This document shows positions 1-63,204 of a DNA stretch of 63,204 nt, piece after piece; the first letter of the stretch is position 1, and the number at the start of each line of letters is the position of its first letter. Origin of the DNA: a virus; IMG/VR virus record IMGVR_UViG_3300030110_002592, positions 1-63,204 of that record. The stretch is one strand, 5' to 3'. The notes below the pieces were generated by a model. That model did no database searches. It was given only the letters and a program-made list of their open reading frames with translations, and was not told the origin of the DNA. Both the position numbers and the translations under genes were made by a program.

Positions 1-88
1 ATAAATGGATTATGAAACTTTCCGAGAGAGACATACAGAGGCTTAATCACATTAACAATACCATGGATGGCCTTTACGAATCTCTAAC
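1..88. repeat. Left copy of the 88-bp terminal overlap
   Basis: Bases 1-88 match 63117-63204 with two substitutions, at 53 (T/A) and 62 (C/T). Both are third-codon changes in the small protein that starts at 12 (Ile and Thr kept). This is what the ends of a circular or circularly permuted genome give when assembled from a mixed population. A true terminal repeat is possible but would not be expected to differ between copies. The last gene of the window (62613-63131) runs into the first one across this junction. Confidence 0.9.
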
Positions 89-200
89 TTTAATATACGA
101 AGCATTAACTGATGAAAAGTACGAAGATGTTAATGTTGAAGTAAATAATGCCATAAATAAATTAAAAGAAATATCTAACAGCTTAGAAGAAGAGTTATGA
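12..200 (+). CDS. Small helical protein of unknown function (62 aa)
   Basis: I do not recognise this 62-residue acidic protein. It looks fully helical, with LNHINNTMDGLYESL near the N terminus and KLKEISNSLEEEL at the C terminus. Its ATG overlaps the stop of the DnaA-like gene as ATGA when the circle is closed (the copy at 63128). Its own stop overlaps the next start as ATGA at 197. That translational coupling places it in the replication operon, between a DnaA-like protein and a nuclease. The two synonymous differences between the terminal copies fall in this gene, which supports it being translated. Confidence 0.7.
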   Translation: MKLSERDIQRLNHINNTMDGLYESLTLIYEALTDEKYEDVNVEVNNAINKLKEISNSLEEEL

Positions 201-607
201 AAAAATTTGAATCTAATCAAGACATCACTGCAGAAAAAAAACTATTGCATGATTTTTGCACTTATTATAAATACGAAGGTACTAAGCTACCACAGTGGGA
301 AATAGATTACCTCGTCCACAGGCAAGGCAAAGCCATTGGCTTTGTAGAAATAAAAAACTACACCTCTACTTTTGATAAATATGATCGCGGTATGCTGTCA
401 TTAATCAAGCTCAATAAAATGATATCATCACACAAATACTTACCTACATTATTATTGATGTCTTGGGCCTGTGGAACAAAAGGTTGGATTGGATTAGATG
501 ACATCAAGGGTGAGATAAAATGGGGTGGTCGCAAACCCCGTGATGGCTCGGCCAATGATATGGAATTTGTAATCTATTTTCCAAAAACCTCTGTTCTTTT
601 GTTTTGA
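197..607 (+). CDS. PD-(D/E)XK-type nuclease (136 aa)
   Basis: The segment WEIDYLVHRQGKAIGFVEIK (about residues 33-53) has the layout of a PD-(D/E)XK active site: an acidic strand with Asp, a turn, then a strand with E-x-K. The conserved lysine is followed by N-Y. The fold family includes Holliday-junction resolvases and small phage DNA-processing nucleases, so a role in recombination or DNA maturation is an inference. It starts inside the stop of the preceding 62-aa gene (ATGA) and ends the rightward replication operon. A short gap with a promoter follows. The exact subfamily cannot be decided by eye. Confidence 0.65.
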   Translation: MKKFESNQDITAEKKLLHDFCTYYKYEGTKLPQWEIDYLVHRQGKAIGFVEIKNYTSTFDKYDRGMLSLIKLNKMISSHKYLPTLLLMSWACGTKGWIGLDDIKGEIKWGGRKPRDGSANDMEFVIYFPKTSVLLF

Positions 608-621
608 CTTTTAACCTAGTG

Positions 622-653
622 TTTGGAATTAAATAAAAATTGTTATATCTTTA
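622..653 (+). promoter_or_regulatory. Bacteroidota-type promoter before the 696 gene
   Basis: TTTG at 622-625 is followed after 20 bp by TATCTTTA at 646-653. This is close to the Bacteroidota consensus of a -33 TTTG and a -7 TAnnTTTG. The only mismatch is the last base of the -7 element. The leader that follows ends in AAACAAACAACTATGG, with no Shine-Dalgarno sequence. Confidence 0.55.
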
Positions 654-695
654 TACAAGATTTAAACATTTATTAAACATAATAAACAAACAACT

Positions 696-992
696 ATGGT
701 AAATTATTTAAAAAACAAAAAGACAAAAATCACTAACATTTTGTACACATCACAAGACTTTGCTCATGAGGATTTTGAAATAGAATTGTGGATGTGGAAA
801 GATGGAGATTTAGATGACATGACTACCGCTCAATGGTACACGGGTGATTATATAGATTTAGACAGATTGAACAAGCAAATTAACAAACTTGTTCGTGAGT
901 ATAAATTGGATAGAATAGAACTTAGATACCCTGTGGCAGAGGATGATTGGGATCACTTCTTAATATGGCAAATAGCCGAGGTTTATTTATAA
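696..992 (+). CDS. Hypothetical acidic protein (98 aa)
   Basis: Not recognised. The protein is acidic and aromatic, with a WMWKDGDLDDMTTAQW segment near residue 32 and a DRLNKQINKLVREYKLDRIE helix-like stretch. It lacks signal peptides and membrane segments. It is preceded by its own promoter and an A-rich leader, and is followed after 32 bp by another small gene on the same strand. Position at the end of the rightward arm suggests an early accessory gene, possibly host-directed. Confidence 0.65.
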   Translation: MVNYLKNKKTKITNILYTSQDFAHEDFEIELWMWKDGDLDDMTTAQWYTGDYIDLDRLNKQINKLVREYKLDRIELRYPVAEDDWDHFLIWQIAEVYL

Positions 993-1024
993 AAGAGTAA
1001 AACAAACAATTAAAATATACAACT

Positions 1025-1315
1025 ATGATAACGAAAGACACAGGAATTAGAATTAAAAAGAAAGTTAGAAAATTTTCTGACATTGCAAACCACGAGGCTT
1101 GTATGTTTGTAGACACAAGGGATTGGGATCCTGAACACCCTTATGATGGTGCATCAATTATTATTGGTTTAGAAACTGATTGGATATGCTCTTATAATGA
1201 ATGTGGTACTATAAGTGCTTTGACTAAAAGAGCTGCAATTAGGTATTTTAACAATATATATTATGATGAGGGTTTTGAAGCAAGGAGAGAAGCATATCTA
1301 AAGAAAAATAGATAA
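1025..1315 (+). CDS. Hypothetical protein (96 aa)
   Basis: Not recognised. A basic N terminus (IRIKKKVRKF) is followed by an acidic, aromatic middle. The C-terminal half, TISALTKRAAIRYFNNIYYD, could include a small helical domain. The start has the same kind of A-rich leader (TATACAACTATG) as other rightward genes. It is the last rightward gene and converges with the giant late gene ending at 1350, so the 34-bp gap must hold the end of both transcripts. I see no strong hairpin there, only the palindrome ACAAGCTTGT at 1321-1330. Confidence 0.65.
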   Translation: MITKDTGIRIKKKVRKFSDIANHEACMFVDTRDWDPEHPYDGASIIIGLETDWICSYNECGTISALTKRAAIRYFNNIYYDEGFEARREAYLKKNR

Positions 1316-1349
1316 ACTCTACAAGCTTGTAAGTAAAGAGGACGGAAGA

Positions 1350-4300
1350 TTATTCTTTATCTTCCTCCTCTTCTTCCTCTCCTAACAATTCTTTATAAAC
1401 ATCATTGTAATTGTTATTGATGTTTTGTTTTGCATCGTTAAAGTCTTCCAAACCACTCCCCATATCTTTACTCATTCTTTCTTCCTCAGTTAGTGAAGCC
1501 TCATCTGCTGCTGCTTTTTTTATTTTGGTTGGTCTATAAGATGGACTAATACCTAAAGCCCCTAAAGCGTTGTTGTACTTGGTAGCTAAATCATCAACAC
1601 TAATAGCAGTTAATAAATCCAATAAAGGTCTTATGTTTTTTCCTGTAAATGCTCCTACAAGCACTGATAACAATCCTTTAGATGCTTCAAAGATTTGTCT
1701 TTGAGTGGCATCCTCCTTCATTATTTTCTTAACATTTTTTCCTGTCTCAAGAGCAATTCTTGTAATAGGATCTACTGCAGATGGCTTAACAGAAAATGGA
1801 CTTTTACCGTCAGCAACAGCGGCTCCAATTTTAACACCACCACCTATAACAGGAATTTGAGTTAATAAATTAAATCCATAAGTGGCTTTTGTTAATTCTT
1901 TCATTACATCTTCCACTTCTTCCTCATCGTCATTGCCTAATATCCTTGCCGCATTAGAAACAAAAACGAAAGCTAACTGAGCAAGGCCCAATGATATAGC
2001 TCCAACCCTAATGTCTTTTTTAGAAGGTAATTTTCTCAGATAAATATCTTTGGCTATATTAACCATACTCATAAACGCTATCTGTTGAGCTAAATAAATA
2101 GTACTGCCAAAGGTAGTAATGACTTTCATTAAACTATTTCTACTTAACTGTAGCTTGTTAAGGTCAGAGATAAGCTGTGTCTGCTGAGTGTTATTATACC
2201 TGTCAAACTTTTTAGCTGCCGCTGCCTTGTCCATGCCGCTATCAATATCTTTATTGTACGCTGCTTTGTATCCAAGCACACCTATTATATCTCCCAAGAA
2301 GGTATTGATATCATTTAATATTTGCAATACTCCTTGGCGAGTACTTTTTTGTCTGATCCCTCTGCCTGCTTCTCGTTTAAGTAAAGCCGCTCTCCTAGTT
2401 CTTTCTTTAAAGAAAGGAGATATTTCCTTGGCTTCTTGGATTTCTTTCTTAAAGTTGAAAGGGTTAAGGATATTAGCGAACCTAGCCAAAAACTCCACTA
2501 ACTCAAAACCACTTGACACAATACCCAAGTCTTTAGGTATTCGTTTGTCAACTTCGTAAGCTACTTTGCCGGAGTCAAGATTGGTTTCTTTCACTAGTTT
2601 TTTGTTCTGATTGCCAAAAGCAGCGAACCCAAATATAAATGAAGTGGACTGTTTAACTAATTGAATTAGCTTGGCCCCTAACACATAACCCACGAAGTTA
2701 GAGAATATCTTATTGATGTATTTATTAGAAACCTCTTGAGATTTATCTTCAGGGTTTATAATTATATTTAAAGATTGCCTTAGAGAAGGGCCATATCCTG
2801 TGGCTCTTAAAAAGTTAGCCATGTTGGGATCAGTAAAGAATGCATTCAAATCTTGAACGTCTTCAGCCATATTAACAAAGCTTTCCATGCTCTCAAAATG
2901 GTTTTCTAACGTATCGAAAAACCCTACATCCAATAGTACCGGGCTTTTTAAATCATTCCTTTTCTTTAACGCATCTTGCCATTGAGAACTAAATTTGCCA
3001 AAGAAGTTACTCTCAAAATTTAAAGGGTTTTCTTGACTGAATACATTGTCTGACATTGTAGGAAAGTAGTTTTGTATTCTCTCCAAGTTAACATTGTTTA
3101 CTTTTTTATAAACCTTATTAACTCTCATGTAGTATGGAGTCGTTAAATAATTAACTACCTCTTCAATAAAGTTAATGACGTCCGGCTCCAATTTATCTTT
3201 TATAAACTCAATAGTTTCCTGAGTAACAGGAGGTCTATTAGCCATCATCATTTTTTCTCTCTGCTCTTCATTCAAAGATAAAGCGTATATCCTCATAAGG
3301 TTAGATCCACTAAACTTTTTAGTTTCTCCGTTACCCATAGGAACATCATAAATTTTCTTTATTCTTTCTAATTCCTGTACTAACTCTAAGGGGTTTCTGT
3401 CTTGAAGAGCTAAACGTTGTACGCCTTTAACAAAAAGGTTAGGGTCTTTTAAGTTTATCAAGTCATCAGCCATTAACCCTATAGTCTGCAACTGTAATTG
3501 TTTACCACGCAATGCTCTCCTTTGCATATCAACACTTCTATCGTAAAGGTTTTCAGTAAAGAATTGGCCTCTATCTTTATTGTCTAAGCTGTTAGTAATA
3601 GACAATGTTGAGTCTAACCACCCACCCATAAACATAAAGTCATGGAAGAAAAGAATAGGTTGGTCTTTTATTTTCTTAACCATTTCTTTTGTTGCTCTAA
3701 ACACACCACCATCTTCCAATGCTCTTTGGATGTTAGGCCATCTGCGGTTTAAGTTTTCTGTTTGAGCAACTGCAGGAGATTTTTTTCTTATTACAAAATT
3801 GGCTTGGTCATCAAGTCTTACTATAAACTCTCTGCCATCAACTTCTACAGTAACTCCTTTGTTCTCATCAAAGTCATCAGGAATTGCCTCTAAAATTCTA
3901 GCCATAAATTCTTTACTCTCAAGAATAGTTAGTGGTTTTTCCTCGTATATTATATTGCCGTCTTTGTCTTTGGCAAATACCTCAGGGTATGTTTTAAATA
4001 AATGTGCCTCGTTTTTTCTTTGTATTTCTTGGTTCAGCATTTGACGAGCCAACATATTTGCTAACACATCTGCTCTATACGTTTGTCTTTTATTATCAAT
4101 AAATGCTAAAAGATTAATCAATGTATCTTGATCAAACGTAGCCATATTATAAAACTTATCAAAAGCTGCTAATCCAAACACTAAGTTTTCCTCATCAGGA
4201 GTAAGCACTGCGGGGATTTCTTGATTGAATTTATCAAAAGCTTTCTGAGCTTTGTCATTTAACTTATCAAAGTTTATAATTTTTGTTGATACATCTTTAC

Positions 4301-7300
4301 CGTTTTCGTCTTTTATTATAACTTCTTCAACAACATAATACCTCTTAGCTATTTCTGCTGTTTTGTTAGCTCGTGCTACAGGGTCTTTAATTCTTTGTGC
4401 TTGAATTATTTCGTTAGAAGCACCAAAAAACTTCTGACCTTCAGGACTAAGCTGTAACTTTCCTTTCAAGACTTTAGCTTTGCTTATTCTACCAAACTTA
4501 GCAAGGTTGTTTACTCTCTTGGCAATAGAGTTAATGGTTTTTACTCTACGCTCTTCAAGAACTCTATCTATAATTTCAATCGCTTTATTTAATCTTGCTT
4601 TATAATTGGTTTCATTTATATTTTCAGCAAGCTTCAACACCTTCTGTAAGTCTCCCTTTCTGTAAGCTTCCTTAGGGAAGTTGTTGTAGATAAAAGACTT
4701 CAATTGAGATATGCTATCTTTAGCTTGCTTCAAAGAAGCTTTACCTCTACGCAATCCTTTATTTACACTGTGGATTTGTTGATTTATACTTGTGCCACTT
4801 TTACTATTAAAGGCTTTGTCTAACTGTACTTGCAAAGCTTCCTGAACATCTAGAGATATAAACTCATATAAAGGGTCATCCTTTAAAAATATTTGCGCCG
4901 AAGTTCTTACGATTGACATTTTAGATTTATCATCAGCAGATAAAGAGTCTAATCTTTGTCCAATCCTAGTTAGCATTTTAATCCCTTCTTTCATACCTCC
5001 CGGTACGTTGCCAAATATTTCAGGTACAGTATCAAACTTAGCATTGAACTGTGACAGCACATCACTATCCACCTGCATCATCTCTTTTATGTCAGCAGCT
5101 TTCAAAGAAGAATATTCACTTTTTAAATATTCTTTTATCTCATTATTTGTGTAGCCCATTTGTCTACCTTGCTCCACCATTTGCTGTGGAACACCTTGCA
5201 GCTTCATGCGAGCAAGAGGCGCTCTCTTTGGAGCTTTTATATCTTGCTTGCCGAACACCTGACCCGACAACATATCTGTTAACACAGCGCCTACAAATTG
5301 GTCTAAACTTAGGTTTTGAACTTCGCTTACAGGAATGCCCATCAAAGACCCATAAGTATTTTTAAAATACTCATACATAGACTTTAACCACGACATAAAT
5401 CTTTGCTTGAGGCTTTGATTAGCAATGCCTTCTCCCTTGTCACCAATTAATGTAGCAAGGGTTTCAATAGCCGCCGCCTTTTCAGCCTCGGCTTTAGTAG
5501 CGTATATTCCTTCAAACTCTTTTAAATTCTTTTCGTATAGCGGATGTTCTGTTGCAAGTTCTAAACCTACCGCAAGCTTTTGCTTACCTTCTTCTGTAGT
5601 CTCTAACAAATCTAAAGCTACGTGGCCATACTCATGTATTTGAGTATTGAAAAGAGACGAGAGGCTATTGTGAGCAGCAGGGTTTATATATATGGTGTTC
5701 TCATCTATAGATATACCATACAACACTTGACCGTCTTTTTGTCTTTTTCTTATATCGGGTCTTTCCATTACCGCATCGAAAGCTTCCTGTGTCATATTAA
5801 AATCTACATTAGGAAATGCCTGTTGTAATTTCTCATTAAGTTTGTTAGCTTGGTCTATAGCAGTTTCTGCTTTTGTAGTTCCTGTTTTTTTAATCTCAGG
5901 GTTTTTTATAACATACTGCTCGTGAATAAAGTTTCCTTTAAATGTTTTAGCTTCTCTCGTTATAAGCTTTACAACATCAGCATCTGATGCCATAATTTGT
6001 TTTTCTTCTTCAAGGCTGTACTTAGGAAGGCTTTTGTCTTTTTGATCTACCTTCACAACTTCTACCGTAGTTCCTTTTGGTAGAGTAAATTCTATAATCT
6101 CTCCACCCCTTGCATACTCCTCTGCAATTTGTGGTTCTAATGTAACAAATGGATCGGTAATATTAGGGTGTCTAGTTATCTTTTTACCTTCAGGAGATAT
6201 TTTACCCACAGACCCTTTAAGCATTTTTGTTTCTTGGTTTAATGTTGTTTTACCTTCCTGCAAACCACGAATTTGACTTTCATCTTTGTTGACAGGAGCA
6301 TAGTCTGCTTCTGATTTAAACAAAGGAACTTTACTCTTTAATCTTTCTTTCATCTGAGGAGTAAACTCTATAGTAGGTAAAGACCTGTCAGCCGGGCCTC
6401 CAAACTCTAAATCTAAACGAATGTTTTCAAGGTTAAAGTCTTCTTTTGTAAGTTTTGCAGATTTGTCAAACCTTTTAGCTTCAATCAACATTTGTTTGGG
6501 AAAAATGTTATCATACTTGCTGTGGTCTTTTAATGACACCGATTGTTGGGCCATTGCTCCTGACCCCATGGATACTTTGTCAAACCCCATGTCTGCGGCC
6601 ATCTTAAACATTCGTCTCAATGTAAGTCCTAACCAAGCATCTTTTTTCATGTATGGCATATCCTCAACTTCAGCACCATATTCTATTTTAGCTCTATCCC
6701 AATCTGATTGAAGTTCATCAATAACTAAAACCTTTTCTCTTTTTTTATTAATTCTTGTTGTAAATCGTGCATGAGCTAAAACATTATTGTGACTCCAATG
6801 ATTACCTAAATCTTTTGCCGGATAATTATAATCTTTGTTAGCAGTAGGAGGTAAAATAAGAAGCACTTCTTTATAATCTTGATAACCATCTACAGTCCAA
6901 TATTTATATACAGTTTTGCCTTTGGTTAAATCATCATAAGATTGTTGCGCTTTATCTGTAGCCGCCGTTAATCCTGAAGCTACACCTAAACTGAAGGTTA
7001 CACCACGATTATCAGTCAGATAAACTCTGTAAGGATATTGAGATATTGTATAGTCAAAATCAGCTTTAGATGCGCTTATTGTTCGAGTTCCATCTTCTCT
7101 AAGAAAAATTTTTTCTCTAAGTAAATTAACATTTTCATCGAATGAAGCTTTATACCCTTCAAAATCCATAAAAGCATCCATCACTGTATAAGTTCCATCA
7201 GGAGTTTTTGCTTGCTTGATGGTATTAAAAACCCAATCCTTTTCATTTAACATTGCCTCTACTGTCATTACTCTTTCGGCATACTCTGATGCTGTAAATA

Positions 7301-10300
7301 AATGAGCTTCTAAAGGCACATCTTTCATGAACTTGCCTGTTTCCCTAGATTGTTTTTTAGATAACCTTTTATCGCTTGTAATTGCTTTTAATAAATTTTT
7401 TAAAATTCCTTTTGAAGTTACTTGAAACCCTAACATAGTAGCCGAGCCTTTCTCACCCAATCCTACAATTTGTTTAATAGGATCACCTCCCGCAAACTTT
7501 GAATCATAAAACTTAGTAGATTTAAAAAAGTAATTGTTTTTGCCGATGTGTTCCTTTCTTACTTTATCAAGTCTTTTTCTTATTTCTTTAATTTCTTTTT
7601 TGTCGGTTTCAAACTCATAGAAGTCAGTGTCCTTATTCACATTGGGGTCAGTAAAAAAGTCAGCTATAACATAAGACCTAAGTTGAGCCTGCTTATAAAA
7701 CAACTCATTTATGGATTGAGATAACTCCAAAGTACTAATATCTCCTCGGCGATATTTCTCTATATTTTCTTTTAAAAGCTGTGCAGATGACAATACATCT
7801 GTATCAGATTTTGTTATTACTGAATAAAAGAACTTAAATTCTCTTGCTCTTCTTTGAGCAAGGCCAACATTATTAGAAAGTTTAAAATCTTTAGAGCCAC
7901 TTTCGTACATCTCTTTAAATTCTTTTACAAGAGCATTATACATCTGTCTTATTTCTTCACTAGAATTAAAATAATTTCCCTCAGAAGTATCATCAAGTAA
8001 AGTTTGTAAAGATTTTTCTAGAGCATCTAAAGAATTATCTAAAGGTTCAGTGTATTGTTTTAATAAGGAATTGACGTTTTCTACTTGCTCTTCAAACTTG
8101 CTTTTTGCAATCTCTTGTGATGTTTTGTCTTTCTCTAAAAAATCATATGACTCATTATAAATCGCAGAGCTTGTAGGTAATGGTTTAAATTTTAACTTAA
8201 TATCTTGCGTGGCATCTTTGATTATTTCCTGTATAACTAAAGAATTATCACGTATATATTCTTCTACTACAGCTTTAGGTATAGATTTCTTCTTGCTATT
8301 TTCAATATATGTATTTAAAAAATCCAACAAACCTATCTCATCTATTTCTCTTTGTGTCCCCTTTCCTCCTTTTTCTGCAATCTGTTTAACCCATGCTTGA
8401 GGAGTCATAGGGTTATCAGGTAGTTGTTCAAGTCCACTTAGTGCATTAGATGCTACAGGAGAATCTGCTAATACACCTTCTCTAAAATAAATGGGCCTAC
8501 CATTTATATCTTTGGCTTCAAAAGCATCCGCTTCTAAAGAAGTAGCATAGCTATCTTTATTTACTTTGGCATATACTAAACCACCTATTTGTATTACCTC
8601 GTCTGCTGAAAGCAAAGGCCTGCCGTTGGCGCGATCATAGAAGTATGAAAATCTCTGAGGATTAAAACCTACCTGCACCCAATCAGGATTGTTAACAATA
8701 GTTTGAACCAAGCCTTTAGCTGTTTCTGCTTTTTGTGTGGGAGACCCACCTAAACTAACCCAAGTGCCTAGCATTTTTGCAAAAGGAGACTTGGATTGCT
8801 TTTTCCTAGCAACAGCCAATGCTTTTTTAGGATTCGAGCTGAACTTAACATCTTTTATATACGCTACATTTGTATAGGAAGTAGGCGCTCCGTCTCCCTC
8901 ATGCACAGTAACCACCCATACATTGTGGTTCGTGTAAGCAGGTATATCCAATCTTAATCCTACAAAGTCTCCATCTTTTGTTTCAGCAAATATTTTAGGA
9001 ATTTTATTTTTAGATAAAGCAAACTCTATCTCTTCTCTTGTAGCCGGCTCGTAGTATTTATCTATTGTAGAAATTGGTCTTTCTCTTTTTTGAATTTCAA
9101 TAAACTCATCATAAGTAATATTGCCTTGATAATACTGCTCTGCCGCTGCTGCCAACACAGGAGATTGGTCTTGTAAAACATTTTCCCCTACTTTGGATTT
9201 AACCCACTGAATAGGCATTTGAATATTAGAATTAGACTCAGGAGAATAAGGTTGTTGAGTAGGGTTGGTAAACTGAGCATCAAATCCTATTTGGTCAGGA
9301 GTCATGTCATCTTTAGACTTCTGCCTAAACATTGGTTTTCTTTTAGGCTCTGCTTTTTCTTTAGCCTGTAATATCTCGTCTAATGTAATATCCAAAAATG
9401 ACCTCGGCCCTGCAAGCTGAAGACCTGATCCTTCTACACTAAACTCTACTCCATCTATTATAAAATTAAAATTAGTTCCATCATAAGCAGGTTTGTTACC
9501 TTTTCCACCACCCATACTTACATTTAACCCCAACTCGACAGTTAAAAAATCCATCATGTCTATAACAGCTTCTTTTAGTGTTCGGTTTTGAGGACTGTTT
9601 ATTTCTTCTTTAAACTTTAGTTTTATTTCTTTTGTTACTTGTTTAGGTTTTGTGCTTTTGGGTTCTGCTTTCTTAGGTTCCGCTTTAGCTACAGGTTTCT
9701 TAGGTTCTGCTTTCTTATCAGCTTTAGGTTTCTTAGTAGGCTCTCCTGTTGCTTCTTTTTCTTTTTCAAACTCTTCTATCACCTCATCAATAATAGATGT
9801 TTCTATAGACCCAATCTCTGCCATTTGCTCTTCTATAGCAAGGTCAATAGCAATCTCTTCATCCATTATAGTAATAGTAGTGGCGGCTTCACCTGCTTGA
9901 ACTTGTTCATTAGTTTGAGGTACACGTAGTTTAGCTCCAACCACTTTGCCTTCCTTGCCAAATTTCTTTTGAGCTGCTTTTGTTTTAGTTTTTGCAGTAG
10001 CTTGTTTAGTGCCTTCGAAAGCTGCTAGTTCTTCTTGTAACTCTGCCTCTAATCTTTGCTCTGCTTCTTTACCCAACCTATCAATTGCAGCTTTTGTTTT
10101 GTTTTGCTCTTCTCTGATACGAGTTTTTAATTCTGACTTAGATATAGGTTGAGCTTGTTCTTTGCTCGCTAAAACACTCAATGTTTTTTTCTTATCTCTA
10201 AGCTTGGCTACTTCTCTGTTTTTTATCTTAGCCTTCTCAACTTTTAAGTCTTTTGCTTTCTTGGCTTCAAGCTGCTTTTTTTTCTTTGCTATAGCAGCTT

Positions 10301-13300
10301 TAGTTTTGGACTCAATATTTTGTTGCTGAGATTCTACTTCAGTTAAAGTTTCTACAAGCTCTAGTTCGCTAAGATTTTTTACTCCTAATGGTGTAGATGT
10401 AGTGCGTTGGTCACCTTTAAAATCTTGTAATACCAACTCCCCATCTACTTCTTCTATAACCGTTACTTGATTGGAAGGTTTTCCTTCAACTTGGACTTGT
10501 CTGTTGAAGAGTCTACCTTTAGGGGTCTTTTTGGTTTTTCTTTCGACAATCGTTGTCTTACGCGTTGGAGCAACTCTAGTTGTTCCTGTTTTGGATACTT
10601 TGCGAGTTTCAGTTTGTGTAAGGTTTTCATAAGCTTCTAGTTCTGTGATTTGTTCTTCAACCAAATCTGTTAATATATCTTTTTCTTCTTGCGAAAGTTT
10701 TTCGTCTTGTTCAATTTCAGAAAGAGTTTCGTATCCCTCATTTATCGCCGCTTCCATTTCTACATCGTTAACACTTTCTTGTGCTTTGACTTTGTTTGAA
10801 GCAATTGTAAACTTACTGTCAGGTTTAGAATATCTATTGATAGCAGTAGACTCAGGGAACTGTTGTTCGTAAAGTTTCTTAAACTCCCCTTCTATATATG
10901 TTTTAAGTTCTTCATTTATCTCCTTCTCCCTAGACTGAACTTCGCCCTCTTGACCCTCATCTTGTTGGTCTTGGAGGTCTTGCGCTTGGGCAGCTCCTCG
11001 TACTTGACCGGGTACTCCTCCTGCCATTTGCGAAACAACTCCGGGTTGTTCTTGGCTAGGTGCTTCCATTGTGCTTGACTTTTGATCGGCATCTATATTT
11101 AATTTATTATTGAACAATTGATTTACTTCGTCCGAAACTACTGACCCTGAAAAATCAGACTTTATTAAAGTAGCTATCGAAGAAGCCTCTATGAAATCTT
11201 TAAATTCTTGCTCCGTAACTATTTTGCCATCGATGACATAATTAGTATCCAAAGGCTGTGTATCTATATCTACAGAAACATCTGCAGGAGCCATGTCTCC
11301 TGTAGTTACTATAGCAGCTATTTCTTTATTTATTTGAGCAATCTTAGCAGAATAAACGTTTTTATCCATATTGCTTAACTGCTCTCTAGCAGACACCAAA
11401 TTAAAAAGCCTTTTCTTTACATCTGTATTTTTAGGGTCTAAGTTTTTAGCTTCTTTATAATAAGAGTCTACAGTTTTTTTAACACCTATATTGTGTTGTA
11501 TTCTTTGGTTTTGCTCGCTGCTTATTTGACCGTCTTTTTCCATATTGCTAGACCAATTAGTTAGGTCTTCTAGACTATGGGTGTCAGTCATCATATTGTC
11601 TAAGTACTGCAGGTTGTCTGCAAGTTTTTGTTTTTCTTTTTTAGCAGATTTAAAAAAGTAACTATTAGCTAGTTGACTTCCCATTCTTTGTTTTAACCCT
11701 ACAACCCCCTCAAGCAACACTTCTTTACCCTCAAATTTCTGTCCCGATAAACCCATAGCTAATGCTTCTCCACCGGACTCTGCACCTGCGCCAAACACTA
11801 ATTGGTTTTTTACAAATGTATTTACTTTATCAGTAGCAGTTCTATTTATTACTTTACCTCCTCTAAAAAATTGCCCTGTTAAAGACGAAGCAAGCATATC
11901 TACTGCCGCAATAGCTGCCCCTCTTCTATATCCTCGCGCAGCACCTGCTTCCCAAACATCTAAATTCTGCAACATTTCTTGAGCTTGTTGGGGATCTAGT
12001 GGATCATAACCAAATTCCCTACCTACTTCAAGTATGGAGTTCCCTAGTTCAAGGGCGCCAAAGGATAATGCTACACCTGTATTCCCTCCATACACTAAAC
12101 CTGTTATAGTAGCAGGAACAGCACCTGCACCTAATGTAAAAGCGCCGCCTAAACTAGCGCCTGTTAAACCTCCGAGTCCTATTGTATAAGGAATAATATC
12201 ATTACCTACCGGTAATAGTTGAGCAAAAGTACTTGCTAATAAAGCCGGCAACAATTCTATAGGGTCACTAGCAAGAGCAGCAACAGTTTCTGACACGTTC
12301 GTAGCTTGGCCAAGTCTAAACATAGCTTCTCCCGTTCCAATCTCTTCAGCTCTTTTAAGAAATTTATTTAATTTAATTGCTGCTTTTTTTAAATCTTGTT
12401 TTTCTGCACCCTCAAATTTAAACTCTCCTAATAAAGGATCGCTAGGCATAGCAAGTTTAACCAAGCTAGTTATAGCATGGCCATTATTATAAGATTTTTC
12501 TATCTCATCAAAAAGCGTGGTAAACTGACTGTTAAATTCTTCTACCATGCCTTTTTGAAATTGCATATCTAAATAAGTATCAGCTTCTAAATATGCATCT
12601 GCTGCAACTTGAGAATTTTTTTTTGCCGCCTCTGCAGCTTTGTATAAATTAAAAAACCTCTCTTTTTCGTAAGGCGTAAACTCGCTAATCATTTCAGGAG
12701 TTACTTGGTTGTATTGAACACCAAACAAACCTAAACTTTCTTTGTTTATAATTTCTGCTTGGTTTTTTAAATTTGCATTTGCGGTAGCTGCAATATTTCT
12801 TTGGTCTTTTATTTTAGCCGCCGCTAACATATCAAACTCTTTATATGCATCTTCTAACTCAGTGTCAAAAAAGTTAATACCTAAAACTTCTCTAGACTTA
12901 TCAAAGTCAGCCTCTAAATCTTCTTTTACTTTGTCTAAGTCCGGTCTTGGTACATATATGGTTTCGCCATCCTGTTCTTTTTTTATGAATAACTCAGGGT
13001 GTTTAAGGTAATCTTTCTCACCATACTTTAAAATACTTTGACCTAAGTCTACCCTTTCTATTTTTTCAATAAGCTTTAGCTTGTCATCTATATCGTTTTG
13101 ATATTGTTGAGCTGAAAGAATAGCATTTCCATTTAACCCACGCCTATCCATAACTTCAACAAAATCTTTTTCTGCTTGTGTTGCTGCTTCGTCTAAAGGT
13201 TGGTATTCAGGCCCAAAAGCATTATCATTAATAAAAGACTTTAGTTTTCTTAACTCTTCTATACTGCCACTTTTAGTAATAGGTTGAAGGTCAATATTAA

Positions 13301-13958
13301 TTGAAGCTACACCATCTGTTGTTTTAATATCAACAGCATCACCCATACCCGATTGAGTAGCAATCAAATTGTATTTGCCAAACTTGTTATTAAAATCTCT
13401 TTGAAAAGACTCTTCGTCTTTAGCAATATCACTAAGGGTTAAGTCTGCAATTTCTGCTTTGAAATTTATATTTTCTTTTAGTTGATCTTTCTTAGATTTT
13501 TTTAAATCTTTTTTTTGAGTTTGATATTGAGAAAACAACTCTTCTTCACGCTCTTCTTCCGCTACAACTTTTTCCCCTAAATCTTTAGCCATTTCAGTGC
13601 TTTGCACACCTCTTTCAGCATAAGGAAGTTCTTTCATTCCCTTTGAAATAGCAGTTAGCTCTTCTAAAGATTGAGGAGTTTCAGGTTCTGTTTCTTGGTC
13701 TTGAACTTGTAGTTCTTCCAAGTTTACCTCAGGAATGTCAGATTGTGGTTGCTCCGAAGAACCATCTGCCAATACAGATTCCGTACCTTTTTTTTTTACA
13801 GGAATGCCGCCATAACTTTTTACTAGCTCGTCAATGTCATTTTTAAATTCATCATCTTGCATTCTAACTTGGAAATCTTCCACAGTTATAAAATTAGCAA
13901 ACTCGCCTTCTTCTTTTTCATTTAAAAAGTTATATACTACTTCTAATTCCTCTTCCAT
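1350..13958 (-). CDS. Giant polyvalent/ejected internal virion protein (4,202 aa) with zincin motif
   Basis: This single gene fills 12.6 kb, a fifth of the genome. It starts with an acidic N terminus (EEELEVVYNFLNEKEEGEF). A Gly/Ala-rich hydrophobic stretch lies near residues 565-645, and a Lys-Pro-rich linker near 1400-1440. Segments known from phage polyvalent proteins follow: ADEVIQIGGLVYAK near 1790, VIDELQSDWDRAK near 2413, and a zinc-metallopeptidase motif HEYGH with His2775, Glu2776 and His2779. The C terminus has a further hydrophobic region and acidic tails. Polyvalent proteins are thought to enter the host with phage DNA and protect it; that function is inferred here. It follows two shorter internal-protein genes, the layout of T7 gp14-15-16, so it may also help form the ejection channel. 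No RNA polymerase catalytic motif was seen. Confidence 0.8.
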   Translation of the reverse strand: MEEELEVVYNFLNEKEEGEFANFITVEDFQVRMQDDEFKNDIDELVKSYGGIPVKKKGTESVLADGSSEQPQSDIPEVNLEELQVQDQETEPETPQSLEELTAISKGMKELPYAERGVQSTEMAKDLGEKVVAEEEREEELFSQYQTQKKDLKKSKKDQLKENINFKAEIADLTLSDIAKDEESFQRDFNNKFGKYNLIATQSGMGDAVDIKTTDGVASINIDLQPITKSGSIEELRKLKSFINDNAFGPEYQPLDEAATQAEKDFVEVMDRRGLNGNAILSAQQYQNDIDDKLKLIEKIERVDLGQSILKYGEKDYLKHPELFIKKEQDGETIYVPRPDLDKVKEDLEADFDKSREVLGINFFDTELEDAYKEFDMLAAAKIKDQRNIAATANANLKNQAEIINKESLGLFGVQYNQVTPEMISEFTPYEKERFFNLYKAAEAAKKNSQVAADAYLEADTYLDMQFQKGMVEEFNSQFTTLFDEIEKSYNNGHAITSLVKLAMPSDPLLGEFKFEGAEKQDLKKAAIKLNKFLKRAEEIGTGEAMFRLGQATNVSETVAALASDPIELLPALLASTFAQLLPVGNDIIPYTIGLGGLTGASLGGAFTLGAGAVPATITGLVYGGNTGVALSFGALELGNSILEVGREFGYDPLDPQQAQEMLQNLDVWEAGAARGYRRGAAIAAVDMLASSLTGQFFRGGKVINRTATDKVNTFVKNQLVFGAGAESGGEALAMGLSGQKFEGKEVLLEGVVGLKQRMGSQLANSYFFKSAKKEKQKLADNLQYLDNMMTDTHSLEDLTNWSSNMEKDGQISSEQNQRIQHNIGVKKTVDSYYKEAKNLDPKNTDVKKRLFNLVSAREQLSNMDKNVYSAKIAQINKEIAAIVTTGDMAPADVSVDIDTQPLDTNYVIDGKIVTEQEFKDFIEASSIATLIKSDFSGSVVSDEVNQLFNNKLNIDADQKSSTMEAPSQEQPGVVSQMAGGVPGQVRGAAQAQDLQDQQDEGQEGEVQSREKEINEELKTYIEGEFKKLYEQQFPESTAINRYSKPDSKFTIASNKVKAQESVNDVEMEAAINEGYETLSEIEQDEKLSQEEKDILTDLVEEQITELEAYENLTQTETRKVSKTGTTRVAPTRKTTIVERKTKKTPKGRLFNRQVQVEGKPSNQVTVIEEVDGELVLQDFKGDQRTTSTPLGVKNLSELELVETLTEVESQQQNIESKTKAAIAKKKKQLEAKKAKDLKVEKAKIKNREVAKLRDKKKTLSVLASKEQAQPISKSELKTRIREEQNKTKAAIDRLGKEAEQRLEAELQEELAAFEGTKQATAKTKTKAAQKKFGKEGKVVGAKLRVPQTNEQVQAGEAATTITIMDEEIAIDLAIEEQMAEIGSIETSIIDEVIEEFEKEKEATGEPTKKPKADKKAEPKKPVAKAEPKKAEPKSTKPKQVTKEIKLKFKEEINSPQNRTLKEAVIDMMDFLTVELGLNVSMGGGKGNKPAYDGTNFNFIIDGVEFSVEGSGLQLAGPRSFLDITLDEILQAKEKAEPKRKPMFRQKSKDDMTPDQIGFDAQFTNPTQQPYSPESNSNIQMPIQWVKSKVGENVLQDQSPVLAAAAEQYYQGNITYDEFIEIQKRERPISTIDKYYEPATREEIEFALSKNKIPKIFAETKDGDFVGLRLDIPAYTNHNVWVVTVHEGDGAPTSYTNVAYIKDVKFSSNPKKALAVARKKQSKSPFAKMLGTWVSLGGSPTQKAETAKGLVQTIVNNPDWVQVGFNPQRFSYFYDRANGRPLLSADEVIQIGGLVYAKVNKDSYATSLEADAFEAKDINGRPIYFREGVLADSPVASNALSGLEQLPDNPMTPQAWVKQIAEKGGKGTQREIDEIGLLDFLNTYIENSKKKSIPKAVVEEYIRDNSLVIQEIIKDATQDIKLKFKPLPTSSAIYNESYDFLEKDKTSQEIAKSKFEEQVENVNSLLKQYTEPLDNSLDALEKSLQTLLDDTSEGNYFNSSEEIRQMYNALVKEFKEMYESGSKDFKLSNNVGLAQRRAREFKFFYSVITKSDTDVLSSAQLLKENIEKYRRGDISTLELSQSINELFYKQAQLRSYVIADFFTDPNVNKDTDFYEFETDKKEIKEIRKRLDKVRKEHIGKNNYFFKSTKFYDSKFAGGDPIKQIVGLGEKGSATMLGFQVTSKGILKNLLKAITSDKRLSKKQSRETGKFMKDVPLEAHLFTASEYAERVMTVEAMLNEKDWVFNTIKQAKTPDGTYTVMDAFMDFEGYKASFDENVNLLREKIFLREDGTRTISASKADFDYTISQYPYRVYLTDNRGVTFSLGVASGLTAATDKAQQSYDDLTKGKTVYKYWTVDGYQDYKEVLLILPPTANKDYNYPAKDLGNHWSHNNVLAHARFTTRINKKREKVLVIDELQSDWDRAKIEYGAEVEDMPYMKKDAWLGLTLRRMFKMAADMGFDKVSMGSGAMAQQSVSLKDHSKYDNIFPKQMLIEAKRFDKSAKLTKEDFNLENIRLDLEFGGPADRSLPTIEFTPQMKERLKSKVPLFKSEADYAPVNKDESQIRGLQEGKTTLNQETKMLKGSVGKISPEGKKITRHPNITDPFVTLEPQIAEEYARGGEIIEFTLPKGTTVEVVKVDQKDKSLPKYSLEEEKQIMASDADVVKLITREAKTFKGNFIHEQYVIKNPEIKKTGTTKAETAIDQANKLNEKLQQAFPNVDFNMTQEAFDAVMERPDIRKRQKDGQVLYGISIDENTIYINPAAHNSLSSLFNTQIHEYGHVALDLLETTEEGKQKLAVGLELATEHPLYEKNLKEFEGIYATKAEAEKAAAIETLATLIGDKGEGIANQSLKQRFMSWLKSMYEYFKNTYGSLMGIPVSEVQNLSLDQFVGAVLTDMLSGQVFGKQDIKAPKRAPLARMKLQGVPQQMVEQGRQMGYTNNEIKEYLKSEYSSLKAADIKEMMQVDSDVLSQFNAKFDTVPEIFGNVPGGMKEGIKMLTRIGQRLDSLSADDKSKMSIVRTSAQIFLKDDPLYEFISLDVQEALQVQLDKAFNSKSGTSINQQIHSVNKGLRRGKASLKQAKDSISQLKSFIYNNFPKEAYRKGDLQKVLKLAENINETNYKARLNKAIEIIDRVLEERRVKTINSIAKRVNNLAKFGRISKAKVLKGKLQLSPEGQKFFGASNEIIQAQRIKDPVARANKTAEIAKRYYVVEEVIIKDENGKDVSTKIINFDKLNDKAQKAFDKFNQEIPAVLTPDEENLVFGLAAFDKFYNMATFDQDTLINLLAFIDNKRQTYRADVLANMLARQMLNQEIQRKNEAHLFKTYPEVFAKDKDGNIIYEEKPLTILESKEFMARILEAIPDDFDENKGVTVEVDGREFIVRLDDQANFVIRKKSPAVAQTENLNRRWPNIQRALEDGGVFRATKEMVKKIKDQPILFFHDFMFMGGWLDSTLSITNSLDNKDRGQFFTENLYDRSVDMQRRALRGKQLQLQTIGLMADDLINLKDPNLFVKGVQRLALQDRNPLELVQELERIKKIYDVPMGNGETKKFSGSNLMRIYALSLNEEQREKMMMANRPPVTQETIEFIKDKLEPDVINFIEEVVNYLTTPYYMRVNKVYKKVNNVNLERIQNYFPTMSDNVFSQENPLNFESNFFGKFSSQWQDALKKRNDLKSPVLLDVGFFDTLENHFESMESFVNMAEDVQDLNAFFTDPNMANFLRATGYGPSLRQSLNIIINPEDKSQEVSNKYINKIFSNFVGYVLGAKLIQLVKQSTSFIFGFAAFGNQNKKLVKETNLDSGKVAYEVDKRIPKDLGIVSSGFELVEFLARFANILNPFNFKKEIQEAKEISPFFKERTRRAALLKREAGRGIRQKSTRQGVLQILNDINTFLGDIIGVLGYKAAYNKDIDSGMDKAAAAKKFDRYNNTQQTQLISDLNKLQLSRNSLMKVITTFGSTIYLAQQIAFMSMVNIAKDIYLRKLPSKKDIRVGAISLGLAQLAFVFVSNAARILGNDDEEEVEDVMKELTKATYGFNLLTQIPVIGGGVKIGAAVADGKSPFSVKPSAVDPITRIALETGKNVKKIMKEDATQRQIFEASKGLLSVLVGAFTGKNIRPLLDLLTAISVDDLATKYNNALGALGISPSYRPTKIKKAAADEASLTEEERMSKDMGSGLEDFNDAKQNINNNYNDVYKELLGEEEEEEDKE

Positions 13959-13968
13959 AAAGTTGGTT

Positions 13969-15891
13969 TTATTTGAGTGTAATTATGCCCATCTTGGCAT
14001 TATAAGCAAGCCTTCTAATTTCTTTATTATCAACAGGATTACCCGCTATTTTCTGATTGTAAATATACTCTAATATTTGATCAAATGTTTTTCTTTTTGA
14101 CTTATCCTTTTCAGAACCTAAATCTCCCATATTGCTAAGTCGTATATTTACTGTGTTGTCGTTGCTATCTTGATAGCTAATCATTAAACCATTAGTAAGT
14201 GCCTTATTTGCTTTTACAATAACTTGATTTTGCCTTCCAAACTCACCTGCATTAATAACGTTTACATATTCTTCATATCCACCTTCATCAAATCTCTCTT
14301 TAACTTTATCAGTTAAATTGTAATCGACTACTGAATAACTTTTTGGTTTTTTGGTTTTTGGATCTATGACAGTAAATAAGCTTTTATAGTCTTTTTGTGG
14401 TGACACGTTTGCAACGTTAGGGTTGACAACATTACCTATCCCTGCAAGCGTTGGAGCCGTAACAGATTCAAATGTAGTATTACCAATAACCTGTGGCAAT
14501 AATCTAGTAATGTCAAACTTGGGAGAGAATGTAGCACCTAAACTAGCAACCCAATCTTTTTTGTTTTTATTGCCAAACGAATAAGTTTTTATGTCTTCTT
14601 TACTAAGCTCTCTTTGTCCCGTAGTAGAGTTATATACATAATCCTGTACGCCTAATATTAAACCATCTTTATTTCTTCCTTTATAGTTTATTTTTTTGTT
14701 AGGCAAATAAGAACTTAATTGAGCTAAAGCACCCGATATTTCATCTTCGTTTTTGCCATCATAAAGTTTTCCCATTTGATCTACAATAACAGATGCTAGA
14801 TTATAATCATTTTCTAACCTTGCTCCGCTTGCATTAAATTTATTGGAACTAGCAGCCGTGTTAATGTCATCAAGTTGCGCTCTCATTAAAACTCTAATAC
14901 TATCTTCAAAAGCTTTGTCTTGTGTTGGATTAAACACAGGCATTGGTGGTTGAGCATCATTTAATAATATTAAATGTTCATTGCCTTTTTTATTAGCCTC
15001 TTCTGCGTTAAAAGTAGGTTTAAAAGGTTTGCCGTTTGGAGCCACCCCTAAATTTTCAGTAAGATAACTTAACATCCAAGTAGGGCGTTCTTTATATGCA
15101 TCGATCATTTGCTGTTCATAATTGGTGTATCTATCGTCTTCTAAGGCTTGAATAAAACCCTCACGCGTATCTACCTTGTCACCGGCAATAACCCTTGCAA
15201 GTTCTCCTAATTTATCTACATCGCCCGATACTTGTTTGTTGGCATCCCAATAATCATACCTTGCATTTATTCGTGTTGCTAACACATTCATACTTAAAAA
15301 ATCATCAGGATTATCTACTATATCATTAGTATATGGATTGGTTTGTTTATTATATGGTTTACTTGGGTCAGCAAGTTGTTTTTTAGCGAAATTCACACTA
15401 TAGTCATATGGATTAACAACAGCTTTATATTTTAAAAAGTTAGTAAAACCTTCAGTTTGTTCCATCAACCATCTTTCTGTTTCTTGGTTTTTACCTTCTT
15501 TAGTCCTTTGGTTTACATCCTCAAACTGTTTGTTGTAATCATTGGTTAAAAGGTTGGAGTAATTGTTAACGCCACTTTGCAATCTTTGACGTTTCATTAC
15601 GTAATCATTATAAGATATGCGTTGATTTTTAAATAATTTATTTAAACCATTCATTGCTTCCATTGTGGTCATACCCAATTCAGTGGCTGCACCTTGCATA
15701 TCTTGGTCAGGAGAAGCTAACTTTTCTACAGTTTCAGTAAAGTCAAGAGTTTTTTGGTCTAACTCTTTTTTGTTTTTGTCAATGAGTTTTTGTTTTGTAT
15801 CAATAGCAGTAGTTACCTGCTTTGCAATCTCATTCCAATTTACATATTCGTATTGCCCTTTCGCAGCAAAATCAAAAGCTCCACCTGCCAT
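13969..15891 (-). CDS. Putative internal virion (ejection/cargo) protein (640 aa)
   Basis: The N terminus (MAGGAFDFAAKGQYEYVNW) is followed by a long Lys/Gln/Glu-rich helical region of about 170 residues. The rest is a mixed soluble protein with no signal peptide or membrane helix. I recognise no enzyme motif. It lies between a 282-aa protein with a hydrophobic N terminus and the 4,202-aa giant, with gaps of 5 and 10 bp, so all three must be co-transcribed. By position it matches the middle internal protein of podoviruses (T7 gp15 type, or cargo proteins of crAss-like phages). That assignment rests on order and composition rather than motif. Confidence 0.6.
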   Translation of the reverse strand: MAGGAFDFAAKGQYEYVNWNEIAKQVTTAIDTKQKLIDKNKKELDQKTLDFTETVEKLASPDQDMQGAATELGMTTMEAMNGLNKLFKNQRISYNDYVMKRQRLQSGVNNYSNLLTNDYNKQFEDVNQRTKEGKNQETERWLMEQTEGFTNFLKYKAVVNPYDYSVNFAKKQLADPSKPYNKQTNPYTNDIVDNPDDFLSMNVLATRINARYDYWDANKQVSGDVDKLGELARVIAGDKVDTREGFIQALEDDRYTNYEQQMIDAYKERPTWMLSYLTENLGVAPNGKPFKPTFNAEEANKKGNEHLILLNDAQPPMPVFNPTQDKAFEDSIRVLMRAQLDDINTAASSNKFNASGARLENDYNLASVIVDQMGKLYDGKNEDEISGALAQLSSYLPNKKINYKGRNKDGLILGVQDYVYNSTTGQRELSKEDIKTYSFGNKNKKDWVASLGATFSPKFDITRLLPQVIGNTTFESVTAPTLAGIGNVVNPNVANVSPQKDYKSLFTVIDPKTKKPKSYSVVDYNLTDKVKERFDEGGYEEYVNVINAGEFGRQNQVIVKANKALTNGLMISYQDSNDNTVNIRLSNMGDLGSEKDKSKRKTFDQILEYIYNQKIAGNPVDNKEIRRLAYNAKMGIITLK

Positions 15892-15896
15892 AGTTG

Positions 15897-16745
15897 TTAG
15901 TTTGTATATATTTCTTTTCTTAAAATATCAATTTCATTTGGCTCAAAATTAGAGTAAATAAAATCTTCTACTTCTAAATCACTTAATGAACCTTGCATTA
16001 TCTGCTCATATTTAGATTTAAATGTAGGGTTAGAGGCAATTTTAGAGGATATTATTTTTGCTGTTTGCGAATCTTTTAAACCTCCTTCTATATCTTGGAA
16101 GTATTTTGAAAAACTATATTCACCTTTTTCCAATCCTTGTTTTTGGCCGGCGCGGTCTAACTGTTTTTGAAACCTTTTTGTTTTTCTATTCATTTTGCCG
16201 CTTGTGCCATAATCATCAATTAATCCTACTCCCGCTGAAGCCATATCAGCTACTCCTTTTACCCCCTGCTCTAAAGCCTCACTTGCTAGTCCCTCATAAT
16301 TAGAGGCCTCTTGAAACTGTCGTGAAGCAAGACCAATTTCCAAATCTCTTTCAAATTGGTTTCTTTGTTGACGTTCTTGAGCTTTTAGTTTTTCAATATC
16401 CAACATCTCCTTTGCTTGCTTATCTTGAATATCTAAAGTCGCAGTATTAAGACCGGCTTGAACAGCACCAATACGCGCTATACCTCTGTCGCTTTCTGTA
16501 AGCGCACGAGTAGCATCTGCACTTGCAGCAATTACATTGTCATATGCGCGGTCATAACCCCTAGTATCAAGAGCCATTGTAGAATACTCTAGCTTTTCAT
16601 TTTGTTTTTTAGCAGCTTCAATGTTAGCTAATGCCATAGTTTCGGCTTCCCGAGACTTTCTTTTAAAATTTCCACGTTGAATAAAAGACATTCCTGCTTG
16701 AGTAGCACTAATAAGTAAAGGAGCAACAGCTAAAAAAGTGGGCAT
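15897..16745 (-). CDS. Putative internal virion protein with hydrophobic N terminus (282 aa)
   Basis: A hydrophobic N-terminal segment (FLAVAPLLISATQAGMSFI, residues 4-22) is followed by a long Ala/Glu/Lys/Gln-rich coiled coil up to about residue 150. Then comes a Gly-rich piece (EGLASEALEQGVKGVADMAS) and a basic C-terminal third. This profile resembles the smallest internal/ejection protein of podoviruses (T7 gp14, P22 gp7), which can insert in the host membrane. A TATATTTG promoter element lies 20 bp upstream, so the ejection-protein genes can be expressed as a separate transcript. Confidence 0.6.
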   Translation of the reverse strand: MPTFLAVAPLLISATQAGMSFIQRGNFKRKSREAETMALANIEAAKKQNEKLEYSTMALDTRGYDRAYDNVIAASADATRALTESDRGIARIGAVQAGLNTATLDIQDKQAKEMLDIEKLKAQERQQRNQFERDLEIGLASRQFQEASNYEGLASEALEQGVKGVADMASAGVGLIDDYGTSGKMNRKTKRFQKQLDRAGQKQGLEKGEYSFSKYFQDIEGGLKDSQTAKIISSKIASNPTFKSKYEQIMQGSLSDLEVEDFIYSNFEPNEIDILRKEIYTN

Positions 16746-16764
16746 AATACATTGATTTTAATTA

Positions 16765-16772
16765 CAAATATA
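16765..16772 (-). promoter_or_regulatory. -7 promoter element TATATTTG
   Basis: On the minus strand TATATTTG matches the Bacteroidota -7 consensus TAnnTTTG, 20 bp before the start of the 282-aa internal protein. It gives a very short leader. No clear -33 TTTG was found at the right spacing. Confidence 0.5.
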
Positions 16773-16779
16773 ACAATTT

Positions 16780-17562
16780 TTAAGGATAGCTTTTCATGAC
16801 ATCTGATTCTACATTAAAAAGCTCTACAGCACTAGTGCTGTTGTTGGTTAAAGTAAACTCACAATAGTGTCCTAATAAGCCATAAGACTCTGCTGTATTG
16901 TTTTTTATGTACAAAGTAAAACTTACTGCTAAAGGTACTGATCCACCGGCTGTGTCTATAGTAATAGATGAACTTGTAAAGGCAGTCACCACTCCTCTAA
17001 AAACAGGGTTAGCGCCTACCATTTGATAAATGCTATCGTTAATACTAATCATACTTCCAACGTCTACATTTTGTCCCGCCATGCCACTTGCGCCAAAATT
17101 AATAATGTAAATACCACCACCTGAGTTAGTAATCGTAGTACAATCGCCAACGCCATTTACTGAACGCAAAGCATATTGAGAAGCAGCCGCAGGAGATACA
17201 GTGTTATATCTAATAAACCCAAACCAATTTGCTTCTTTTTTTTCTAAAAATGAAACATCAATGCTTCCCGATTGTAAATCAGTGGTAAACACTGCGCCCC
17301 AAGCATCATCACTTTCTATTCCAATAGTTTTAAAAATCTTAGTTTGAATAGGAGCTTGATTAAACACTGAAGTTATACTTGAACCTACACTGCCGTCACC
17401 ATAGTAATTGTTTCGCAAAGCATTGGTGTTGTGTCGATATAAATTACCATTCTTAAACGTATAAAAATAGTTGTTCATACCGATCATGTATTCAGGTATG
17501 TAAGAATAAAAAGATGGCCATCCTGTAGCCCCTTCACTATATGTTAAAGTATATTCAGCCAT
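16780..17562 (-). CDS. Tail-associated structural protein (260 aa)
   Basis: The N terminus TLTYSEGATGWPSFYSYIPE, followed by MNNYFYTFKNGNLYRHN and then SITSVFNQAP, is a pattern I associate with tail proteins encoded beside the stabilisation protein in Bacteroidota and marine podoviruses. A C-terminal region rich in Ser, Thr, Val and Gly suggests beta structure. It sits 1 bp after the 312-aa structural gene, in the tail part of the late operon. A role at the tail hub or as a ring or adhesin adaptor is inferred. Confidence 0.6.
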   Translation of the reverse strand: MAEYTLTYSEGATGWPSFYSYIPEYMIGMNNYFYTFKNGNLYRHNTNALRNNYYGDGSVGSSITSVFNQAPIQTKIFKTIGIESDDAWGAVFTTDLQSGSIDVSFLEKKEANWFGFIRYNTVSPAAASQYALRSVNGVGDCTTITNSGGGIYIINFGASGMAGQNVDVGSMISINDSIYQMVGANPVFRGVVTAFTSSSITIDTAGGSVPLAVSFTLYIKNNTAESYGLLGHYCEFTLTNNSTSAVELFNVESDVMKSYP

Positions 17563-17563
17563 T

Positions 17564-18502
17564 TTAACAATTTCCTAAATTAATAATTATACTATTAGTA
17601 TCAATTTGAAACCACTTATTAACACCGCCCTCGTTGTAATGATAATAACCTGCTCCTTTTCCCGGAGCATTTGCTAATCTTATCTCGGCATTTGCATCTG
17701 CAAACACCCAATCGTATTGTTGTATGTTTGTAGCTGTGCCATTTACAGGCCCTAAATAATAAGTGTCAGTAAGAGCTAAAGCACAAGCAGCAATAGAACT
17801 AGCTGCTAAATCTGAAGCTGAAAAACCTGTCAACGCTTGAGGACAATCTACTTCAAAGCTCCATGTGTCATCACCGGCTCCGACTGCCCCTCTCACTTGT
17901 ACCGTAATGGTTTGTGGGTCTATATCTACTTTAGGGACATACATATGACAAACGCCCGGAACCGTAGGTGCTGTAATAGAAGTGGTATCTGCAGGTGCTA
18001 TCACTAAAGTTTGTTGTGCGCCTGTGGGACTCCATGCATTAGCCGCACCTCCATCCCATTGAAAGACAGGAACTGAATAAGGACTTCCTGCAGGGAAACC
18101 ATAATCTGTGAATTTATCTGATCGACCTACATAACCCACGCCATAACCAAAATTAGCAATACTATATTCATTGTATGTAATGGCATTATAAGTAACATAC
18201 ATAGCGTTAGGAATATTAGAAGGAGATAATCTTAATGGTACTGCTCCTACACCTGTTCCTAATTCTACTTCTAAATTATATACACCAAAATAATTAAAGT
18301 TGTAGTTGAAATCTCCACACAAAGGATTACAAGCAACACAACTGTTTGGTGGCTCTAATAATCCTGACACCTGTCTTCTCACTACCCCACAAGATTGATA
18401 CCATCCATCAGGCGCTTTTGTAGTAAAGGTAGAGTTTGTCCATACTGCCGAAGCATTTGAAAAATCTGCCGCATCGATATAATAATTTCCTAAAGTTGCC
18501 AT
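17564..18502 (-). CDS. Cys-rich tail structural protein (312 aa)
   Basis: A beta-rich protein with clustered cysteines near residues 38-63 (SCGVVRR, CVACNPLC). Its C-terminal module (residues about 230-312) reads AACALALTDTYY, then DWVFADANAE, then WFQIDTNSIIINLGNC. A similar module ends the preceding 1,570-aa protein, so the two genes share a domain by duplication or exchange. Such Cys-ended beta modules recur in Bacteroidota phage tail proteins. The gene fits between its neighbours with 1-bp gaps. Likely part of the tail tip or a fibre base; function not known. Confidence 0.6.
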   Translation of the reverse strand: MATLGNYYIDAADFSNASAVWTNSTFTTKAPDGWYQSCGVVRRQVSGLLEPPNSCVACNPLCGDFNYNFNYFGVYNLEVELGTGVGAVPLRLSPSNIPNAMYVTYNAITYNEYSIANFGYGVGYVGRSDKFTDYGFPAGSPYSVPVFQWDGGAANAWSPTGAQQTLVIAPADTTSITAPTVPGVCHMYVPKVDIDPQTITVQVRGAVGAGDDTWSFEVDCPQALTGFSASDLAASSIAACALALTDTYYLGPVNGTATNIQQYDWVFADANAEIRLANAPGKGAGYYHYNEGGVNKWFQIDTNSIIINLGNC

Positions 18503-18503
18503 A

Positions 18504-21500
18504 TTATGTACATGAAGTTTTAACTGTTACTTGTCCACTTGAATTTACAAAAATTGCATCACCATTCACAGCATTAATTCCTAACCATCCTTGTGTTGTA
18601 GTTTTTCTAGAACAATTTGCCTCTGTGTAAATAAAATCTCCTACTTGAGGTTCTGTACCAAGACCCTCAAAATAATACGTTTGAGTCCTTGCCGCTGCAC
18701 ACGCCAACGCTAATGTTGTTCCAAATACTGTTCCGCTAAAAGATTTACAATTAACACACGTAGCGCAATCACAACACGCATCTAATGCGCTAGTATTAGA
18801 GTAACATAATGGTATAGACACCACATCTCTATAATCATAAACCAAATATAAATATTGATCAGTTGTATTTGGCAACGCAAAAGTTCCTTGACGTATAGTA
18901 GAAGTAGGTGTGGTCGTAACTAAAGCAGTAGAGTTAGTAAGTATAGTGTTTATATCTGCAGCACTTGTGCCATACAGAGTGTTAGTCCTCCACCATTTTA
19001 ACTTATGCTTTGAAGCATCAAAAGTAAAATTGTCAGGAGCTATTTTATCACATTGTATATATACTGTGCTTGAATTAGGAGGAATAGAACCTGACCCTTG
19101 AGGTGCTGTAATAGTAGTGTAGTCAGAAACTACATTGTCTACACCATTGGCAAATGTAACCGCTCTGCTTGTAGATGGACTTAGATAACTTCCTTGACCA
19201 AAGAAAAAGTTGTTATGTATTTGTTTAGTAGCTTGTGAAGAAGAAGTTATACAAACAGGAATAACTGTTATCTCCGTAGCGCCCACACATTTTACTGTAA
19301 CATAAAGAAGTCCTGTGCCGGGGCCTGTTCCTGTAATGGTAACTTCTGCAGTTTCTACACTTGCATCTCCTTTAGAAACAGTAAGCGTTCCTGCTACAGG
19401 AGGGTTTATTACACCTGTGGTTGTAGTTGCCGCATTGTATAAAACACTAACTTCAAAACTTTCCATGCTCCCCGCAGGTCTGTAATCTATATCAAAATTA
19501 CCTACATCGGAACCTAACTCCACACAAAACTTTATTGTTTCGCCTGTTTTAATAGGGTAGGAGTTTGTTCTTCCACAATCCACACAAGGCTCTATAGATG
19601 GTATTTTAGTGTCGTTAGAAGATAAAACATATTCATCCATATATGGATCATATCCTCCAAGTTTTTGCGTATTAAAAGAATCAATAAACAAATCTCTAAA
19701 CCAAGACCTCATGCCCATTTCAGAAATGACTACTAAGTTTTGGCTTTTACCACCGCCTATTAAATTTAAAACCGCTCCTCTTTTAGCATCTGTAAAGTAT
19801 ATGTTTTCTCCCCAACGGACAAAACTTTCAGGGTTTTCGCTAATTCCAAAATCTTCTATTCTAGAAATTTGTGTGCCTAATACTTCGGGAATAGAAGTAA
19901 TGGCTCCTCCTCCTGATGAATCACTAAGTAAATTCTTGCTTGCAAGAACATACGAGATTTTATCTTCTTGTAAAGTTAACACATCTGTTTCGCGGGCAGA
20001 CAAAACCTGTATCTCTCCAAACTCTTCCTCGCAAGCTTTAAAATTTAAAAGCCCCAAGTTAAATTCATTTAGACGATTGACATTGCTTTCGTTGTTGTAT
20101 ACACCACTATATGTAATGTCAGCATAGCGATTTGCTTCTTTGTAATCTTGAGCTGATACTGCAGTGGTTTGTTGGCCCAATAAGAAATAATGGCCTGTTA
20201 TAGAGTCATTGATTTTATAACTCTCTACACCATTACCAAATGCATAACAATCAAAAAAGCTTAACAATGATTTACCTGTAGTTCCTGTAGCAATATCTTG
20301 ATTGGTAACATTACATTGGTGATTGCCATTGGTAATATCAAAAGTTTGACTTCCGATGTAATAGATATCAGGATTTGCTTCAGTAGGAACGCTTTCAAAA
20401 ACCAACATATTGTTGGAGTTCTCAATGCTTATTCTACACTCTACTGTAGACCATCTTTTATCTATACCACCACAATATCGTGAGCCACCTAAAAATGTCA
20501 ACCATAGCTGATTAGTAGCGTTGTTTTGAATAAACTGAATTTGATCAGTTCCTTGTATAGCTAAGTCTGTGTACCACGTAGTTGTACCCGGAGCAGGCAC
20601 ATTATATAAAGCACTATAAAAAATAATGCTATTATCGCCCCCATCATCAGGACAACTAACCGCAGTATTTAGATTAGAACTTACATTTATTCCTTCAGTA
20701 ACCCAAAAGTCATGCAAATCAGTATAATCTTGAGATGCAATTATTTGCTCGTCATATTCTGCTAACACTGCACCACAAGCATTGTTATCTTTACATCCTC
20801 TATTTGCTCTATAAAACTTAAAATATATGTTTACTACCGCACCGGCTTTTATATCCCAACGTGAAATAACACCTCCATTATTGTCAAACACAGGGTATTG
20901 TAAATAACAATATTTATTTTCACCCGAGCTATCTGCTTTTCTACTAGCTGCATCATCAGTAGTTGCACTTTCGGAATTGCCACCATATGCTAAACCTGTA
21001 TTAGTTCTAATAGAATAATTTTTAGGTTTTAATCGCATATATAAACCCGGCTGTTGCTCATTGCCATCATCAAGAAAATCTCTTGCTTTGGCTTCTTTTT
21101 CTAAAACCACCGTGTCTACGCAATCGTTAAGAGCGCCATTACTGTCTACCTTAACTCTTAATGTGTCTCCTACATTTACCTTTAATTGGTTTTCCCCTGC
21201 TAATTGTATCCATGCAGAATTGTCTAAAGAATCAATATAATAGAAATTGCTATATAGTGTTTCGTATAACGTTTCGCGAGGTTGCAATGCCCACTTATAT
21301 TTCGTGGCCCACGCAGGAGCAGTCATTGTTGGTGGTAGTTCTACAGCAAGTTTATTAATTAAATCACTTGTATCGCAAGCCGTATGGACAGTATTATTAT
21401 CACTAGGCAAAGCTGTAGTCGCTCTATTATATTCATCCATGTATATTATAGATAAATCATAGTCCCTATTGCTGTGTAAGCTTTTAGTTGTACCTGTGGC

Positions 21501-23216
21501 ATTATAAAGAATAGATGCATCGCTAATACTAAAAAACTCAAACGCATCATCATTTAATGGATTGCCGGCATCTACAAACTGCATACACATAAACTGCACT
21601 TGTATTTCTTCTGTAGCAAAAGCCGTTACTGTGGGTGGTTGATTGGCTGCATTAATACCGCCTGCTTTTTTGTTAAATCCTGCAGGTTGACCTACAGCAC
21701 AATTCCATACATCAGCCGCTGTAACACCAATTGTACAAGCAGTAGAAGCAGAAGCAGTAGGAAATGTGCCAATGGTATTTTGAAATTCTGTGCTATTAAC
21801 AAAATCAATAACATTAGCATAATCCTGTTGTAGTGTTACTGACCATTCAATACTAAAAGGCGCAGTAGGAGCAGTAGCAGCAGGTATATCCGATCCAAAC
21901 CATTGGTAGTGTGTAAAGTCCATTAAGAAAGACATTGTAGCTCCCATCTTCAACCCTATGGTTGACACTAAACTGCTTAAATCAAATGTAACTTTACCGT
22001 TAGGAATTACTTGAGAGTTACCACCTCCACTTGAAGGAAAAGTAAAATAAGAACCGTTAGTTATATTTAAGTAATTAACCTCAGTTAACTCAGGATCAGA
22101 ACTCTCTATGCTTGCTTCAAATGTTTGCAAACATTTATTGCCGTCAGAGTTTATTAGATTATATCCATCTACATAATTACCGTACATCAACCTATTACCC
22201 ATAATGGTTTGGGCCTTGGCTAATCTTGGCACATTATCGTAAAGTCTTAAAATCTCAGAACTTGGTAATACTGTATATATCTTGTTGTTAGAAAAAATAA
22301 TTTCTTCAGTAGTATTATCAACCCACCCTTCATCTGCTTTTACATATTTTTCTATAACCCTTACAATGTTATCATCAGCATATTTAAAACATAAGTCAAT
22401 ACCCGTAACTAGGTCATCTCCTGTATTAAAAGATACTCGTGCAGCATTGTAATAGTTTACCATGCCCCCGTTATAATAATTATTTATATCTATTTGATAC
22501 ATTTCAGGCTCAAAGGCCACATCAGAAAACTGAGATAAAGCACTGTATTCACCGTTTTTATATTTGTATCTGTAAGCAAAAGACACAAAACGAGTTTCAA
22601 TAAAGTTTTCTTGGCCCGGCTGATTAAACAACTCATAAGATGGTGCAGCCAATGGAGGTTGCACAATAACATTTATCATTTTGTTGGTGATTTGGTCTAC
22701 ACCAACTGCCGGCACAGGATAGTTTTCTGTAACATTAATCCTACGTGGGGGATTGTAGTCATCAGTAAAAAACAACAAGTCTTCTACTTTATTAACAGCA
22801 TTAATTAAATAAGTAGGACTAAAATTTAAAATGCTTTTAGTAGGGTTTGCCGAATCTTGCATCGAAACCACATGGTAGTTAGTAACTCCTGAAACTGTGT
22901 TGTAAGAAACTATTAAGTCTAAAATGTTGTTTGGTGAAGGAGCAAAGTTGGAATCATGAACAAACCAATATATCGTTTCTTCTGACCCATCTTCAAATGC
23001 ACCAATACATTTTGCTGAAGAACTTAAAGCAGTTCCTGCAAACTCAAGTGTGCTTATTTGAGTATTTCCTTTAGAGTTTTCTACAGAACCAATCTCTGAT
23101 TCTTCAGTAGACCCAAGCCGAACATTCATCGCATCAACGTACTCTCCTTGCGGAAGGAGCCTTTCGTCAACACTTTTATTCATGCGACCCTTTATAAAAT
23201 TTCTGTTTACTTTCAT
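18504..23216 (-). CDS. Tail stabilisation/needle-base protein (1,570 aa)
   Basis: The N terminus (NFIKGRMNKSVDERLLPQGE followed by YVDAMNVRLG) is typical of the P22 gp10-like stabilisation proteins of crAss-like and related podoviruses, which plug the portal and support the tail. The middle is beta-rich, with segments such as FFTDDYNPPRRINVTENYP and GGYDPYMDEYVLSSNDTKIP that fit a propeller-like fold. The last 100 residues form a Cys-rich domain (ACCDCATCVNCKSF) and a module shared with the next gene. Length exceeds classic gp10 (about 470 aa) because of added domains. It lies after two ring-protein candidates, as in crAss-like virion modules. Confidence 0.75.
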   Translation of the reverse strand: MKVNRNFIKGRMNKSVDERLLPQGEYVDAMNVRLGSTEESEIGSVENSKGNTQISTLEFAGTALSSSAKCIGAFEDGSEETIYWFVHDSNFAPSPNNILDLIVSYNTVSGVTNYHVVSMQDSANPTKSILNFSPTYLINAVNKVEDLLFFTDDYNPPRRINVTENYPVPAVGVDQITNKMINVIVQPPLAAPSYELFNQPGQENFIETRFVSFAYRYKYKNGEYSALSQFSDVAFEPEMYQIDINNYYNGGMVNYYNAARVSFNTGDDLVTGIDLCFKYADDNIVRVIEKYVKADEGWVDNTTEEIIFSNNKIYTVLPSSEILRLYDNVPRLAKAQTIMGNRLMYGNYVDGYNLINSDGNKCLQTFEASIESSDPELTEVNYLNITNGSYFTFPSSGGGNSQVIPNGKVTFDLSSLVSTIGLKMGATMSFLMDFTHYQWFGSDIPAATAPTAPFSIEWSVTLQQDYANVIDFVNSTEFQNTIGTFPTASASTACTIGVTAADVWNCAVGQPAGFNKKAGGINAANQPPTVTAFATEEIQVQFMCMQFVDAGNPLNDDAFEFFSISDASILYNATGTTKSLHSNRDYDLSIIYMDEYNRATTALPSDNNTVHTACDTSDLINKLAVELPPTMTAPAWATKYKWALQPRETLYETLYSNFYYIDSLDNSAWIQLAGENQLKVNVGDTLRVKVDSNGALNDCVDTVVLEKEAKARDFLDDGNEQQPGLYMRLKPKNYSIRTNTGLAYGGNSESATTDDAASRKADSSGENKYCYLQYPVFDNNGGVISRWDIKAGAVVNIYFKFYRANRGCKDNNACGAVLAEYDEQIIASQDYTDLHDFWVTEGINVSSNLNTAVSCPDDGGDNSIIFYSALYNVPAPGTTTWYTDLAIQGTDQIQFIQNNATNQLWLTFLGGSRYCGGIDKRWSTVECRISIENSNNMLVFESVPTEANPDIYYIGSQTFDITNGNHQCNVTNQDIATGTTGKSLLSFFDCYAFGNGVESYKINDSITGHYFLLGQQTTAVSAQDYKEANRYADITYSGVYNNESNVNRLNEFNLGLLNFKACEEEFGEIQVLSARETDVLTLQEDKISYVLASKNLLSDSSGGGAITSIPEVLGTQISRIEDFGISENPESFVRWGENIYFTDAKRGAVLNLIGGGKSQNLVVISEMGMRSWFRDLFIDSFNTQKLGGYDPYMDEYVLSSNDTKIPSIEPCVDCGRTNSYPIKTGETIKFCVELGSDVGNFDIDYRPAGSMESFEVSVLYNAATTTTGVINPPVAGTLTVSKGDASVETAEVTITGTGPGTGLLYVTVKCVGATEITVIPVCITSSSQATKQIHNNFFFGQGSYLSPSTSRAVTFANGVDNVVSDYTTITAPQGSGSIPPNSSTVYIQCDKIAPDNFTFDASKHKLKWWRTNTLYGTSAADINTILTNSTALVTTTPTSTIRQGTFALPNTTDQYLYLVYDYRDVVSIPLCYSNTSALDACCDCATCVNCKSFSGTVFGTTLALACAAARTQTYYFEGLGTEPQVGDFIYTEANCSRKTTTQGWLGINAVNGDAIFVNSSGQVTVKTSCT

Positions 23217-23217
23217 G

Positions 23218-24141
23218 CTATTTTATCCACTTAGCTTGACCTCTTAAATTCATTAGTAATCTACCGGGATGTATATTACTCATTCTTATTTTAGCATTTC
23301 TTAATAATGCCGCTTTTTTTCTTCTGCTTCTATTAACAATATACTCTTGAACACCAAGCTTGTTGTCTAATATCATATATTGAATATAAGCATAAACATA
23401 CTCTTCAAATAACTTATTGACATGAATATCAGATTCTACGCCACCTTCCATGCCATCAGATACATATTCTAAAACACAAGACTCTCCTGCCATTCCTGAA
23501 CTAAAGTTTATTACTCCGTTCTTGCTATCAATTCTAAAAGTAGGATTAGCATTGGCTGTTTCAGTATTCAAGCCATACCTCGCACCTATAGGAAACTCAA
23601 AAAACCAACAGCCATCCATACACCATCCTTCACAATTATTGTAAGGACTATTGCTGTTTAAGTAAATACTTTTTTTGGTATTATTAAGTCTTGCTAAGTC
23701 AAGCTCAGAATTTTGTGGTCTTAATACATTGCCATTTAAATCAAACAATATTTTACAGTTATTGTCCTGTAGATATGCATCAGAGCTTAACGCTTGTATG
23801 TTTTCTGTAAGAGGATACAGATATCCATTTTTCCATAACGAAACCCTTATCCAATTAACATAATTAGGAGGTAATACAAATCTTAGATTATCACATACAT
23901 CCAATTGCAACACTCTTGTTTCTTTAAAAGCATCGTAATTTAATTCCTGTATGGCTCGTTTTGCGTGAAATATAATCTTATACCTCTCCTCATTATTTAC
24001 TAATGAGTGGTTTCCTGCATACATTAATTCAAAGTTATTAACAATATTTTCTAAAGAAACCCATTGATAACTTCCCCAATTTGCATTCTCAGGAACATTG
24101 CCCCCATTTTCATAATATTGGTAATCTGTTAAATATGCCAT
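23218..24141 (-). CDS. Head-tail connector / ring protein 2 candidate (307 aa)
   Basis: A soluble mixed alpha/beta protein with the N terminus MAYLTDYQYYENGGNVPENA. It contains ERYKIIFHAKRAIQELNYDA (about residues 52-71), followed by LRFVLPPNYVNWIRVSLW. This helical-hairpin plus beta pattern is usual in adaptor or ring proteins between portal and tail. Its ATG overlaps the stop of the previous 249-aa gene at 24141, so the two are coupled. The C terminus is basic (RSRRKKAALLRNAKIRM). Placement between the capsid block and the stabilisation protein supports a connector role. Confidence 0.6.
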   Translation of the reverse strand: MAYLTDYQYYENGGNVPENANWGSYQWVSLENIVNNFELMYAGNHSLVNNEERYKIIFHAKRAIQELNYDAFKETRVLQLDVCDNLRFVLPPNYVNWIRVSLWKNGYLYPLTENIQALSSDAYLQDNNCKILFDLNGNVLRPQNSELDLARLNNTKKSIYLNSNSPYNNCEGWCMDGCWFFEFPIGARYGLNTETANANPTFRIDSKNGVINFSSGMAGESCVLEYVSDGMEGGVESDIHVNKLFEEYVYAYIQYMILDNKLGVQEYIVNRSRRKKAALLRNAKIRMSNIHPGRLLMNLRGQAKWIK

Positions 24142-24890
24142 TATTGTTCAGCTTGTTCAGATTGTAAAAATTGTTGATTTGCAAAATCAACTGTCTCAAT
24201 TTCCCTAATAGACATTCCGGCATATTCTAGTATCTTTCTTATTATATTAGTTTGATCAGAACTTGGTAATTCAAAGTCTACATAATCTGCTTGAGTAGAA
24301 GAAAAAACCGGCTGCCCATTAACAAGAGTGGGATTAAATGTCCACTTTGGAACACGAGGATATCTAATATATGTAAGCCTAACATCTGATGTAATAGACA
24401 AAGGATATACCTTAACACTATTTGTTTGTATTTGTGGAACCGCACTCGTAGCAGGATTTAAAGTGTATGCAGGGAAAGTAGTGCTTGGCGCTGTTAAATT
24501 AGACATCAACAACTTACTTATTTTATTTAAAGATACTCGCTCAATATTAGTAAAGGTAGCAGGAGAAACCACAGGGGCTAACTCTATTTTTAACAACGTA
24601 TACCAATCTGTAGGTAAAGTGAAAGTTAAAGTAGGTGCATCGTAAACTAAAGTTTTGTAAACTGTAAAAATATCAATCACCTCTCCAAGCTGTTGCTTTA
24701 TGTTGGCATAACCTGTTCCTGATTGTCTTGCATTTTCTTTATTTATTTGATAGTTATAATCATAAAAATAATTTTCAAATAAATCTAGTTGAGCTTGCTC
24801 TGCATATAAGTTAAAATCCGCAGGCGATATATAACCGTAATTGTTCTTGTTTAGAATCGCTAATACTGTATTTCGAACGGAATTAATCAT
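24141..24890 (-). CDS. Head-tail connector / ring protein 1 candidate (249 aa)
   Basis: The N terminus MINSVRNTVLAILNKNNYGY, followed by ISPADFNLYAEQAQLDLFE, forms an amphipathic helical start. The middle is beta-rich (TLTFTLPTDWYTLLKIELAP) and the C terminus helical (IIRKILEYAGMSIREIETVD, then DFANQQFLQSEQAEQ). This resembles ring or adaptor proteins of crAss-like phages. It begins a transcription unit: a terminator (24921-24956) and a TATCTTTG promoter element (24911-24918) lie directly upstream. Confidence 0.6.
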   Translation of the reverse strand: MINSVRNTVLAILNKNNYGYISPADFNLYAEQAQLDLFENYFYDYNYQINKENARQSGTGYANIKQQLGEVIDIFTVYKTLVYDAPTLTFTLPTDWYTLLKIELAPVVSPATFTNIERVSLNKISKLLMSNLTAPSTTFPAYTLNPATSAVPQIQTNSVKVYPLSITSDVRLTYIRYPRVPKWTFNPTLVNGQPVFSSTQADYVDFELPSSDQTNIIRKILEYAGMSIREIETVDFANQQFLQSEQAEQ

Positions 24891-24910
24891 TATGGATTAT
24901 TTTGTATATA

Positions 24911-24918
24911 CAAAGATA
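24911..24918 (-). promoter_or_regulatory. -7 promoter element TATCTTTG
   Basis: The minus-strand sequence matches TAnnTTTG, 21 bp before the first connector gene and immediately after the terminator of the preceding unit. The terminator-promoter pair marks a transcription-unit boundary between the head and tail genes. Confidence 0.6.
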
Positions 24919-24920
24919 GT

Positions 24921-24956
24921 AAAATAAAAAAAGGTCGCATTCTTCAATACGACCCT
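24921..24956 (-). terminator. Intrinsic terminator of the 175-aa structural gene
   Basis: On the minus strand GGTCGTATT, loop GAAG and AATGCGACC form a 9-bp stem with one G-U pair, followed by a run of seven T. It lies 28 bp after the stop of the gene at 24985. Confidence 0.85.
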
Positions 24957-24984
24957 TCCCTTTAACTATGGTAAAAGACAAATA

Positions 24985-25512
24985 TTAAGATACCGCAATC
25001 GCTGTAATAATAGAAGAAGTACCTTCTTCTAAGTCAAAGATTACTTTAGGCTTTTCTGATGGAGAAGCAGCTTCTTCCATAAGGTTTAATATTTTTATTG
25101 CAAACAATTGGTTAGCAGCAGTACCATATGCTGTATGAGTAATAGTAATGGTATCGTTAGCTGCAGCCGTAGTTTGAATAACTGTAGAAGTTGTAGATGC
25201 TTGACTTACCGTTGCAATTTGTGCAAGTGGTACAATTTGAAATTGGCTTCTGTCTCCTTCTTGGTTGTAAACCTTGTAAGCAGTTGTATTAGGTACTCCT
25301 GTTCCTGCAGTAACAGTAAGTTCTGTAGCAGCTACTGCGGTTACTTGAGTAATACCTGCTGAAGTAGAAACTAAATCTCCTAAGCTAATTCCATCAAGCT
25401 GAAATCCTTGGCCGCCATCAATTACTTTGTTATTAGATCCCGCGGTTCCATTTCCTGTGGTTGTTCCTGTTGCTAATTCTGTAGCAACGTAAAGTTTTAA
25501 ATATTTAGACAT
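24985..25512 (-). CDS. Head decoration/fibre-like structural protein (175 aa)
   Basis: A Thr/Ala/Gly-rich, beta-rich protein with little charge. It starts MSKYLKLYVATELATGTTTG and contains LGDLVSTSAGITQVTAVAAT, a beta-barrel-like pattern. Composition resembles the 161-aa protein at 41857-42342, so both may be decoration or head-fibre proteins. It has its own promoter (25549-25556) and terminator (24921-24956), unusual inside a late operon and suitable for a highly expressed capsid component. Function is inferred from composition and position next to the capsid gene. Confidence 0.55.
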   Translation of the reverse strand: MSKYLKLYVATELATGTTTGNGTAGSNNKVIDGGQGFQLDGISLGDLVSTSAGITQVTAVAATELTVTAGTGVPNTTAYKVYNQEGDRSQFQIVPLAQIATVSQASTTSTVIQTTAAANDTITITHTAYGTAANQLFAIKILNLMEEAASPSEKPKVIFDLEEGTSSIITAIAVS

Positions 25513-25548
25513 TTTTAAAATAATTTATTTGTTAACAAAATCTGATTA

Positions 25549-25556
25549 CAAATATA
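25549..25556 (-). promoter_or_regulatory. -7 promoter element TATATTTG
   Basis: TATATTTG on the minus strand lies 37 bp upstream of the 175-aa gene, in a 52-bp AT-rich gap. The gene therefore forms its own unit with the terminator after it. Confidence 0.5.
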
Positions 25557-25564
25557 ATAAAACT

Positions 25565-26344
25565 TTATTTACCGCTTAAAAGCTTCTCTAACACCTTTAG
25601 TGCTTCAATGCCATCATCAGATTGAAAGAAAGAGGCTACAATGAAATCTCTATTTTCACCAAAAGGAATGGTAAGCATCTTAGCTTTGTTGGTTTTAGTA
25701 TTAAAGTAAACGTGCTTTTTGTTTTTTACAACAAGCAAATTATTATCAAACAATGTTGCTGACAAAGCTTGAAGTCTTAAAATAGGATCATTAATAACTT
25801 CTAAGAACTGCCAAGGGTCTCTACGCGCATAAACCATTACATCTCTTTTTAACTCAGCACTTGTCATTTTGTCTACATTTAAACCTAACACTGCGCGAGC
25901 TACTTGTTCAAGGCGTTCAATACTCATTTCTTTAACAGCCACCAATGCATCTAATTCTACATTTAATATATCTAAATCTTCTTGGGCATTTTTTTCTTCA
26001 TTAACTTCTACAAAAATGTAACCATTTTCAGGATGATAATGTAAAAACTCTTGTAATACCGGATTAGTTTTAGATACGTGTAAAAAGCCATCTTCAAAAA
26101 TAATAGGCTCTAAAATAGCATTTCCATCTTGTTCATCTTCAAAAGGAGACTTTTGATTTTTAGCGTAACGCAAAGGTTTGTTTATGCCTTCGGTTTCATC
26201 AAAATGTAATAAAGGTTTTCTTTTTGTATGCTTAGAAGAAAGCATATAAGACATCGGAGCGATGTTCTTAGTTAATTTGTACATTTTATCTGTTAATACT
26301 TGTACAGATTTTTTTGGGGTTGGTACTTTAGTCTTGGTACTCAT
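25565..26344 (-). CDS. Conserved head-module protein (259 aa)
   Basis: Begins with a basic segment (MSTKTKVPTPKKSVQV), then KHTKRKPLLHFDETEG and FEDGFLHVSKTNPVLQEFLH. This resembles a structural protein that often follows the capsid gene in marine and Bacteroidota phages. Residues from about 110 are acidic and helical (QEDLDILNVELDALVAVKEM). The C-terminal part, MLTIPFGENRDFIVASFFQS, looks like a short beta-alpha domain. A terminator separates it from the capsid gene upstream. I infer a minor capsid or head-assembly role; no enzymatic motif is visible. Confidence 0.6.
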   Translation of the reverse strand: MSTKTKVPTPKKSVQVLTDKMYKLTKNIAPMSYMLSSKHTKRKPLLHFDETEGINKPLRYAKNQKSPFEDEQDGNAILEPIIFEDGFLHVSKTNPVLQEFLHYHPENGYIFVEVNEEKNAQEDLDILNVELDALVAVKEMSIERLEQVARAVLGLNVDKMTSAELKRDVMVYARRDPWQFLEVINDPILRLQALSATLFDNNLLVVKNKKHVYFNTKTNKAKMLTIPFGENRDFIVASFFQSDDGIEALKVLEKLLSGK

Positions 26345-26375
26345 TTTTAATAAGTTTATTAAATTAAATTAAATT

Positions 26376-26404
26376 AAAAAAAGGGGAACCCGAAGGCCCC
26401 CCTT
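26376..26404 (-). terminator. Intrinsic terminator after the major capsid gene
   Basis: The minus-strand RNA would fold AAGGGGGGCC, loop UUCG, GGUUCCCCUU, followed by a U-run. Two of the pairs are G-U in the minus-strand RNA but A-C mismatches on the other strand, so the hairpin is directional. It starts 8 bp after the capsid stop codon. Confidence 0.9.
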
Positions 26405-26412
26405 AAATGTGA

Positions 26413-27876
26413 TTAAGCTTCAAATAAGAAGAAGTTGTTAGCACCTAAAGTACAAACAGCTCTTTCAGATAAGAAGTGAACCTCCATTGCATCCAAATCA
26501 GAAGTTCTTGCACCACCGGCAGAACCTGTGATCCAAGTTTTATATCTTCTGTCTTCAGTTTCAGAAGCTCTGTATCTAACGTGCAAGAAAGGTCTCTTAG
26601 CATTCTTGCCAAGAACTTGATCATAAACACTAGTAGAACCTGCAGGAACAAGTAGTCCATAGATTTCACCTGCGTGAATACCACCTCTCATAGCAGCATC
26701 GTTAAGATATTTCCAATCAGATTTATAGAAATCATATCCTCTACGGAATCCTCTAAATCCAAGGTTTAAAGCCATTTCCTCATCGTTGTCAAACAAACCA
26801 TAAGAAGTACCACCTGCGCCGTAAGAGTTTTGAGCAGCCAACATATCATCAATGTCGAAGCTTAATTCTCTGTTTACGAACAACACGTTTTCTTCAATCG
26901 CGCCTTGTTTGTCTAAACGTTGGATAATAGCATCAAAGTCAGCTAAAGTTGAAGGAGCGCCTTGGAAGACATTTCCTCTTTCTTTAACAACATAGAATAC
27001 ACCTTGTGAGCCAATACGACCCGGGCCACCCGGAAGAGCTGCTGCTGCACCTGAACCCGCATCTGCAGGAATAGCTTCAATCATAGCAGTTTCAAGATGA
27101 TCGTCAAAACGCATTCTAGTATCAGACTCAGACTTCAAATACCATAGGTATCCTGAAGCTCCCATTTCAGAAGTTACTTCAATCCATCCGATTTGAGCCA
27201 TATCAGAACCGTTAACCTCATATCTATCTCTGATGATGATAGGGTTGTTTTCAAATATGTAAGAATCAGATTCAAAACTTCCTGTAAGCCCTGATGAACC
27301 TTTTCTATATTCAGAACCATATACGAATACAGTTAAAGTATCTGCAGGCGAAAAAGCTTGTCCCGCTGCTTCATAATAAGCAACAGTAAAAGATTGAGCA
27401 GCAGGAGCAGGATCACCCGGATTAGTAACATCGGTTACTAAAGCCTTGTTATATAAAGTAGTTGCGCCTGCGTTTGCTGAAATCATTATAGTCATACCTA
27501 CACGAATAGCGATACCGCCTTGACCACCTGTAGTAGTTCCTCCCCCTGCAATTGTAGGAGTAAGATTATCACTTACAGTAATAGTTGCTGTACTTGCGCC
27601 GGCTAAATCACCTGCTCCAACAGCACAGTTAGTATACTTAACGTGTAAACGACCTTGTTCAGACCATTTAATTAAATCAGAATTAGAAGGCATCTCTGCG
27701 CCAACTAATCTTAAAAAAGATGAAATGCTTCGATTACCATAACGCTCAAATTCTTTTTCGTAAGTATCAGGAAGATACTGACTCATAAAATCAAACGTAG
27801 TCAGATAGTTAGAAGCAGTGGGTACTCGTTCCGCACTTGGAATTAAGTCAAAACCCGGAGTTGCTAATACACTCAT
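26413..27876 (-). CDS. Major capsid protein, HK97-fold candidate (487 aa)
   Basis: Size, position (after portal and scaffold candidate) and sequence character fit the major capsid protein. The N terminus MSVLATPGFDLIPSAERVPT is followed by TFDFMSQYLPDTYEKEFERY and SFLRLVGAEMPSNSDLIKW. A Thr/Gly/Ala-rich domain (about residues 90-190) could be an inserted surface domain. The C-terminal half holds EENVLFVNRELSFDIDDMLA and ends CTLGANNFFLFEA. The overall layout resembles crAss-like capsid proteins. A strong terminator directly after it suggests high, separately controlled expression. The phage GroEL may help fold it (inference). Confidence 0.75.
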   Translation of the reverse strand: MSVLATPGFDLIPSAERVPTASNYLTTFDFMSQYLPDTYEKEFERYGNRSISSFLRLVGAEMPSNSDLIKWSEQGRLHVKYTNCAVGAGDLAGASTATITVSDNLTPTIAGGGTTTGGQGGIAIRVGMTIMISANAGATTLYNKALVTDVTNPGDPAPAAQSFTVAYYEAAGQAFSPADTLTVFVYGSEYRKGSSGLTGSFESDSYIFENNPIIIRDRYEVNGSDMAQIGWIEVTSEMGASGYLWYLKSESDTRMRFDDHLETAMIEAIPADAGSGAAAALPGGPGRIGSQGVFYVVKERGNVFQGAPSTLADFDAIIQRLDKQGAIEENVLFVNRELSFDIDDMLAAQNSYGAGGTSYGLFDNDEEMALNLGFRGFRRGYDFYKSDWKYLNDAAMRGGIHAGEIYGLLVPAGSTSVYDQVLGKNAKRPFLHVRYRASETEDRRYKTWITGSAGGARTSDLDAMEVHFLSERAVCTLGANNFFLFEA

Positions 27877-27904
27877 TTTATATTTATTTTAAAATTTTTT
27901 TAAT

Positions 27905-29005
27905 TTATTTTCTTCTACTGCGAATTTTTAGTCCATTGTTATTACTAGAACTAGAAACCGCCTTAATTGACAAACCACCCTTATTCGTAGTCTCCGGTGT
28001 TCTTCTCAAAGACATATCTATGTTCTTTGCTTTTTTCGCATCGGATTCCACAGCATCAGCTTTACCTTGTTCATAAAAGAACTTAGCAAACTTATCCGGG
28101 TTCATCGCCATGGCCAAACTCCTATGATATTCATTAATATTCTCCATTAAACCATCTTTGTTAACATATTGTTCAATAAAGTTAACTATTGATGACTGAG
28201 AAGATTTTAACTCATCAGTTGCCCGAGGGGAATAAGTAACTTGTTTTCCATCAAGCTCGAAATTAAAACCTTTAAAATCGTTGTTAAATAGCTCGTTGGT
28301 TTTATTAAGAAACCATTCAGACCTTTTCGCCTTTTCCTCGTCTAAGGACTTTGACTCTTTGAGATAGGTTTTATAAGCATCTAAGTCTTCATCAGAAATA
28401 GAAGAACTGCTGTCCGATCTTGACTCAAGGGGAGCAGAGTATTGCTCTTGCATTTCTTTAAAGTATTTAGTAGCTTTTGCTACCTCTCTCTTTTTCGCTA
28501 ATTTCTGCTTACGAACAAAATCTTCATCGTCTAAATCTTCGTCATAGCCAAACTCGTTAACCATGGCGTTAATATCATCCGAATCAAGACCTTCTTCAGT
28601 ATGCTGATAATAATTAGCTAATATAGTATCAGGGTTTACTTGAGAATAGTCTTTATTTAATTTCATGTAGTCCTCAAGCGACCGCCCTGTTTCTTTCTTG
28701 TATTTAAAAAAAGCAGCTACATCTTCGGGTAATTCTTCAGATGTTTCTCGCTTTTCAAAAAACTCATCAAGAGAGTTAATTGGTTTACCATATCTTTCTC
28801 CAATATATGTAAGAACGTCTTCTTCTTTAAAAGTTGGTAGTTGTTCTTCTACTGCCGGTGTTGTTTCTTCTGTGGCAGCTACCACTGTTTCTTCCGGCTT
28901 GCTATCTTCAAACTGCTCTTCGTGTTTTTCTAATAGCTCTTTTTCAACTTCCTGTGTAGACTTTTGCTCTACATCTTCTAAAGATTTTACTGATTTAATT
29001 TTCAT
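27905..29005 (-). CDS. Scaffold-like acidic protein (366 aa)
   Basis: The protein is very acidic and helical, with low-complexity Glu-rich N-terminal residues (VEKELLEKHEEQFEDSKPEE) and acidic motifs such as NEFGYDEDLDDEDFVRKQK near residue 150. The C-terminal tail is basic (NNNGLKIRSRRK). An acidic coiled protein with a basic tail, between portal and capsid genes, is the classic profile of a scaffolding protein that leaves the procapsid. No protease motif was identified. A TAACTTTG element lies 17 bp upstream. Confidence 0.65.
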   Translation of the reverse strand: MKIKSVKSLEDVEQKSTQEVEKELLEKHEEQFEDSKPEETVVAATEETTPAVEEQLPTFKEEDVLTYIGERYGKPINSLDEFFEKRETSEELPEDVAAFFKYKKETGRSLEDYMKLNKDYSQVNPDTILANYYQHTEEGLDSDDINAMVNEFGYDEDLDDEDFVRKQKLAKKREVAKATKYFKEMQEQYSAPLESRSDSSSSISDEDLDAYKTYLKESKSLDEEKAKRSEWFLNKTNELFNNDFKGFNFELDGKQVTYSPRATDELKSSQSSIVNFIEQYVNKDGLMENINEYHRSLAMAMNPDKFAKFFYEQGKADAVESDAKKAKNIDMSLRRTPETTNKGGLSIKAVSSSSNNNGLKIRSRRK

Positions 29006-29021
29006 TTGATTAGATTTTTAC

Positions 29022-29029
29022 AAAGTTAT
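29022..29029 (-). promoter_or_regulatory. -7 promoter element TAACTTTG
   Basis: TAACTTTG on the minus strand matches the Bacteroidota -7 consensus, 17 bp before the scaffold candidate. The scaffold and capsid genes could therefore be transcribed apart from portal and TerL. Confidence 0.5.
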
Positions 29030-29056
29030 TAAAATTTTTTTAACATTTTTTAAAGA

Positions 29057-31495
29057 TTATCTTGGCTCAAATTGAGCTAAGTCAAATCCATCTAAAGTGT
29101 CTTCATTAGATTCAAATCTTTGTGGGGGCAAATTGTTCTTTCTTTGATTGATTAATCTAGACTGTTCGGTATTGGCCTGACTAATCCTATCTGCCTTTGC
29201 TTTTTCTCTTTGACTCTCTCTATTTTGAATTGAACTTTCTTCTGTGTCTTTTAAAATTCTATTGTACTTAAATTCTTCTGCCATTAATGATTTTTTCAAA
29301 TCTGCTTCTGCAGTAAGCTTTTCAATAGAAAAGGCAGTTTCAGCTTGTTTGACTTGAATGTCACGTTGAGCTTCCATTTCAATTTTTTGCATAGCACTTT
29401 GTGCAGCTACCTGTTGACTTTGTAGTTGCAATTGAGCTTGCATTTGTTGTTCAAGCATTTTTTGTTTTTGCTCCTGCTCTTGCTTTTGTTTACGTTTTAA
29501 TTTTAGCAATTGATTGGAAAGCTTAATGTTATTTATTTCTCTGATGTCAATAGCATCTTCAAGGCTGATATCATTTTTCGACAAGGCCATTTGAATGTTA
29601 GCTTCACGTTGTGCTTTTTCTTCAGCATCAGGAGATACTTCAATATAAATACCGAAATCATATAAGTATAAATCTTTAATATCATCTAATATAGCCACAT
29701 TGTATTGACCAATTTTATTTGCAAACTCTTCTTTAAAATCTGCATATTCAAGAACATCTGCAATTCTGCATGATAACCCTTCTGCTATTGACCTATAAAT
29801 ATATAAGCTTGCATCTAAGATATGTCTAGTAGCGGTATTAGAATTTAAAGCTGCTAATTTTTGAACGCCGACTAATGATCTTGGATCAGGAGTACTTCCA
29901 TCTCTTGCTTCATTTAATCCCGTTACTGCTCTAATCATATCTAAATAATGATTATAATTAAAAATTAAAGCTTGCATTTTAGATTGACCTGTGCTTCCTG
30001 TAAGTTGCTGAATAGGAACCCTAGCATTATTAAACTCTCCTTCCTGAGTATAACTTCTACCAATTACACTACCTGTTTGAAAATAAAGCCTCAGAGCATC
30101 TTCGGGATTGTAAGCGTTACCTGTACCCAAATCAACTTCATTAAGCCCGTCAGCATCAATAAACACGCCATCAGGAACCATTCTTGAAATTACTTGTTGA
30201 AGCTTTAAATGTGTTATTTGAATTAAATCTGCAAATGGCATCATCCGAGTTACTAATGACTCAATGTTGCCTTTATACATTCGTGGAGCAACCGCAATAT
30301 AATTAGGAGATACTTTTTGTGTAGATGATTTAGGTCTGACCATATTCTTTGCCATTTCCCATTTCAACATAATATTGGTTCCCATAACCATTACTCCTTC
30401 ATACCAAACCTCTATAGTCTTTTCAATTTTCTCAAACCCATTTTCTTCCATCATTTCTTCAGGAGGATTAAAGCTGTCATCTTTTTCAATAACTTTTACT
30501 GCGCCGTTTTCAGATGTTTTTTTCTTGTGAACAAACTTGTTTGTGGTTTTATATGTAAAATACATAAGAGTAGCTGAATCTCTAGCAAATAAACTATTCT
30601 CATAAAACTGAGCTACATTGTAATAATTATACCATGCTTGACTGTATTTTGCAATCTCATTTAAATCTTGATTAGTTAAAGTTGGGTCAATCTTAATTAA
30701 CTCCGTAATAGGTACAGTTTTAATTTCACCCCAATAAAAACAATCTTTGAAATGTGGGTCTTCTGTGTAGCTATAGACCACATTAGCAGGATCTACGTAT
30801 TCCACGGTAATTCCTGCACCCGGCAAAAACTGATGTTTTCCTATAGATATTCCTAAAGTTGCTAAATCATAATCAAATCTTTTACGTACGTCTTGATAGT
30901 GATTCTCATTCATTAAACTTGTTAGGGCAACTTCTTCGGCTATTTCAATAGCAGGTTTGTAATTCATTTGCATATACAAAGCCAACTCTTCATCTGTTTC
31001 GGGTAAGTTGTCAGGATCGTCAGAAAAAGGATTAATATTAAAAGATTCAGACAAAACCATTAACATATCTTTAGCCGCCATTTGGCCCTGAATCATTTGT
31101 TGGTACTTGTCTTTTTTCTCAGAAGACATTGCATCTTGGGCTTCTGCTTTTATTTTAAAAATCCTATCTGCCATGCCATTGACTACAATATCTACAAACT
31201 TAGGCAAGATAGGTACAGGAGTCCAATCTAAATTTAAATATGACAAATCGCCATCAATAGCTAGTTCGTTTTTATATTTAGCAATTGACTGTTCACCACG
31301 AGCATACATTCGCCTGCGATAAAACTCATTCCATTGATTATAAAATCTACAATTTATATTGCTGTCTTTTCTAAACCATTCGTATTGTATAGCTTGGCCG
31401 ATTTGTAATCCATACTCCATAGTTTTTTTCTCCGAATCAGATGCAAACTGAGCCGGGAAACCTGTTGGATTTATATTTATTTCTACCTCTTTCAT
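29057..31495 (-). CDS. Portal protein (812 aa)
   Basis: Forms the dodecameric ring at the packaging vertex. Evidence: it directly follows TerL (ATG overlaps the TerL stop at 31495), has portal-like size, and contains the segments MMPFADLIQITHLKLQQVIS, TGLNEARDGSTPDPRS and VGVQKLAALNSNTATRHILD (about residues 430-560). These match crAss-like portal proteins as I know them. The C-terminal 150 residues are a Gln/Lys/Glu-rich coiled coil, which suits the barrel and crown. The N-terminal third has many Arg/Tyr residues (FYNQWNEFYRRRMYARGEQ). No truncation is seen. Confidence 0.85.
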   Translation of the reverse strand: MKEVEININPTGFPAQFASDSEKKTMEYGLQIGQAIQYEWFRKDSNINCRFYNQWNEFYRRRMYARGEQSIAKYKNELAIDGDLSYLNLDWTPVPILPKFVDIVVNGMADRIFKIKAEAQDAMSSEKKDKYQQMIQGQMAAKDMLMVLSESFNINPFSDDPDNLPETDEELALYMQMNYKPAIEIAEEVALTSLMNENHYQDVRKRFDYDLATLGISIGKHQFLPGAGITVEYVDPANVVYSYTEDPHFKDCFYWGEIKTVPITELIKIDPTLTNQDLNEIAKYSQAWYNYYNVAQFYENSLFARDSATLMYFTYKTTNKFVHKKKTSENGAVKVIEKDDSFNPPEEMMEENGFEKIEKTIEVWYEGVMVMGTNIMLKWEMAKNMVRPKSSTQKVSPNYIAVAPRMYKGNIESLVTRMMPFADLIQITHLKLQQVISRMVPDGVFIDADGLNEVDLGTGNAYNPEDALRLYFQTGSVIGRSYTQEGEFNNARVPIQQLTGSTGQSKMQALIFNYNHYLDMIRAVTGLNEARDGSTPDPRSLVGVQKLAALNSNTATRHILDASLYIYRSIAEGLSCRIADVLEYADFKEEFANKIGQYNVAILDDIKDLYLYDFGIYIEVSPDAEEKAQREANIQMALSKNDISLEDAIDIREINNIKLSNQLLKLKRKQKQEQEQKQKMLEQQMQAQLQLQSQQVAAQSAMQKIEMEAQRDIQVKQAETAFSIEKLTAEADLKKSLMAEEFKYNRILKDTEESSIQNRESQREKAKADRISQANTEQSRLINQRKNNLPPQRFESNEDTLDGFDLAQFEPR

Positions 31496-33744
31496 TATAT
31501 CATTAATTGACTTGTATTACCCTTATTATTATATCTAGCAAAGTTAACGCTTATTTTTGACTGTTGTTTTACAGGTGTATATAGATGTCTTTGATTGGCC
31601 ATAATGGCTAAACCTGAACTAATCGTAGCATCAAATTTTGTTCTGTTGGCAATATTAAATTTTGCCCAATCTTCTAGTGTTCTTGTGAAAGGCATTGTCC
31701 CCATTTCATCTCTATCACGATATATAGCTTCTAAGTCTAGACCTACATATTTTTCAATATAAGACTCAATAGCAGATGCATGAGATTGCTTTACATCTTC
31801 TGAGGAGTTGGGGATGCCCCCTAATTCTTTTTCTGTAATAGATAGTTTGTGTGCTTGCTTGTCGGGCCTGTTCATAGAAAAATATCTATATCCTCTATTT
31901 TTAAAGTGATATAATAATCTTGGTTTATTGTTTTCTATTAATATAGGCATACCATAAAACACACAAGCCATTAACACTTCTTCAAAAAATATTTCTGCTG
32001 TCTGTGGACGAGCGCAGTATTCTAAAAAAAACTCATTGCTTGGAGCATTTTCCATATTGAATTTTGTTAGTCCATGCAATGCCCCATTAGATGCACCGCC
32101 ACCAACTGTTCCGGAAATGTCATAACTATCACATCCAAAAGCGCCAATGTGTTCATTGCCGGGAAACTTTTTTCCTCTCTTATCTATAATCCTATTTTGT
32201 AAATTAGCAGGTGGCAACCAACTAACTAAAAACCTACCTTTAGGATTAGGATGCCATACTACCTTTGTATCTTTTACTCCATTCAACCAACTAAATGTGC
32301 CTCTTGTTAAAAAATGTTTAGATATTAAAGAATCGTTGTAATCGATCTGTTGATATATCTTGGTGAGGTTGAATAGTGAAGCACGACTTTCATCTCTAAA
32401 TGCGTGGGATTCTGTTTTTGGAAACTGACGATAAAACTCATTTAATGCATCTGCATCGTTTTTTAATGACTCTACTTCGTTTTCCCAATAAGTTAAAGCA
32501 CCCATTGAGATGTAAGAATTGTCAATGCCTTTTATTTTTTCTTTAGGATTTTTAAATACAGGATAGCCATAGCGATCAATGTATCCTTCAAAATTCCACT
32601 CCATAGGTACAAACAGATTGTATAATCCACTTTTGGTTTGTCCATTCGAGTTGCGAGTAGCTATATCTGAATCTTCATAAAGCTTTTTAAAATTAGAGCC
32701 TCCTTTATCTAAAGCATTAGATGTAGACCCCATCATACACTTGCCAATAATTTTACTTCCTAATCTCAAACACGTTTTCGTAACCCTCCAATTATTTAAA
32801 ATATTATCAGGCTTCATCCATTTACCGCTTTCATCATGTACTAACAACAAAAGCTTTTCTCCATCATAACTATTATCAGAAGTGTTCTTCCAATCAATAG
32901 TAGTGTCAAGACCTGTAATCTCTCCTGAAGACAAGTCGTACATATTCTTCTTAGTAATCTTACTTGCAGGAACCCTATACGCTAATTCTGTTTTTGGTTT
33001 ATCCATACCATCTTGTATAGGTTTAAAGAAGAAAGGATAGTTAGTAGATATAGGAACAATCTTGTCTGTAAAAAGTTTTTTAGCATCCGAGCCTGTTTTA
33101 GACAAAACACCTATCCTAGAATCTTTTGCTAATGTAGCTTGGTTTACTGATTCAGCCGCACCCATAAATGAAAATCCCGAACGTCTTATTTTTAAATAAC
33201 ACATTCCAAAACATCTATTGTCTGCTTTACACGCTTCCCAAAAAATAAAAAATATCCTGTTAGCTTCTCTAAATTCAGGATATCCTACATCAATCTTAGT
33301 CCATTGTAAATACATATAATGACTGCCTGTTAAATACGTAGGCTTGCCATTATTCATAAACCAATAGCCATATTCTCTATTATCAAATTCTTCTTCAATG
33401 TAGTCTACCCAATTGTTTTTAAAAGCAGGAGCCATTTCATTCCATTGAAAAATACTCTGTATTTTTAATAAGTCTTTAGGAACAGGAAGTCTTTGCCAAT
33501 ACTGTTCTTTTGGTTCTTTGTTTGAAAATAAACAAACTTCGGGCGCTAATGGTAATGCAATATATAAACCATTAATATGGTATATATCTCCAATGGTTCC
33601 ATTTTTAGAAATGACAACAACATCGTATTTTTCATTATATCCATACGACCATGTTTTGGATTTGTTTTTACGAGCAACAACCCCTTTCGGTATATAGTCT
33701 TTTACTTCCGCATATAGTTCTTTATTTTGATCTTCTTTCTGCAA
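31495..33744 (-). CDS. terL: Terminase large subunit (749 aa)
   Basis: The DNA-packaging motor ATPase and nuclease. A Walker-A-like segment KIRRSGFSFMGAAE lies at residues 185-198, where the usual lysine is replaced by Phe. This RRxGFS form also occurs in other marine and Bacteroidota phage terminases. Walker B is LLLLVHDES (298-306). The nuclease domain begins with GAFGCDSYD (535-542), giving the metal-binding Asp539. Later motifs include ACVFYGMPILIENNKP and SHASAIESYIEKYV. The gene starts inside the small protein at 33722 and its stop overlaps the portal start. Confidence 0.88.
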   Translation of the reverse strand: MQKEDQNKELYAEVKDYIPKGVVARKNKSKTWSYGYNEKYDVVVISKNGTIGDIYHINGLYIALPLAPEVCLFSNKEPKEQYWQRLPVPKDLLKIQSIFQWNEMAPAFKNNWVDYIEEEFDNREYGYWFMNNGKPTYLTGSHYMYLQWTKIDVGYPEFREANRIFFIFWEACKADNRCFGMCYLKIRRSGFSFMGAAESVNQATLAKDSRIGVLSKTGSDAKKLFTDKIVPISTNYPFFFKPIQDGMDKPKTELAYRVPASKITKKNMYDLSSGEITGLDTTIDWKNTSDNSYDGEKLLLLVHDESGKWMKPDNILNNWRVTKTCLRLGSKIIGKCMMGSTSNALDKGGSNFKKLYEDSDIATRNSNGQTKSGLYNLFVPMEWNFEGYIDRYGYPVFKNPKEKIKGIDNSYISMGALTYWENEVESLKNDADALNEFYRQFPKTESHAFRDESRASLFNLTKIYQQIDYNDSLISKHFLTRGTFSWLNGVKDTKVVWHPNPKGRFLVSWLPPANLQNRIIDKRGKKFPGNEHIGAFGCDSYDISGTVGGGASNGALHGLTKFNMENAPSNEFFLEYCARPQTAEIFFEEVLMACVFYGMPILIENNKPRLLYHFKNRGYRYFSMNRPDKQAHKLSITEKELGGIPNSSEDVKQSHASAIESYIEKYVGLDLEAIYRDRDEMGTMPFTRTLEDWAKFNIANRTKFDATISSGLAIMANQRHLYTPVKQQSKISVNFARYNNKGNTSQLMI

Positions 33745-34003
33745 ACCCTTGTTTTGTATCTATTGCATTAAAACCATTGTTTACCGCATTAATGTTTTCT
33801 TGCTCAGACTGTATTTTATTTAATATATCAAACGCATCAAAAATGCAAAGCTTTTTAGTAGCCGCAGCATTTTTTAATCTATCAGCAGCAAGTTCATCTT
33901 CAGGATCAGGCTTAATTATTTTTTCTTTAGCTACTTTTATAAGTTGTTCGACAGCTACATAACCTGCATCAATAATTGATTTTTTTAATTCGCCATCTGT
34001 CAT
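33722..34003 (-). CDS. Terminase small subunit candidate (93 aa)
   Basis: A small, helical protein directly before and overlapping TerL by 23 bp. It contains DPEDELAADRLKNAAATKKL (residues 33-52), CIFDAFDILNKIQSE and the C-terminal tag GFAERRSK. I know this pattern from small genes placed before terL in several marine phages. Size and place suit a TerS, which recognises phage DNA. No clear helix-turn-helix is visible, so it could instead be another packaging accessory protein. Its ATG overlaps the stop of the GroES-like gene at 34000-34003. Confidence 0.55.
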   Translation of the reverse strand: MTDGELKKSIIDAGYVAVEQLIKVAKEKIIKPDPEDELAADRLKNAAATKKLCIFDAFDILNKIQSEQENINAVNNGFNAIDTKQGFAERRSK

Positions 34004-34563
34004 AATACTACTGCTATGTTATTAGTAAACATACGATAAAGCTTTTCCCCATCTACTGTAAACTCATATTCGCTGTTAGGTTCAAAGCAAACTGTATCGC
34101 CTTCTTTTACACCTAAATTTAACAATTCTTCATTAGAATATTTAATAGTTCCCTTCAAAGGTTCTTCTTTTGTAAACTTAGAAATGTAATACTCTTCTTC
34201 TTCTAAAGGTTTTACAAAACAGTATTTAGAATGAGACTTCCATTGATTGTTGTGTTTGTAAAGAAAAAATTGTTCTTCATCAAGTAAAAACAAATTGTCT
34301 TTAAAAAAACTCTTTCCACTTTTTTCTCTGCCTTTCATGTCGTAATACAACTTAAAAACATTATGGTGTACAAGGAGGGTATCTCCTTTTTGTATCTCTC
34401 CATCATATTTTACAGGAGTAGCTACCACTTCTGCAAATCTATTACTAAACATATGGTCTTCTTGAGAGGTGCTAACGACAAGCTCTCGTTCTCCCACTTC
34501 TATAGTATTGCTGTATCTTTTATTCTTTACAGGTTTTACAATAAAATAAAATGGTGACTTCAT
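34000..34563 (-). CDS. Tandem GroES-like (co-chaperonin fold) protein (187 aa)
   Basis: Two GroES-like barrels appear in one chain. The N-terminal one has FYFIVKPVKN, then FAEVVATPVKYDGEIQKGDT and LLVHHNVFK (residues 5-71). The C-terminal one has YCFVKPLEEEEYYISK, then LKGTIKYSNEELLNLGVKEG, DTVCFEPNSEYEF and LYRMFTNNIAVVL (about 113-187). The VKP...G...GD..F...I pattern is that of the Hsp10 fold. The family is known in marine phages near terminase genes. It may cap a chaperonin or act in head assembly; this phage also has true GroES and GroEL. Overlaps both neighbours by 4 bp. Confidence 0.7.
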   Translation of the reverse strand: MKSPFYFIVKPVKNKRYSNTIEVGERELVVSTSQEDHMFSNRFAEVVATPVKYDGEIQKGDTLLVHHNVFKLYYDMKGREKSGKSFFKDNLFLLDEEQFFLYKHNNQWKSHSKYCFVKPLEEEEYYISKFTKEEPLKGTIKYSNEELLNLGVKEGDTVCFEPNSEYEFTVDGEKLYRMFTNNIAVVL

Positions 34564-34919
34564 CTTTTTCTTTTTATCGGTGAAACTTTTTTGCCTCCGG
34601 CTCCTTGTTTTCCAATACGAGATTTTTCTCTTTGTTTGCTTTTTAATGTAGATGAAGACATTTCAGACTTAGTAACAGGAGTCTTAGAAGAAACTCGTCT
34701 TGAAGGTCTGCAGTATTCGCTTCTACCTCCCGTACCACAAGGTTTTCCTGTTCTCGTATCTATCCATTTTTCAGCACCCCATCTTTTTAAATTAGAACCG
34801 GCCTTGGTTTTTCTTACTTGTCCTTTAGATTTCCTACATTTAGCGGTAGCTTGAGCAGCTCGTGCAGACCACTTTCCGTATTGTTTCATTATCTTTTTAT
34901 AACAAGCATCTTTTGGCAT
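34560..34919 (-). CDS. Small basic conserved phage protein (119 aa)
   Basis: A very basic protein (Lys, Arg, Ser-rich) starting MPKDACYKKIMKQYGKWSAR. It has the core GAEKWIDTRTGKPCG, EYCRPSRRVSSKTP and a Lys-rich C terminus. This core recurs in small proteins of phages and large DNA viruses whose role is unknown. The paired cysteines of KPCG and EYCRP could bind metal. High charge suggests nucleic-acid binding or packaging with DNA (inference). Overlaps the GroES-like gene by 4 bp. Confidence 0.6.
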   Translation of the reverse strand: MPKDACYKKIMKQYGKWSARAAQATAKCRKSKGQVRKTKAGSNLKRWGAEKWIDTRTGKPCGTGGRSEYCRPSRRVSSKTPVTKSEMSSSTLKSKQREKSRIGKQGAGGKKVSPIKRKR

Positions 34920-34936
34920 GACTTTTAATTTACAAA

Positions 34937-35164
34937 TTATTTAACAAATCCAATATTGTATTCTATAGAAACAGGCATTGTAGCATTAAAAGATTTCCAT
35001 AAAACTATTTCATCATTTTTAATGATCCATATTTTAAATATATTCTTTAAATCATCTTTTTGAATATGATGAATTTTATATGTCCCTAACACTTCCTGAC
35101 CTACAATATAATGCATCGCCCCCGACTTATAATCAGGGCCGACAGAAATCTTTCTAATATCCAT
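34937..35164 (-). CDS. Hypothetical protein (75 aa)
   Basis: Not recognised. MDIRKISVGPDYKSGAMHYI at the N terminus is followed by alternating beta-type sequence (FKIWIIKNDEIVLWKSFNA). Likely a small beta-barrel-like soluble protein. It lies between the YadA-like fibre gene and the basic 119-aa gene, with short gaps on both sides, so it belongs to the late operon. Confidence 0.6.
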   Translation of the reverse strand: MDIRKISVGPDYKSGAMHYIVGQEVLGTYKIHHIQKDDLKNIFKIWIIKNDEIVLWKSFNATMPVSIEYNIGFVK

Positions 35165-35174
35165 TTAATTTAAT

Positions 35175-36215
35175 TTATGCGGTACGTATCGCTATTGTCG
35201 CAGGATCGGCTGCTGCACCACCTGTTGGGCCTACTACATACAATCCTCCAATTGGAACATTGATTGCCGCTGCGCCTGCGTTATTAGGAGCTTGAAGCAA
35301 GGCTGTATTTCCATAAGCTGCACCTATAGTACTAGAAAAAGCCACACTGCCAACTATACTAGCATTAGCTCCCTTACCCAAAGCGACTGCACTTGTATTA
35401 GCAATAGACTCAGCCCCCAATGCTGTAGCACCCGTTGTGCTTGCTGCTGTAGGTCTTGACTGTGACCCTACAACAGTATTGCCATCGCCATCTATAGTGT
35501 TATTAGCTGCTTGCCATCCAATAGCTGTGTTTTCTCTTGCTGTAGTAGCAGAGGCCATGCCCTCAAAACCAACGACTGTGTTTTGATGGTTAGCAGCAGT
35601 TGGGCCTGCACTAGCTCCTATGTAAACACTTTCGGTTGTAGCTTTTTTTCCTGCATTATAGCCAACAACAACATTATTATTGTTTGTGGCCTCTTTACCT
35701 GCATCTGCGCCAATAAACACATTATTGTCAACACCAACAGAAGTAGAAGAACCTGCATTCCTTCCAATTGCAGTATTAGAATTACCTGTTGTAATAGAAA
35801 GTAAGGACTGATATCCTACTGCAGTATTGTTTTGCGCTCCCAAAGCAGCGTATAAACTCTCAAGACCAATCGCTGTATTTTTTGACCCTACTACTAATGC
35901 CCCTTGATTTAAACTATCAAGTCCATAAGAAAGATTTAATTCTCCATGAGGATGCCTTGCATCTACATAAATTAAACTATTTATAGTAGTTGTACCTGTG
36001 GTGGTAAAATTTCCCGTTAAAGTTAAACTTTGTGTAGCACTATTACCCGCATCTAAAACCTCTTGGAGAGTAACTTGTCCATCTATAGCGTTAGCTAAAT
36101 CTTGAACAGTAAATGTTTTCGTTGATAAATCTGAAGCATCTGTACCTATGAGATAGTCAGTTACTGCAACAGGACTTTGATTAGGATACGCGCTAGTATT
36201 GGAAATTTTAGCCAT
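35175..36215 (-). CDS. YadA-head-like repeat fibre protein (346 aa)
   Basis: The N terminus MAKISNTSAYPNQSPVAVTD resembles that of the longer fibre at 38330-41713 (MANKKISQLTALG...TDLFEIS). Residues about 100-290 contain repeats of the form N-x-AIG-x-x-AG or NNVFIGADAG, spaced 14-16 residues. This is the signature of left-handed parallel beta-roll trimers such as the YadA head. No S74 peptidase is attached. It is probably a short fibre on head or tail, or an assembly partner of the long fibre. Confidence 0.65.
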   Translation of the reverse strand: MAKISNTSAYPNQSPVAVTDYLIGTDASDLSTKTFTVQDLANAIDGQVTLQEVLDAGNSATQSLTLTGNFTTTGTTTINSLIYVDARHPHGELNLSYGLDSLNQGALVVGSKNTAIGLESLYAALGAQNNTAVGYQSLLSITTGNSNTAIGRNAGSSTSVGVDNNVFIGADAGKEATNNNNVVVGYNAGKKATTESVYIGASAGPTAANHQNTVVGFEGMASATTARENTAIGWQAANNTIDGDGNTVVGSQSRPTAASTTGATALGAESIANTSAVALGKGANASIVGSVAFSSTIGAAYGNTALLQAPNNAGAAAINVPIGGLYVVGPTGGAAADPATIAIRTA

Positions 36216-36462
36216 TTTTTTCTTTCTTTGTTATTTCACCTGTCTGTAAATTAATTACAGATTCGGCTCCATATTTTTCTACTAATTTTTTTTCTTCTTC
36301 ACCAAAAGATGTACGTAACACTCTGACTTCTCCCATGACTTCATGCTTTTGTATTTCCAATTCACCAAGGATACCTTTTAATTGTTTAAACTTTGTGTCT
36401 AAAGTTCTAAGGGTTTCTAATTCGTTGTCTTCTAGTTTTGCTTTTAACTCTACAGTTTTCAT
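36208..36462 (-). CDS. Coiled-coil conserved small protein (84 aa)
   Basis: A heptad-like helix covers most of the chain (TLRTLDTKFKQLKGILGELE). The C-terminal motif KYGAESVINLQTGEITKKE recurs in flavobacterial phages. No known function. A promoter element lies 21 bp upstream at 36483-36490. Overlaps the next gene by 8 bp. Confidence 0.65.
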   Translation of the reverse strand: MKTVELKAKLEDNELETLRTLDTKFKQLKGILGELEIQKHEVMGEVRVLRTSFGEEEKKLVEKYGAESVINLQTGEITKKEKNG

Positions 36463-36482
36463 TTGATTAAATTTAGTTTATA

Positions 36483-36490
36483 CAAAGATA
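36483..36490 (-). promoter_or_regulatory. -7 promoter element TATCTTTG
   Basis: TATCTTTG on the minus strand, 21 bp before the 84-aa coiled-coil gene. It touches the stop codon region of the upstream membrane-protein gene, so leader and spacing are tight. Confidence 0.5.
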
Positions 36491-36748
36491 TTAAAATAAT
36501 TCTAACAATTCTTCAAGTTGTTCTACGCTAATCCATCCGGCTAATACAGCAATTAATAACACTACAGGAACTAAAGAAGATGCTACTTCTAAATAAGGAA
36601 TTTCACCACTTTTGCTTTCTTGAGTTTCTTGAATTGTTTTTGTTACAGCACCACCTACTACAGCGTGATCAACAAATGTAAGTAAACCTTTACCTATTTT
36701 TTTTAATTGTTTTTTTAAGATTAATTCTTTTAATATTTTCATAATCAT
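36491..36748 (-). CDS. Membrane protein, holin candidate (85 aa)
   Basis: A basic amphipathic N-terminal segment (MKILKELILKKQLKKIGKG) is followed by a weakly hydrophobic region. One clear membrane helix (VASSLVPVVLLIAVLAGWIS, residues about 55-74) and a short acidic tail complete it. Size, charge layout and position 3 genes from the amidase suit a holin that releases the endolysin, but phage membrane proteins of this size have other roles too. Start could be Met1 or Met3. Not coupled to the amidase directly; a basic 101-aa gene lies between. Confidence 0.5.
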   Translation of the reverse strand: MIMKILKELILKKQLKKIGKGLLTFVDHAVVGGAVTKTIQETQESKSGEIPYLEVASSLVPVVLLIAVLAGWISVEQLEELLELF

Positions 36749-36772
36749 TTTCTTTTATATTTATAAAATTTT

Positions 36773-37078
36773 TTAGCTTCCGTATTTACCTCTTCGTGAT
36801 TTAGGAGAACTTTGCGTAGATCCACCCTTTCCTGCCCATAGTTTTTTACAGGCCCAATAACGCGCTGTTAATTTAGATTTAGCAGAACTACATCTATGTC
36901 TTGCTTTAAAACTTTTTCGAGCCGCAGACGAGTAGTTGTGGCCATAACCTTTAGCGCCAAAATGAATAATCTTTTCTGTGCCACCCTCACAAGCTTTTAC
37001 CATTTTCTTTTTCCCGGGTCTTGTTGATGGCCTTACTTTGTTACAGGCCATAGATGATTTATCTACTCTTTTTGCCAT
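36773..37078 (-). CDS. Small basic Cys-containing phage protein (101 aa)
   Basis: Very basic, with the core MVKACEGGTEKIIHFGAKGY, then ARKSFKARHRCSSAKSKLTA and RYWACKKLW. I know this core from small proteins of phages and large DNA viruses, without known function. Four cysteines could form a metal site. It lies between the amidase and the holin candidate, 2 bp after the amidase stop, so it is expressed with lysis genes. A role in virion DNA organisation is possible but not shown. Confidence 0.6.
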   Translation of the reverse strand: MAKRVDKSSMACNKVRPSTRPGKKKMVKACEGGTEKIIHFGAKGYGHNYSSAARKSFKARHRCSSAKSKLTARYWACKKLWAGKGGSTQSSPKSRRGKYGS

Positions 37079-37080
37079 AA

Positions 37081-37521
37081 CTAAATATTTTTGTATTCTT
37101 TGTAAGCATCAAAAGAAGGACACGCTTTAACAGAAAAATCTCTGTGTCCATGAACAATAGCTTTAGGATGCATCTTTTTTAAAAACAACAATAAAGAAAA
37201 CAAAGAAGTTTTTTGTTTGTCAGTACGTGTATCCTTAGGATTCATGTCTTTATCACATCCCCCTATATAACAAACTCCAATAGAACTTTTATTGTGGCCT
37301 TTACAATGTGCGCCTATTCTATCTACCATTCTGCCATACTCAATACTTCCATCAAGCTTTATAACATAATGATATCCTATGCCTGACCATCCTCGATCTT
37401 TGTGCCACTTATCAATAGTATCAGCATCAATATCCTGACCTTCTCTTGTAGCAGAGCAATGAACAATTATTTTATCTATGTTTCTCACAGGATGTTTGTT
37501 TATATATTTATCATACCACAT
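37081..37521 (-). CDS. N-acetylmuramoyl-L-alanine amidase endolysin (146 aa)
   Basis: Cuts the amide bond between muramic acid and the peptide of peptidoglycan to lyse the host. Amidase_2/T7 lysozyme signatures: KIIVHCSATR with Zn ligand His21, GYHYVIKLDG with the catalytic Tyr region, and HGHRDFSVKACPSFD with ligand His126, Lys132 and ligand Cys134. The His-to-Cys spacing of eight equals that in T7 lysozyme. No signal peptide is present, so export should need a holin. It lies next to the spanin pair and a holin candidate. Confidence 0.92.
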   Translation of the reverse strand: MWYDKYINKHPVRNIDKIIVHCSATREGQDIDADTIDKWHKDRGWSGIGYHYVIKLDGSIEYGRMVDRIGAHCKGHNKSSIGVCYIGGCDKDMNPKDTRTDKQKTSLFSLLLFLKKMHPKAIVHGHRDFSVKACPSFDAYKEYKNI

Positions 37522-37598
37522 TAACGGTTACGTCTTTTTTGTCTTTTCTTTTTTCTTTCTTCTAGTTTTCTTTTTAATCGATCTAGCTTTGTCTCCAT
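37521..37598 (-). CDS. Tiny basic peptide between o-spanin and amidase (25 aa)
   Basis: METKLDRLKRKLEERKKKRQ then KRRNR: a highly basic helical peptide. It starts 16 bp inside the end of the o-spanin gene. Its stop TAA shares bases with the amidase ATG (TAATG), the kind of coupling seen between real genes here. It could be a translational coupler for the amidase or simply a short spurious frame. Confidence 0.35.
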   Translation of the reverse strand: METKLDRLKRKLEERKKKRQKRRNR

Positions 37599-37801
37599 TT
37601 TGTGTAAGCTATGCATTTGGGAGTCCACAGATTTTTGGCATTTTTTTTTACTACACTTACTGTGTCTAAGATAATCAAAGTATCCTTCTCCTCTATATAC
37701 TCTATAACCACAGTATCAACAGGATCACTGCTTGACGGAGGACTATCAGAACTGCAACTAGCTATTGCTAATAAAATCAATGATATGCTTATATATCTCA
37801 T
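37583..37801 (-). CDS. Outer-membrane spanin-like lipoprotein (Rz1-type, 72 aa)
   Basis: A lipoprotein signal (ISISLILLAIASC, cysteine 16) is followed by SSDSPPSSSDP, a Ser/Pro-rich linker like that of Rz1 proteins, and a short soluble tail. The gene starts inside the preceding TM/coiled-coil gene in another frame (44-bp overlap), the typical Rz/Rz1 nesting. Together they should fuse inner and outer membranes at the end of lysis. This points to a Gram-negative host. Confidence 0.72.
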   Translation of the reverse strand: MRYISISLILLAIASCSSDSPPSSSDPVDTVVIEYIEEKDTLIILDTVSVVKKNAKNLWTPKCIAYTKWRQS

Positions 37802-37991
37802 CGGTCTTTTGTTGTACGTTCTTTAATCTTTCCTCTAGCCTGATCACAGCTTCGCTGTTAGTCTCTAGAACCTCTACCTTTTTTTCTAACTCATCTAGCC
37901 TATAGCTAGTGGTATAATAGAATCCTACTAGGGTGCAAACAAACACCCCAATAGTTCCTAAGTATTGTACGTCTAGCTTAATCTGTTTCAT
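37758..37991 (-). CDS. Inner-membrane spanin-like protein (Rz-type, 77 aa)
   Basis: One N-terminal membrane helix (LGTIGVFVCTLVGFYYT, residues about 11-27) is followed by a coiled coil (LDELEKKVEVLETNSEAVIR and on). N-in, C-periplasmic topology and overlap with a lipoprotein gene fit an i-spanin, though shorter than lambda Rz (153 aa). Start overlaps the stop of the previous gene at 37991. The order here is spanins first, then amidase. Confidence 0.65.
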   Translation of the reverse strand: MKQIKLDVQYLGTIGVFVCTLVGFYYTTSYRLDELEKKVEVLETNSEAVIRLEERLKNVQQKTDEIYKHIIDFISNS

Positions 37992-38311
37992 TATAACTCT
38001 ACGATAGCTACAGTATAACCTTGTGCCTCTAAGTCTTCTTTGACTTTCTCAGAAGCTAGTAAGATAGTTTGAGTCTGCCCTTGAGCAATGTCAGCTTCTG
38101 CGTTATACAAAGGTTTCATCTCTGAAATCTTTAACACTTGACTGCCTGCTTCAAATGCTGCTGCATTTTCGTAGTAGTACATTCCCATTTGCATATTCAC
38201 ACCATTAGCTGCTGCTGCTAGTTCGATTCTTGCGTATGCGCTGTCCAACTCAATGCTTGTGCCTTGAATAGTTAACTTAGCTGTATCTGATTTTGAAATT
38301 TCTAATGCCAT
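37991..38311 (-). CDS. Small structural protein after the fibre gene (106 aa)
   Basis: An Ala-rich protein starting MALEISKSDTAKLTIQGTSI. It has beta-type stretches, the segment YYYENAAAFEAGSQVL and a C-terminal EKVKEDLEAQGYTVAIVEL. No known motif. It follows the S74 fibre by 18 bp, where fibre chaperones or small tail proteins often sit, but function is not determined. Confidence 0.55.
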   Translation of the reverse strand: MALEISKSDTAKLTIQGTSIELDSAYARIELAAAANGVNMQMGMYYYENAAAFEAGSQVLKISEMKPLYNAEADIAQGQTQTILLASEKVKEDLEAQGYTVAIVEL

Positions 38312-38329
38312 TTTTGTTTTATTTAATGT

Positions 38330-41300
38330 TTATTTATTTTCTAATTCCTTAACTTTTGCCGACAACTCTTGTACCGCCTTAATCAAAGGCATTACTAATG
38401 CTGCGTATTGTATTCCTTGTTTACCATTGCTATCTTCGTTCCAACCGCTAAAGTCTACACCTAGGGAATCCATCGCTGCTTTTAAATCTTGAGCAATAAG
38501 ACCATTATGTACTTTGTCGGTATCAAATTCTCCTTTGATTGGTTCACCTTTTTCCTCATCATACTCAGAGCCGCCTTCTTTAAATCTAGGTTCAAGGATT
38601 GCCTCATCCCAATCAGCAGGGTGTTTTTTAGTATAGGTCTTAGGTTTTAATGCGTTGATGAAGTCTAAGCCTAAAGAAGCATCTTCAATGTTCTCTTTAA
38701 TTCTTTCATCTGATGTTACTGTCCAATCTACTGTAATGTTATTGGTAGCTACTGAAGCATTACCCCATATACCAACATTAGAACCTGAAGCAACCGCACC
38801 ATTACCACAAGCAATCTGATTTGTTCCTGTAGCATTAGCATCGGCATCGTAACCTATAACAGTATTATTAGTTCCCGATGTAATAGCATTTCCTGCTTTC
38901 CATCCTACTGCTACGTTTCCATCTCCATTATCATCTATGCCATATAAAGCTTGGTATCCAATGGCTGTGTTATGCTCTGCTGTGTTAGCAGTTGAACCTC
39001 CATACATGGCTTGAGTACCTATTGCGGTATTCATCTCATTATTTGGGCCATAGCCTGCTTGATATCCTACGTATGTGCTATTTTGCCAATCTACGTTATA
39101 TAAACCTGCTGAATATCCTATGAAAGTATTAGCAGTTCCTGTTGTATTTGAGCCACCACAATTATACCCAATAAACATATTTCCTGAAGCGGTGTTTAGC
39201 TGTCCTGCATAAGCACCAATACAGATATTATTATCTGCGGTAGTTATTGCAGTACCTGCATTTAATCCAAGTAATATATTTCTTAATCCACTTGCAGCAG
39301 TTATACTATCTCCTGCCGTTGCACCAATACAAATATTCTCACCGCTATCGGTAATCTTCATTATCTGTGTTCCTGCACTATTTTTTATTAATAGATTCGG
39401 AGTAGAATCAGTTGTGCCTTGACCTTTAATTTCTAAAGTAGCAGTAGGAGCAACGGCTGCTCTTGCATTACCTGTTCCTGTAGCACCTAAGTTAATCCCT
39501 AATTTGGATTGATTTGACGTAGCATAATCTCCGCTTAATAAATAATGTGGGTTAGTATGACAATGTCCAACGACAAGCTGACCATCGGCAGTAGGGTCAG
39601 GTACACCTACAAACATTCCTAATGCTATGTTTTTATCTCCTGTTGTTGGAACAGAACCACCATTTACACTATAACCAATAACTATATTTGCTGTTCCGCT
39701 CGATATATCTCTACCTGCTTGATTACCAATACCTATGTTCCCATATCCCGTAGTCATATAACAGGCTTGAGTTCCTATTGCCACATTATGACCTGCAGTT
39801 GTGTTTTCGTGCAAAGCAGTTTCACCAATAGCAATATTTTTATCGCCTGAAATTAATTTTTTAGCAGACTGATAACCTAATACAATATTATGTTCGCCTT
39901 CAGTTATAGCAAATCCTGAATAATAACCAATGCTTATGTTGTCATCTCCTGTAGTCAATGAAGCCAATCCTCCTGCACCAAGAGCAATATTTCTTTCTGC
40001 ACTACTTAATGTTCCATGTTGAGGTACACCATCTGCCGTAGCACCATTTTTAAAGAAATTCCACGCTGCACCTGTTCCTGTACACTCTACATCCGTTAGG
40101 TCATTTAATACTGAAGCACCTCCGCCTCCTGCTGCTGCCCATGCGGTAGAGCCATCAGTCTGTGCCGTTAATACATAATCGTTTGCACCTGTTACCGCAG
40201 TAGGTAAAGCATAAGCATTGTTTACTGTTACTTCTCCATCATCGGTTATCTTTAATAAATCATCTCCATCACTTGCTTCTACCAAAAGAGATGTAGTTCC
40301 TGATGTTGTGCCTTGTCCTTTAACATGAAGAGTTGCAGAAGGAACGTCAGTTGTTGCACCATTTATTAATAGCTTACATTCTCCATCAGTAGCATAAGTA
40401 CCTCGCATTAATAAAGCACCTGTACTATAACCAATCGTATATTCTCTTGAAATTCCTACTGCACTTGGATTAGTGGCATATCCCATTACTACATTAAAGC
40501 TACCTGTATAGTCTGAACCATACATAGTATTATATCCAATAGCGGTGTTACCTTGACCACTTGTTATTTGACCACCACCGAATCTACCGATACCAATATT
40601 GTTTCTATATGTCGCTACATTTAATGCTGATTGACCTATAGCTACGTTCATGCCTCCTGTTTGATTAGCACCTAATGCATTATCTCCAACTGAAACATTG
40701 CTTTCTGCGGTTGTTATTGCATTTCCATTATCTTTTCCTATAAGAACATTTTTTCCATTACCTGTAGTAATATTCATCCCTGCACCATATCCCATTATAA
40801 TATTTGATGATGAGGTTGTTAGTAGATAACCTGCTCTGTATCCAAGAGCAATATTATAATCCCCTTCGGTAATAGCTTTTAAGGCATGAGGCCCGATTGC
40901 TAAGTTTGCTCTTGCATCATTAAGCGTTCCTGACAATGCTGCTGAACCTGCTGAATCTCCATTAGCCATCCATATAGAATATTGTAACGCAGTTCCACCA
41001 CTAGCAGTTACTTTAGCATCAGTAAGACCATTGATGTCAGATGCACCACCGCCACTCGCAGCAGCGAAGCTTAAATTACCTGCTCCATCTGTTTGGATGA
41101 TTTGATTAGCTGCTCCATCTGCTGCCGGGAATGTGTAATCGTTAATAGTTAGTGTGCCGTTAGGGATACTGACGTTATCAGTTGAATCTATAGAAATGGC
41201 ATCTGAAGTTGGACTAGCAGTAGGGACATCACTACGAGTGATTTTAAATGAATCGTCTGTCCCGTCTGTATATATAGACCATCTTCGTGCATTGGCTTCG

Positions 41301-41713
41301 TTGAACTGTAAAATAGAATCGTCAGTGCCTGTAGAGTCGATGATGAATCTAGAGTGACCACCATTACTCTCAAATTTAGTGTCTAAGTCGGCAGTCGCAT
41401 CTAAAACGTGTAATGTAAAACTTGGTGATGCTGTTCCAATACCTAAACGATTATTAGTGTCATCCCAAAAGAAGTTTGCATTGTCTTGTGCCAACACACC
41501 TGCTGCACCTAAAAATAAAACCGATCCCTGTGTTCCACTTGTTACTGTATCTCCTATTGCTATACTTGCACTTATAGAAGCACTAAGTTCTGCACCTGTT
41601 ATTTTTTTAGATGCATATGTGCCACCACCTGTATCTTGAGAAATCTCAAATAGATCCGTTGCTGTAAAATTACCCCCAAGGGCCGTTAATTGTGATATTT
41701 TTTTATTTGCCAT
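38330..41713 (-). CDS. Tail fibre/spike with YadA-like repeats and S74 auto-cleaving chaperone (1,127 aa)
   Basis: Residues 1-50 (MANKKISQLTALGGNFTATD) are a base-attachment region like that of the 346-aa fibre. Two internally duplicated blocks follow, each with a DINGLTDAK- or VLNDLTDVE-type segment and a run of N-x-AIG-x-AG beta-roll repeats. The C terminus is a Peptidase_S74 intramolecular chaperone: SDERIKENIEDASLGLDFIN with the catalytic Ser-Lys pair, and HNGLIAQDLKAAMDSLGV. This domain trimerises the fibre and then cuts itself off. Likely host receptor binding. Its start overlaps the stop of the 46-aa gene (TAATG). Confidence 0.85.
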   Translation of the reverse strand: MANKKISQLTALGGNFTATDLFEISQDTGGGTYASKKITGAELSASISASIAIGDTVTSGTQGSVLFLGAAGVLAQDNANFFWDDTNNRLGIGTASPSFTLHVLDATADLDTKFESNGGHSRFIIDSTGTDDSILQFNEANARRWSIYTDGTDDSFKITRSDVPTASPTSDAISIDSTDNVSIPNGTLTINDYTFPAADGAANQIIQTDGAGNLSFAAASGGGASDINGLTDAKVTASGGTALQYSIWMANGDSAGSAALSGTLNDARANLAIGPHALKAITEGDYNIALGYRAGYLLTTSSSNIIMGYGAGMNITTGNGKNVLIGKDNGNAITTAESNVSVGDNALGANQTGGMNVAIGQSALNVATYRNNIGIGRFGGGQITSGQGNTAIGYNTMYGSDYTGSFNVVMGYATNPSAVGISREYTIGYSTGALLMRGTYATDGECKLLINGATTDVPSATLHVKGQGTTSGTTSLLVEASDGDDLLKITDDGEVTVNNAYALPTAVTGANDYVLTAQTDGSTAWAAAGGGGASVLNDLTDVECTGTGAAWNFFKNGATADGVPQHGTLSSAERNIALGAGGLASLTTGDDNISIGYYSGFAITEGEHNIVLGYQSAKKLISGDKNIAIGETALHENTTAGHNVAIGTQACYMTTGYGNIGIGNQAGRDISSGTANIVIGYSVNGGSVPTTGDKNIALGMFVGVPDPTADGQLVVGHCHTNPHYLLSGDYATSNQSKLGINLGATGTGNARAAVAPTATLEIKGQGTTDSTPNLLIKNSAGTQIMKITDSGENICIGATAGDSITAASGLRNILLGLNAGTAITTADNNICIGAYAGQLNTASGNMFIGYNCGGSNTTGTANTFIGYSAGLYNVDWQNSTYVGYQAGYGPNNEMNTAIGTQAMYGGSTANTAEHNTAIGYQALYGIDDNGDGNVAVGWKAGNAITSGTNNTVIGYDADANATGTNQIACGNGAVASGSNVGIWGNASVATNNITVDWTVTSDERIKENIEDASLGLDFINALKPKTYTKKHPADWDEAILEPRFKEGGSEYDEEKGEPIKGEFDTDKVHNGLIAQDLKAAMDSLGVDFSGWNEDSNGKQGIQYAALVMPLIKAVQELSAKVKELENK

Positions 41714-41853
41714 TATTCTGTTATTCTATTGTTTTTGCCGTCCTCAGTAACTCTATAATCAGAAGTTTCTGTAATTCTATAAAATAAACCGGGGGCAAGA
41801 CCTATTAAGATTTGCTTTCCAACTGCTACCAATGTCCCTACCCAAATGCTCAT
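41713..41853 (-). CDS. Small protein with RITE/RVTE repeats (46 aa)
   Basis: MSIWVGTLVAVGKQILIGLA is followed by YRITETSDYRVTEDG and ending NNRITE. The I/V-T-E-D-G type repeat is known from small phage tail proteins. The gene fits exactly: it begins 3 bp after the upstream stop at 41857 and its TAA overlaps the fibre ATG. Probably a small tail component or anchor for the fibre. Confidence 0.6.
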   Translation of the reverse strand: MSIWVGTLVAVGKQILIGLAPGLFYRITETSDYRVTEDGKNNRITE

Positions 41854-41856
41854 TTC

Positions 41857-42342
41857 TTACCAATTTGCAATTAGATTACTAGCTGTAGTTCCTGTATCGT
41901 AAACTCTAATAACTTGTACCGGAACAAACAATCCTGTTGGCACTCCCGCATATGTTACAATATTTCCTGAAGTAGTTTTAACTTTTAAGTCACCTCCTCC
42001 TCCTACATAAATGATTGCTCCTACTCCGTGATTAGCAGAAGGGTTAATATATATTTTATAATTCTTACCTGCTGCTGAAATTATATTTGCTGATAAAGAT
42101 AGTACTGTTGCGCTGTCTATTCCTGTAACTGTAGCAATAGTTCCATCAGTGATGTTTACTATAATTGCGCCTGTAGCTAAACCTTGAATAGAAGTAAAGT
42201 CTTTAGTAGCATCTGTAAGTTTGCTTGCAGCTCCCAAATCAGACTCGCCGGAGATTTGAGAAGAACTTTCCAATGGGATATCTATCGTGTCGCTTTTAAT
42301 AACATCCGAAGCTAATCCTAATTGTAATTTTTGATAGGCCAT
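41857..42342 (-). CDS. Beta-rich structural protein (161 aa)
   Basis: MAYQKLQLGLASDVIKSDTI begins a low-charge, Thr/Gly/Ile-rich beta protein with GAIIYVGGGGDLKVKTTSGN and a C-terminal VPVQVIRVYDTGTTASNLIA. It resembles small head-decoration or fibre-base proteins of phages (compare the 175-aa protein at 24985). Lies at the start of the fibre block, 3 bp before the 46-aa gene. Virion role inferred from composition and place. Confidence 0.6.
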   Translation of the reverse strand: MAYQKLQLGLASDVIKSDTIDIPLESSSQISGESDLGAASKLTDATKDFTSIQGLATGAIIVNITDGTIATVTGIDSATVLSLSANIISAAGKNYKIYINPSANHGVGAIIYVGGGGDLKVKTTSGNIVTYAGVPTGLFVPVQVIRVYDTGTTASNLIANW

Positions 42343-42345
42343 TAT

Positions 42346-42567
42346 TTATTTATTTGCATTCCCATATGGGAACAGATCGTTTAATGTTTTTTTTCTTTTT
42401 CCGCAACCGCAGTCTTTACCTGTGGCTTGTTTGTATTTCTCTACTAATGAATGTATGCCTGTAGCCTTAGTAACCCTTTCTACAGTATCACCAAGGCCCC
42501 TGTCGCGCTGAGTGGGTTTTGGATATCCCGCTCTTTTTTTACCTCCTCTATAATATTTTGCAGACAT
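42346..42567 (-). CDS. Small basic protein with CGCGKR zinc-knuckle-like tail (73 aa)
   Basis: MSAKYYRGGKKRAGYPKPTQ, then VERVTKATGIHSLVEKYKQA and TGKDCGCGKRKKTLNDLFPY. The KDCGCGKRK...LN..FPY end is a recurrent feature of small phage proteins of unknown role. The two cysteines may bind metal with partners from another chain. A long RNA hairpin lies just upstream (42596-42649). Confidence 0.6.
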   Translation of the reverse strand: MSAKYYRGGKKRAGYPKPTQRDRGLGDTVERVTKATGIHSLVEKYKQATGKDCGCGKRKKTLNDLFPYGNANK

Positions 42568-42595
42568 TATCTCATTGAGTTTGTTGTTTTCAATA

Positions 42596-42649
42596 GGGGA
42601 AGGACTTAGGGCAAAAAGAATAAATGAGTCAGCACCCCAAGCCTTCCCT
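42596..42649 (-). other. Long stem-loop in the late transcript
   Basis: In minus-strand RNA GGGAAGG plus CUUGGGG pairs with CCCUAAG plus CCUUCCC: about 14 bp with a one-base bulge and a loop of about 23 nt. One pair is G-U in this RNA but A-C on the other strand, so the structure favours the late transcript. No U-run follows, so it is not a usual terminator. It fills most of the 88-bp gap between two small genes. Confidence 0.6.
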
Positions 42650-42655
42650 CTAAAG

Positions 42656-42835
42656 TTAATACTTCTTGGCTTTGCCTTTAACTTTTTTTAATCTAGGATT
42701 CTTTTTCTTAGCAGCAGCCGAAGCTTTTCGTGTGCTAGAAGCTAGTATAGCAGAAGCTGCCTTCTTACTTACACCCTGCTTCTTAGCAATCTTAGCAGCA
42801 ACATTTTTAAATCCTCTTACTTTTTTAGCCGCCAT
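42656..42835 (-). CDS. Histone-like small basic protein (59 aa)
   Basis: MAAKKVRGFKNVAAKIAKKQ, then GVSKKAASAILASSTRKASA and AAKKKNPRLKKVKGKAKKY. Very Lys/Ala-rich. The pattern of a short helical domain (KIAKKQGVSKKAASAILASS) then a KKNPRLKKVKG tail recurs in tailed phages. Probably binds DNA, perhaps packaged with the genome (inference). Short enough to be missed by common length cut-offs; it fits exactly between its neighbours. Confidence 0.6.
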   Translation of the reverse strand: MAAKKVRGFKNVAAKIAKKQGVSKKAASAILASSTRKASAAAKKKNPRLKKVKGKAKKY

Positions 42836-42837
42836 GA

Positions 42838-43062
42838 TTATTTTTTTATAAGAGAGCTTAAATGTTTCTTGACTTTGCCATCATGAATGCACTTATGCTC
42901 ATAGCTCATAGAATGATCACCACCATAGGCGTGACCGTAATCTTTTTTTGACATTGCTTTACTTTCATCTCTTCTGTCTTTGAAAGATTGCTTGTGTTTG
43001 CCTTTATGTTTCATACCTAAAGACTCATCAAGTCTTGCGTTATATCCTTGCTTATGTTTCAT
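42838..43062 (-). CDS. Small Lys/His-rich protein (74 aa)
   Basis: MKHKQGYNARLDESLGMKHK, then RRDESKAMSKKDYGHAYGGD and a basic C terminus. It contains an internal repeat of the form RxDES-x-(G/A)M, twice. This repeat is a feature of small phage proteins of unknown role. His and Lys richness suggests metal or nucleic-acid binding. Two bp separate it from the next gene. Confidence 0.55.
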   Translation of the reverse strand: MKHKQGYNARLDESLGMKHKGKHKQSFKDRRDESKAMSKKDYGHAYGGDHSMSYEHKCIHDGKVKKHLSSLIKK

Positions 43063-43071
43063 TTTTACTTT

Positions 43072-43629
43072 TTATTTTGATTTATTATGTCGTTTTGTTA
43101 GTGAGGTCTTTGCCTTAACGCCGCCTTTTTTCTTAACTTTGGACGTTGTTAGAGGTTTTTTCTTCTTCTTTTTAGCCTGTTCATACAAATGCCAACCCAC
43201 CTCCTTCATTGGTTCTTGGCTATCTTTTATTTTTCTACCTTTAAAACTAGCATATGCTTTGTCTCCACTACTTTCATACCTTCCGTAAGCACTTAATTTA
43301 TTGCCTACTCTTTTCATTAACTCCTTTCTTCTAGATGCCTCTATCTCATGTTCAGATTTTGATGACTTGCCCTTATACACACTTCCTCCTGCGGGAGAAC
43401 GTCTATATGCTTCATAGCCTTTAGCTTCTTTTTTAGTTCCTGTTCCTTGCCCCCACTTACCATAAAGTTTTGGAGTGCTAAGAGTCTTAGCTTCTTCTTC
43501 CGCAGTCTGAGTAGTATATTTTTTACCTCTATAAGCAAAGGTATTCTTTCCTGCTTTTCTAGCACTTGCAAAAGTTTCTCTAAATCCGCCCTTGCCGCCA
43601 TTTTGCTTTTTTGTTTTACCGTTGCTCAT
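43072..43629 (-). CDS. Basic phage protein with ARKAGKNTF motif (185 aa)
   Basis: The N-terminal part FRETFASARKAGKNTFAYRG, followed by KKYTTQTAEE, is a short conserved module found near virion genes in many tailed phages. The rest is strongly basic, with segments SSKSEHEIEASRRKELMKRV and a Lys-run tail (KKKKKPLTTSKVKKKGG). Likely a virion or head-assembly protein; no enzyme motif is seen. A TATATTTG promoter element lies 37 bp upstream. Confidence 0.6.
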   Translation of the reverse strand: MSNGKTKKQNGGKGGFRETFASARKAGKNTFAYRGKKYTTQTAEEEAKTLSTPKLYGKWGQGTGTKKEAKGYEAYRRSPAGGSVYKGKSSKSEHEIEASRRKELMKRVGNKLSAYGRYESSGDKAYASFKGRKIKDSQEPMKEVGWHLYEQAKKKKKKPLTTSKVKKKGGVKAKTSLTKRHNKSK

Positions 43630-43665
43630 AATCTGTATTTTTATATACTTTTGTTTTGTACTTTA

Positions 43666-43673
43666 CAAATATA
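43666..43673 (-). promoter_or_regulatory. -7 promoter element TATATTTG
   Basis: TATATTTG on the minus strand, 37 bp before the 185-aa gene and just after the stop region of the gene at 43684. It may drive the block of small basic proteins and the fibre genes. Confidence 0.5.
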
Positions 43674-43683
43674 GTAATTTTAT

Positions 43684-43998
43684 TTATTTGGACTTTAACC
43701 TTTCATTTTCCTTTTCAAGATGAACTACTCTCTCTCTAAGAGTTGAAACCTCTTGTGTTAATGATAAAATTTGTTTTCGTAAATCGTCTTTTTCTTCTGC
43801 TGAATCAAAGAGTAATTTTTCTAATTTGCTAACCCTTTGTTTTAAATCGTCTCGATATTGCACACTGTCATTTGTTGTAGATAGTTCTAATTTTTTTTCT
43901 TCCGCTCGAAGCTTCATTCTGTGTTCGAAAAACTTCCATACCCCCGCAGACCCGGCTACAGTAATTAAAGTAATAAGTACTTGGTCTAAATTGTCCAC
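43684..43998 (-). CDS. Membrane-anchored coiled-coil protein (104 aa)
   Basis: A short hydrophobic N-terminal segment (VLITLITVAGSAGVWKFFEH) is followed by a charged linker (RMKLRAEEKKLEL). A heptad coiled coil then runs to the end (RVSKLEKLLFDSAEEKDDLR and on). This architecture is common in flavobacterial phages. It could be a second spanin-like or holin-like lysis protein, or a membrane scaffold. It is distant from the amidase, so lysis is only one option. A TATCTTTG element lies 28 bp upstream. Confidence 0.6.
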   Translation of the reverse strand: MDNLDQVLITLITVAGSAGVWKFFEHRMKLRAEEKKLELSTTNDSVQYRDDLKQRVSKLEKLLFDSAEEKDDLRKQILSLTQEVSTLRERVVHLEKENERLKSK

Positions 43999-44025
43999 TT
44001 GTTTTCGTATTTTTATATCTTTCTA

Positions 44026-44033
44026 CAAAGATA
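44026..44033 (-). promoter_or_regulatory. -7 promoter element TATCTTTG
   Basis: TATCTTTG on the minus strand, 28 bp before the 104-aa gene and in the 60-bp divergent gap shared with the rightward gene at 44059. This is the likely main entry to the late operon. Confidence 0.6.
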
Positions 44034-44058
44034 ATAAAATTAAAATTCACCTAAATTT

Positions 44059-44532
44059 ATGAAGGTAAACATCAAAAAACACTACGAACGCTCGGAGCCT
44101 AAGTACGATTACTTGAAATATTGGAGGGTAATAAGATATTTCTATCAACAAAAGTACGATCTCAAACAAGCAGAGCTAGAGATATTATTGTTCTTATATT
44201 CGGAAATGTACTTCAATAAAACAAAGTTTAAAGAATATGAAAACCTATTTACATGGGATCGAAAAAGATTTAATAATCTTCTTGATCGTGGGTTCATACA
44301 TATGTTTAGGCCAAAGAATAATACCGAAGCCGCCCTCTATGAGGTCACCCATAAAACGCGTACCATGATAACAACCATGTATAAAAAACTCAATGGAGAA
44401 GAAATCCCCGAGCATCCCGACAACAACCCTTTATTTAAAAAGAATGTAAAGTACACCGACAAGGTATACAAGAATATGATTAAAGAAATGAACAAGTCTA
44501 TAAAACAACAACGATATCTCTCTCGAGAATAA
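44059..44532 (+). CDS. Winged-helix-like protein, possible late regulator (157 aa)
   Basis: A basic helical protein: YWRVIRYFYQQKYDLKQAEL (about residues 21-40) and EILLFLYSEMYFNKTKFKEY, then WDRKRFNNLLDRGFIHMFRP, followed by TRTMITTMYKKLNGEEIPE. The helix-helix-strand order resembles MarR-type winged helices, and similar genes occur in Bacteroidota phages. It is the only rightward gene within the leftward arm, divergent from the late promoter at 44026, which suits a late regulator (inference). Its last 35 bp overlap the 3' end of groES on the other strand. Confidence 0.6.
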   Translation: MKVNIKKHYERSEPKYDYLKYWRVIRYFYQQKYDLKQAELEILLFLYSEMYFNKTKFKEYENLFTWDRKRFNNLLDRGFIHMFRPKNNTEAALYEVTHKTRTMITTMYKKLNGEEIPEHPDNNPLFKKNVKYTDKVYKNMIKEMNKSIKQQRYLSRE

Positions 44533-44755
44533 TTGTAAAAGTCTTGCCGTTTATAATCATATCGAATCCTGCACTCCTGTCATAGTAGATAATCTCCCCT
44601 TCCTTTACAGATGTTACTTCTGTACCGGGTTTAACGATTTCCCCTTTCTTATACCTAAACTTATTGGCATCTTCATTAGACAACAATAATCCTGAAGATG
44701 TAGTTATCTCCTCTTCAATGGTATTGATGATGATATATTTATTGACTGCTCTCAT
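44498..44755 (-). CDS. groES: Co-chaperonin GroES (85 aa)
   Basis: Caps the chaperonin ring. Recognisable features: N-terminal strand NKYIIINTIEEE, a mobile-loop equivalent ITTSSGLLLSN (residues 17-27), KKGEIVKPGTEVTSVKEGE with the GEV-x-x-VG-type turn, and C-terminal ERDIVVVL like the E-S-D-I-L-A end of bacterial GroES. It is about 10 residues shorter than bacterial forms. It starts 17 bp inside the end of groEL, so translation is coupled. The order groEL-groES is the reverse of the usual bacterial operon. Confidence 0.88.
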   Translation of the reverse strand: MRAVNKYIIINTIEEEITTSSGLLLSNEDANKFRYKKGEIVKPGTEVTSVKEGEIIYYDRSAGFDMIINGKTFTIILERDIVVVL

Positions 44756-46394
44756 ATGTTCGTGCTAATGTTATTATTGCATTGGTACTTAAAATAGTTA
44801 TTGCTACCGACACAGCATTTCCTAGTGCGCTCTTAGTTACTTTAGCAGGGTCTATTACTCCCAACTTCAACAAGCTACCGTACTTATCGTTTTTAACATC
44901 GTATCCGTCATCAGGTGGCCCTCCTCTTAATGCTATCTCTTCTGCTATGGCTTCGGGGTTTAGTCCTGCATTGGTCATAATTTGCCTAAATGGCGCACGA
45001 AGTGCGTTCGAAAAAATTCGCATAGCCACCTCTTTCTCCTTACTTACTCCATCTTTATGGTTCATGGCTTCAGCAAAGATAGTGGTGTTTATATATTCAG
45101 CCTGCGTGATCAGCGATATCCCTGCTCCCGGCAGTATGCCTTCTTGCAGCGCGGAGCGCACTGCACAGACAGCATCATCAATCCTATCATATCTTTCCTT
45201 CTGCTCTAAGTCTGTTGTGCCGCCGGCATATATTACCCCTACACCACCTGTTAGCGAAGCGATCCTGTGCAAGATAAAATCTTGATCGGATTTTTTTTCT
45301 GTAGACTTATGTTGCTCCCACAACTCCGATACGCGCTTGGCAATATCTTTGTCGCGATCACTATCGCCTTCGTCTTTAATGATAATGGTAGACTCTCTGC
45401 CTATAATAACTTTTTGTGCATGGCCAAGATCATCGAAGTTTATAATACTCAAGTCATCACCTGTTTGCTCAGAGAAGTATGTAGCACCTATAGATAGGGC
45501 AATGTCGTTCATAAGCTCGTGTTGCTTGTATCCAAACTGCGGAGGCTGCACCGTGCAGACTTTTATTTTGTTCTTCATTACATTTGCCGCAAGCGTGTTT
45601 ATCACGTTTCCCGAACATGGCGCTATCAACAGAAGCTTTTTGTTTTGTGTAAGTATTGGTTTCAATATACTCTCTATTGTCAACACATTGCTAATCTCTG
45701 CATCTGACACCAACACATATACATCTTCAAGTATACACTCATCGCGCTTGTGATTGTTGATGAACAATGAAGACCCATATCCACGATCAAACTTAAATCC
45801 TCGCGTTACATCTGAATAGGTGGCCTCCGACTGTGAGTTCTCCACCGTAACAATTCCATTTTCGCCAACCTCTTTATAGGTATCAGCGATAAGCTTACCC
45901 AATACTCTGTCGTTATTGGCAGATATTGTGGCTACATCCAACAGCTTGCGCTTGCCGACAGGCGTAGCACTTTTGCTTAAACGCGCCAACGTATCTCTAC
46001 ATATCTCCTCTAAATGGCGTAAGGTCTCCGTAACATTTAATGTACCGTCAATGCCAATATCATAAAACTCTTTTATCAATGCTTCCGTCAACACAATCGC
46101 TGTGGTTGTGCCATCACCCGCATCTTGGGCCGTCTTGTCGGCAGCACGTTTCATAATGCGTACCGCTAAATTTTCTACAGGGTCTAATAAGTCAATGGCC
46201 TTGGCAACAGTAACGCCGTCCTTTGTTACCGTCATACCGTGAGTGTGGTTCTGTGATTCCATTAGCACCGTCTTGCCGCGAGGGCCTAATGTGCTTTTTA
46301 CAGCGCGACTGATTTTGTCAATCCCGCTTATTAACTTTTTTCTTCCCTCTTCGTCAAATGATAATGACTTCGGTGAGTATCCTATTCCTTCCAT
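44739..46394 (-). CDS. groEL: Chaperonin GroEL (551 aa)
   Basis: Full-length group I chaperonin. ATP-site motifs: STLGPRGKTV (residues 34-43), TKDGVTVAK with Asp59 (E. coli Asp52), DAGDGTTTA with Asp94 (Asp87), and RIDDAV with the catalytic Asp407 (Asp398). The apical domain contains KVCTVQPPQFGYKQHELMND, and the equatorial return has GGVGVIYAGGTTDLEQKE and EGILPGAGISL. The C terminus lacks the GGM repeat tail. All key residues are present, so it should be an active ATPase. It probably folds capsid or other virion proteins. Codons are more GC-rich than in neighbouring late genes, which suggests acquisition. Confidence 0.95.
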   Translation of the reverse strand: MEGIGYSPKSLSFDEEGRKKLISGIDKISRAVKSTLGPRGKTVLMESQNHTHGMTVTKDGVTVAKAIDLLDPVENLAVRIMKRAADKTAQDAGDGTTTAIVLTEALIKEFYDIGIDGTLNVTETLRHLEEICRDTLARLSKSATPVGKRKLLDVATISANNDRVLGKLIADTYKEVGENGIVTVENSQSEATYSDVTRGFKFDRGYGSSLFINNHKRDECILEDVYVLVSDAEISNVLTIESILKPILTQNKKLLLIAPCSGNVINTLAANVMKNKIKVCTVQPPQFGYKQHELMNDIALSIGATYFSEQTGDDLSIINFDDLGHAQKVIIGRESTIIIKDEGDSDRDKDIAKRVSELWEQHKSTEKKSDQDFILHRIASLTGGVGVIYAGGTTDLEQKERYDRIDDAVCAVRSALQEGILPGAGISLITQAEYINTTIFAEAMNHKDGVSKEKEVAMRIFSNALRAPFRQIMTNAGLNPEAIAEEIALRGGPPDDGYDVKNDKYGSLLKLGVIDPAKVTKSALGNAVSVAITILSTNAIITLARTYESSQ

Positions 46395-46415
46395 ATTTGA
46401 TTAAATTTAATTCCA

Positions 46416-46724
46416 TTATAAAGGTGGCTTCTGTAAATAAATTGGTGTCATCTCCCCAACGTAAGCGCCAAATACATTAAACTCTAAGTACTCAATCGCC
46501 TCTATCTCATCAATGCCGTCTTCGGCCATAAGGATCTTGACCATCTTTGAGGCATCGTAAATAACTCTGCCGGTATTGTTGCACCATCCAATAATAGCTT
46601 TCTCGTAGCCATCTGCTAATAAAGCATCGGGATACATATCCCGTACTTCTTCAATAATTTGTTCGTGATTCACTGACTCTTCTTTTTTCCAAAAGTACAA
46701 AATATATTTTATTTTTTCAGACAT
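46416..46724 (-). CDS. Conserved phage/bacterial small protein (102 aa)
   Basis: The segments GYEKAIIGWCNNTGRVIYDA, SKMVKILMAEDGIDEIEAIE and YLEFNVFGAYVGEMTPIYL match a widespread family found in phages and bacteria. Its core is E-A-I-E-(Y/W)-hydrophobic-E-F-N-x-x-G-A-(Y/W)-V-G-E-x-T-P. The function is unknown. It is the first substantial gene of the chaperonin unit, 21 bp before groEL. The TGTCGA element and a promoter lie upstream. Confidence 0.7.
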   Translation of the reverse strand: MSEKIKYILYFWKKEESVNHEQIIEEVRDMYPDALLADGYEKAIIGWCNNTGRVIYDASKMVKILMAEDGIDEIEAIEYLEFNVFGAYVGEMTPIYLQKPPL

Positions 46725-46726
46725 TG

Positions 46727-46798
46727 CTAATCGTTTAATTCATCTATTATAATACTAATAGGTATACACATTAAAAGTATTAAAGGTAAATAAATCAT
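46727..46798 (-). CDS. Possible tiny hydrophobic peptide (23 aa)
   Basis: MIYLPLILLMCIPISIIIDE then LND: almost entirely one membrane helix. The stop lies 2 bp before the next gene's ATG (TAGCAATG). It may be a membrane microprotein or a leader that couples translation. Too short to be certain. Confidence 0.3.
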   Translation of the reverse strand: MIYLPLILLMCIPISIIIDELND

Positions 46799-46876
46799 TA
46801 TAAACAACATATATATCAAAGTAACCTTATTGTGCCGAGCTGAGTCTCTACAGTTACTATCTTTTTCTTCATTGTG

Positions 46877-46884
46877 CAAATATA
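46877..46884 (-). promoter_or_regulatory. -7 promoter element TATATTTG before the chaperonin unit
   Basis: TATATTTG on the minus strand. Two TGTCGA-type motifs (46891-46896 and 46899-46905) lie right upstream, where the spacer and -33 element should be. No -33 TTTG is visible, so a protein bound to the TGTCGA sites may activate or block this promoter. The start of groEL is about 480 bp downstream. Confidence 0.5.
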
Positions 46885-46890
46885 CAAAAA

Positions 46891-47078
46891 TGTCGAGATG
46901 TCGACTTTTTCTTTCCTTACTTTACTATATATATACTTATTAACGCGATGTTTTTTTCTAATAGATTTCGGACTTAAACTCGGCATTTTCGACATTGGTT
47001 TTATAAAGTATTCTAAATCAATAAGTTATGATATGTCGACTTTTTTTTAACTCGACACAAAAATGTCGAAACTCGACA
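46891..47078. repeat. TGTCGA motif cluster A (origin/operator candidate)
   Basis: Seven TGTCGA/TCGACA hexamers occur in 188 bp: 46891, 46899, 46989, 47034, 47052, 47064 and 47073. A TTTCC then CTATATATATA tract follows the first pair, and CATTTTCGACAT sits about 98 bp from the first motif. The same order and nearly the same spacing occur in cluster B (57746-57883). It lies between a terminator and the chaperonin promoter and contains no convincing gene. Candidate iteron origin or operator array. Confidence 0.65.
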
Positions 47079-47091
47079 CAAACACTGTGAA

Positions 47092-47122
47092 ATCAATAAA
47101 AGAAAGGGGCCGAAGCCCCTTT
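47092..47122 (-). terminator. Intrinsic terminator with UUCG loop
   Basis: In minus-strand RNA AAAGGGGC, loop UUCG, GCCCCUUU, then CUUUUAUU. The 8-bp perfect stem with a UUCG tetraloop ends transcription of the 59-aa gene at 47177, before cluster A. Confidence 0.9.
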
Positions 47123-47176
47123 CAAACAAACAACTAACCCGAAGCTTTACAGCTTTGGAGAAAAAAAAAGAATATA

Positions 47177-47356
47177 TTATTTGGCTTTATTTCTAATAGT
47201 TGACATTGATTGTGCCAAGACTTGGCCTTCAGCAATCATGCTAATCTTCTTAGCTCGCTTCAACTGTTTTTTCATGTTTGCCAATTTTGTGATGCCCATC
47301 TCAGGGTCAGGCCGGCGGTTGATCTCCCGACCTTTGTACATATCTAATCCGTCCAT
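47177..47356 (-). CDS. Small basic protein (59 aa)
   Basis: MDGLDMYKGREINRRPDPEM, then GITKLANMKKQLKRAKKISM and a Met/Ser/Gln-rich end (LAQSMSTIRNKAK). Probably helical. Not recognised with certainty. It forms a unit of its own, closed by the terminator at 47092-47122, and is the first leftward gene after the divergent region. Its length just misses common cut-offs. Frame and composition look coding. Confidence 0.6.
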   Translation of the reverse strand: MDGLDMYKGREINRRPDPEMGITKLANMKKQLKRAKKISMIAEGQVLAQSMSTIRNKAK

Positions 47357-47861
47357 GATTTCAATTTTTAGTAAAGATACAAAATTTATTAGATGTGTGT
47401 AGATGTTGGGTTCCCCGAAAAAATTGTGCCGCAGTTTTAAAAAAAAAAATGATTTTATTTTGACCCTCCCCCCAAAAAAAATCTTGGTGCTTGCTGAATT
47501 TTTTTAGCTTTTTTCTAGCGTCTAGTATAGTGTACAGCGCGCGCCATTTTACGCAGGCCTGCAAGGCCCGAGCTTTGGCCCGTTCACCCTTCACTCCTTC
47601 ACCCTTCACCAACAAAAGGAGCAAAGGAGTACAGCAAAAGAAAGTAAACAAGTAATACTCTTTAAGATGTTTAAAGGGATTACTTAACCCCATCACCAAC
47701 CTAGACAAGCGTAAACATTTTAATAATATTAGGGATCTATAAACGTTTTATAATCAGAGTATAAACATATCGCCGGTAAAAGATAAATACACGCGCTATA
47801 AAAACTAGATATAAAGCTGTATATTTAAACTTTAATTAATCATTATTTAAACTTTACAACT
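47357..47861. other. Divergent intergenic region, candidate origin/early promoter hub
   Basis: A 505-bp stretch separates the leftward and rightward arms and holds no convincing gene. Visible inside: homopolymer A and C runs (47440-47480), and a GC-rich patch with the hairpin GGCCT-GCA-AGGCC at 47556-47568. Two perfect copies of TTCACCCTTCAC lie at 47583-47594 and 47598-47609. An AT-rich end with TATATTTA (47820-47827) may be the -7 of the gene at 47862. Such a boundary often holds the origin and early promoters (inference). Confidence 0.45.
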
Positions 47862-48215
47862 ATGGTACACAGTACAAGCGAAATTAAAAATGAAGCAAAA
47901 ATGCACAAAAACAATACGCATTTTGCTATACACAAGACAACTAATTCAATCGCGTTCACTTGGAATTATAAAGGATACGACAACGGCGAATTGAGCGAAT
48001 TCAAACAAGATTATTTTTATACTGACATTGAAGACAATTTTCCGCAGGAAACAATAGTTAATTCAAACGGTAAAAAAGTAAAGCTGTACAGCTACAAAAA
48101 AGACTTTAAAATAGTTACGCGCAAAAATCTAGAGCGCGCCGGTATAGATTTGAATAACTACAAATCATTTTCCACTTCTTTCTTCACTCAGGAGCAAATT
48201 AAAAACCAATATTAA
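47862..48215 (+). CDS. Hypothetical protein (117 aa)
   Basis: Not recognised. A charged, soluble protein with FAIHKTTNSIAFTWNYKGYD near residue 25 and a basic C-terminal part (KKDFKIVTRKNLERAGIDLN). First gene of the rightward arm, with an A/T-rich leader ending TTTACAACTATGG. Codons such as CGC, GCG and GCC are commoner than in most of the genome, as in the next four genes. Possibly an early, host-directed protein. Confidence 0.6.
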   Translation: MVHSTSEIKNEAKMHKNNTHFAIHKTTNSIAFTWNYKGYDNGELSEFKQDYFYTDIEDNFPQETIVNSNGKKVKLYSYKKDFKIVTRKNLERAGIDLNNYKSFSTSFFTQEQIKNQY

Positions 48216-48226
48216 AATTCACAGCT

Positions 48227-48391
48227 ATGAAAAAGACCACATTTAAAAAGGCTGTTTTGAATCTATTATTAGGGTTTAGCGTTATTAATTTAACGCTGAC
48301 TCTTTTAATAGGTGAGCAGCTTATGACTTTGGCAAGTGTTTACTTTTTACTCACTTGCTTTTTATTTTTTACACGTTACAAAATGGCTTAA
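48227..48391 (+). CDS. Small two-helix membrane protein (54 aa)
   Basis: A basic start (MKKTTFKKAV) is followed by two hydrophobic stretches (LNLLLGFSVINLTLTLLIG and LASVYFLLTCFLFF) and an RYKMA end. Positive residues at both ends suggest both termini are in the cytoplasm. It lies 11 bp after one gene and 2 bp before the next. Might be a superinfection-exclusion or membrane-acting early protein; no direct evidence. Confidence 0.55.
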   Translation: MKKTTFKKAVLNLLLGFSVINLTLTLLIGEQLMTLASVYFLLTCFLFFTRYKMA

Positions 48392-48393
48392 TT

Positions 48394-48702
48394 ATGATTT
48401 ACTACAATGATTTAAAATTTAAGACAAAAGAGCAATTTATCGCTTATTTTAAAACTGACTTACTTGTCTATCCTGACGGCATTTCCACAGACTACGACCT
48501 GTATAAATACGCGCTTACAAATGAATATATAACCGTAATTGAACGCGCTCCCAAATGTGTAGGACAGGGTGAAATGATGGCTTTACAGTCATACGGCAAA
48601 TTAATTGCCGGTGATTGGGTTATTGATATGGACTACGGCGTTTTATATTGGAGTGGTCAGGAGTGGACACAAAAAAATAATATATCAATTTTACCACATT
48701 AA
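48394..48702 (+). CDS. Hypothetical protein (102 aa)
   Basis: Start placed at 48394 (MIYYNDLKFKTKEQFIAYFK), because the upstream frame extension lies inside the membrane-protein gene. The protein is soluble, with LTNEYITVIERAPKCVGQGE and WVIDMDYGVLYWSGQEW. Not recognised. Part of the CpG-rich cassette 47862-50067. Confidence 0.6.
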   Translation: MIYYNDLKFKTKEQFIAYFKTDLLVYPDGISTDYDLYKYALTNEYITVIERAPKCVGQGEMMALQSYGKLIAGDWVIDMDYGVLYWSGQEWTQKNNISILPH

Positions 48703-48713
48703 AAAAAAGAGTT

Positions 48714-49565
48714 ATGATAGACTTAAAAGAACTTCAAAAAAACAACACGGTAAAAACAAAAGAGCTTCCCGTGTTTCTAGAAAATTCAATTCAGGGATCT
48801 AAAATAAAGAAATTGCCGCGCGTAGTGTTTAAACACGGCGCGAACGTTCTAGTATTTAGATACGGGACAACGGCAAATGATAAGATTTGCGCTGACAAAA
48901 AAAAGAAAATAGTTCAGACGTACACGTTCAGCCGGTCGCAATTCGATTATATTTTAAACATTTTAAAAACCGGCGGCAAAGCGAACGCCAAAGACTTTTT
49001 TAGTATAGCGGACACAAATTGCCTAGACTGTGTTTTTAATTCATACGGTTTATGCTATACGCACAAATACACACAGTACAGCGGGTTTATATCCATGTTA
49101 AAAAGTATTTGCAAGGGCTTTGACAGCTTTGAAAGTTTACCATCTTTAAATGATGAAATTAAAAAACAGCTATTCAATCAGGCTTTTAATACCTACGTGC
49201 GCTTTGGCACATACGGCGAACCGTCCGCAATTCCTATTGATTTAGTAGATACTATTTGCTCCATTAGTGAAACGTGGACAGGCTACACGCATCAATGGGT
49301 AAGGCGCACCGAATACGCGCCCTATTTTATGGCTAGTGTACATAATACACATCAAGAAAGTATGGCGCATAAAAAAGGATTCAGGGCGTATATAGCTACA
49401 GAGGACGAAATTGACGGTTTTATCCAATGTCCGGCAAGTAAAGAAGCCGGTTATAAAAGTTCATGCGCCGCGTGTGGTTTATGTTCCGGCGCTCTAGGCG
49501 CTAAGAATATCCGCAAATTAATACAGCGCCGCGACAATACAAGCGTTAAAATATTTGTTCACTAG
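48714..49565 (+). CDS. Gp88-like conserved phage/plasmid protein (283 aa)
   Basis: The C-terminal half has the segments VRFGTYGEPSAIPIDLVDTI, TWTGYTHQWVRRTEYAPYFM and FRAYIATEDEIDGFIQCPAS. It ends with a cysteine cluster, CAACGLCSGALGAKNIRKL. A middle pair NCLDCVFNSYGLC adds cysteines. This G(T/S)YG(D/E)P-x-A-(I/L)P ... YTHQW pattern belongs to a family seen in phages and plasmids, including mycobacteriophage gene 88; its function is unknown. The cysteines suggest an iron-sulfur or zinc site. It ends at a strong terminator (49585-49622). CpG-rich codons are unlike most of the genome. Confidence 0.65.
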   Translation: MIDLKELQKNNTVKTKELPVFLENSIQGSKIKKLPRVVFKHGANVLVFRYGTTANDKICADKKKKIVQTYTFSRSQFDYILNILKTGGKANAKDFFSIADTNCLDCVFNSYGLCYTHKYTQYSGFISMLKSICKGFDSFESLPSLNDEIKKQLFNQAFNTYVRFGTYGEPSAIPIDLVDTICSISETWTGYTHQWVRRTEYAPYFMASVHNTHQESMAHKKGFRAYIATEDEIDGFIQCPASKEAGYKSSCAACGLCSGALGAKNIRKLIQRRDNTSVKIFVH

Positions 49566-49584
49566 TTCGATTAATTACCAATTC

Positions 49585-49622
49585 AAAGCCCGTTCTGATT
49601 CATTTCAGACGGGCTTTTTTAG
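49585..49622 (+). terminator. Intrinsic terminator after the Gp88-like gene
   Basis: AAAGCCCG(T)TCTGA, loop TTCATT, TCAGACGGGCTTT followed by T-run and TAGGT. The second half is shared with terminators at 51417 and 52988. Confidence 0.9.
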
Positions 49623-49662
49623 GTAAGTACATTATTTATTCATGCATAAAAAAAGAAGCATT

Positions 49663-50067
49663 ATGAAGGCTAAAATTATTAAAATGATTATCAACACAGC
49701 GCACAAAATAGACCTTAAAAACGGCAATTTGCGCACCTATGACTATGAAACAGCTCCGTATTGTGGGCATCATTACAACGGTGCCACCGGCAAGTATTAC
49801 TTTTCAGATTATTTTGAAGGATACGGCGCCGAGTGGGCTAATTTTTACGGGTTTATATTTATATATGCCAATGAAGACAAGGAGTATATATGTCGGTACA
49901 AATTTCCTTATAAGCTAGAATTACGGCTGTTTTGGAACGGCGATAAAATCCTCAGTTGTTCAATTTTTGACTTAAAAAGGGTCGGCAATTTCATTAAAAT
50001 ATGGTGGCTGTTGTTCAGGATAAAACGGCAAGCCTTACAAATAAATTTGAAAATTGACAAACTTTAA
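49663..50067 (+). CDS. Hypothetical protein with membrane-like C-terminal region (134 aa)
   Basis: Start chosen at 49663, where a purine-rich AAAAAAAGAAGC precedes ATG; an in-frame ATG lies 21 bp earlier. The N-terminal half is soluble and Tyr/Gly-rich (YDYETAPYCGHHYNGATGKY). The C-terminal third is basic and aromatic (VGNFIKIWWLLFRIKRQALQ), possibly a membrane-binding helix. Not recognised. Lies just after a terminator, so it needs its own promoter. Last gene of the CpG-rich cassette. Confidence 0.55.
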   Translation: MKAKIIKMIINTAHKIDLKNGNLRTYDYETAPYCGHHYNGATGKYYFSDYFEGYGAEWANFYGFIFIYANEDKEYICRYKFPYKLELRLFWNGDKILSCSIFDLKRVGNFIKIWWLLFRIKRQALQINLKIDKL

Positions 50068-50082
50068 TTAATTTTACATTTT
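50054..50082 (+). promoter_or_regulatory. Bacteroidota-type promoter before the 50110 gene
   Basis: TTG at 50054-50056, an 18-bp spacer, then TACATTTT at 50075-50082. The -7 differs from TAnnTTTG only in its last base. The element overlaps the end of the preceding gene and leaves a 28-bp A-rich leader. Confidence 0.4.
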
Positions 50083-50109
50083 ATGAACATTAATTAAACA
50101 TACTAAACT

Positions 50110-50544
50110 ATGGAGTTAAAACTGAGCAAAAAAGAAAGTGAAGAGTATTTTTACAATGCCCTTTGCAACGGCTTAGATTGGTTGTGCGGCATGAATGACT
50201 TAAGCATTCATTACAGTAAGGCGCACTACAAGCAAGCTAGAGAAAAGTTAGCACAGAAATTACAAGACGGTCACGGCGAAGGTCAATGGGCTATCTGCTT
50301 TGAAGATGTGCTAATGCAGATACTAAGGGACGGCAATCCTTTAACGATTATTGACCTAGAGGCAAGTGTTGAGGGTGAGAAGCCTTCAGGTTACACGCGC
50401 ACCATCAGAATTAAACACGTACACAAGCGAGTTGGCAAAACTCAGCTAAACCATTTATTGGACATGGTCAACCAACAAGACGATGCCATCACGGCAGACG
50501 TTATTTTACAGCAAGTATTTTTTAAAGAAATAATTTTTGGATAA
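50110..50544 (+). CDS. Hypothetical protein (144 aa)
   Basis: A soluble mixed protein: MELKLSKKESEEYFYNALCN, LDWLCGMNDLSIHYSKAHYK, then WAICFEDVLMQILRDGNPLT. Segments of this kind occur in conserved phage and bacterial hypothetical proteins, but I cannot name a function. Its stop TAA shares bases with the next ATG (TAATG), so the two are coupled. A promoter candidate lies upstream. Confidence 0.65.
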   Translation: MELKLSKKESEEYFYNALCNGLDWLCGMNDLSIHYSKAHYKQAREKLAQKLQDGHGEGQWAICFEDVLMQILRDGNPLTIIDLEASVEGEKPSGYTRTIRIKHVHKRVGKTQLNHLLDMVNQQDDAITADVILQQVFFKEIIFG

Positions 50545-51260
50545 TGAAACTAACTACAGACAACAAGGCTATGATTAAGAGATATCTTAACTCATTTGCA
50601 AATACCCACAACCTTGACTACAACTCAGACAAGGGGGAGTTTTTAAACAAGTATCACATCGATGCTTTAATTAAGGGACTAGAGGACGCCTCTCTTCTTC
50701 ATATCGGTAATACTAATCCTTTAGATATGAAAAAGTACATTGTAATTGACACATGGAACGGTGAAGGTTATTCATCTGACAATGGTACAGATACCAAACA
50801 GTTTGATTGCAAAGAAGAGGCATTCAAATGGGCATATGAAAGGGCATTATCAAATACTGCTCCCATAGATACGAAAAAGTACCCTGAACAGGTAGGTCAA
50901 TACAGCGATTCTAATTGGTTTAAAGGCGAGCCTAAAAGCAACGGCGATGGCTATTGGTTTGAAGGTTACGATGACAATCACGGTAGTTATCAAGTTTGGG
51001 AAACAGACAATGTGTATGCAATTATGATACAATGCAATGTTAATGAGGTGACAGTACTCACGAAAGAGGAGTACGTGGAACAGATACAAACTCTAGATGA
51101 AGACATCAAGACCCATATTAAAGAGAACAAAGATAATCCCTATGCCATCACTAACATGGAAGAGTTAGTTAGTATAGAGTCCAATGGTGACCGTTTCTGC
51201 CATCAGTTCGATGACTACGATTATCAGTTCAGGTTGATTCAAAATTTAAACAAACAGTAA
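50544..51260 (+). CDS. Hypothetical acidic protein (238 aa)
   Basis: An acidic soluble protein. KKYIVIDTWNGEGYSSDNGT (about residues 62-81) opens a domain with several aromatic and Gly residues, followed by DGYWFEGYDDNHGSYQVWET. No catalytic motif is clear. Coupled to the genes before (TAATG) and after (stop overlapping the ATG at 51260). Early accessory gene by position. Confidence 0.65.
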   Translation: MKLTTDNKAMIKRYLNSFANTHNLDYNSDKGEFLNKYHIDALIKGLEDASLLHIGNTNPLDMKKYIVIDTWNGEGYSSDNGTDTKQFDCKEEAFKWAYERALSNTAPIDTKKYPEQVGQYSDSNWFKGEPKSNGDGYWFEGYDDNHGSYQVWETDNVYAIMIQCNVNEVTVLTKEEYVEQIQTLDEDIKTHIKENKDNPYAITNMEELVSIESNGDRFCHQFDDYDYQFRLIQNLNKQ

Positions 51261-51394
51261 TGAATATGTACAAGATAAAAGGAACTAATAAAATGGTAGC
51301 GGCTCAGAGCCGCTATCATGCGTTGGCAGAGTTTAAAAAGAGTGGACTAAGCGTTACACTCTCTGATGTCATAAAAGTTATTTACCGGCGTTAA
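51260..51394 (+). CDS. Small protein with internal palindrome (44 aa)
   Basis: MNMYKIKGTNKMVAAQSRYH then ALAEFKKSGLSVTLSDVIKV and IYRR. It begins at the stop of the preceding gene (TAATG) and is followed by a terminator. The coding sequence holds the near-perfect palindrome AGCGGCTCAGAGCCGCT at 51298-51314, which could affect translation or stability. Not recognised. Confidence 0.5.
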   Translation: MNMYKIKGTNKMVAAQSRYHALAEFKKSGLSVTLSDVIKVIYRR

Positions 51395-51416
51395 AAACAC
51401 TTGTCTTGATCCGAAC

Positions 51417-51446
51417 AGCCCGTAGCCATTTGGCACGGGCTTTTTG
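51417..51446 (+). terminator. Terminator, first copy of a duplicated pair
   Basis: AGCCCGT-A-GCC, loop ATTT, GGC-ACGGGCT followed by T-run. Almost identical to the terminator at 52988-53017, including the bases GGTGCTA after the T-run. Confidence 0.9.
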
Positions 51447-51490
51447 GGTGCTAGGCGAGATTGCTTGGCGGCTTTTAAACAACTAAAATT

Positions 51491-51670
51491 ATGGCACTTT
51501 TAATAGAAAAATTAGAACATGAAATGCTAACAGATGATGAACGCATGGACAAGAAATCAGCACGCCTGAAGAGGACATATGAAACGGCATCTGATAAAGA
51601 AAAAAAGCTTATAGATGATATTTTTATAACCATCTGCGGCTACAGTTTACAAACACTTATAAACAAATAG
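51491..51670 (+). CDS. Small helical protein (59 aa)
   Basis: MALLIEKLEHEMLTDDERMD, then KKSARLKRTYETASDKEKKL and a Cys-containing tail. Charged and probably helical. First gene of the cassette bracketed by duplicated terminators; two bp before the next gene. Not recognised. Falls just below common length cut-offs. Confidence 0.55.
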   Translation: MALLIEKLEHEMLTDDERMDKKSARLKRTYETASDKEKKLIDDIFITICGYSLQTLINK

Positions 51671-51672
51671 AT

Positions 51673-51975
51673 ATGGAATCGAATAAAATTATAGCAGAAT
51701 TTATGGGTGCAGTAGGCACACCTAAATACAATCCTACAGAGTGGGATATATACATAACGGGGTGCTTAGATGTGGACTCAGATAATGAAAACGCAAAACA
51801 CTTTTATACACCTGAAGAAATGCAGTACCACACCTCTTGGGATTGGTTAAAGCCTGTGTTGGACAAGGTTTGGAGCATGGAGGGCGGCGCCCGTGCAGTA
51901 TGTGTAGATTGGTCAGACTCTCATGAAGAAGTATATAATTCAATATTAGATTTTATTAAAGACTTAAACAAGTAG
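51673..51975 (+). CDS. IAEFMG/SWDWL family protein, copy 1 (100 aa)
   Basis: NKIIAEFMGAVGTPKYNP at the N terminus, TSWDWLKPVLDKVWSMEGG in the middle and VYNSILDFIKDLNK at the end. The same three blocks occur in the next gene, so the two are tandem paralogues. The family is common in Bacteroidota phages and prophages but has no assigned function. The SWDWL-x-PV core suggests a small protein-protein interaction domain. Two bp separate the copies. Confidence 0.7.
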   Translation: MESNKIIAEFMGAVGTPKYNPTEWDIYITGCLDVDSDNENAKHFYTPEEMQYHTSWDWLKPVLDKVWSMEGGARAVCVDWSDSHEEVYNSILDFIKDLNK

Positions 51976-51977
51976 AT

Positions 51978-52319
51978 ATGGAAAAGGAAAACAAATTAAT
52001 AGCAGAATTTATGGGTATGCAAAAGACCGATTTAGGTTGGTACGATTCAGAAGCATCTATGAGCGAATACGCCTATTCAATGGAGGGCGGTAATACTTTT
52101 GAAGAATTGCACTACGATAGGTCATGGGATTGGTTAATGCCGGTAGTGGAAAAGATTGATGAAGTATCAAATGATAATACTCTATTTAAAATAGAACACA
52201 ATCGTGCTTTTATAGAAGATACAGAAAACTATCATGTCTTAATTGATGTAATGGCAAACTCAAGACTTGACGCTACTTACCAAGCAGTAGTAGAATTTAT
52301 TAAAAACTTAAATAAGTAA
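51978..52319 (+). CDS. IAEFMG/SWDWL family protein, copy 2 (113 aa)
   Basis: NKLIAEFMGMQKTDLGWY, RSWDWLMPVVEKIDEVS and TYQAVVEFIKNLNK align with the three blocks of the preceding gene. The middle differs and has an added SMEGGNTFEELHYD segment. It lies 2 bp from each neighbour, so it is expressed with copy 1. Divergence between copies shows an old duplication. Function unknown. Confidence 0.7.
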   Translation: MEKENKLIAEFMGMQKTDLGWYDSEASMSEYAYSMEGGNTFEELHYDRSWDWLMPVVEKIDEVSNDNTLFKIEHNRAFIEDTENYHVLIDVMANSRLDATYQAVVEFIKNLNK

Positions 52320-52321
52320 AC

Positions 52322-52969
52322 ATGGACTATTCAGCAAAAATACAATGGCTAGACAACGGCAAGATTGAAGATGTGGTAATAACCACAGATGAACAACATA
52401 AAGATTATGATAACATTTTCTTTTATTTTCACTCAGTACATGAGATAAGAGAGTATATGGTTTCAGATAAAAATGAGTTTAAAATATTGCAATATTCTGT
52501 GATTTTTGAACCCGTTAAAGTTAACATTTCCACTCAAGTAACCAATTTAGAACAATGGACTTTAAGCTTGAATGAAACTAAATCATTTTGTGACTACCTA
52601 CGCGGCGCCGAGCCTTCATTACGTGACAAATCGGATTTAGAGATATTAAGAATAATAGAAGCCAATACCTATAAATATAACGACCTGATGCGTTCGTGGT
52701 TGTATGACAACTTAGAAGAGCCATTGGAGCAGTTAGTAGGCGAGAAAGGGGCTTGCGTATCTTTTAAAGACAGGGATTTTAAAAAAAGCCTTTATGTTGA
52801 TGAAGGTCATATGCATGGCATTAAATATTATACAGAGTCCGAAGCGATTAGCGTTATAAGGGATATCATTAAAGAAGACAAAGACATTCGCGTTGGTGCT
52901 GAAGATAAACTAAGTGATGACCAAATCCTTGATTTAGGCGCAAAGTGGTATTCAATTCATAAAGAATAA
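52322..52969 (+). CDS. Hypothetical protein (215 aa)
   Basis: A soluble acidic protein. An N-terminal part with KIQWLDNGKIEDVVITTDEQ is followed by a helical region (SDLEILRIIEANTYKYNDLM) and a C-terminal SVIRDIIKEDKDIRVGAEDK. Nothing catalytic is recognised. Last gene of the cassette; the second terminator copy follows its stop by 19 bp. Confidence 0.6.
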   Translation: MDYSAKIQWLDNGKIEDVVITTDEQHKDYDNIFFYFHSVHEIREYMVSDKNEFKILQYSVIFEPVKVNISTQVTNLEQWTLSLNETKSFCDYLRGAEPSLRDKSDLEILRIIEANTYKYNDLMRSWLYDNLEEPLEQLVGEKGACVSFKDRDFKKSLYVDEGHMHGIKYYTESEAISVIRDIIKEDKDIRVGAEDKLSDDQILDLGAKWYSIHKE

Positions 52970-52987
52970 ACTAATCCGTCTTCAGAC

Positions 52988-53017
52988 AGCCCGTAGCCGC
53001 TTGGCACGGGCTTTTTT
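52988..53017 (+). terminator. Terminator, second copy of a duplicated pair
   Basis: AGCCCGT-A-GCC, loop GCTT, GGC-ACGGGCT followed by TTTTTT. Differs from 51417-51446 in only a few bases. It closes the cassette 51491-52969; the next small gene begins 8 bp after it. Confidence 0.9.
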
Positions 53018-53024
53018 AGGTGCT

Positions 53025-53156
53025 ATGAAGAAGGTAAATGATATAAAGCAAAGGATGCGCTCAGAGTTCGTGAAACTGTGGCACAAAAGGAGTGTACATA
53101 AGAATAAAACCAAATATACTCGCAAAAATAAACACAAAAAGAAATATTATATTTAA
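53025..53156 (+). CDS. Tiny very basic protein (43 aa)
   Basis: MKKVNDIKQRMRSEFVKLWH then KRSVHKNKTKYTRKNKHKKK and YYI. An amphipathic helix followed by a Lys-rich tail, typical of a nucleic-acid-binding microprotein. It starts just after a terminator and its stop is 2 bp before the next gene. Coding status is likely from position, but not sure. Confidence 0.45.
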   Translation: MKKVNDIKQRMRSEFVKLWHKRSVHKNKTKYTRKNKHKKKYYI

Positions 53157-53158
53157 AG

Positions 53159-53350
53159 ATGCTGTACGGAAAAATATATAAAGTAACTAGGCTTGATGAA
53201 TTCGCCCATGACATAATGGACTTGGGATTGACGAAAAAAGAAGCCGTAAAGAAAGTAAAGGAATATAAAAAGCTAGACCCTGACGGCGGCTATGGTATTG
53301 AGCCTATGAAGGCTTATGAGATATTATCACACTTAAAAACAAACAAATGA
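53159..53350 (+). CDS. Hypothetical protein (63 aa)
   Basis: MLYGKIYKVTRLDEFAHDIM, then LGLTKKEAVKKVKEYKKLDP and a short end. A small helical basic protein. Overlaps the next gene by 4 bp (ATGA). Not recognised. Confidence 0.6.
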   Translation: MLYGKIYKVTRLDEFAHDIMDLGLTKKEAVKKVKEYKKLDPDGGYGIEPMKAYEILSHLKTNK

Positions 53351-53562
53351 CTACTAAAACTTTAAAGACAGAAATTATAGACTACCTAAAGGCTTTGGAT
53401 GTAAAGCCGGATGACAAAATTGGTGGCAACTCATGCGTAGGAGATTTACTAATTTCAATGCCATATATGCAAAACGATGATCTAAGTCACGTTAGAGATA
53501 TACTTGCAGAAACGTATATCAAATACCACATGACAAAATATTTATTGGAATCTTACAATTAG
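53347..53562 (+). CDS. Hypothetical protein (71 aa)
   Basis: MTTKTLKTEIIDYLKALDVK, then KIGGNSCVGDLLISMPYMQN and a helical C terminus. Coupled to the previous gene through ATGA and 5 bp before the next. Not recognised; soluble and probably alpha/beta. Confidence 0.6.
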   Translation: MTTKTLKTEIIDYLKALDVKPDDKIGGNSCVGDLLISMPYMQNDDLSHVRDILAETYIKYHMTKYLLESYN

Positions 53563-53567
53563 GAATT

Positions 53568-53720
53568 ATGGTAAAGAAAGGAATAGCTTACAAAGACATA
53601 AACGGCGAATACACCACCACTTTCAGGGTGTTTAAAAGTGAAGAAGATTTTAGTAATTGGTACGACAATATGAGCAAAAGCGGGTTTAAAATTATCTCAA
53701 TTATCGATTGTAATAATTAA
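53568..53720 (+). CDS. Small beta-alpha protein (50 aa)
   Basis: MVKKGIAYKDINGEYTTTFR then VFKSEEDFSNWYDNMSKSGF and KIISIIDCNN. The strand-turn-strand-helix-strand pattern looks like a complete tiny domain. Its start follows the preceding stop by 5 bp. Not recognised. The next promoter lies in its last bases. Confidence 0.55.
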   Translation: MVKKGIAYKDINGEYTTTFRVFKSEEDFSNWYDNMSKSGFKIISIIDCNN

Positions 53721-53739
53721 ACATTATTTTGTATTTTTG
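53708..53739 (+). promoter_or_regulatory. Bacteroidota-type promoter with perfect -7 (TATTTTTG)
   Basis: TTG at 53708-53710, a 21-bp spacer and TATTTTTG at 53732-53739, a full match to TAnnTTTG. The leader then reads CAACAAACAACTAACTAATT before the ATG at 53761, without a Shine-Dalgarno sequence. Confidence 0.65.
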
Positions 53740-53760
53740 TCAACAAACAACTAACTAATT

Positions 53761-54111
53761 ATGATTACTAAAAACGACATATCATTAAACCCTAAAAGAT
53801 TTATTCAAAAGCTTGAGGCCATTGAATGGAGGAAAGTTGATAACGGGACTTTAATTGATGAAGAGGGTTTATGGTCTATGCGCCCTTCAACAAAATATCA
53901 GCGTAGCCATGTCAACAACAAGTATTACATTCAGCTTTTGTTACACATAATGTACAAGGGCGAAATAGTAATGACATGGGGATGCTTAAAAGAAGACCAA
54001 TCTGACTTGTTAGGGTGGTATATGCGTACCAAACAGAAAATCCAAGACATGAACTACTCCGCCAAAACAATAGCATACAACGATGGTAAAAGATTGTGGG
54101 ACAGCATTTAG
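53761..54111 (+). CDS. Hypothetical protein (116 aa)
   Basis: MITKNDISLNPKRFIQKLEA, then WSMRPSTKYQRSHVNNKYYI and LLHIMYKGEIVMTWGCLKED. A basic-aromatic, mixed alpha/beta protein. Not recognised. First gene of a new unit, with a good promoter upstream. The unit runs to the gene at 54804-55148. Confidence 0.6.
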   Translation: MITKNDISLNPKRFIQKLEAIEWRKVDNGTLIDEEGLWSMRPSTKYQRSHVNNKYYIQLLLHIMYKGEIVMTWGCLKEDQSDLLGWYMRTKQKIQDMNYSAKTIAYNDGKRLWDSI

Positions 54112-54391
54112 TCAGGAAAAATCAGTATATAATTTTGTAGGACAGAAACCACCTCGCCCTCAACAGCTATTGAATCAGGTTGTTTATGACGGGGACTTAC
54201 TTTTATCGGCTGTCGAGAAAATTAAAAACGAAGCGGATGATGTAGTTATAAATACCTCTTCTGCTTGTGTTGAAAAAGATGGCAAAATTATATTTGTGAC
54301 CGCCAAGGAAGAGTGGTCATTTCGCGAATTACTATTCAATTTTATTTTAAATTACATAGAGTGTTTTACAGACATAGGTGGAAAGAAGTAG
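54083..54391 (+). CDS. Hypothetical protein (102 aa)
   Basis: Starts 29 bp inside the preceding gene if ATG at 54083 is used; no later ATG fits. Core: LLLSAVEKIKNEADDVVINT, SACVEKDGKIIFVTAKEEWS and FRELLFNFILNYIE. The middle looks like a small alpha/beta domain. Not recognised. The start may be a non-ATG codon further downstream. Confidence 0.5.
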   Translation: MVKDCGTAFSQEKSVYNFVGQKPPRPQQLLNQVVYDGDLLLSAVEKIKNEADDVVINTSSACVEKDGKIIFVTAKEEWSFRELLFNFILNYIECFTDIGGKK

Positions 54392-54537
54392 AGCTTACTG
54401 CATTAAAAAAGCTTCTTCAGCAAGGGCGCATAAGTGCTTTAGCCTATGGTAGAAGGAAGCGCATCTTAATGAATCAAATCAAGAAAAATGATAATAGAAA
54501 TCTCAAATCCCAAGGGGGAGGCAATAGCGGAAATTAG
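54313..54537 (+). CDS. Possible small basic protein overlapping both neighbours
   Basis: A frame with only GTG starts (54313 or 54361) encodes WKEVELTALKKLLQQGRISA and LAYGRRKRILMNQIKKN, a plausible basic helical protein. It covers the 96-bp gap between the genes at 54391 and 54488, which supports it. It overlaps both neighbours by more than 45 bp, which is against it. Start and reality are uncertain. Confidence 0.35.
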   Translation: MVISRITIQFYFKLHRVFYRHRWKEVELTALKKLLQQGRISALAYGRRKRILMNQIKKNDNRNLKSQGGGNSGN

Positions 54538-54817
54538 TATTCCTAATTTCAAAGACGTTCGTTGCATAACTAGACTTAAAAATTTAAAAGAAACGGATCT
54601 AAAGTTAGATCAATTTGGTGATGATGAGGTTGTATGCCTATCCTTGATTGACCCTGATGCGACTTACAAAAGCAAAAGAGAACGGCTGTTGCCCGTAGAA
54701 AATGCCATAAGGTATTTTGAGCATCATAAAGTAATGGCGATGTTAAAGCCGGACGAACAAATTCACATTAATGAATTAATTAAGTACGCTAAAAGTTATT
54801 TAAATGAAGATAAGTGA
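54488..54817 (+). CDS. Hypothetical acidic protein (109 aa)
   Basis: MIIEISNPKGEAIAEISIPN, then DDEVVCLSLIDPDATYKSKR and a helical end (IHINELIKYAKSYLNEDK). Looks like an N-terminal beta sheet followed by helices. Not recognised. Overlaps the next gene by 14 bp. Confidence 0.6.
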   Translation: MIIEISNPKGEAIAEISIPNFKDVRCITRLKNLKETDLKLDQFGDDEVVCLSLIDPDATYKSKRERLLPVENAIRYFEHHKVMAMLKPDEQIHINELIKYAKSYLNEDK

Positions 54818-55148
54818 TATAATTTATGATGAAATTTTGGAGGAGAAAATGAGGAAGCAACGCTCCAAACAATACATACAAAAACTACAGCAATACGTAG
54901 GTTTAACCGTTAACCTTGGCGAGGTAATGGAAGAAACTGCTCGACTTATGCATCCTGACAAGTATAAACATTTGTATGGCAAGCAAGCGAAGGAAACGGC
55001 AGAACAAACCAATTTTGTATTGGTTTATATGGGCAATTATAAGATAGATATTCTCAAGTCAGGAGGGTATTATTTTAATGGCCAATTGTATAAAGATTTA
55101 AAAGAAGCACAGTCCACTTTGGTTAAAGTATTTAAACAAAAGTTATAA
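54804..55148 (+). CDS. Hypothetical basic protein (114 aa)
   Basis: MKISDIIYDEILEEKMRKQR, then VNLGEVMEETARLMHPDKYK and KQAKETAEQTNFVLVYMGNY. Mostly helical, basic. Not recognised. Last gene before the promoter at 55167 that starts the replication-protein unit. Confidence 0.6.
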   Translation: MKISDIIYDEILEEKMRKQRSKQYIQKLQQYVGLTVNLGEVMEETARLMHPDKYKHLYGKQAKETAEQTNFVLVYMGNYKIDILKSGGYYFNGQLYKDLKEAQSTLVKVFKQKL

Positions 55149-55166
55149 TTTTAATGTACATTTTAT

Positions 55167-55174
55167 TAACTTTG
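55167..55174 (+). promoter_or_regulatory. -7 promoter element TAACTTTG before the DnaA-like gene
   Basis: TAACTTTG fully matches TAnnTTTG. A -33 element is not clear. The transcript would start near 55181 and give the DnaA-like gene (55265) a leader of about 85 nt, longer than other leaders here. Confidence 0.5.
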
Positions 55175-55264
55175 TGTTAAGACAAACTAACCTTATGGAT
55201 GACATTATAAAAGAATGCCTCAGTAATATACTGACGGCTTATCCCTCAATAAAAAACAAGCAAA

Positions 55265-55567
55265 ATGAAAAAAGAAGTATTCACGGCTCTGATGGACGTA
55301 GTGGCAAATCGGTTCGATTTATCTCCGTCACAGATGCTAACAAAAACAAAGTCAAGAACAATAGTAGATGCACGACAGATTCTGTGGTGGGTAGCAAAAA
55401 AAAGAAACATTAGAGTGGTAGCACAACAAGAGTATTTAAAAGATATGGGTTTTGATGTGACTCACTCAACGATAATTCATGGCATCAAGCAAGCGCAAAA
55501 GCTTATAGATGCTGATCCTGACTATAAAAAACTAATCAACGATGTTAGAGGAAGCAATGTGGCATAA
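55265..55567 (+). CDS. DnaA domain IV-like DNA-binding protein, first copy (100 aa)
   Basis: Contains RTIVDARQILWWVAKKRNIR, then DMGFDVTHSTIIHGIKQAQK. This matches the DnaA domain IV layout: basic helix with xxDAR, spacer helix, then the G-x-x-(R/V)-(D/T)H-(T/S)T-(V/I)-x-H signature helix that reads the DnaA box. There is no AAA+ domain, so it is only the DNA-binding part. It may recognise the phage origin or compete with host DnaA. It heads the recombination/replication genes and has a promoter upstream. A second such protein is encoded at 62613. Confidence 0.72.
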   Translation: MKKEVFTALMDVVANRFDLSPSQMLTKTKSRTIVDARQILWWVAKKRNIRVVAQQEYLKDMGFDVTHSTIIHGIKQAQKLIDADPDYKKLINDVRGSNVA

Positions 55568-55925
55568 TGGTACGTTACACGTTTCAGACGGTACTACTAG
55601 TGAGTTTTTTTTAAATGGCATTAAGATGACCTTTGATGGTAATGAGTGCAAAATATACAACACTACCTTTGGAGATTACTATAGAGATATAACCTCTACG
55701 GTGCTTCCACAATTGCAAGAAAAAGGTTGGGTTGTAGGTGTCTATGACATATCATTAGAAAATTATCAACGCAAACTAAAAACTGTTGAAACCTCTATAA
55801 AAGAAGCGTTAAACAATGGTAATAATACCAAAAAACTAAATAGTTTAAAACAGTCTAGGTCAAGACTAATTAAGTCTTATGCAAAGATTGTAAAGAAAAA
55901 AAGAGATTACATTAATAAATTATAA
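55557..55925 (+). CDS. Hypothetical protein (122 aa)
   Basis: Start set at 55557, where AGAGGAAGCA precedes the ATG; an in-frame ATG exists at 55542. An N-terminal beta part (LHVSDGTTSEFFLNGIKMTF) is followed by a long basic coiled coil (KLKTVETSIKEALNNGNNTK and on). Overlaps the DnaA-like gene by 11 bp and precedes the annealing protein by 12 bp, so it is co-expressed. It may be a partner of the recombination proteins, but nothing specific is seen. Confidence 0.6.
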   Translation: MWHNGTLHVSDGTTSEFFLNGIKMTFDGNECKIYNTTFGDYYRDITSTVLPQLQEKGWVVGVYDISLENYQRKLKTVETSIKEALNNGNNTKKLNSLKQSRSRLIKSYAKIVKKKRDYINKL

Positions 55926-55937
55926 AACTTAGTAACT

Positions 55938-56546
55938 ATGGCAACAACTAAAAAGAATTATTACACCGAGTTATCACAAATTGATATCAGCGGTAAGATT
56001 GAAAAGAAAGGAAAGTTTGATTATCTATCATGGGCTAGTGCATGGGATATGTTAAAGAAGATGCATCCTGATGCAAATAGAATTATCTATGAACATGAGC
56101 ATAGTGGACTGCCAATATTTCCTCTTAACAACTCTGCACAAGTAAAGGTGGGAGTTATTGTAAACGGAATAGAGCATATTGATATGCTACCTATTATAGA
56201 CTTCAGGAATAATGAGATTCCTTTGGAAAAGATAGGAACAATGGATATCAACACAGCCATTCAAAGAAGCACAGCAAAGGCTATAGCAATGCATGGTCTT
56301 GGATTGTCTTTATGGATAGGTGAAGATGTTAAGGCTGTAGCAGAGGAAAAGAAGCCTCAAGCTGTCGTTAATAAAAGCAAAACACTAACCCTAGATATTG
56401 GCGATGCCAATTGGACAAAGGTGTTGAGTTATGTTTCTGACAACAAAAAGTTAGGGCTTGATAAGATAGTAACTCAGCTAGAGCGCAAGTATAAGATTAC
56501 TGCCAAAGTAAAGAAAGAAATACAAACTGCAGTAAACTCTAAGTAA
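55938..56546 (+). CDS. Single-strand annealing protein, Sak/DUF1071 type (202 aa)
   Basis: Promotes annealing of complementary single strands in phage recombination. The signature FDYLSWASAWDMLKKMHPDA (residues about 29-48) is that of the Sak (DUF1071, SSAP_Sak) family. It is followed by VKVGVIVNGIEHIDMLPIID and DINTAIQRSTAKAIAMHGLG, where family members carry the conserved helix. The C-terminal 60 residues are Lys-rich. Its stop shares bases with the start of the RecE-like nuclease (TAATG). The pair works as exonuclease plus annealing protein. SSB follows. Confidence 0.85.
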   Translation: MATTKKNYYTELSQIDISGKIEKKGKFDYLSWASAWDMLKKMHPDANRIIYEHEHSGLPIFPLNNSAQVKVGVIVNGIEHIDMLPIIDFRNNEIPLEKIGTMDINTAIQRSTAKAIAMHGLGLSLWIGEDVKAVAEEKKPQAVVNKSKTLTLDIGDANWTKVLSYVSDNKKLGLDKIVTQLERKYKITAKVKKEIQTAVNSK

Positions 56547-57298
56547 TGCTGACGAATATTACAAACAAGAAAAAGGTCATTGAAACGCTAGGCGATGACA
56601 ATGACTACTACGGAGTATTTGGAAAAAATTATTTTTCTCAAAGCGATATAAAAGTGTTGTGTCAGAACCCGGTAGCCTTCAAAGGTGGTGGGTTCGAAAC
56701 TAAAGAGTTGTTGATGGGTAAATACTTTCATCAGCTCATGTTAGAGCCGGAGAAGTCAGCAGACTTCCCGGTTCTAAATGTTTCTTCACGAAACACAAAA
56801 GCCTACAAAGAGGCCCTTGAACACAATAACTTTAAGATGATTATGCTTGAGCATGAAAAAAAATCTGTTGAAGAATGGGTGTCTGCTATGAAGCGTAATT
56901 TAAAAATCTATGACCTCATTTATGATGACAACAATCGATTTGAGGTTCCTGAAGTTAAAATAATAAATGGATATGCTTTTAAAGGTAAAGCTGACATCAT
57001 TAGCAATGATTATGTTATTGATCTAAAAACTACTAGCAATGTCCATGACTTCCCTTGGAGTGTAAGGAAATACTACTATGATGTACAAGGCTATATATAC
57101 AGAGAGTTATTTGGTAAGCCTATTATGTTTATTAGTATAGACAAAACCAATCACATGATGGCCAAAGATACTCTTAACGAAAATAGTTATGAGCAAGGTC
57201 GTATTAAATTACAAAAGGGATTAGAAAATTATGAGAAATTTTTTGGGAAAAATTCTGTCGAAAACGCCGAAGATTACGTTATCGAAAGAGAAATATAG
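56546..57298 (+). CDS. RecE-like PD-(D/E)XK exonuclease (250 aa)
   Basis: Resects double-stranded DNA to give 3' single strands for the annealing protein. Motifs: YFSQSDIKVLCQNPVAF near the start, LMGKYFHQLMLEP (residues 54-66), then GYAFKGKADIISNDYVIDLK followed by TTSN, where Asp of KAD and Asp-x-Lys of VIDLK form the PD-(D/E)XK active site. YYYDVQGYIYRELFG gives the QxxxY motif. This layout matches exonuclease VIII-like enzymes. Coupled to the annealing gene by TAATG. Confidence 0.85.
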   Translation: MLTNITNKKKVIETLGDDNDYYGVFGKNYFSQSDIKVLCQNPVAFKGGGFETKELLMGKYFHQLMLEPEKSADFPVLNVSSRNTKAYKEALEHNNFKMIMLEHEKKSVEEWVSAMKRNLKIYDLIYDDNNRFEVPEVKIINGYAFKGKADIISNDYVIDLKTTSNVHDFPWSVRKYYYDVQGYIYRELFGKPIMFISIDKTNHMMAKDTLNENSYEQGRIKLQKGLENYEKFFGKNSVENAEDYVIEREI

Positions 57299-57419
57299 AA
57301 AAAACACTCTTCATATCTGCGTTCCACAGGTATTCAAGAGTGATGCTGACAAGCATAAGTTTATAGTCAGCACTTTATCTTTTTTGGAACAAAATATTAA
57401 AACTTTTGAAAATGAGTAA
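57231..57419 (+). CDS. Possible small basic protein between nuclease and SSB
   Basis: A frame that fills the 113-bp gap encodes KYRKNTLHICVPQVFKSDAD, then KHKFIVSTLSFLEQNIKTFE. Its stop overlaps the SSB ATG (ATGAGTAA), the coupling common here. It overlaps the end of the nuclease gene by 68 bp if the first ATG is used. The C-terminal part reads like a genuine protein; the start is uncertain. Confidence 0.4.
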   Translation: MRNFLGKILSKTPKITLSKEKYRKNTLHICVPQVFKSDADKHKFIVSTLSFLEQNIKTFENE

Positions 57420-57687
57420 AGACGAAATCATTTTTGCAGACGGTTTTTCATTTAAGAGAAATGAAAATGCACCGGACTTTGTTATTGGGAATGTATCAAT
57501 TAAAGTTGATGATGCTGTTCCTTTTGTTAAAAAACACGCTAACGCTAATGGGTGGGTAAATTTATCTATCCTTGTTGGCAAGCAAAATGGCAAGCCATAT
57601 TTAAAATTAGATACGTTTAATCCCGATCCATCCAAAGCTAAAGCTACTATCTTGGATGAAGGTGAGGATGACGATATGCCATTCTAA
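57412..57687 (+). CDS. Small SSB-like protein with acidic tip (91 aa)
   Basis: ATG at 57412 is used; a TTG codon lies 6 bp upstream. The body is a compact beta protein (FSFKRNENAPDFVIGNVSIK, then VNLSILVGKQNGKPYLKLDT). The C terminus is EGEDDDMPF, nearly the SSB tip DDDIPF that binds partner proteins. Bacterial SSB is about 170 aa, so this is a shortened form with an OB-like core and little linker. It follows the annealing protein and nuclease and precedes the primase-helicase, all consistent with a ssDNA-binding role. Confidence 0.72.
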   Translation: MSKDEIIFADGFSFKRNENAPDFVIGNVSIKVDDAVPFVKKHANANGWVNLSILVGKQNGKPYLKLDTFNPDPSKAKATILDEGEDDDMPF

Positions 57688-57694
57688 TTCTGTA

Positions 57695-57735
57695 AAGGGG
57701 ACTGTGTTTATACTTGGCGCAGTCTCCTTTTTTTT
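57695..57735 (+). terminator. Intrinsic terminator after the SSB-like gene
   Basis: AAGGGGACTG, a 15-nt loop and CAGTCTCCTT, followed by a run of T. One G-U pair. It ends the recombination operon 7 bp after the SSB stop and separates it from cluster B. Confidence 0.85.
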
Positions 57736-57745
57736 ATGCCAACAA

Positions 57746-57883
57746 TGTCGAGTTTTTTATTTCCCTATATATATATAATACACGTATTTTATTTATATAC
57801 TTTTTTTATTTTATTTTGGGTTTCAACTTGACATTTTCGACATCTTATTGATAATCAACACTTTAATCGACATAAAATCGACA
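57746..57883. repeat. TGTCGA motif cluster B (origin/operator candidate)
   Basis: Hexamers TGTCGA (57746) and TCGACA (57837, 57867, 57878) occur within 138 bp. A weaker ACGACA sits at 57899, inside the primase gene. TTTCCCTATATATATA follows the first motif, and ACTTGACATTTTCGACAT occurs at 57826-57843, as in cluster A at 46978-46995. The last two repeats form ATCGACATAAA tandem units. It lies between a terminator and the primase-helicase start, so it should control or start replication. Confidence 0.65.
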
Positions 57884-57888
57884 TAAAA

Positions 57889-60318
57889 ATGACACAAAAC
57901 GACACTAACCTAATTACTATCTTTCAGAACATAAAAGAAACAGACACTCCATTCCATAGAGATGTACTTCATATTTTAACACGCGTAAAGAATGGTAACA
58001 GCAAAAATCTCGTAAAACAAATACGAGCGGAGAGCAATAAAGAACTGAGAAACAATCTGAAAAAACAACTACCGGCCATATGTTTTAGTGGTGTATTTAC
58101 TAAACGTTTAGACACCGCCATCACAGAACATAGTGGATTGATATGTTTGGATTTCGATGGCTATAAATCTAAGAAGGCTTTGCTTTCAGATAAGCAGAAG
58201 CTTAGTGAAAACAAGTTTGTTTTTTCAGTATTCATTAGTCCTTCCGGCATGGGCCTGAAGGTATTGATAAAAGTACCCAAGGATGTAGACAACCACAAAA
58301 ACTACTTCAATAGTTTAGAGAATTATTTCAACTCTCCTTACTTTGATAAAAGCGTAAAAAATGTGGGCCGCGTATGTTATGAAAGCTACGACCCGCTTAT
58401 AAATATAAACGTTAACTCTAGTTTGTGGGATAAGATAGATGAAGAAAGCTATGTAGAGATAGATAAAAACTCAGGATATGCAACGATCCCTATTTGTGAT
58501 GAGAACAAGATTATAGAAATCTTAGTAAAGTGGTGGGAGAAAAAATACCCAATGATAGAAGGACAACGGAATCAAAACACTTATGTGTTGGCCTCTGCCT
58601 TTAACGATTTTGGTGTAAACAAAAGTTTGGCTGAGTATGTGATGGCAAATTACACAACTCGCGGGTTCACCATAAACGAAATAAAAAGAACCATAGATAG
58701 CGCCTATGCTCAAAAGCAAAACTTCGGAACAAAAGTGTATGAAGATGTAGAGCAGATGAATGTACTTAGACACAAGATGGCGAAGGGTGCATCTAAACAA
58801 GACATAAAAGAACACCTGCAGTTCTGCGACATGAATCCTATGGAAGTAAATAATGTGATAAGCAGAGTTGAAGAGGAACAGGCCAATAGTTTTTTTTGGA
58901 CTAAAACAGATAAGGGAACGATAAGGATAGTCCATTATTTATTTAAAGACTTCCTTGAAGAGAATGGGTTTTATAAGTACTGTCCTCCCGGGTCAAAGAA
59001 CTATGTGTTTGTTAAGGTTACTAACAATCTTATAGACCATACAAGTGAAAAAGATATTAAAGATTTTGTCCTTCAGTATTTACTAGACAAAGAAGATATG
59101 TCTGTGTACAATTACTTCGCTGACAATACACGTTATTTTAAAGAAGACTTTCTTACGTTACTTGCAAGCATAGATGTTTATTTTATTGAAGACACCAAAA
59201 GCTCTGCGTACTTGTACTATAAAAATTGTGCAGTAAAAATTACCAAGAGTGAGATAGTCCCTATAGACTATTTGGATTTGGGTGGTTATGTTTGGAAAGA
59301 CCATGTCATAGATAGGAATTTTGACATTTGTGATGTTGGTGAATGTGATTACAAAACTTTTATCTCTCGCATCTGCAACGGTGATACAAGCAGAATTAAA
59401 AGCATGGAGTCTACTATAGGATATATGTTACATGGATATAAGAATCTATCCTTTTGTCCCGCCACTATTTTAAATGACGAAACCATTTCTGATATGCCGG
59501 AGGGTGGTACAGGAAAAGGTATTTTTATTAATGCTTTGAGTCAAATGAAAAAAATAGTCGTGATTGATGGGAAGAGTTTTACATTTGAAAGGAGCTTCGC
59601 ATATCAGCTTGTATCGGCTGATACTCAAGTCTTATGCTTTGATGATGTGAAAAAACATTTTGACTTTGAGAGATTGTTCTCAGTAGTTACTGAGGGATTG
59701 ACATTGGAAAAGAAAAACAAAGATGCTATTAAGATACCATTTAACAAGTCTCCAAAAATAGCTATCACCACTAACTATGCTATAAAAGGAAAGGGCAATA
59801 GCTTTGAAAGAAGGAAATGGGAATTGGAATTACATCAACATTATTCTAAGGATTATACTCCTTTAGATGAGTTCGGAAAGTTAATGTTTGGAGATTGGAA
59901 TGATGAAGAGTGGTGTGGCTTTGACAACTACATGGTTAATAATTTACAGTCTTATCTGAATACAGGATTAATAAAAAGCAAGTTTGTAAACTTAAAAATT
60001 CGTAAGCTTAGTGCTGAAACGTGCCATGAGTTTATAGAGTGGTGTGGTCTGATAGATGGACATGATGCCAACAATATGCTCAAGCATAATGAGAAGATAT
60101 ATAAACAGGAACTGTACTTTGATTTTATAGATGAAAACCCTGACTTTGGGCCAAAAAGTAAGATGACTATTAGTAGAGCAAAGTTTTACAAATGGTTAAT
60201 TAGTTATGCAAATTATAAGTATGGTGTCCTTCCTGAGGAAGGCAGAGACCCTAAGGGAAGATGGATTATTTTTAAGCTTAAACCGGAGAATGAAGATTTT
60301 AATATCTTAGACTTCTAA
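57889..60318 (+). CDS. Primase-helicase: VirE-N/BT4734-type primase plus SF3/D5-like helicase (809 aa)
   Basis: The N-terminal part (about residues 55-190) has HSGLICLDFDGYKSKKAL and FSVFISPSGMGLKVLIKV, the VirE-N/BT4734 form of the archaeo-eukaryotic primase fold. A middle helical part, YPMIEGQRNQNTYVLASAFN, resembles primase C-terminal domains. The C-terminal NTPase has Walker A EGGTGKGIF (about 543-551), Walker B TQVLCFDDV and an SF3 motif C, KIAITTNYAI. It should prime and unwind at the phage origin, using host polymerase. It begins directly after cluster B, and the operon continues rightwards across the genome junction. Confidence 0.9.
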   Translation: MTQNDTNLITIFQNIKETDTPFHRDVLHILTRVKNGNSKNLVKQIRAESNKELRNNLKKQLPAICFSGVFTKRLDTAITEHSGLICLDFDGYKSKKALLSDKQKLSENKFVFSVFISPSGMGLKVLIKVPKDVDNHKNYFNSLENYFNSPYFDKSVKNVGRVCYESYDPLININVNSSLWDKIDEESYVEIDKNSGYATIPICDENKIIEILVKWWEKKYPMIEGQRNQNTYVLASAFNDFGVNKSLAEYVMANYTTRGFTINEIKRTIDSAYAQKQNFGTKVYEDVEQMNVLRHKMAKGASKQDIKEHLQFCDMNPMEVNNVISRVEEEQANSFFWTKTDKGTIRIVHYLFKDFLEENGFYKYCPPGSKNYVFVKVTNNLIDHTSEKDIKDFVLQYLLDKEDMSVYNYFADNTRYFKEDFLTLLASIDVYFIEDTKSSAYLYYKNCAVKITKSEIVPIDYLDLGGYVWKDHVIDRNFDICDVGECDYKTFISRICNGDTSRIKSMESTIGYMLHGYKNLSFCPATILNDETISDMPEGGTGKGIFINALSQMKKIVVIDGKSFTFERSFAYQLVSADTQVLCFDDVKKHFDFERLFSVVTEGLTLEKKNKDAIKIPFNKSPKIAITTNYAIKGKGNSFERRKWELELHQHYSKDYTPLDEFGKLMFGDWNDEEWCGFDNYMVNNLQSYLNTGLIKSKFVNLKIRKLSAETCHEFIEWCGLIDGHDANNMLKHNEKIYKQELYFDFIDENPDFGPKSKMTISRAKFYKWLISYANYKYGVLPEEGRDPKGRWIIFKLKPENEDFNILDF

Positions 60319-60329
60319 AAAGTTATGTT

Positions 60330-60584
60330 ATGAGTGATATACATTTATTAAGTAGATTAGTTGAAGCGTTTGACAATTCTTACAATGTGTTGGTACACAA
60401 TCACAACCCATTAGAGATTATTGAAAATGAAGGTGATGTTGTATTTGCCCATGATATTTCTGAAGACATAAACATTAGTTTAGTTGCAAGGATGATTGCT
60501 TTTTGGGAGGAACAAGAGGAATATGAGAAGTGCGCTGAGTTAAAAAAAGTTGAGCTAAAACTTAGACAACATGATCAAGCTTAG
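60330..60584 (+). CDS. Small acidic protein (84 aa)
   Basis: MSDIHLLSRLVEAFDNSYNV, then GDVVFAHDISEDINISLVAR and FWEEQEEYEKCAELKKVELK. The C-terminal part resembles a UVR-like helix hairpin (Y/E..CA.L...E), but the match is loose. It lies between the primase-helicase and the SF2 helicase and overlaps the latter by 14 bp. Possibly a helicase partner; function unknown. Confidence 0.6.
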   Translation: MSDIHLLSRLVEAFDNSYNVLVHNHNPLEIIENEGDVVFAHDISEDINISLVARMIAFWEEQEEYEKCAELKKVELKLRQHDQA

Positions 60585-61806
60585 AGATTACCAACAAGAC
60601 ATTGTTGAGAGAGGTACTCGGATCCTGAGAGAACACCGTTTACTGTACTTAGCTATGGAGGTAAGAACCGGCAAGACTTTAACTAGTTTATCTATATGCG
60701 ATTCATTGGGAGTTGAAAATGTTTTGTTTATTACAAAGAAGAAAGCCATATCTTCTATAACTGAAGATGTTGAGAAGGGAGGCTTTTGTCATTTCAATTT
60801 TTGGTGTATAAATTACGAATCGTTACACAAGATTCCCGATGTGGATTGGGATGTGATTGTATGCGATGAGGCCCACAGCATGAGTAAATTTCCTACGCCT
60901 AGTAACAGGGCCAAGCACGTACGCAAGCTATTAGAAAAATGCAATCCGTATTACATATTGTTATCGGGAACGCCTACTCCTGAAAGTTTTTCTCAGATGT
61001 ACCATCAAGTATATGGTCACCGCAACAATCCTTTCAGGAAGTACAAAAACTTTTATAAGTTTGCTCACGATTTTGTGAGAGTAACGTCACGAAAAATAAA
61101 CAGCAATTATGTAAACGATTACTCCAATGGCAGAAAAGAGATATTGGAGGTTATGAAGCCTTACACTATAAGCTATTCACAAAAGCAAGCAGGCTTTCAA
61201 ACTAAAACTACTGAGACAGTTTTAAAAGTAAAGATGAGCGACACTACCTACAAGATAGCAAATATGCTCAAAAAAAATTTAGTGGTAGAGGGTAAGCAAG
61301 AAGTAATTTTAGCAGACACTTCGGTAAAGCTAATGATGAAGCTACACCAACTATTTTCGGGTACTATCAAGTTCGAGAGTGGTAACTCTACTATTATAGA
61401 TACCACAAAAGCACAATACATTTATAATAAATTCAAAGGCAAAAAAATTGGCATCTTCTATAAGTTTAAGGAAGAGCTAAATGCGATCAAAGAAGTATAT
61501 AACGATTCTATTACTACTGATATAAAAGAGTTTCAAGATACCAATAAAAACATAGCCCTTCAGATTGTTAGTGGGCGTGAAGGTATTTCGTTGAAGCAAG
61601 CAGTAGCGTTAGTATACTACAACATAGACTTTAGTGCGACAAGCTATTGGCAGAGTCGCGATAGGATGACCACAAAGGACAGATTAAAGAACGATGTGTA
61701 TTGGGTGTTTTCTGAGAACGGTATTGAACAAAAAATTTATGATGCAGTCAGCAAGAAAAAGGATTACACATTAAGTCACTTTAAGAATGACCTTAGATTG
61801 CTATGA
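60571..61806 (+). CDS. SF2 (SNF2/DEAH-type) helicase (411 aa)
   Basis: DNA translocase or helicase. N-terminal LRDYQQDIVERG (Q-like motif), Walker A AMEVRTGKTLTSL (residues 28-40), DEAH motif VIVCDEAHSM, motif III LSGTPTPES. In the second domain, QIVSGREGISLKQA and QSRDRMTTKDR give motifs V and VI. All helicase motifs are present in a compact 411-aa protein. Its stop overlaps the HNH gene start (CTATGA). Probably acts in replication or recombination. Confidence 0.9.
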   Translation: MIKLRDYQQDIVERGTRILREHRLLYLAMEVRTGKTLTSLSICDSLGVENVLFITKKKAISSITEDVEKGGFCHFNFWCINYESLHKIPDVDWDVIVCDEAHSMSKFPTPSNRAKHVRKLLEKCNPYYILLSGTPTPESFSQMYHQVYGHRNNPFRKYKNFYKFAHDFVRVTSRKINSNYVNDYSNGRKEILEVMKPYTISYSQKQAGFQTKTTETVLKVKMSDTTYKIANMLKKNLVVEGKQEVILADTSVKLMMKLHQLFSGTIKFESGNSTIIDTTKAQYIYNKFKGKKIGIFYKFKEELNAIKEVYNDSITTDIKEFQDTNKNIALQIVSGREGISLKQAVALVYYNIDFSATSYWQSRDRMTTKDRLKNDVYWVFSENGIEQKIYDAVSKKKDYTLSHFKNDLRLL

Positions 61807-62201
61807 AGGTATGTAAGATATGCAAAAGAGAGTTAGAACAATCAGATTTTCATGTAACAAAAACTTCTAAAAGCGGTAAAGTATATTACCGTGGAGATTG
61901 TAAAGATTGTCATAACGAAAAAAAATATAAATACAAGCGAGGGCTTGCTATGAAAATTAAAAATTATAAAGAAGGTTTAGCGTGTTATAACTGTGGATAC
62001 TCCAAAGAAACGCACCCTGACTTCAGCCCAAAAGCTTTAGAATTTCATCATCACAGGAAGGATAAAACTTTTTCTGTAGCCAATGCAGTAGGCCAAGGTT
62101 TTGGTTTTGAGACCATAAAAAAAGAAATGGATAAATGTTTAATTTTGTGTTGCCGATGTCACAAAGAACACCATTACAAGGAACCAAAATCAAAGAAGTG
62201 A
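61803..62201 (+). CDS. HNH-type endonuclease (132 aa)
   Basis: An N-terminal zinc pair (CKICKRELEQSDF) and DCKDCHNEKKYKYKRG precede a core CYNCGYSKET. ALEFHHHRKDKTFSVANAV and KCLILCCRCHKEHH follow, giving the HNH His and zinc-binding cysteines. This form resembles both free-standing homing endonucleases and phage packaging-associated HNH proteins. As the gene is overlapped on both sides, it is part of the operon and not a recent insertion. Confidence 0.8.
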   Translation: MKVCKICKRELEQSDFHVTKTSKSGKVYYRGDCKDCHNEKKYKYKRGLAMKIKNYKEGLACYNCGYSKETHPDFSPKALEFHHHRKDKTFSVANAVGQGFGFETIKKEMDKCLILCCRCHKEHHYKEPKSKK

Positions 62202-62341
62202 TAGCACTGATATTATTTATATTGGTACTACTCCTAGCTGTATTTAGCTGTAGCTCTCCAAGGGTGATGCAGGTGGATCATTTCCCGTATGAGTTTGATC
62301 GCACTCCAACACAGTGTGAATGTTTCGAACCTGAATTTTAA
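62198..62341 (+). CDS. Small lipoprotein with GTG start (47 aa)
   Basis: GTG at 62198 overlaps the HNH stop (GTGA) and gives a complete lipoprotein signal: MIALILFILVLLLAVFSC with SS after the cysteine. An earlier ATG (62135) would put 21 residues of the HNH gene's other frame before the signal, which is less likely. The mature part has 30 residues with a second Cys pair (QCECFEPEF). Could exclude superinfecting phages or act as a second o-spanin; not shown. Confidence 0.55.
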   Translation: MIALILFILVLLLAVFSCSSPRVMQVDHFPYEFDRTPTQCECFEPEF

Positions 62342-62404
62342 GGTTCGATGTTTTCCACATAAAAGTGTTGGTAAACTGTTTAATGTTTTATATTTTTATG
62401 TATA

Positions 62405-62644
62405 ATGACAGAGTCTAAAATACAAAGCAAAAGAATCAAACAACTAGAGGCCGAAGGTTATTACGTAATTAAACTATTAAAGACAAACAAAAATGGCATT
62501 CCTGACTTGTTAGCTATACCACCTAACTCTGATGTATTGTTTTCAGAAGTCAAGAGACCGGATGGTAAACTCTCTAAGCTACAGGAGTACCGATTAAAAG
62601 AATTAGAAAGCTATGGAATTAAGACAGAAGTATTTAGAGGCTGA
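62405..62644 (+). CDS. VRR-NUC nuclease (79 aa)
   Basis: The small VRR-NUC form of the PD-(D/E)XK fold. NKNGIPDLLAIPPN supplies the PD motif, and VLFSEVKRPDGKLSKLQ supplies E-x-K and the following Q. Phage members cut branched or Holliday-type DNA. Overlaps the DnaA-like gene by 32 bp. A leader of 63 bp with a DnaA-box-like TTTTCCACA (62351-62359) lies before it. Confidence 0.9.
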   Translation: MTESKIQSKRIKQLEAEGYYVIKLLKTNKNGIPDLLAIPPNSDVLFSEVKRPDGKLSKLQEYRLKELESYGIKTEVFRG

Positions 62645-63131
62645 CAAGGAAACTCAAATATTGAGAGACCTTGTTGAGCTGTATTTTGAAATAGACAATG
62701 TTTATGATTTAAGTCGTGAGCGCAAACTTGTAGATGCCCGGAAGGTGTTTGCTTATATTTTAAGAACTCAGAATTGGAGTTTAAACAAAATAGGCAGGGC
62801 TTTAAAAAAAGACCACACTACTATCATTCATTATTTAAAAGACATGGAGTGGTTGTTACAGCACGACTCTAGTATAATCCACGCAGTAAAAATCATATCA
62901 AAAAGTTGGATGGATGAATTTAATGAGTACTTAGATCAACGAGAAATGGATGAGCCTACCATAATAGTTCATTTAAAAGAAGAAAACAAAGAGTTAAAAA
63001 AAGAAATTGACCGCTTAAAAAAAAGCATGAATATTTTTTCACCTTTAATAGATGAAGTACCTTCACATAAGTTACAAGATTTTTATAAGATTGCTAAGTT
63101 GAAGATACGCAGAATAATAAATGGATTATGA
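62613..63131 (+). CDS. DnaA domain IV-like protein with coiled-coil tail, second copy (172 aa)
   Basis: LSRERKLVDARKVFAYILRT (residues about 29-48) then LNKIGRALKKDHTTIIHYLK show the DnaA domain IV signature, closer to the bacterial form (K-D-H-T-T-(I/V)-x-H) than the copy at 55265. The C-terminal half has a coiled coil (KEENKELKKEIDRLKKSM) that could make dimers. No AAA+ part is present. It may bind DnaA-type boxes in the phage or host genome. The next gene's ATG overlaps its stop (ATGA) at 63128, across the genome junction. Confidence 0.78.
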   Translation: MELRQKYLEADKETQILRDLVELYFEIDNVYDLSRERKLVDARKVFAYILRTQNWSLNKIGRALKKDHTTIIHYLKDMEWLLQHDSSIIHAVKIISKSWMDEFNEYLDQREMDEPTIIVHLKEENKELKKEIDRLKKSMNIFSPLIDEVPSHKLQDFYKIAKLKIRRIINGL

Positions 63132-63204
63132 AACTTTCCGAGAGAGACATACAGAGGCTTAATCACATAAACAATACTATGGATGGCCTTTACGAATCTC
63201 TAAC
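63117..63204. repeat. Right copy of the 88-bp terminal overlap
   Basis: Repeats bases 1-88 with two synonymous differences (63169 and 63178). It marks the closing point of a circular genome of about 63,116 bp. Confidence 0.9.
63128..63204 (+). CDS. Second, partial copy of the 62-aa gene (5' end only)
   Basis: Same N-terminal 25 residues as the gene at 12-200, cut by the end of the window. It shows that the ATGA overlap with the DnaA-like gene is real in the closed genome. Confidence 0.75.
   Translation, partial: MKLSERDIQRLNHINNTMDGLYESL

Follow-up and report, generated by a model that had tools for sequence, protein, structure and literature searches.

Paired origin-like elements with DnaA-box-like repeats and an IHF consensus in a family of uncultured aquatic phages

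Phage iteron origins, which are served by an initiator or a primase-helicase, are exemplified by lambda O and by the satellite P4 with its ori plus crr. The order of elements in the left half of Escherichia coli oriC is DUE, R1, IHF site, and R5M (PMC5742627), and the DnaA box is TTATCCACA (PMC6669920). The bacterial basal unwinding system (BUS) consists of tandem DnaA boxes with DnaA-trios, three or more in number, behind them (PMC8287927). The two phage elements described here, A on the groEL side and B before the primase gene, resemble the left half of oriC and datA in that an AT-rich tract, a DnaA-type box, an IHF site, and another box follow in the same order (PMC5742627), whereas they differ from both in having a TTATCGACA-like box, tandem pairs with periods of 9 and 11 bp, and two copies per genome. 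In contrast to oriC, the candidate binder in the phage is DnaA domain IV alone. The elements resemble the BUS in their close tandem boxes and in a distal group of boxes at a distance of about 90 bp; NTN-type sequence follows the tandem boxes in many of them and may correspond to the trios, but the phage encodes no AAA+ DnaA, and its trio-like repeat overlaps the IHF consensus. Phage R1 and R2 point away from the AT-rich tract, whereas R1 of E. coli oriC is oriented otherwise relative to its tract. As in the iteron origins, the repeats lie at or in a replication gene, and P4 likewise has two repeat-sharing cis sites several kilobases apart; however, the candidate binder of the phage elements is a separate DnaA domain-IV protein, each copy contains an IHF site, and A lies beside groEL.

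The window, that is, the whole stretch of DNA analyzed (63,204 nucleotides; positions 1–63,204 of the IMG/VR virus record IMGVR_UViG_3300030110_002592), encodes a portal protein, a large terminase, GroEL/GroES, a primase-helicase, an exonuclease, and the annealing protein Sak. Among annotated genomes, the nearest to it is MW202828.1, a circular podovirus genome of 60.9 kb from Manatee Spring. The host is likely a flavobacterium-like member of the Bacteroidota, because further matches of the primase in the phage collection included, among others, flavobacterial and Bacteroides phages. Searches of the window revealed no tRNA and no phage-encoded HU/IHF, full-length DnaA, integrase, or DnaB, and no Rfam family was found in 46500–58200. 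The GC skew tracked gene direction in the window and was therefore dropped as an origin marker. A leftward ORF of 4,202 amino acids (1350–13958) makes up one-fifth of the window and had no Pfam match at E 0.001. The phage-encoded GroES and GroEL genes (44498–46394) are kept beside element A in relatives, and a lone rightward gene within the leftward block (44059–44532) shows a weak likeness to phage transcription regulators (phrog_17028 and phrog_12817); a relative carries the annotation "repressor protein".

The features of both elements and of the surrounding genes are listed in Table 1. An initial annotation of the window had described B as a second copy of the layout of A, and all of the words it named were located: TGTCGA at 57746 is followed 91 bp later by the TCGACA of R2 at 57837, TATATATA lies at 57766–57770 in B and at 46926–46928 in A, and tandem TCGACATAAA units at 57867 and 57878 precede the primase gene, whose start codon (57889) is contained in a further ATGACA unit. 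The spacing of 98 bp given for A (46891 to 46989) was also reproduced, although its difference from the 91 bp of B reflects only which of the two left boxes of A is counted, the distance from the inner inverted box (46899) to R2 being 90 bp. The annotation was likewise right about two like-ordered sites, which are separated by 10.85 kb and not by 10.7 kb as it had stated. The local alignment of A with B scored 45.5, compared with 17.0 ± 3.0 for dinucleotide-preserving shuffles (n = 1000), the maximum of which was 33.5, with 0 of the 1000 reaching the real score; the objection that the annotation had foreseen, a match no better than that of shuffled AT-rich sequence, thus does not hold. The earlier description had not picked up the IHF consensus that separates the two pairs of boxes on the right. 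Of the 19 TCGACA/TGTCGA words in the 63-kb window, 11 fall inside the elements (seven in A and four in B), and the A+T contents of the two tracts compare with 64% for the whole window. The composition of the B tract is kept among relatives, whereas its sequence is not.

Table 1. Positions of elements A and B, their parts, and associated genes in the window.
Feature	Position	Strand	Remarks
Large terminase gene	31495–33744		
GroES	44498–44755		
GroEL-like chaperonin	44739–46394	-	leftward gene adjoining element A in relatives
Bacteroidota-type -7 box TATATTTG, leftward	46877–46884	-	abuts A's left boxes; candidate groEL-side promoter
Element A	46891–47078	+	order and strand as B; 5' of leftward groEL operon
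A left inverted box pair	46891–46904	-	TGTCGA at 46891 and 46899
A AT-rich tract	46905–46979		75% A+T
A tandem boxes R1, R2	46980–46994	+	R1 TCGGCA (46980); R2 TTTTCGACA (46986–46994)
A IHF consensus	47016–47028	+	AATCAATAAGTTA; starts 27 bp after R2 start, 10 bp beyond common B spacing
A right-hand boxes	47034–47078		TGTCGA 47034, TCGACA 47052, TGTCGA 47064, TCGACA 47073
C1	55265–55567	+	stand-alone DnaA domain-IV protein, 100 aa; upstream of Sak
Intrinsic-terminator-like hairpin and T-run	57696–57735	+	gene upstream of B; conserved in relatives
Element B	57737–57904	+	outer left box to last box within primase gene
B left inverted box pair	57737–57751	-	TGCCAA 57737–57742 (weak), TGTCGA 57746–57751; 9 bp apart; column conserved in relatives
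B AT-rich tract	57752–57827		83% A+T; CTATATATATA, then T-rich; candidate unwinding region
B tandem boxes R1, R2	57828–57842	+	R1 TTGACA (57828); R2 TTTTCGACA (57834–57842); 9-bp period
B IHF consensus	57853–57865	+	WATCARNNNNTTR (PMC8407004), here AATCAACACTTTA
B tandem boxes R3, R4	57867–57883	+	TCGACA; 11-bp period
Box-like units ATGACA, ACGACA	57889–57904	+	within first primase codons
Primase-helicase	57889–60318	+	BT4734-like_N, DUF5906; phrog_28855; gene abuts element B
C2	62613–63131	+	172 aa; N-terminal DnaA domain IV (DHTT kept) and long helical tail

An alignment of 61 non-redundant primase-upstream regions yielded one common layout, in which the upstream gene's terminator comes first, then a pair of inverted boxes (consensus ATGACGAAAATGTCAA) and an AT-rich tract of about 80 bp, followed by tandem boxes TTGACAT-AA-TCGACA (9-bp period), the block AATCAATAAGTTA, and tandem boxes TCGACATAAAATCGACAT (11-bp period) that extend into the start codon. 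The initial annotation had also proposed that the combined pattern be sought in related genomes, where it was indeed recovered. An HMM profile trained on B elements only, and thus containing no A, detected A of the window at 46890–47078 (50.7 bits, E 9.2e-14), and in each of the 34 records whose upstream region was considered, the same profile found exactly one A-type copy, upstream of B and in the same orientation (E about 1e-26 to 1e-9), with A-to-B distances of about 9–15 kb. A pattern made of motifs only (box pair, 6–20 free bases, and IHF-like block) was then scanned against 2.9 million viral contigs of IMG/VR and matched 111 stretches, 80 of which were kept. Seventy of these lay in an A context (beside groEL) and 10 in a B context (beside the primase); none of the 80 lay outside both contexts. 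The elements are fixed in spacing, at 9, 16–17 or 27, 11, and 11 bp, and the motif scan returned lengths of 38, 39, and 49 only, though 37–51 were allowed. In a 257-Gb genome collection, a looser pattern matched a single contig of 11.8 kb, which carries the phage's primase, groEL, Sak, and C1. This contig, JAAGZR010000166.1 (L268, L269), sits in a MAG labelled Aliivibrio sp., which is probably a binning error and not a host record. Among 80 contigs bearing the primase, ten (L003, L004, L006, L008, L016, L018, L023, L033, L039, and L068) stop in the 200 nt just before the primase gene, compared with none in the adjoining 200 nt and two in the 600 nt beyond. Element B is present at this place in nine of the ten, whose ends either have a biological cause or come from breaks of the assembly in low-complexity DNA.

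The block between R2 and R3 matched the IHF consensus exactly in 63 of 83 non-redundant elements and with at most one mismatch in 76, compared with exact matches expected after shuffling of 1.6 in the A set and 1.8 in the B set (about 3.4 overall). Its degenerate positions vary only as the consensus permits (W = A55/T21, R = A54/G22), and B of the window holds the consensus while the NNNN and flanks depart from the block of the family. AATCAATAAGTTAG had at first been taken for a promoter, but this interpretation was abandoned, since the sequence agrees with the IHF consensus at every position and does not match TANNTTTG. The distance from R2 to the IHF site was mostly 16–17 bp; one set of A elements, to which that of the window belongs, had 27 bp. 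This step of 10 bp, one helical turn, suggests phasing; the inserted bases are alike and may stem from a single event. IHF proper is best known from proteobacteria, and the HU/IHF homologues of the hosts may not read this consensus.

The R2 consensus of the elements is one base off the DnaA box. Among 72 R2 boxes, which read TCGACA preceded by T (in 69), T/A, and A/T, position 6 was G in 67; A7, C8, and A9 did not vary among the 72, because the search pattern prescribes ACA. Two proteins of the window, C1 and C2, are candidate binders of this box. The Pfam profile of DnaA domain IV (Bac_DnaA_C, PF08299) gave 39.5 bits for C1 and 43.2 bits for C2, with a cut-off of 31.5, and DnaA chains were the top matches for each of them in PDB profile searches. 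DnaA_C matches were present in 42 of the 42 relatives' records searched, 35 of them above the curated cut-off. The predicted model of C1 (pLDDT 91) aligned over 93 residues to 1j1v, the complex of domain IV of E. coli DnaA with its box, with a Z of 14.6 (next unrelated fold, 6.0), and the N-terminal half of the predicted C2 model gave a TMt of 0.84–0.86 to 1j1v/3pvp. According to its model, the whole of C1 is a DnaA domain IV and nothing else. The recognition motif D433-H434-T435-T436 reads KDHTT in C2 and THSTI in C1 of the window and varies among relatives. Thus, C1 and C2 match the family and predicted fold of domain IV, and C2 retains DHTT, but they differ from bacterial DnaA in being free-standing, without domains I–III, and C1 has HSS/HST in place of DHTT. 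No match to the AAA+ domain III (PF00308) was found in the window, with positive controls detected. A search for relatives with C2 alone, which is too variable, found none. DnaA_C matched three times in one record (L046, record G017), and two of these matches fall in ORFs that lie upstream of the primase. A literature search returned nothing on a stand-alone phage DnaA domain IV or on such paired elements, an absence that is weak evidence.

The initial annotation had offered a shared regulator or paired origins, which proved to be the right pair of alternatives. The conservation of the elements, their fixed internal spacing, the IHF consensus, the likeness to the DnaA box, and the co-occurring DnaA domain-IV proteins argue for paired origins with a shared binder, with pure regulation as the main rival. 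We therefore favor the reading that A and B are paired, IHF-organized, origin-like modules recognized by C1/C2, rather than having a pure operator role, and assign it a probability of about 0.6. An origin also fits better than a simple promoter because the strand of the element is the same at both sites, although A lies in leftward-transcribed and B in rightward-transcribed surroundings. From the sequences we infer that C1 and/or C2 bind the variant DnaA box [T/A][T/A][A/T]TCGACA, present as tandem pairs flanking the IHF site and as the inverted pair beyond the AT-rich tract. A host protein of the IHF/HU family would bend the IHF site and thereby draw the two pairs of boxes on the right to each other, the AT-rich tract would open, and the phage primase-helicase or the host replisome would be loaded, so that replication would start at the elements. 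C1 and C2 could not melt DNA as DnaA does, because they lack an AAA+ domain, and the window encodes no such domain elsewhere. Proteins of this kind, consisting of domain IV but no ATPase, would mark the origin, and melting would be carried out by the primase-helicase or host DnaA, the former being the probable opener of the origins. The same protein probably also regulates the groEL and primase operons, as suggested by boxes that overlap the primase start codon in B and abut the candidate leftward groEL-side promoter in A. Against the origin reading, variation at position 6 of the box, where G or A occurs, covaried with C1 and C2 no more than with the control proteins, and among C1, C2, primase, Sak, exonuclease, and helicase no protein stood out in this comparison, which is confounded by relatedness. 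The missing AAA+ domain, the orientation of R1 and R2 away from the AT-rich tract, the GC skew that merely follows the genes, and the want of a recognizable element before the primase in L065 and L082 likewise speak against it.

If A and B were instead operators of a two-site regulon, C1/C2 would be only transcription regulators of the groEL and primase operons, IHF would be architectural, and replication would start elsewhere. The box positions just mentioned are in keeping with this, and in A the leftward promoter pattern TTG N17-23 TANNTTTG, which the boxes abut, was found in 11 of 33 cases compared with 1.3 in shuffles. A primase promoter is expected near B, since a conserved terminator precedes B, and DnaA is described in one source as also being a transcription factor (PMC8203912). 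However, this Bacteroidota-type promoter pattern was not enriched in B on either strand, the right side of A faces the terminator of a leftward gene in the window, the element keeps its strand while the flanking genes change direction, and a plain operator does not need a long conserved AT-rich spacer. We consider this explanation unlikely, though it deserves serious attention. A small leftward ORF begins about 250 bp to the right of A in most records; rightward transcription there is conceivable, since a rightward tRNA-Arg(TCT) gene lies directly to the right of A in three relatives (L121:9863-9935, L137:4184-4258, and L151:10479-10553).

It is improbable that the origins are served by full-length host DnaA and that C1/C2 compete with it or modulate it at those boxes. 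The single-base difference from the DnaA box would suit such a role, as would the trio-like NTN runs after R2, which resemble those of the bacterial unwinding system (PMC8287927) and reached at least four in 42% of cases compared with 6% of shuffles, and at least three in 51% compared with 15%. These runs, however, overlap the IHF block, whose conservation could explain them; TTATCCACA was not found anywhere in the window, the only two TTATNCACA boxes of the window both lie outside A and B, and the change from C6 to G is retained across the family. We give very little credence to a role in packaging (as a cosB-like site), in partition, or in site-specific recombination, even though the contig ends clustered upstream of the primase could be taken in favor of such a role. 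Lambda cosB and attP, too, have an IHF site flanked by repeated binding sites. Both elements, however, are far from the terminase gene, and there are two copies per genome; the window yielded no integrase, and most contigs run on across A as well as B. The contig ends are scattered over the AT-rich tract and the boxes, as would be expected of breaks in the assembly.

Were the paired-origin reading true, a large family of uncultured aquatic phages would have a sequence-defined, testable origin, DnaA domain IV could, on its own and with its own box, serve as initiator or as origin-recognition factor, and the phage would offer a natural two-origin replicon separating the roles of box, bend, and helicase. 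More tentatively, it is possible that this widespread phage family took the DNA-binding domain of DnaA apart from the ATPase, shifted the box by one base so that the host origin is no longer read, and with a host DNA-bending protein runs two like origins on the same strand, the first located at the chaperonin operon and the second at the primase-helicase. The oriC-like architecture itself is known; the shifted box and the dismembered DnaA would apparently be a new variation. The motif is specific enough to recognize family members from DNA alone, as all 80 kept viral loci were in context. There is also a hint that the classical IHF consensus may be recognized by the hosts' own proteins of the HU/IHF family, a matter that bears on the Bacteroidota.

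The elemo phages, the nearest isolates considered, were dropped as a model, since both the element and DnaA_C were missing from the first 30 kb of NC_055853, the half of the genome that was searched and that contains the primase; this joint absence is in keeping with the origin reading. L065 and L082 had no recognizable TCGACA element before the primase, though C1/C2 were present. L082, a distant relative with both C1 and C2, carries differently worded pairs, TGACACTTATGACA and TGTCATTTCCGTCA, upstream of its primase at 3183, which are possibly the same architecture with another box.
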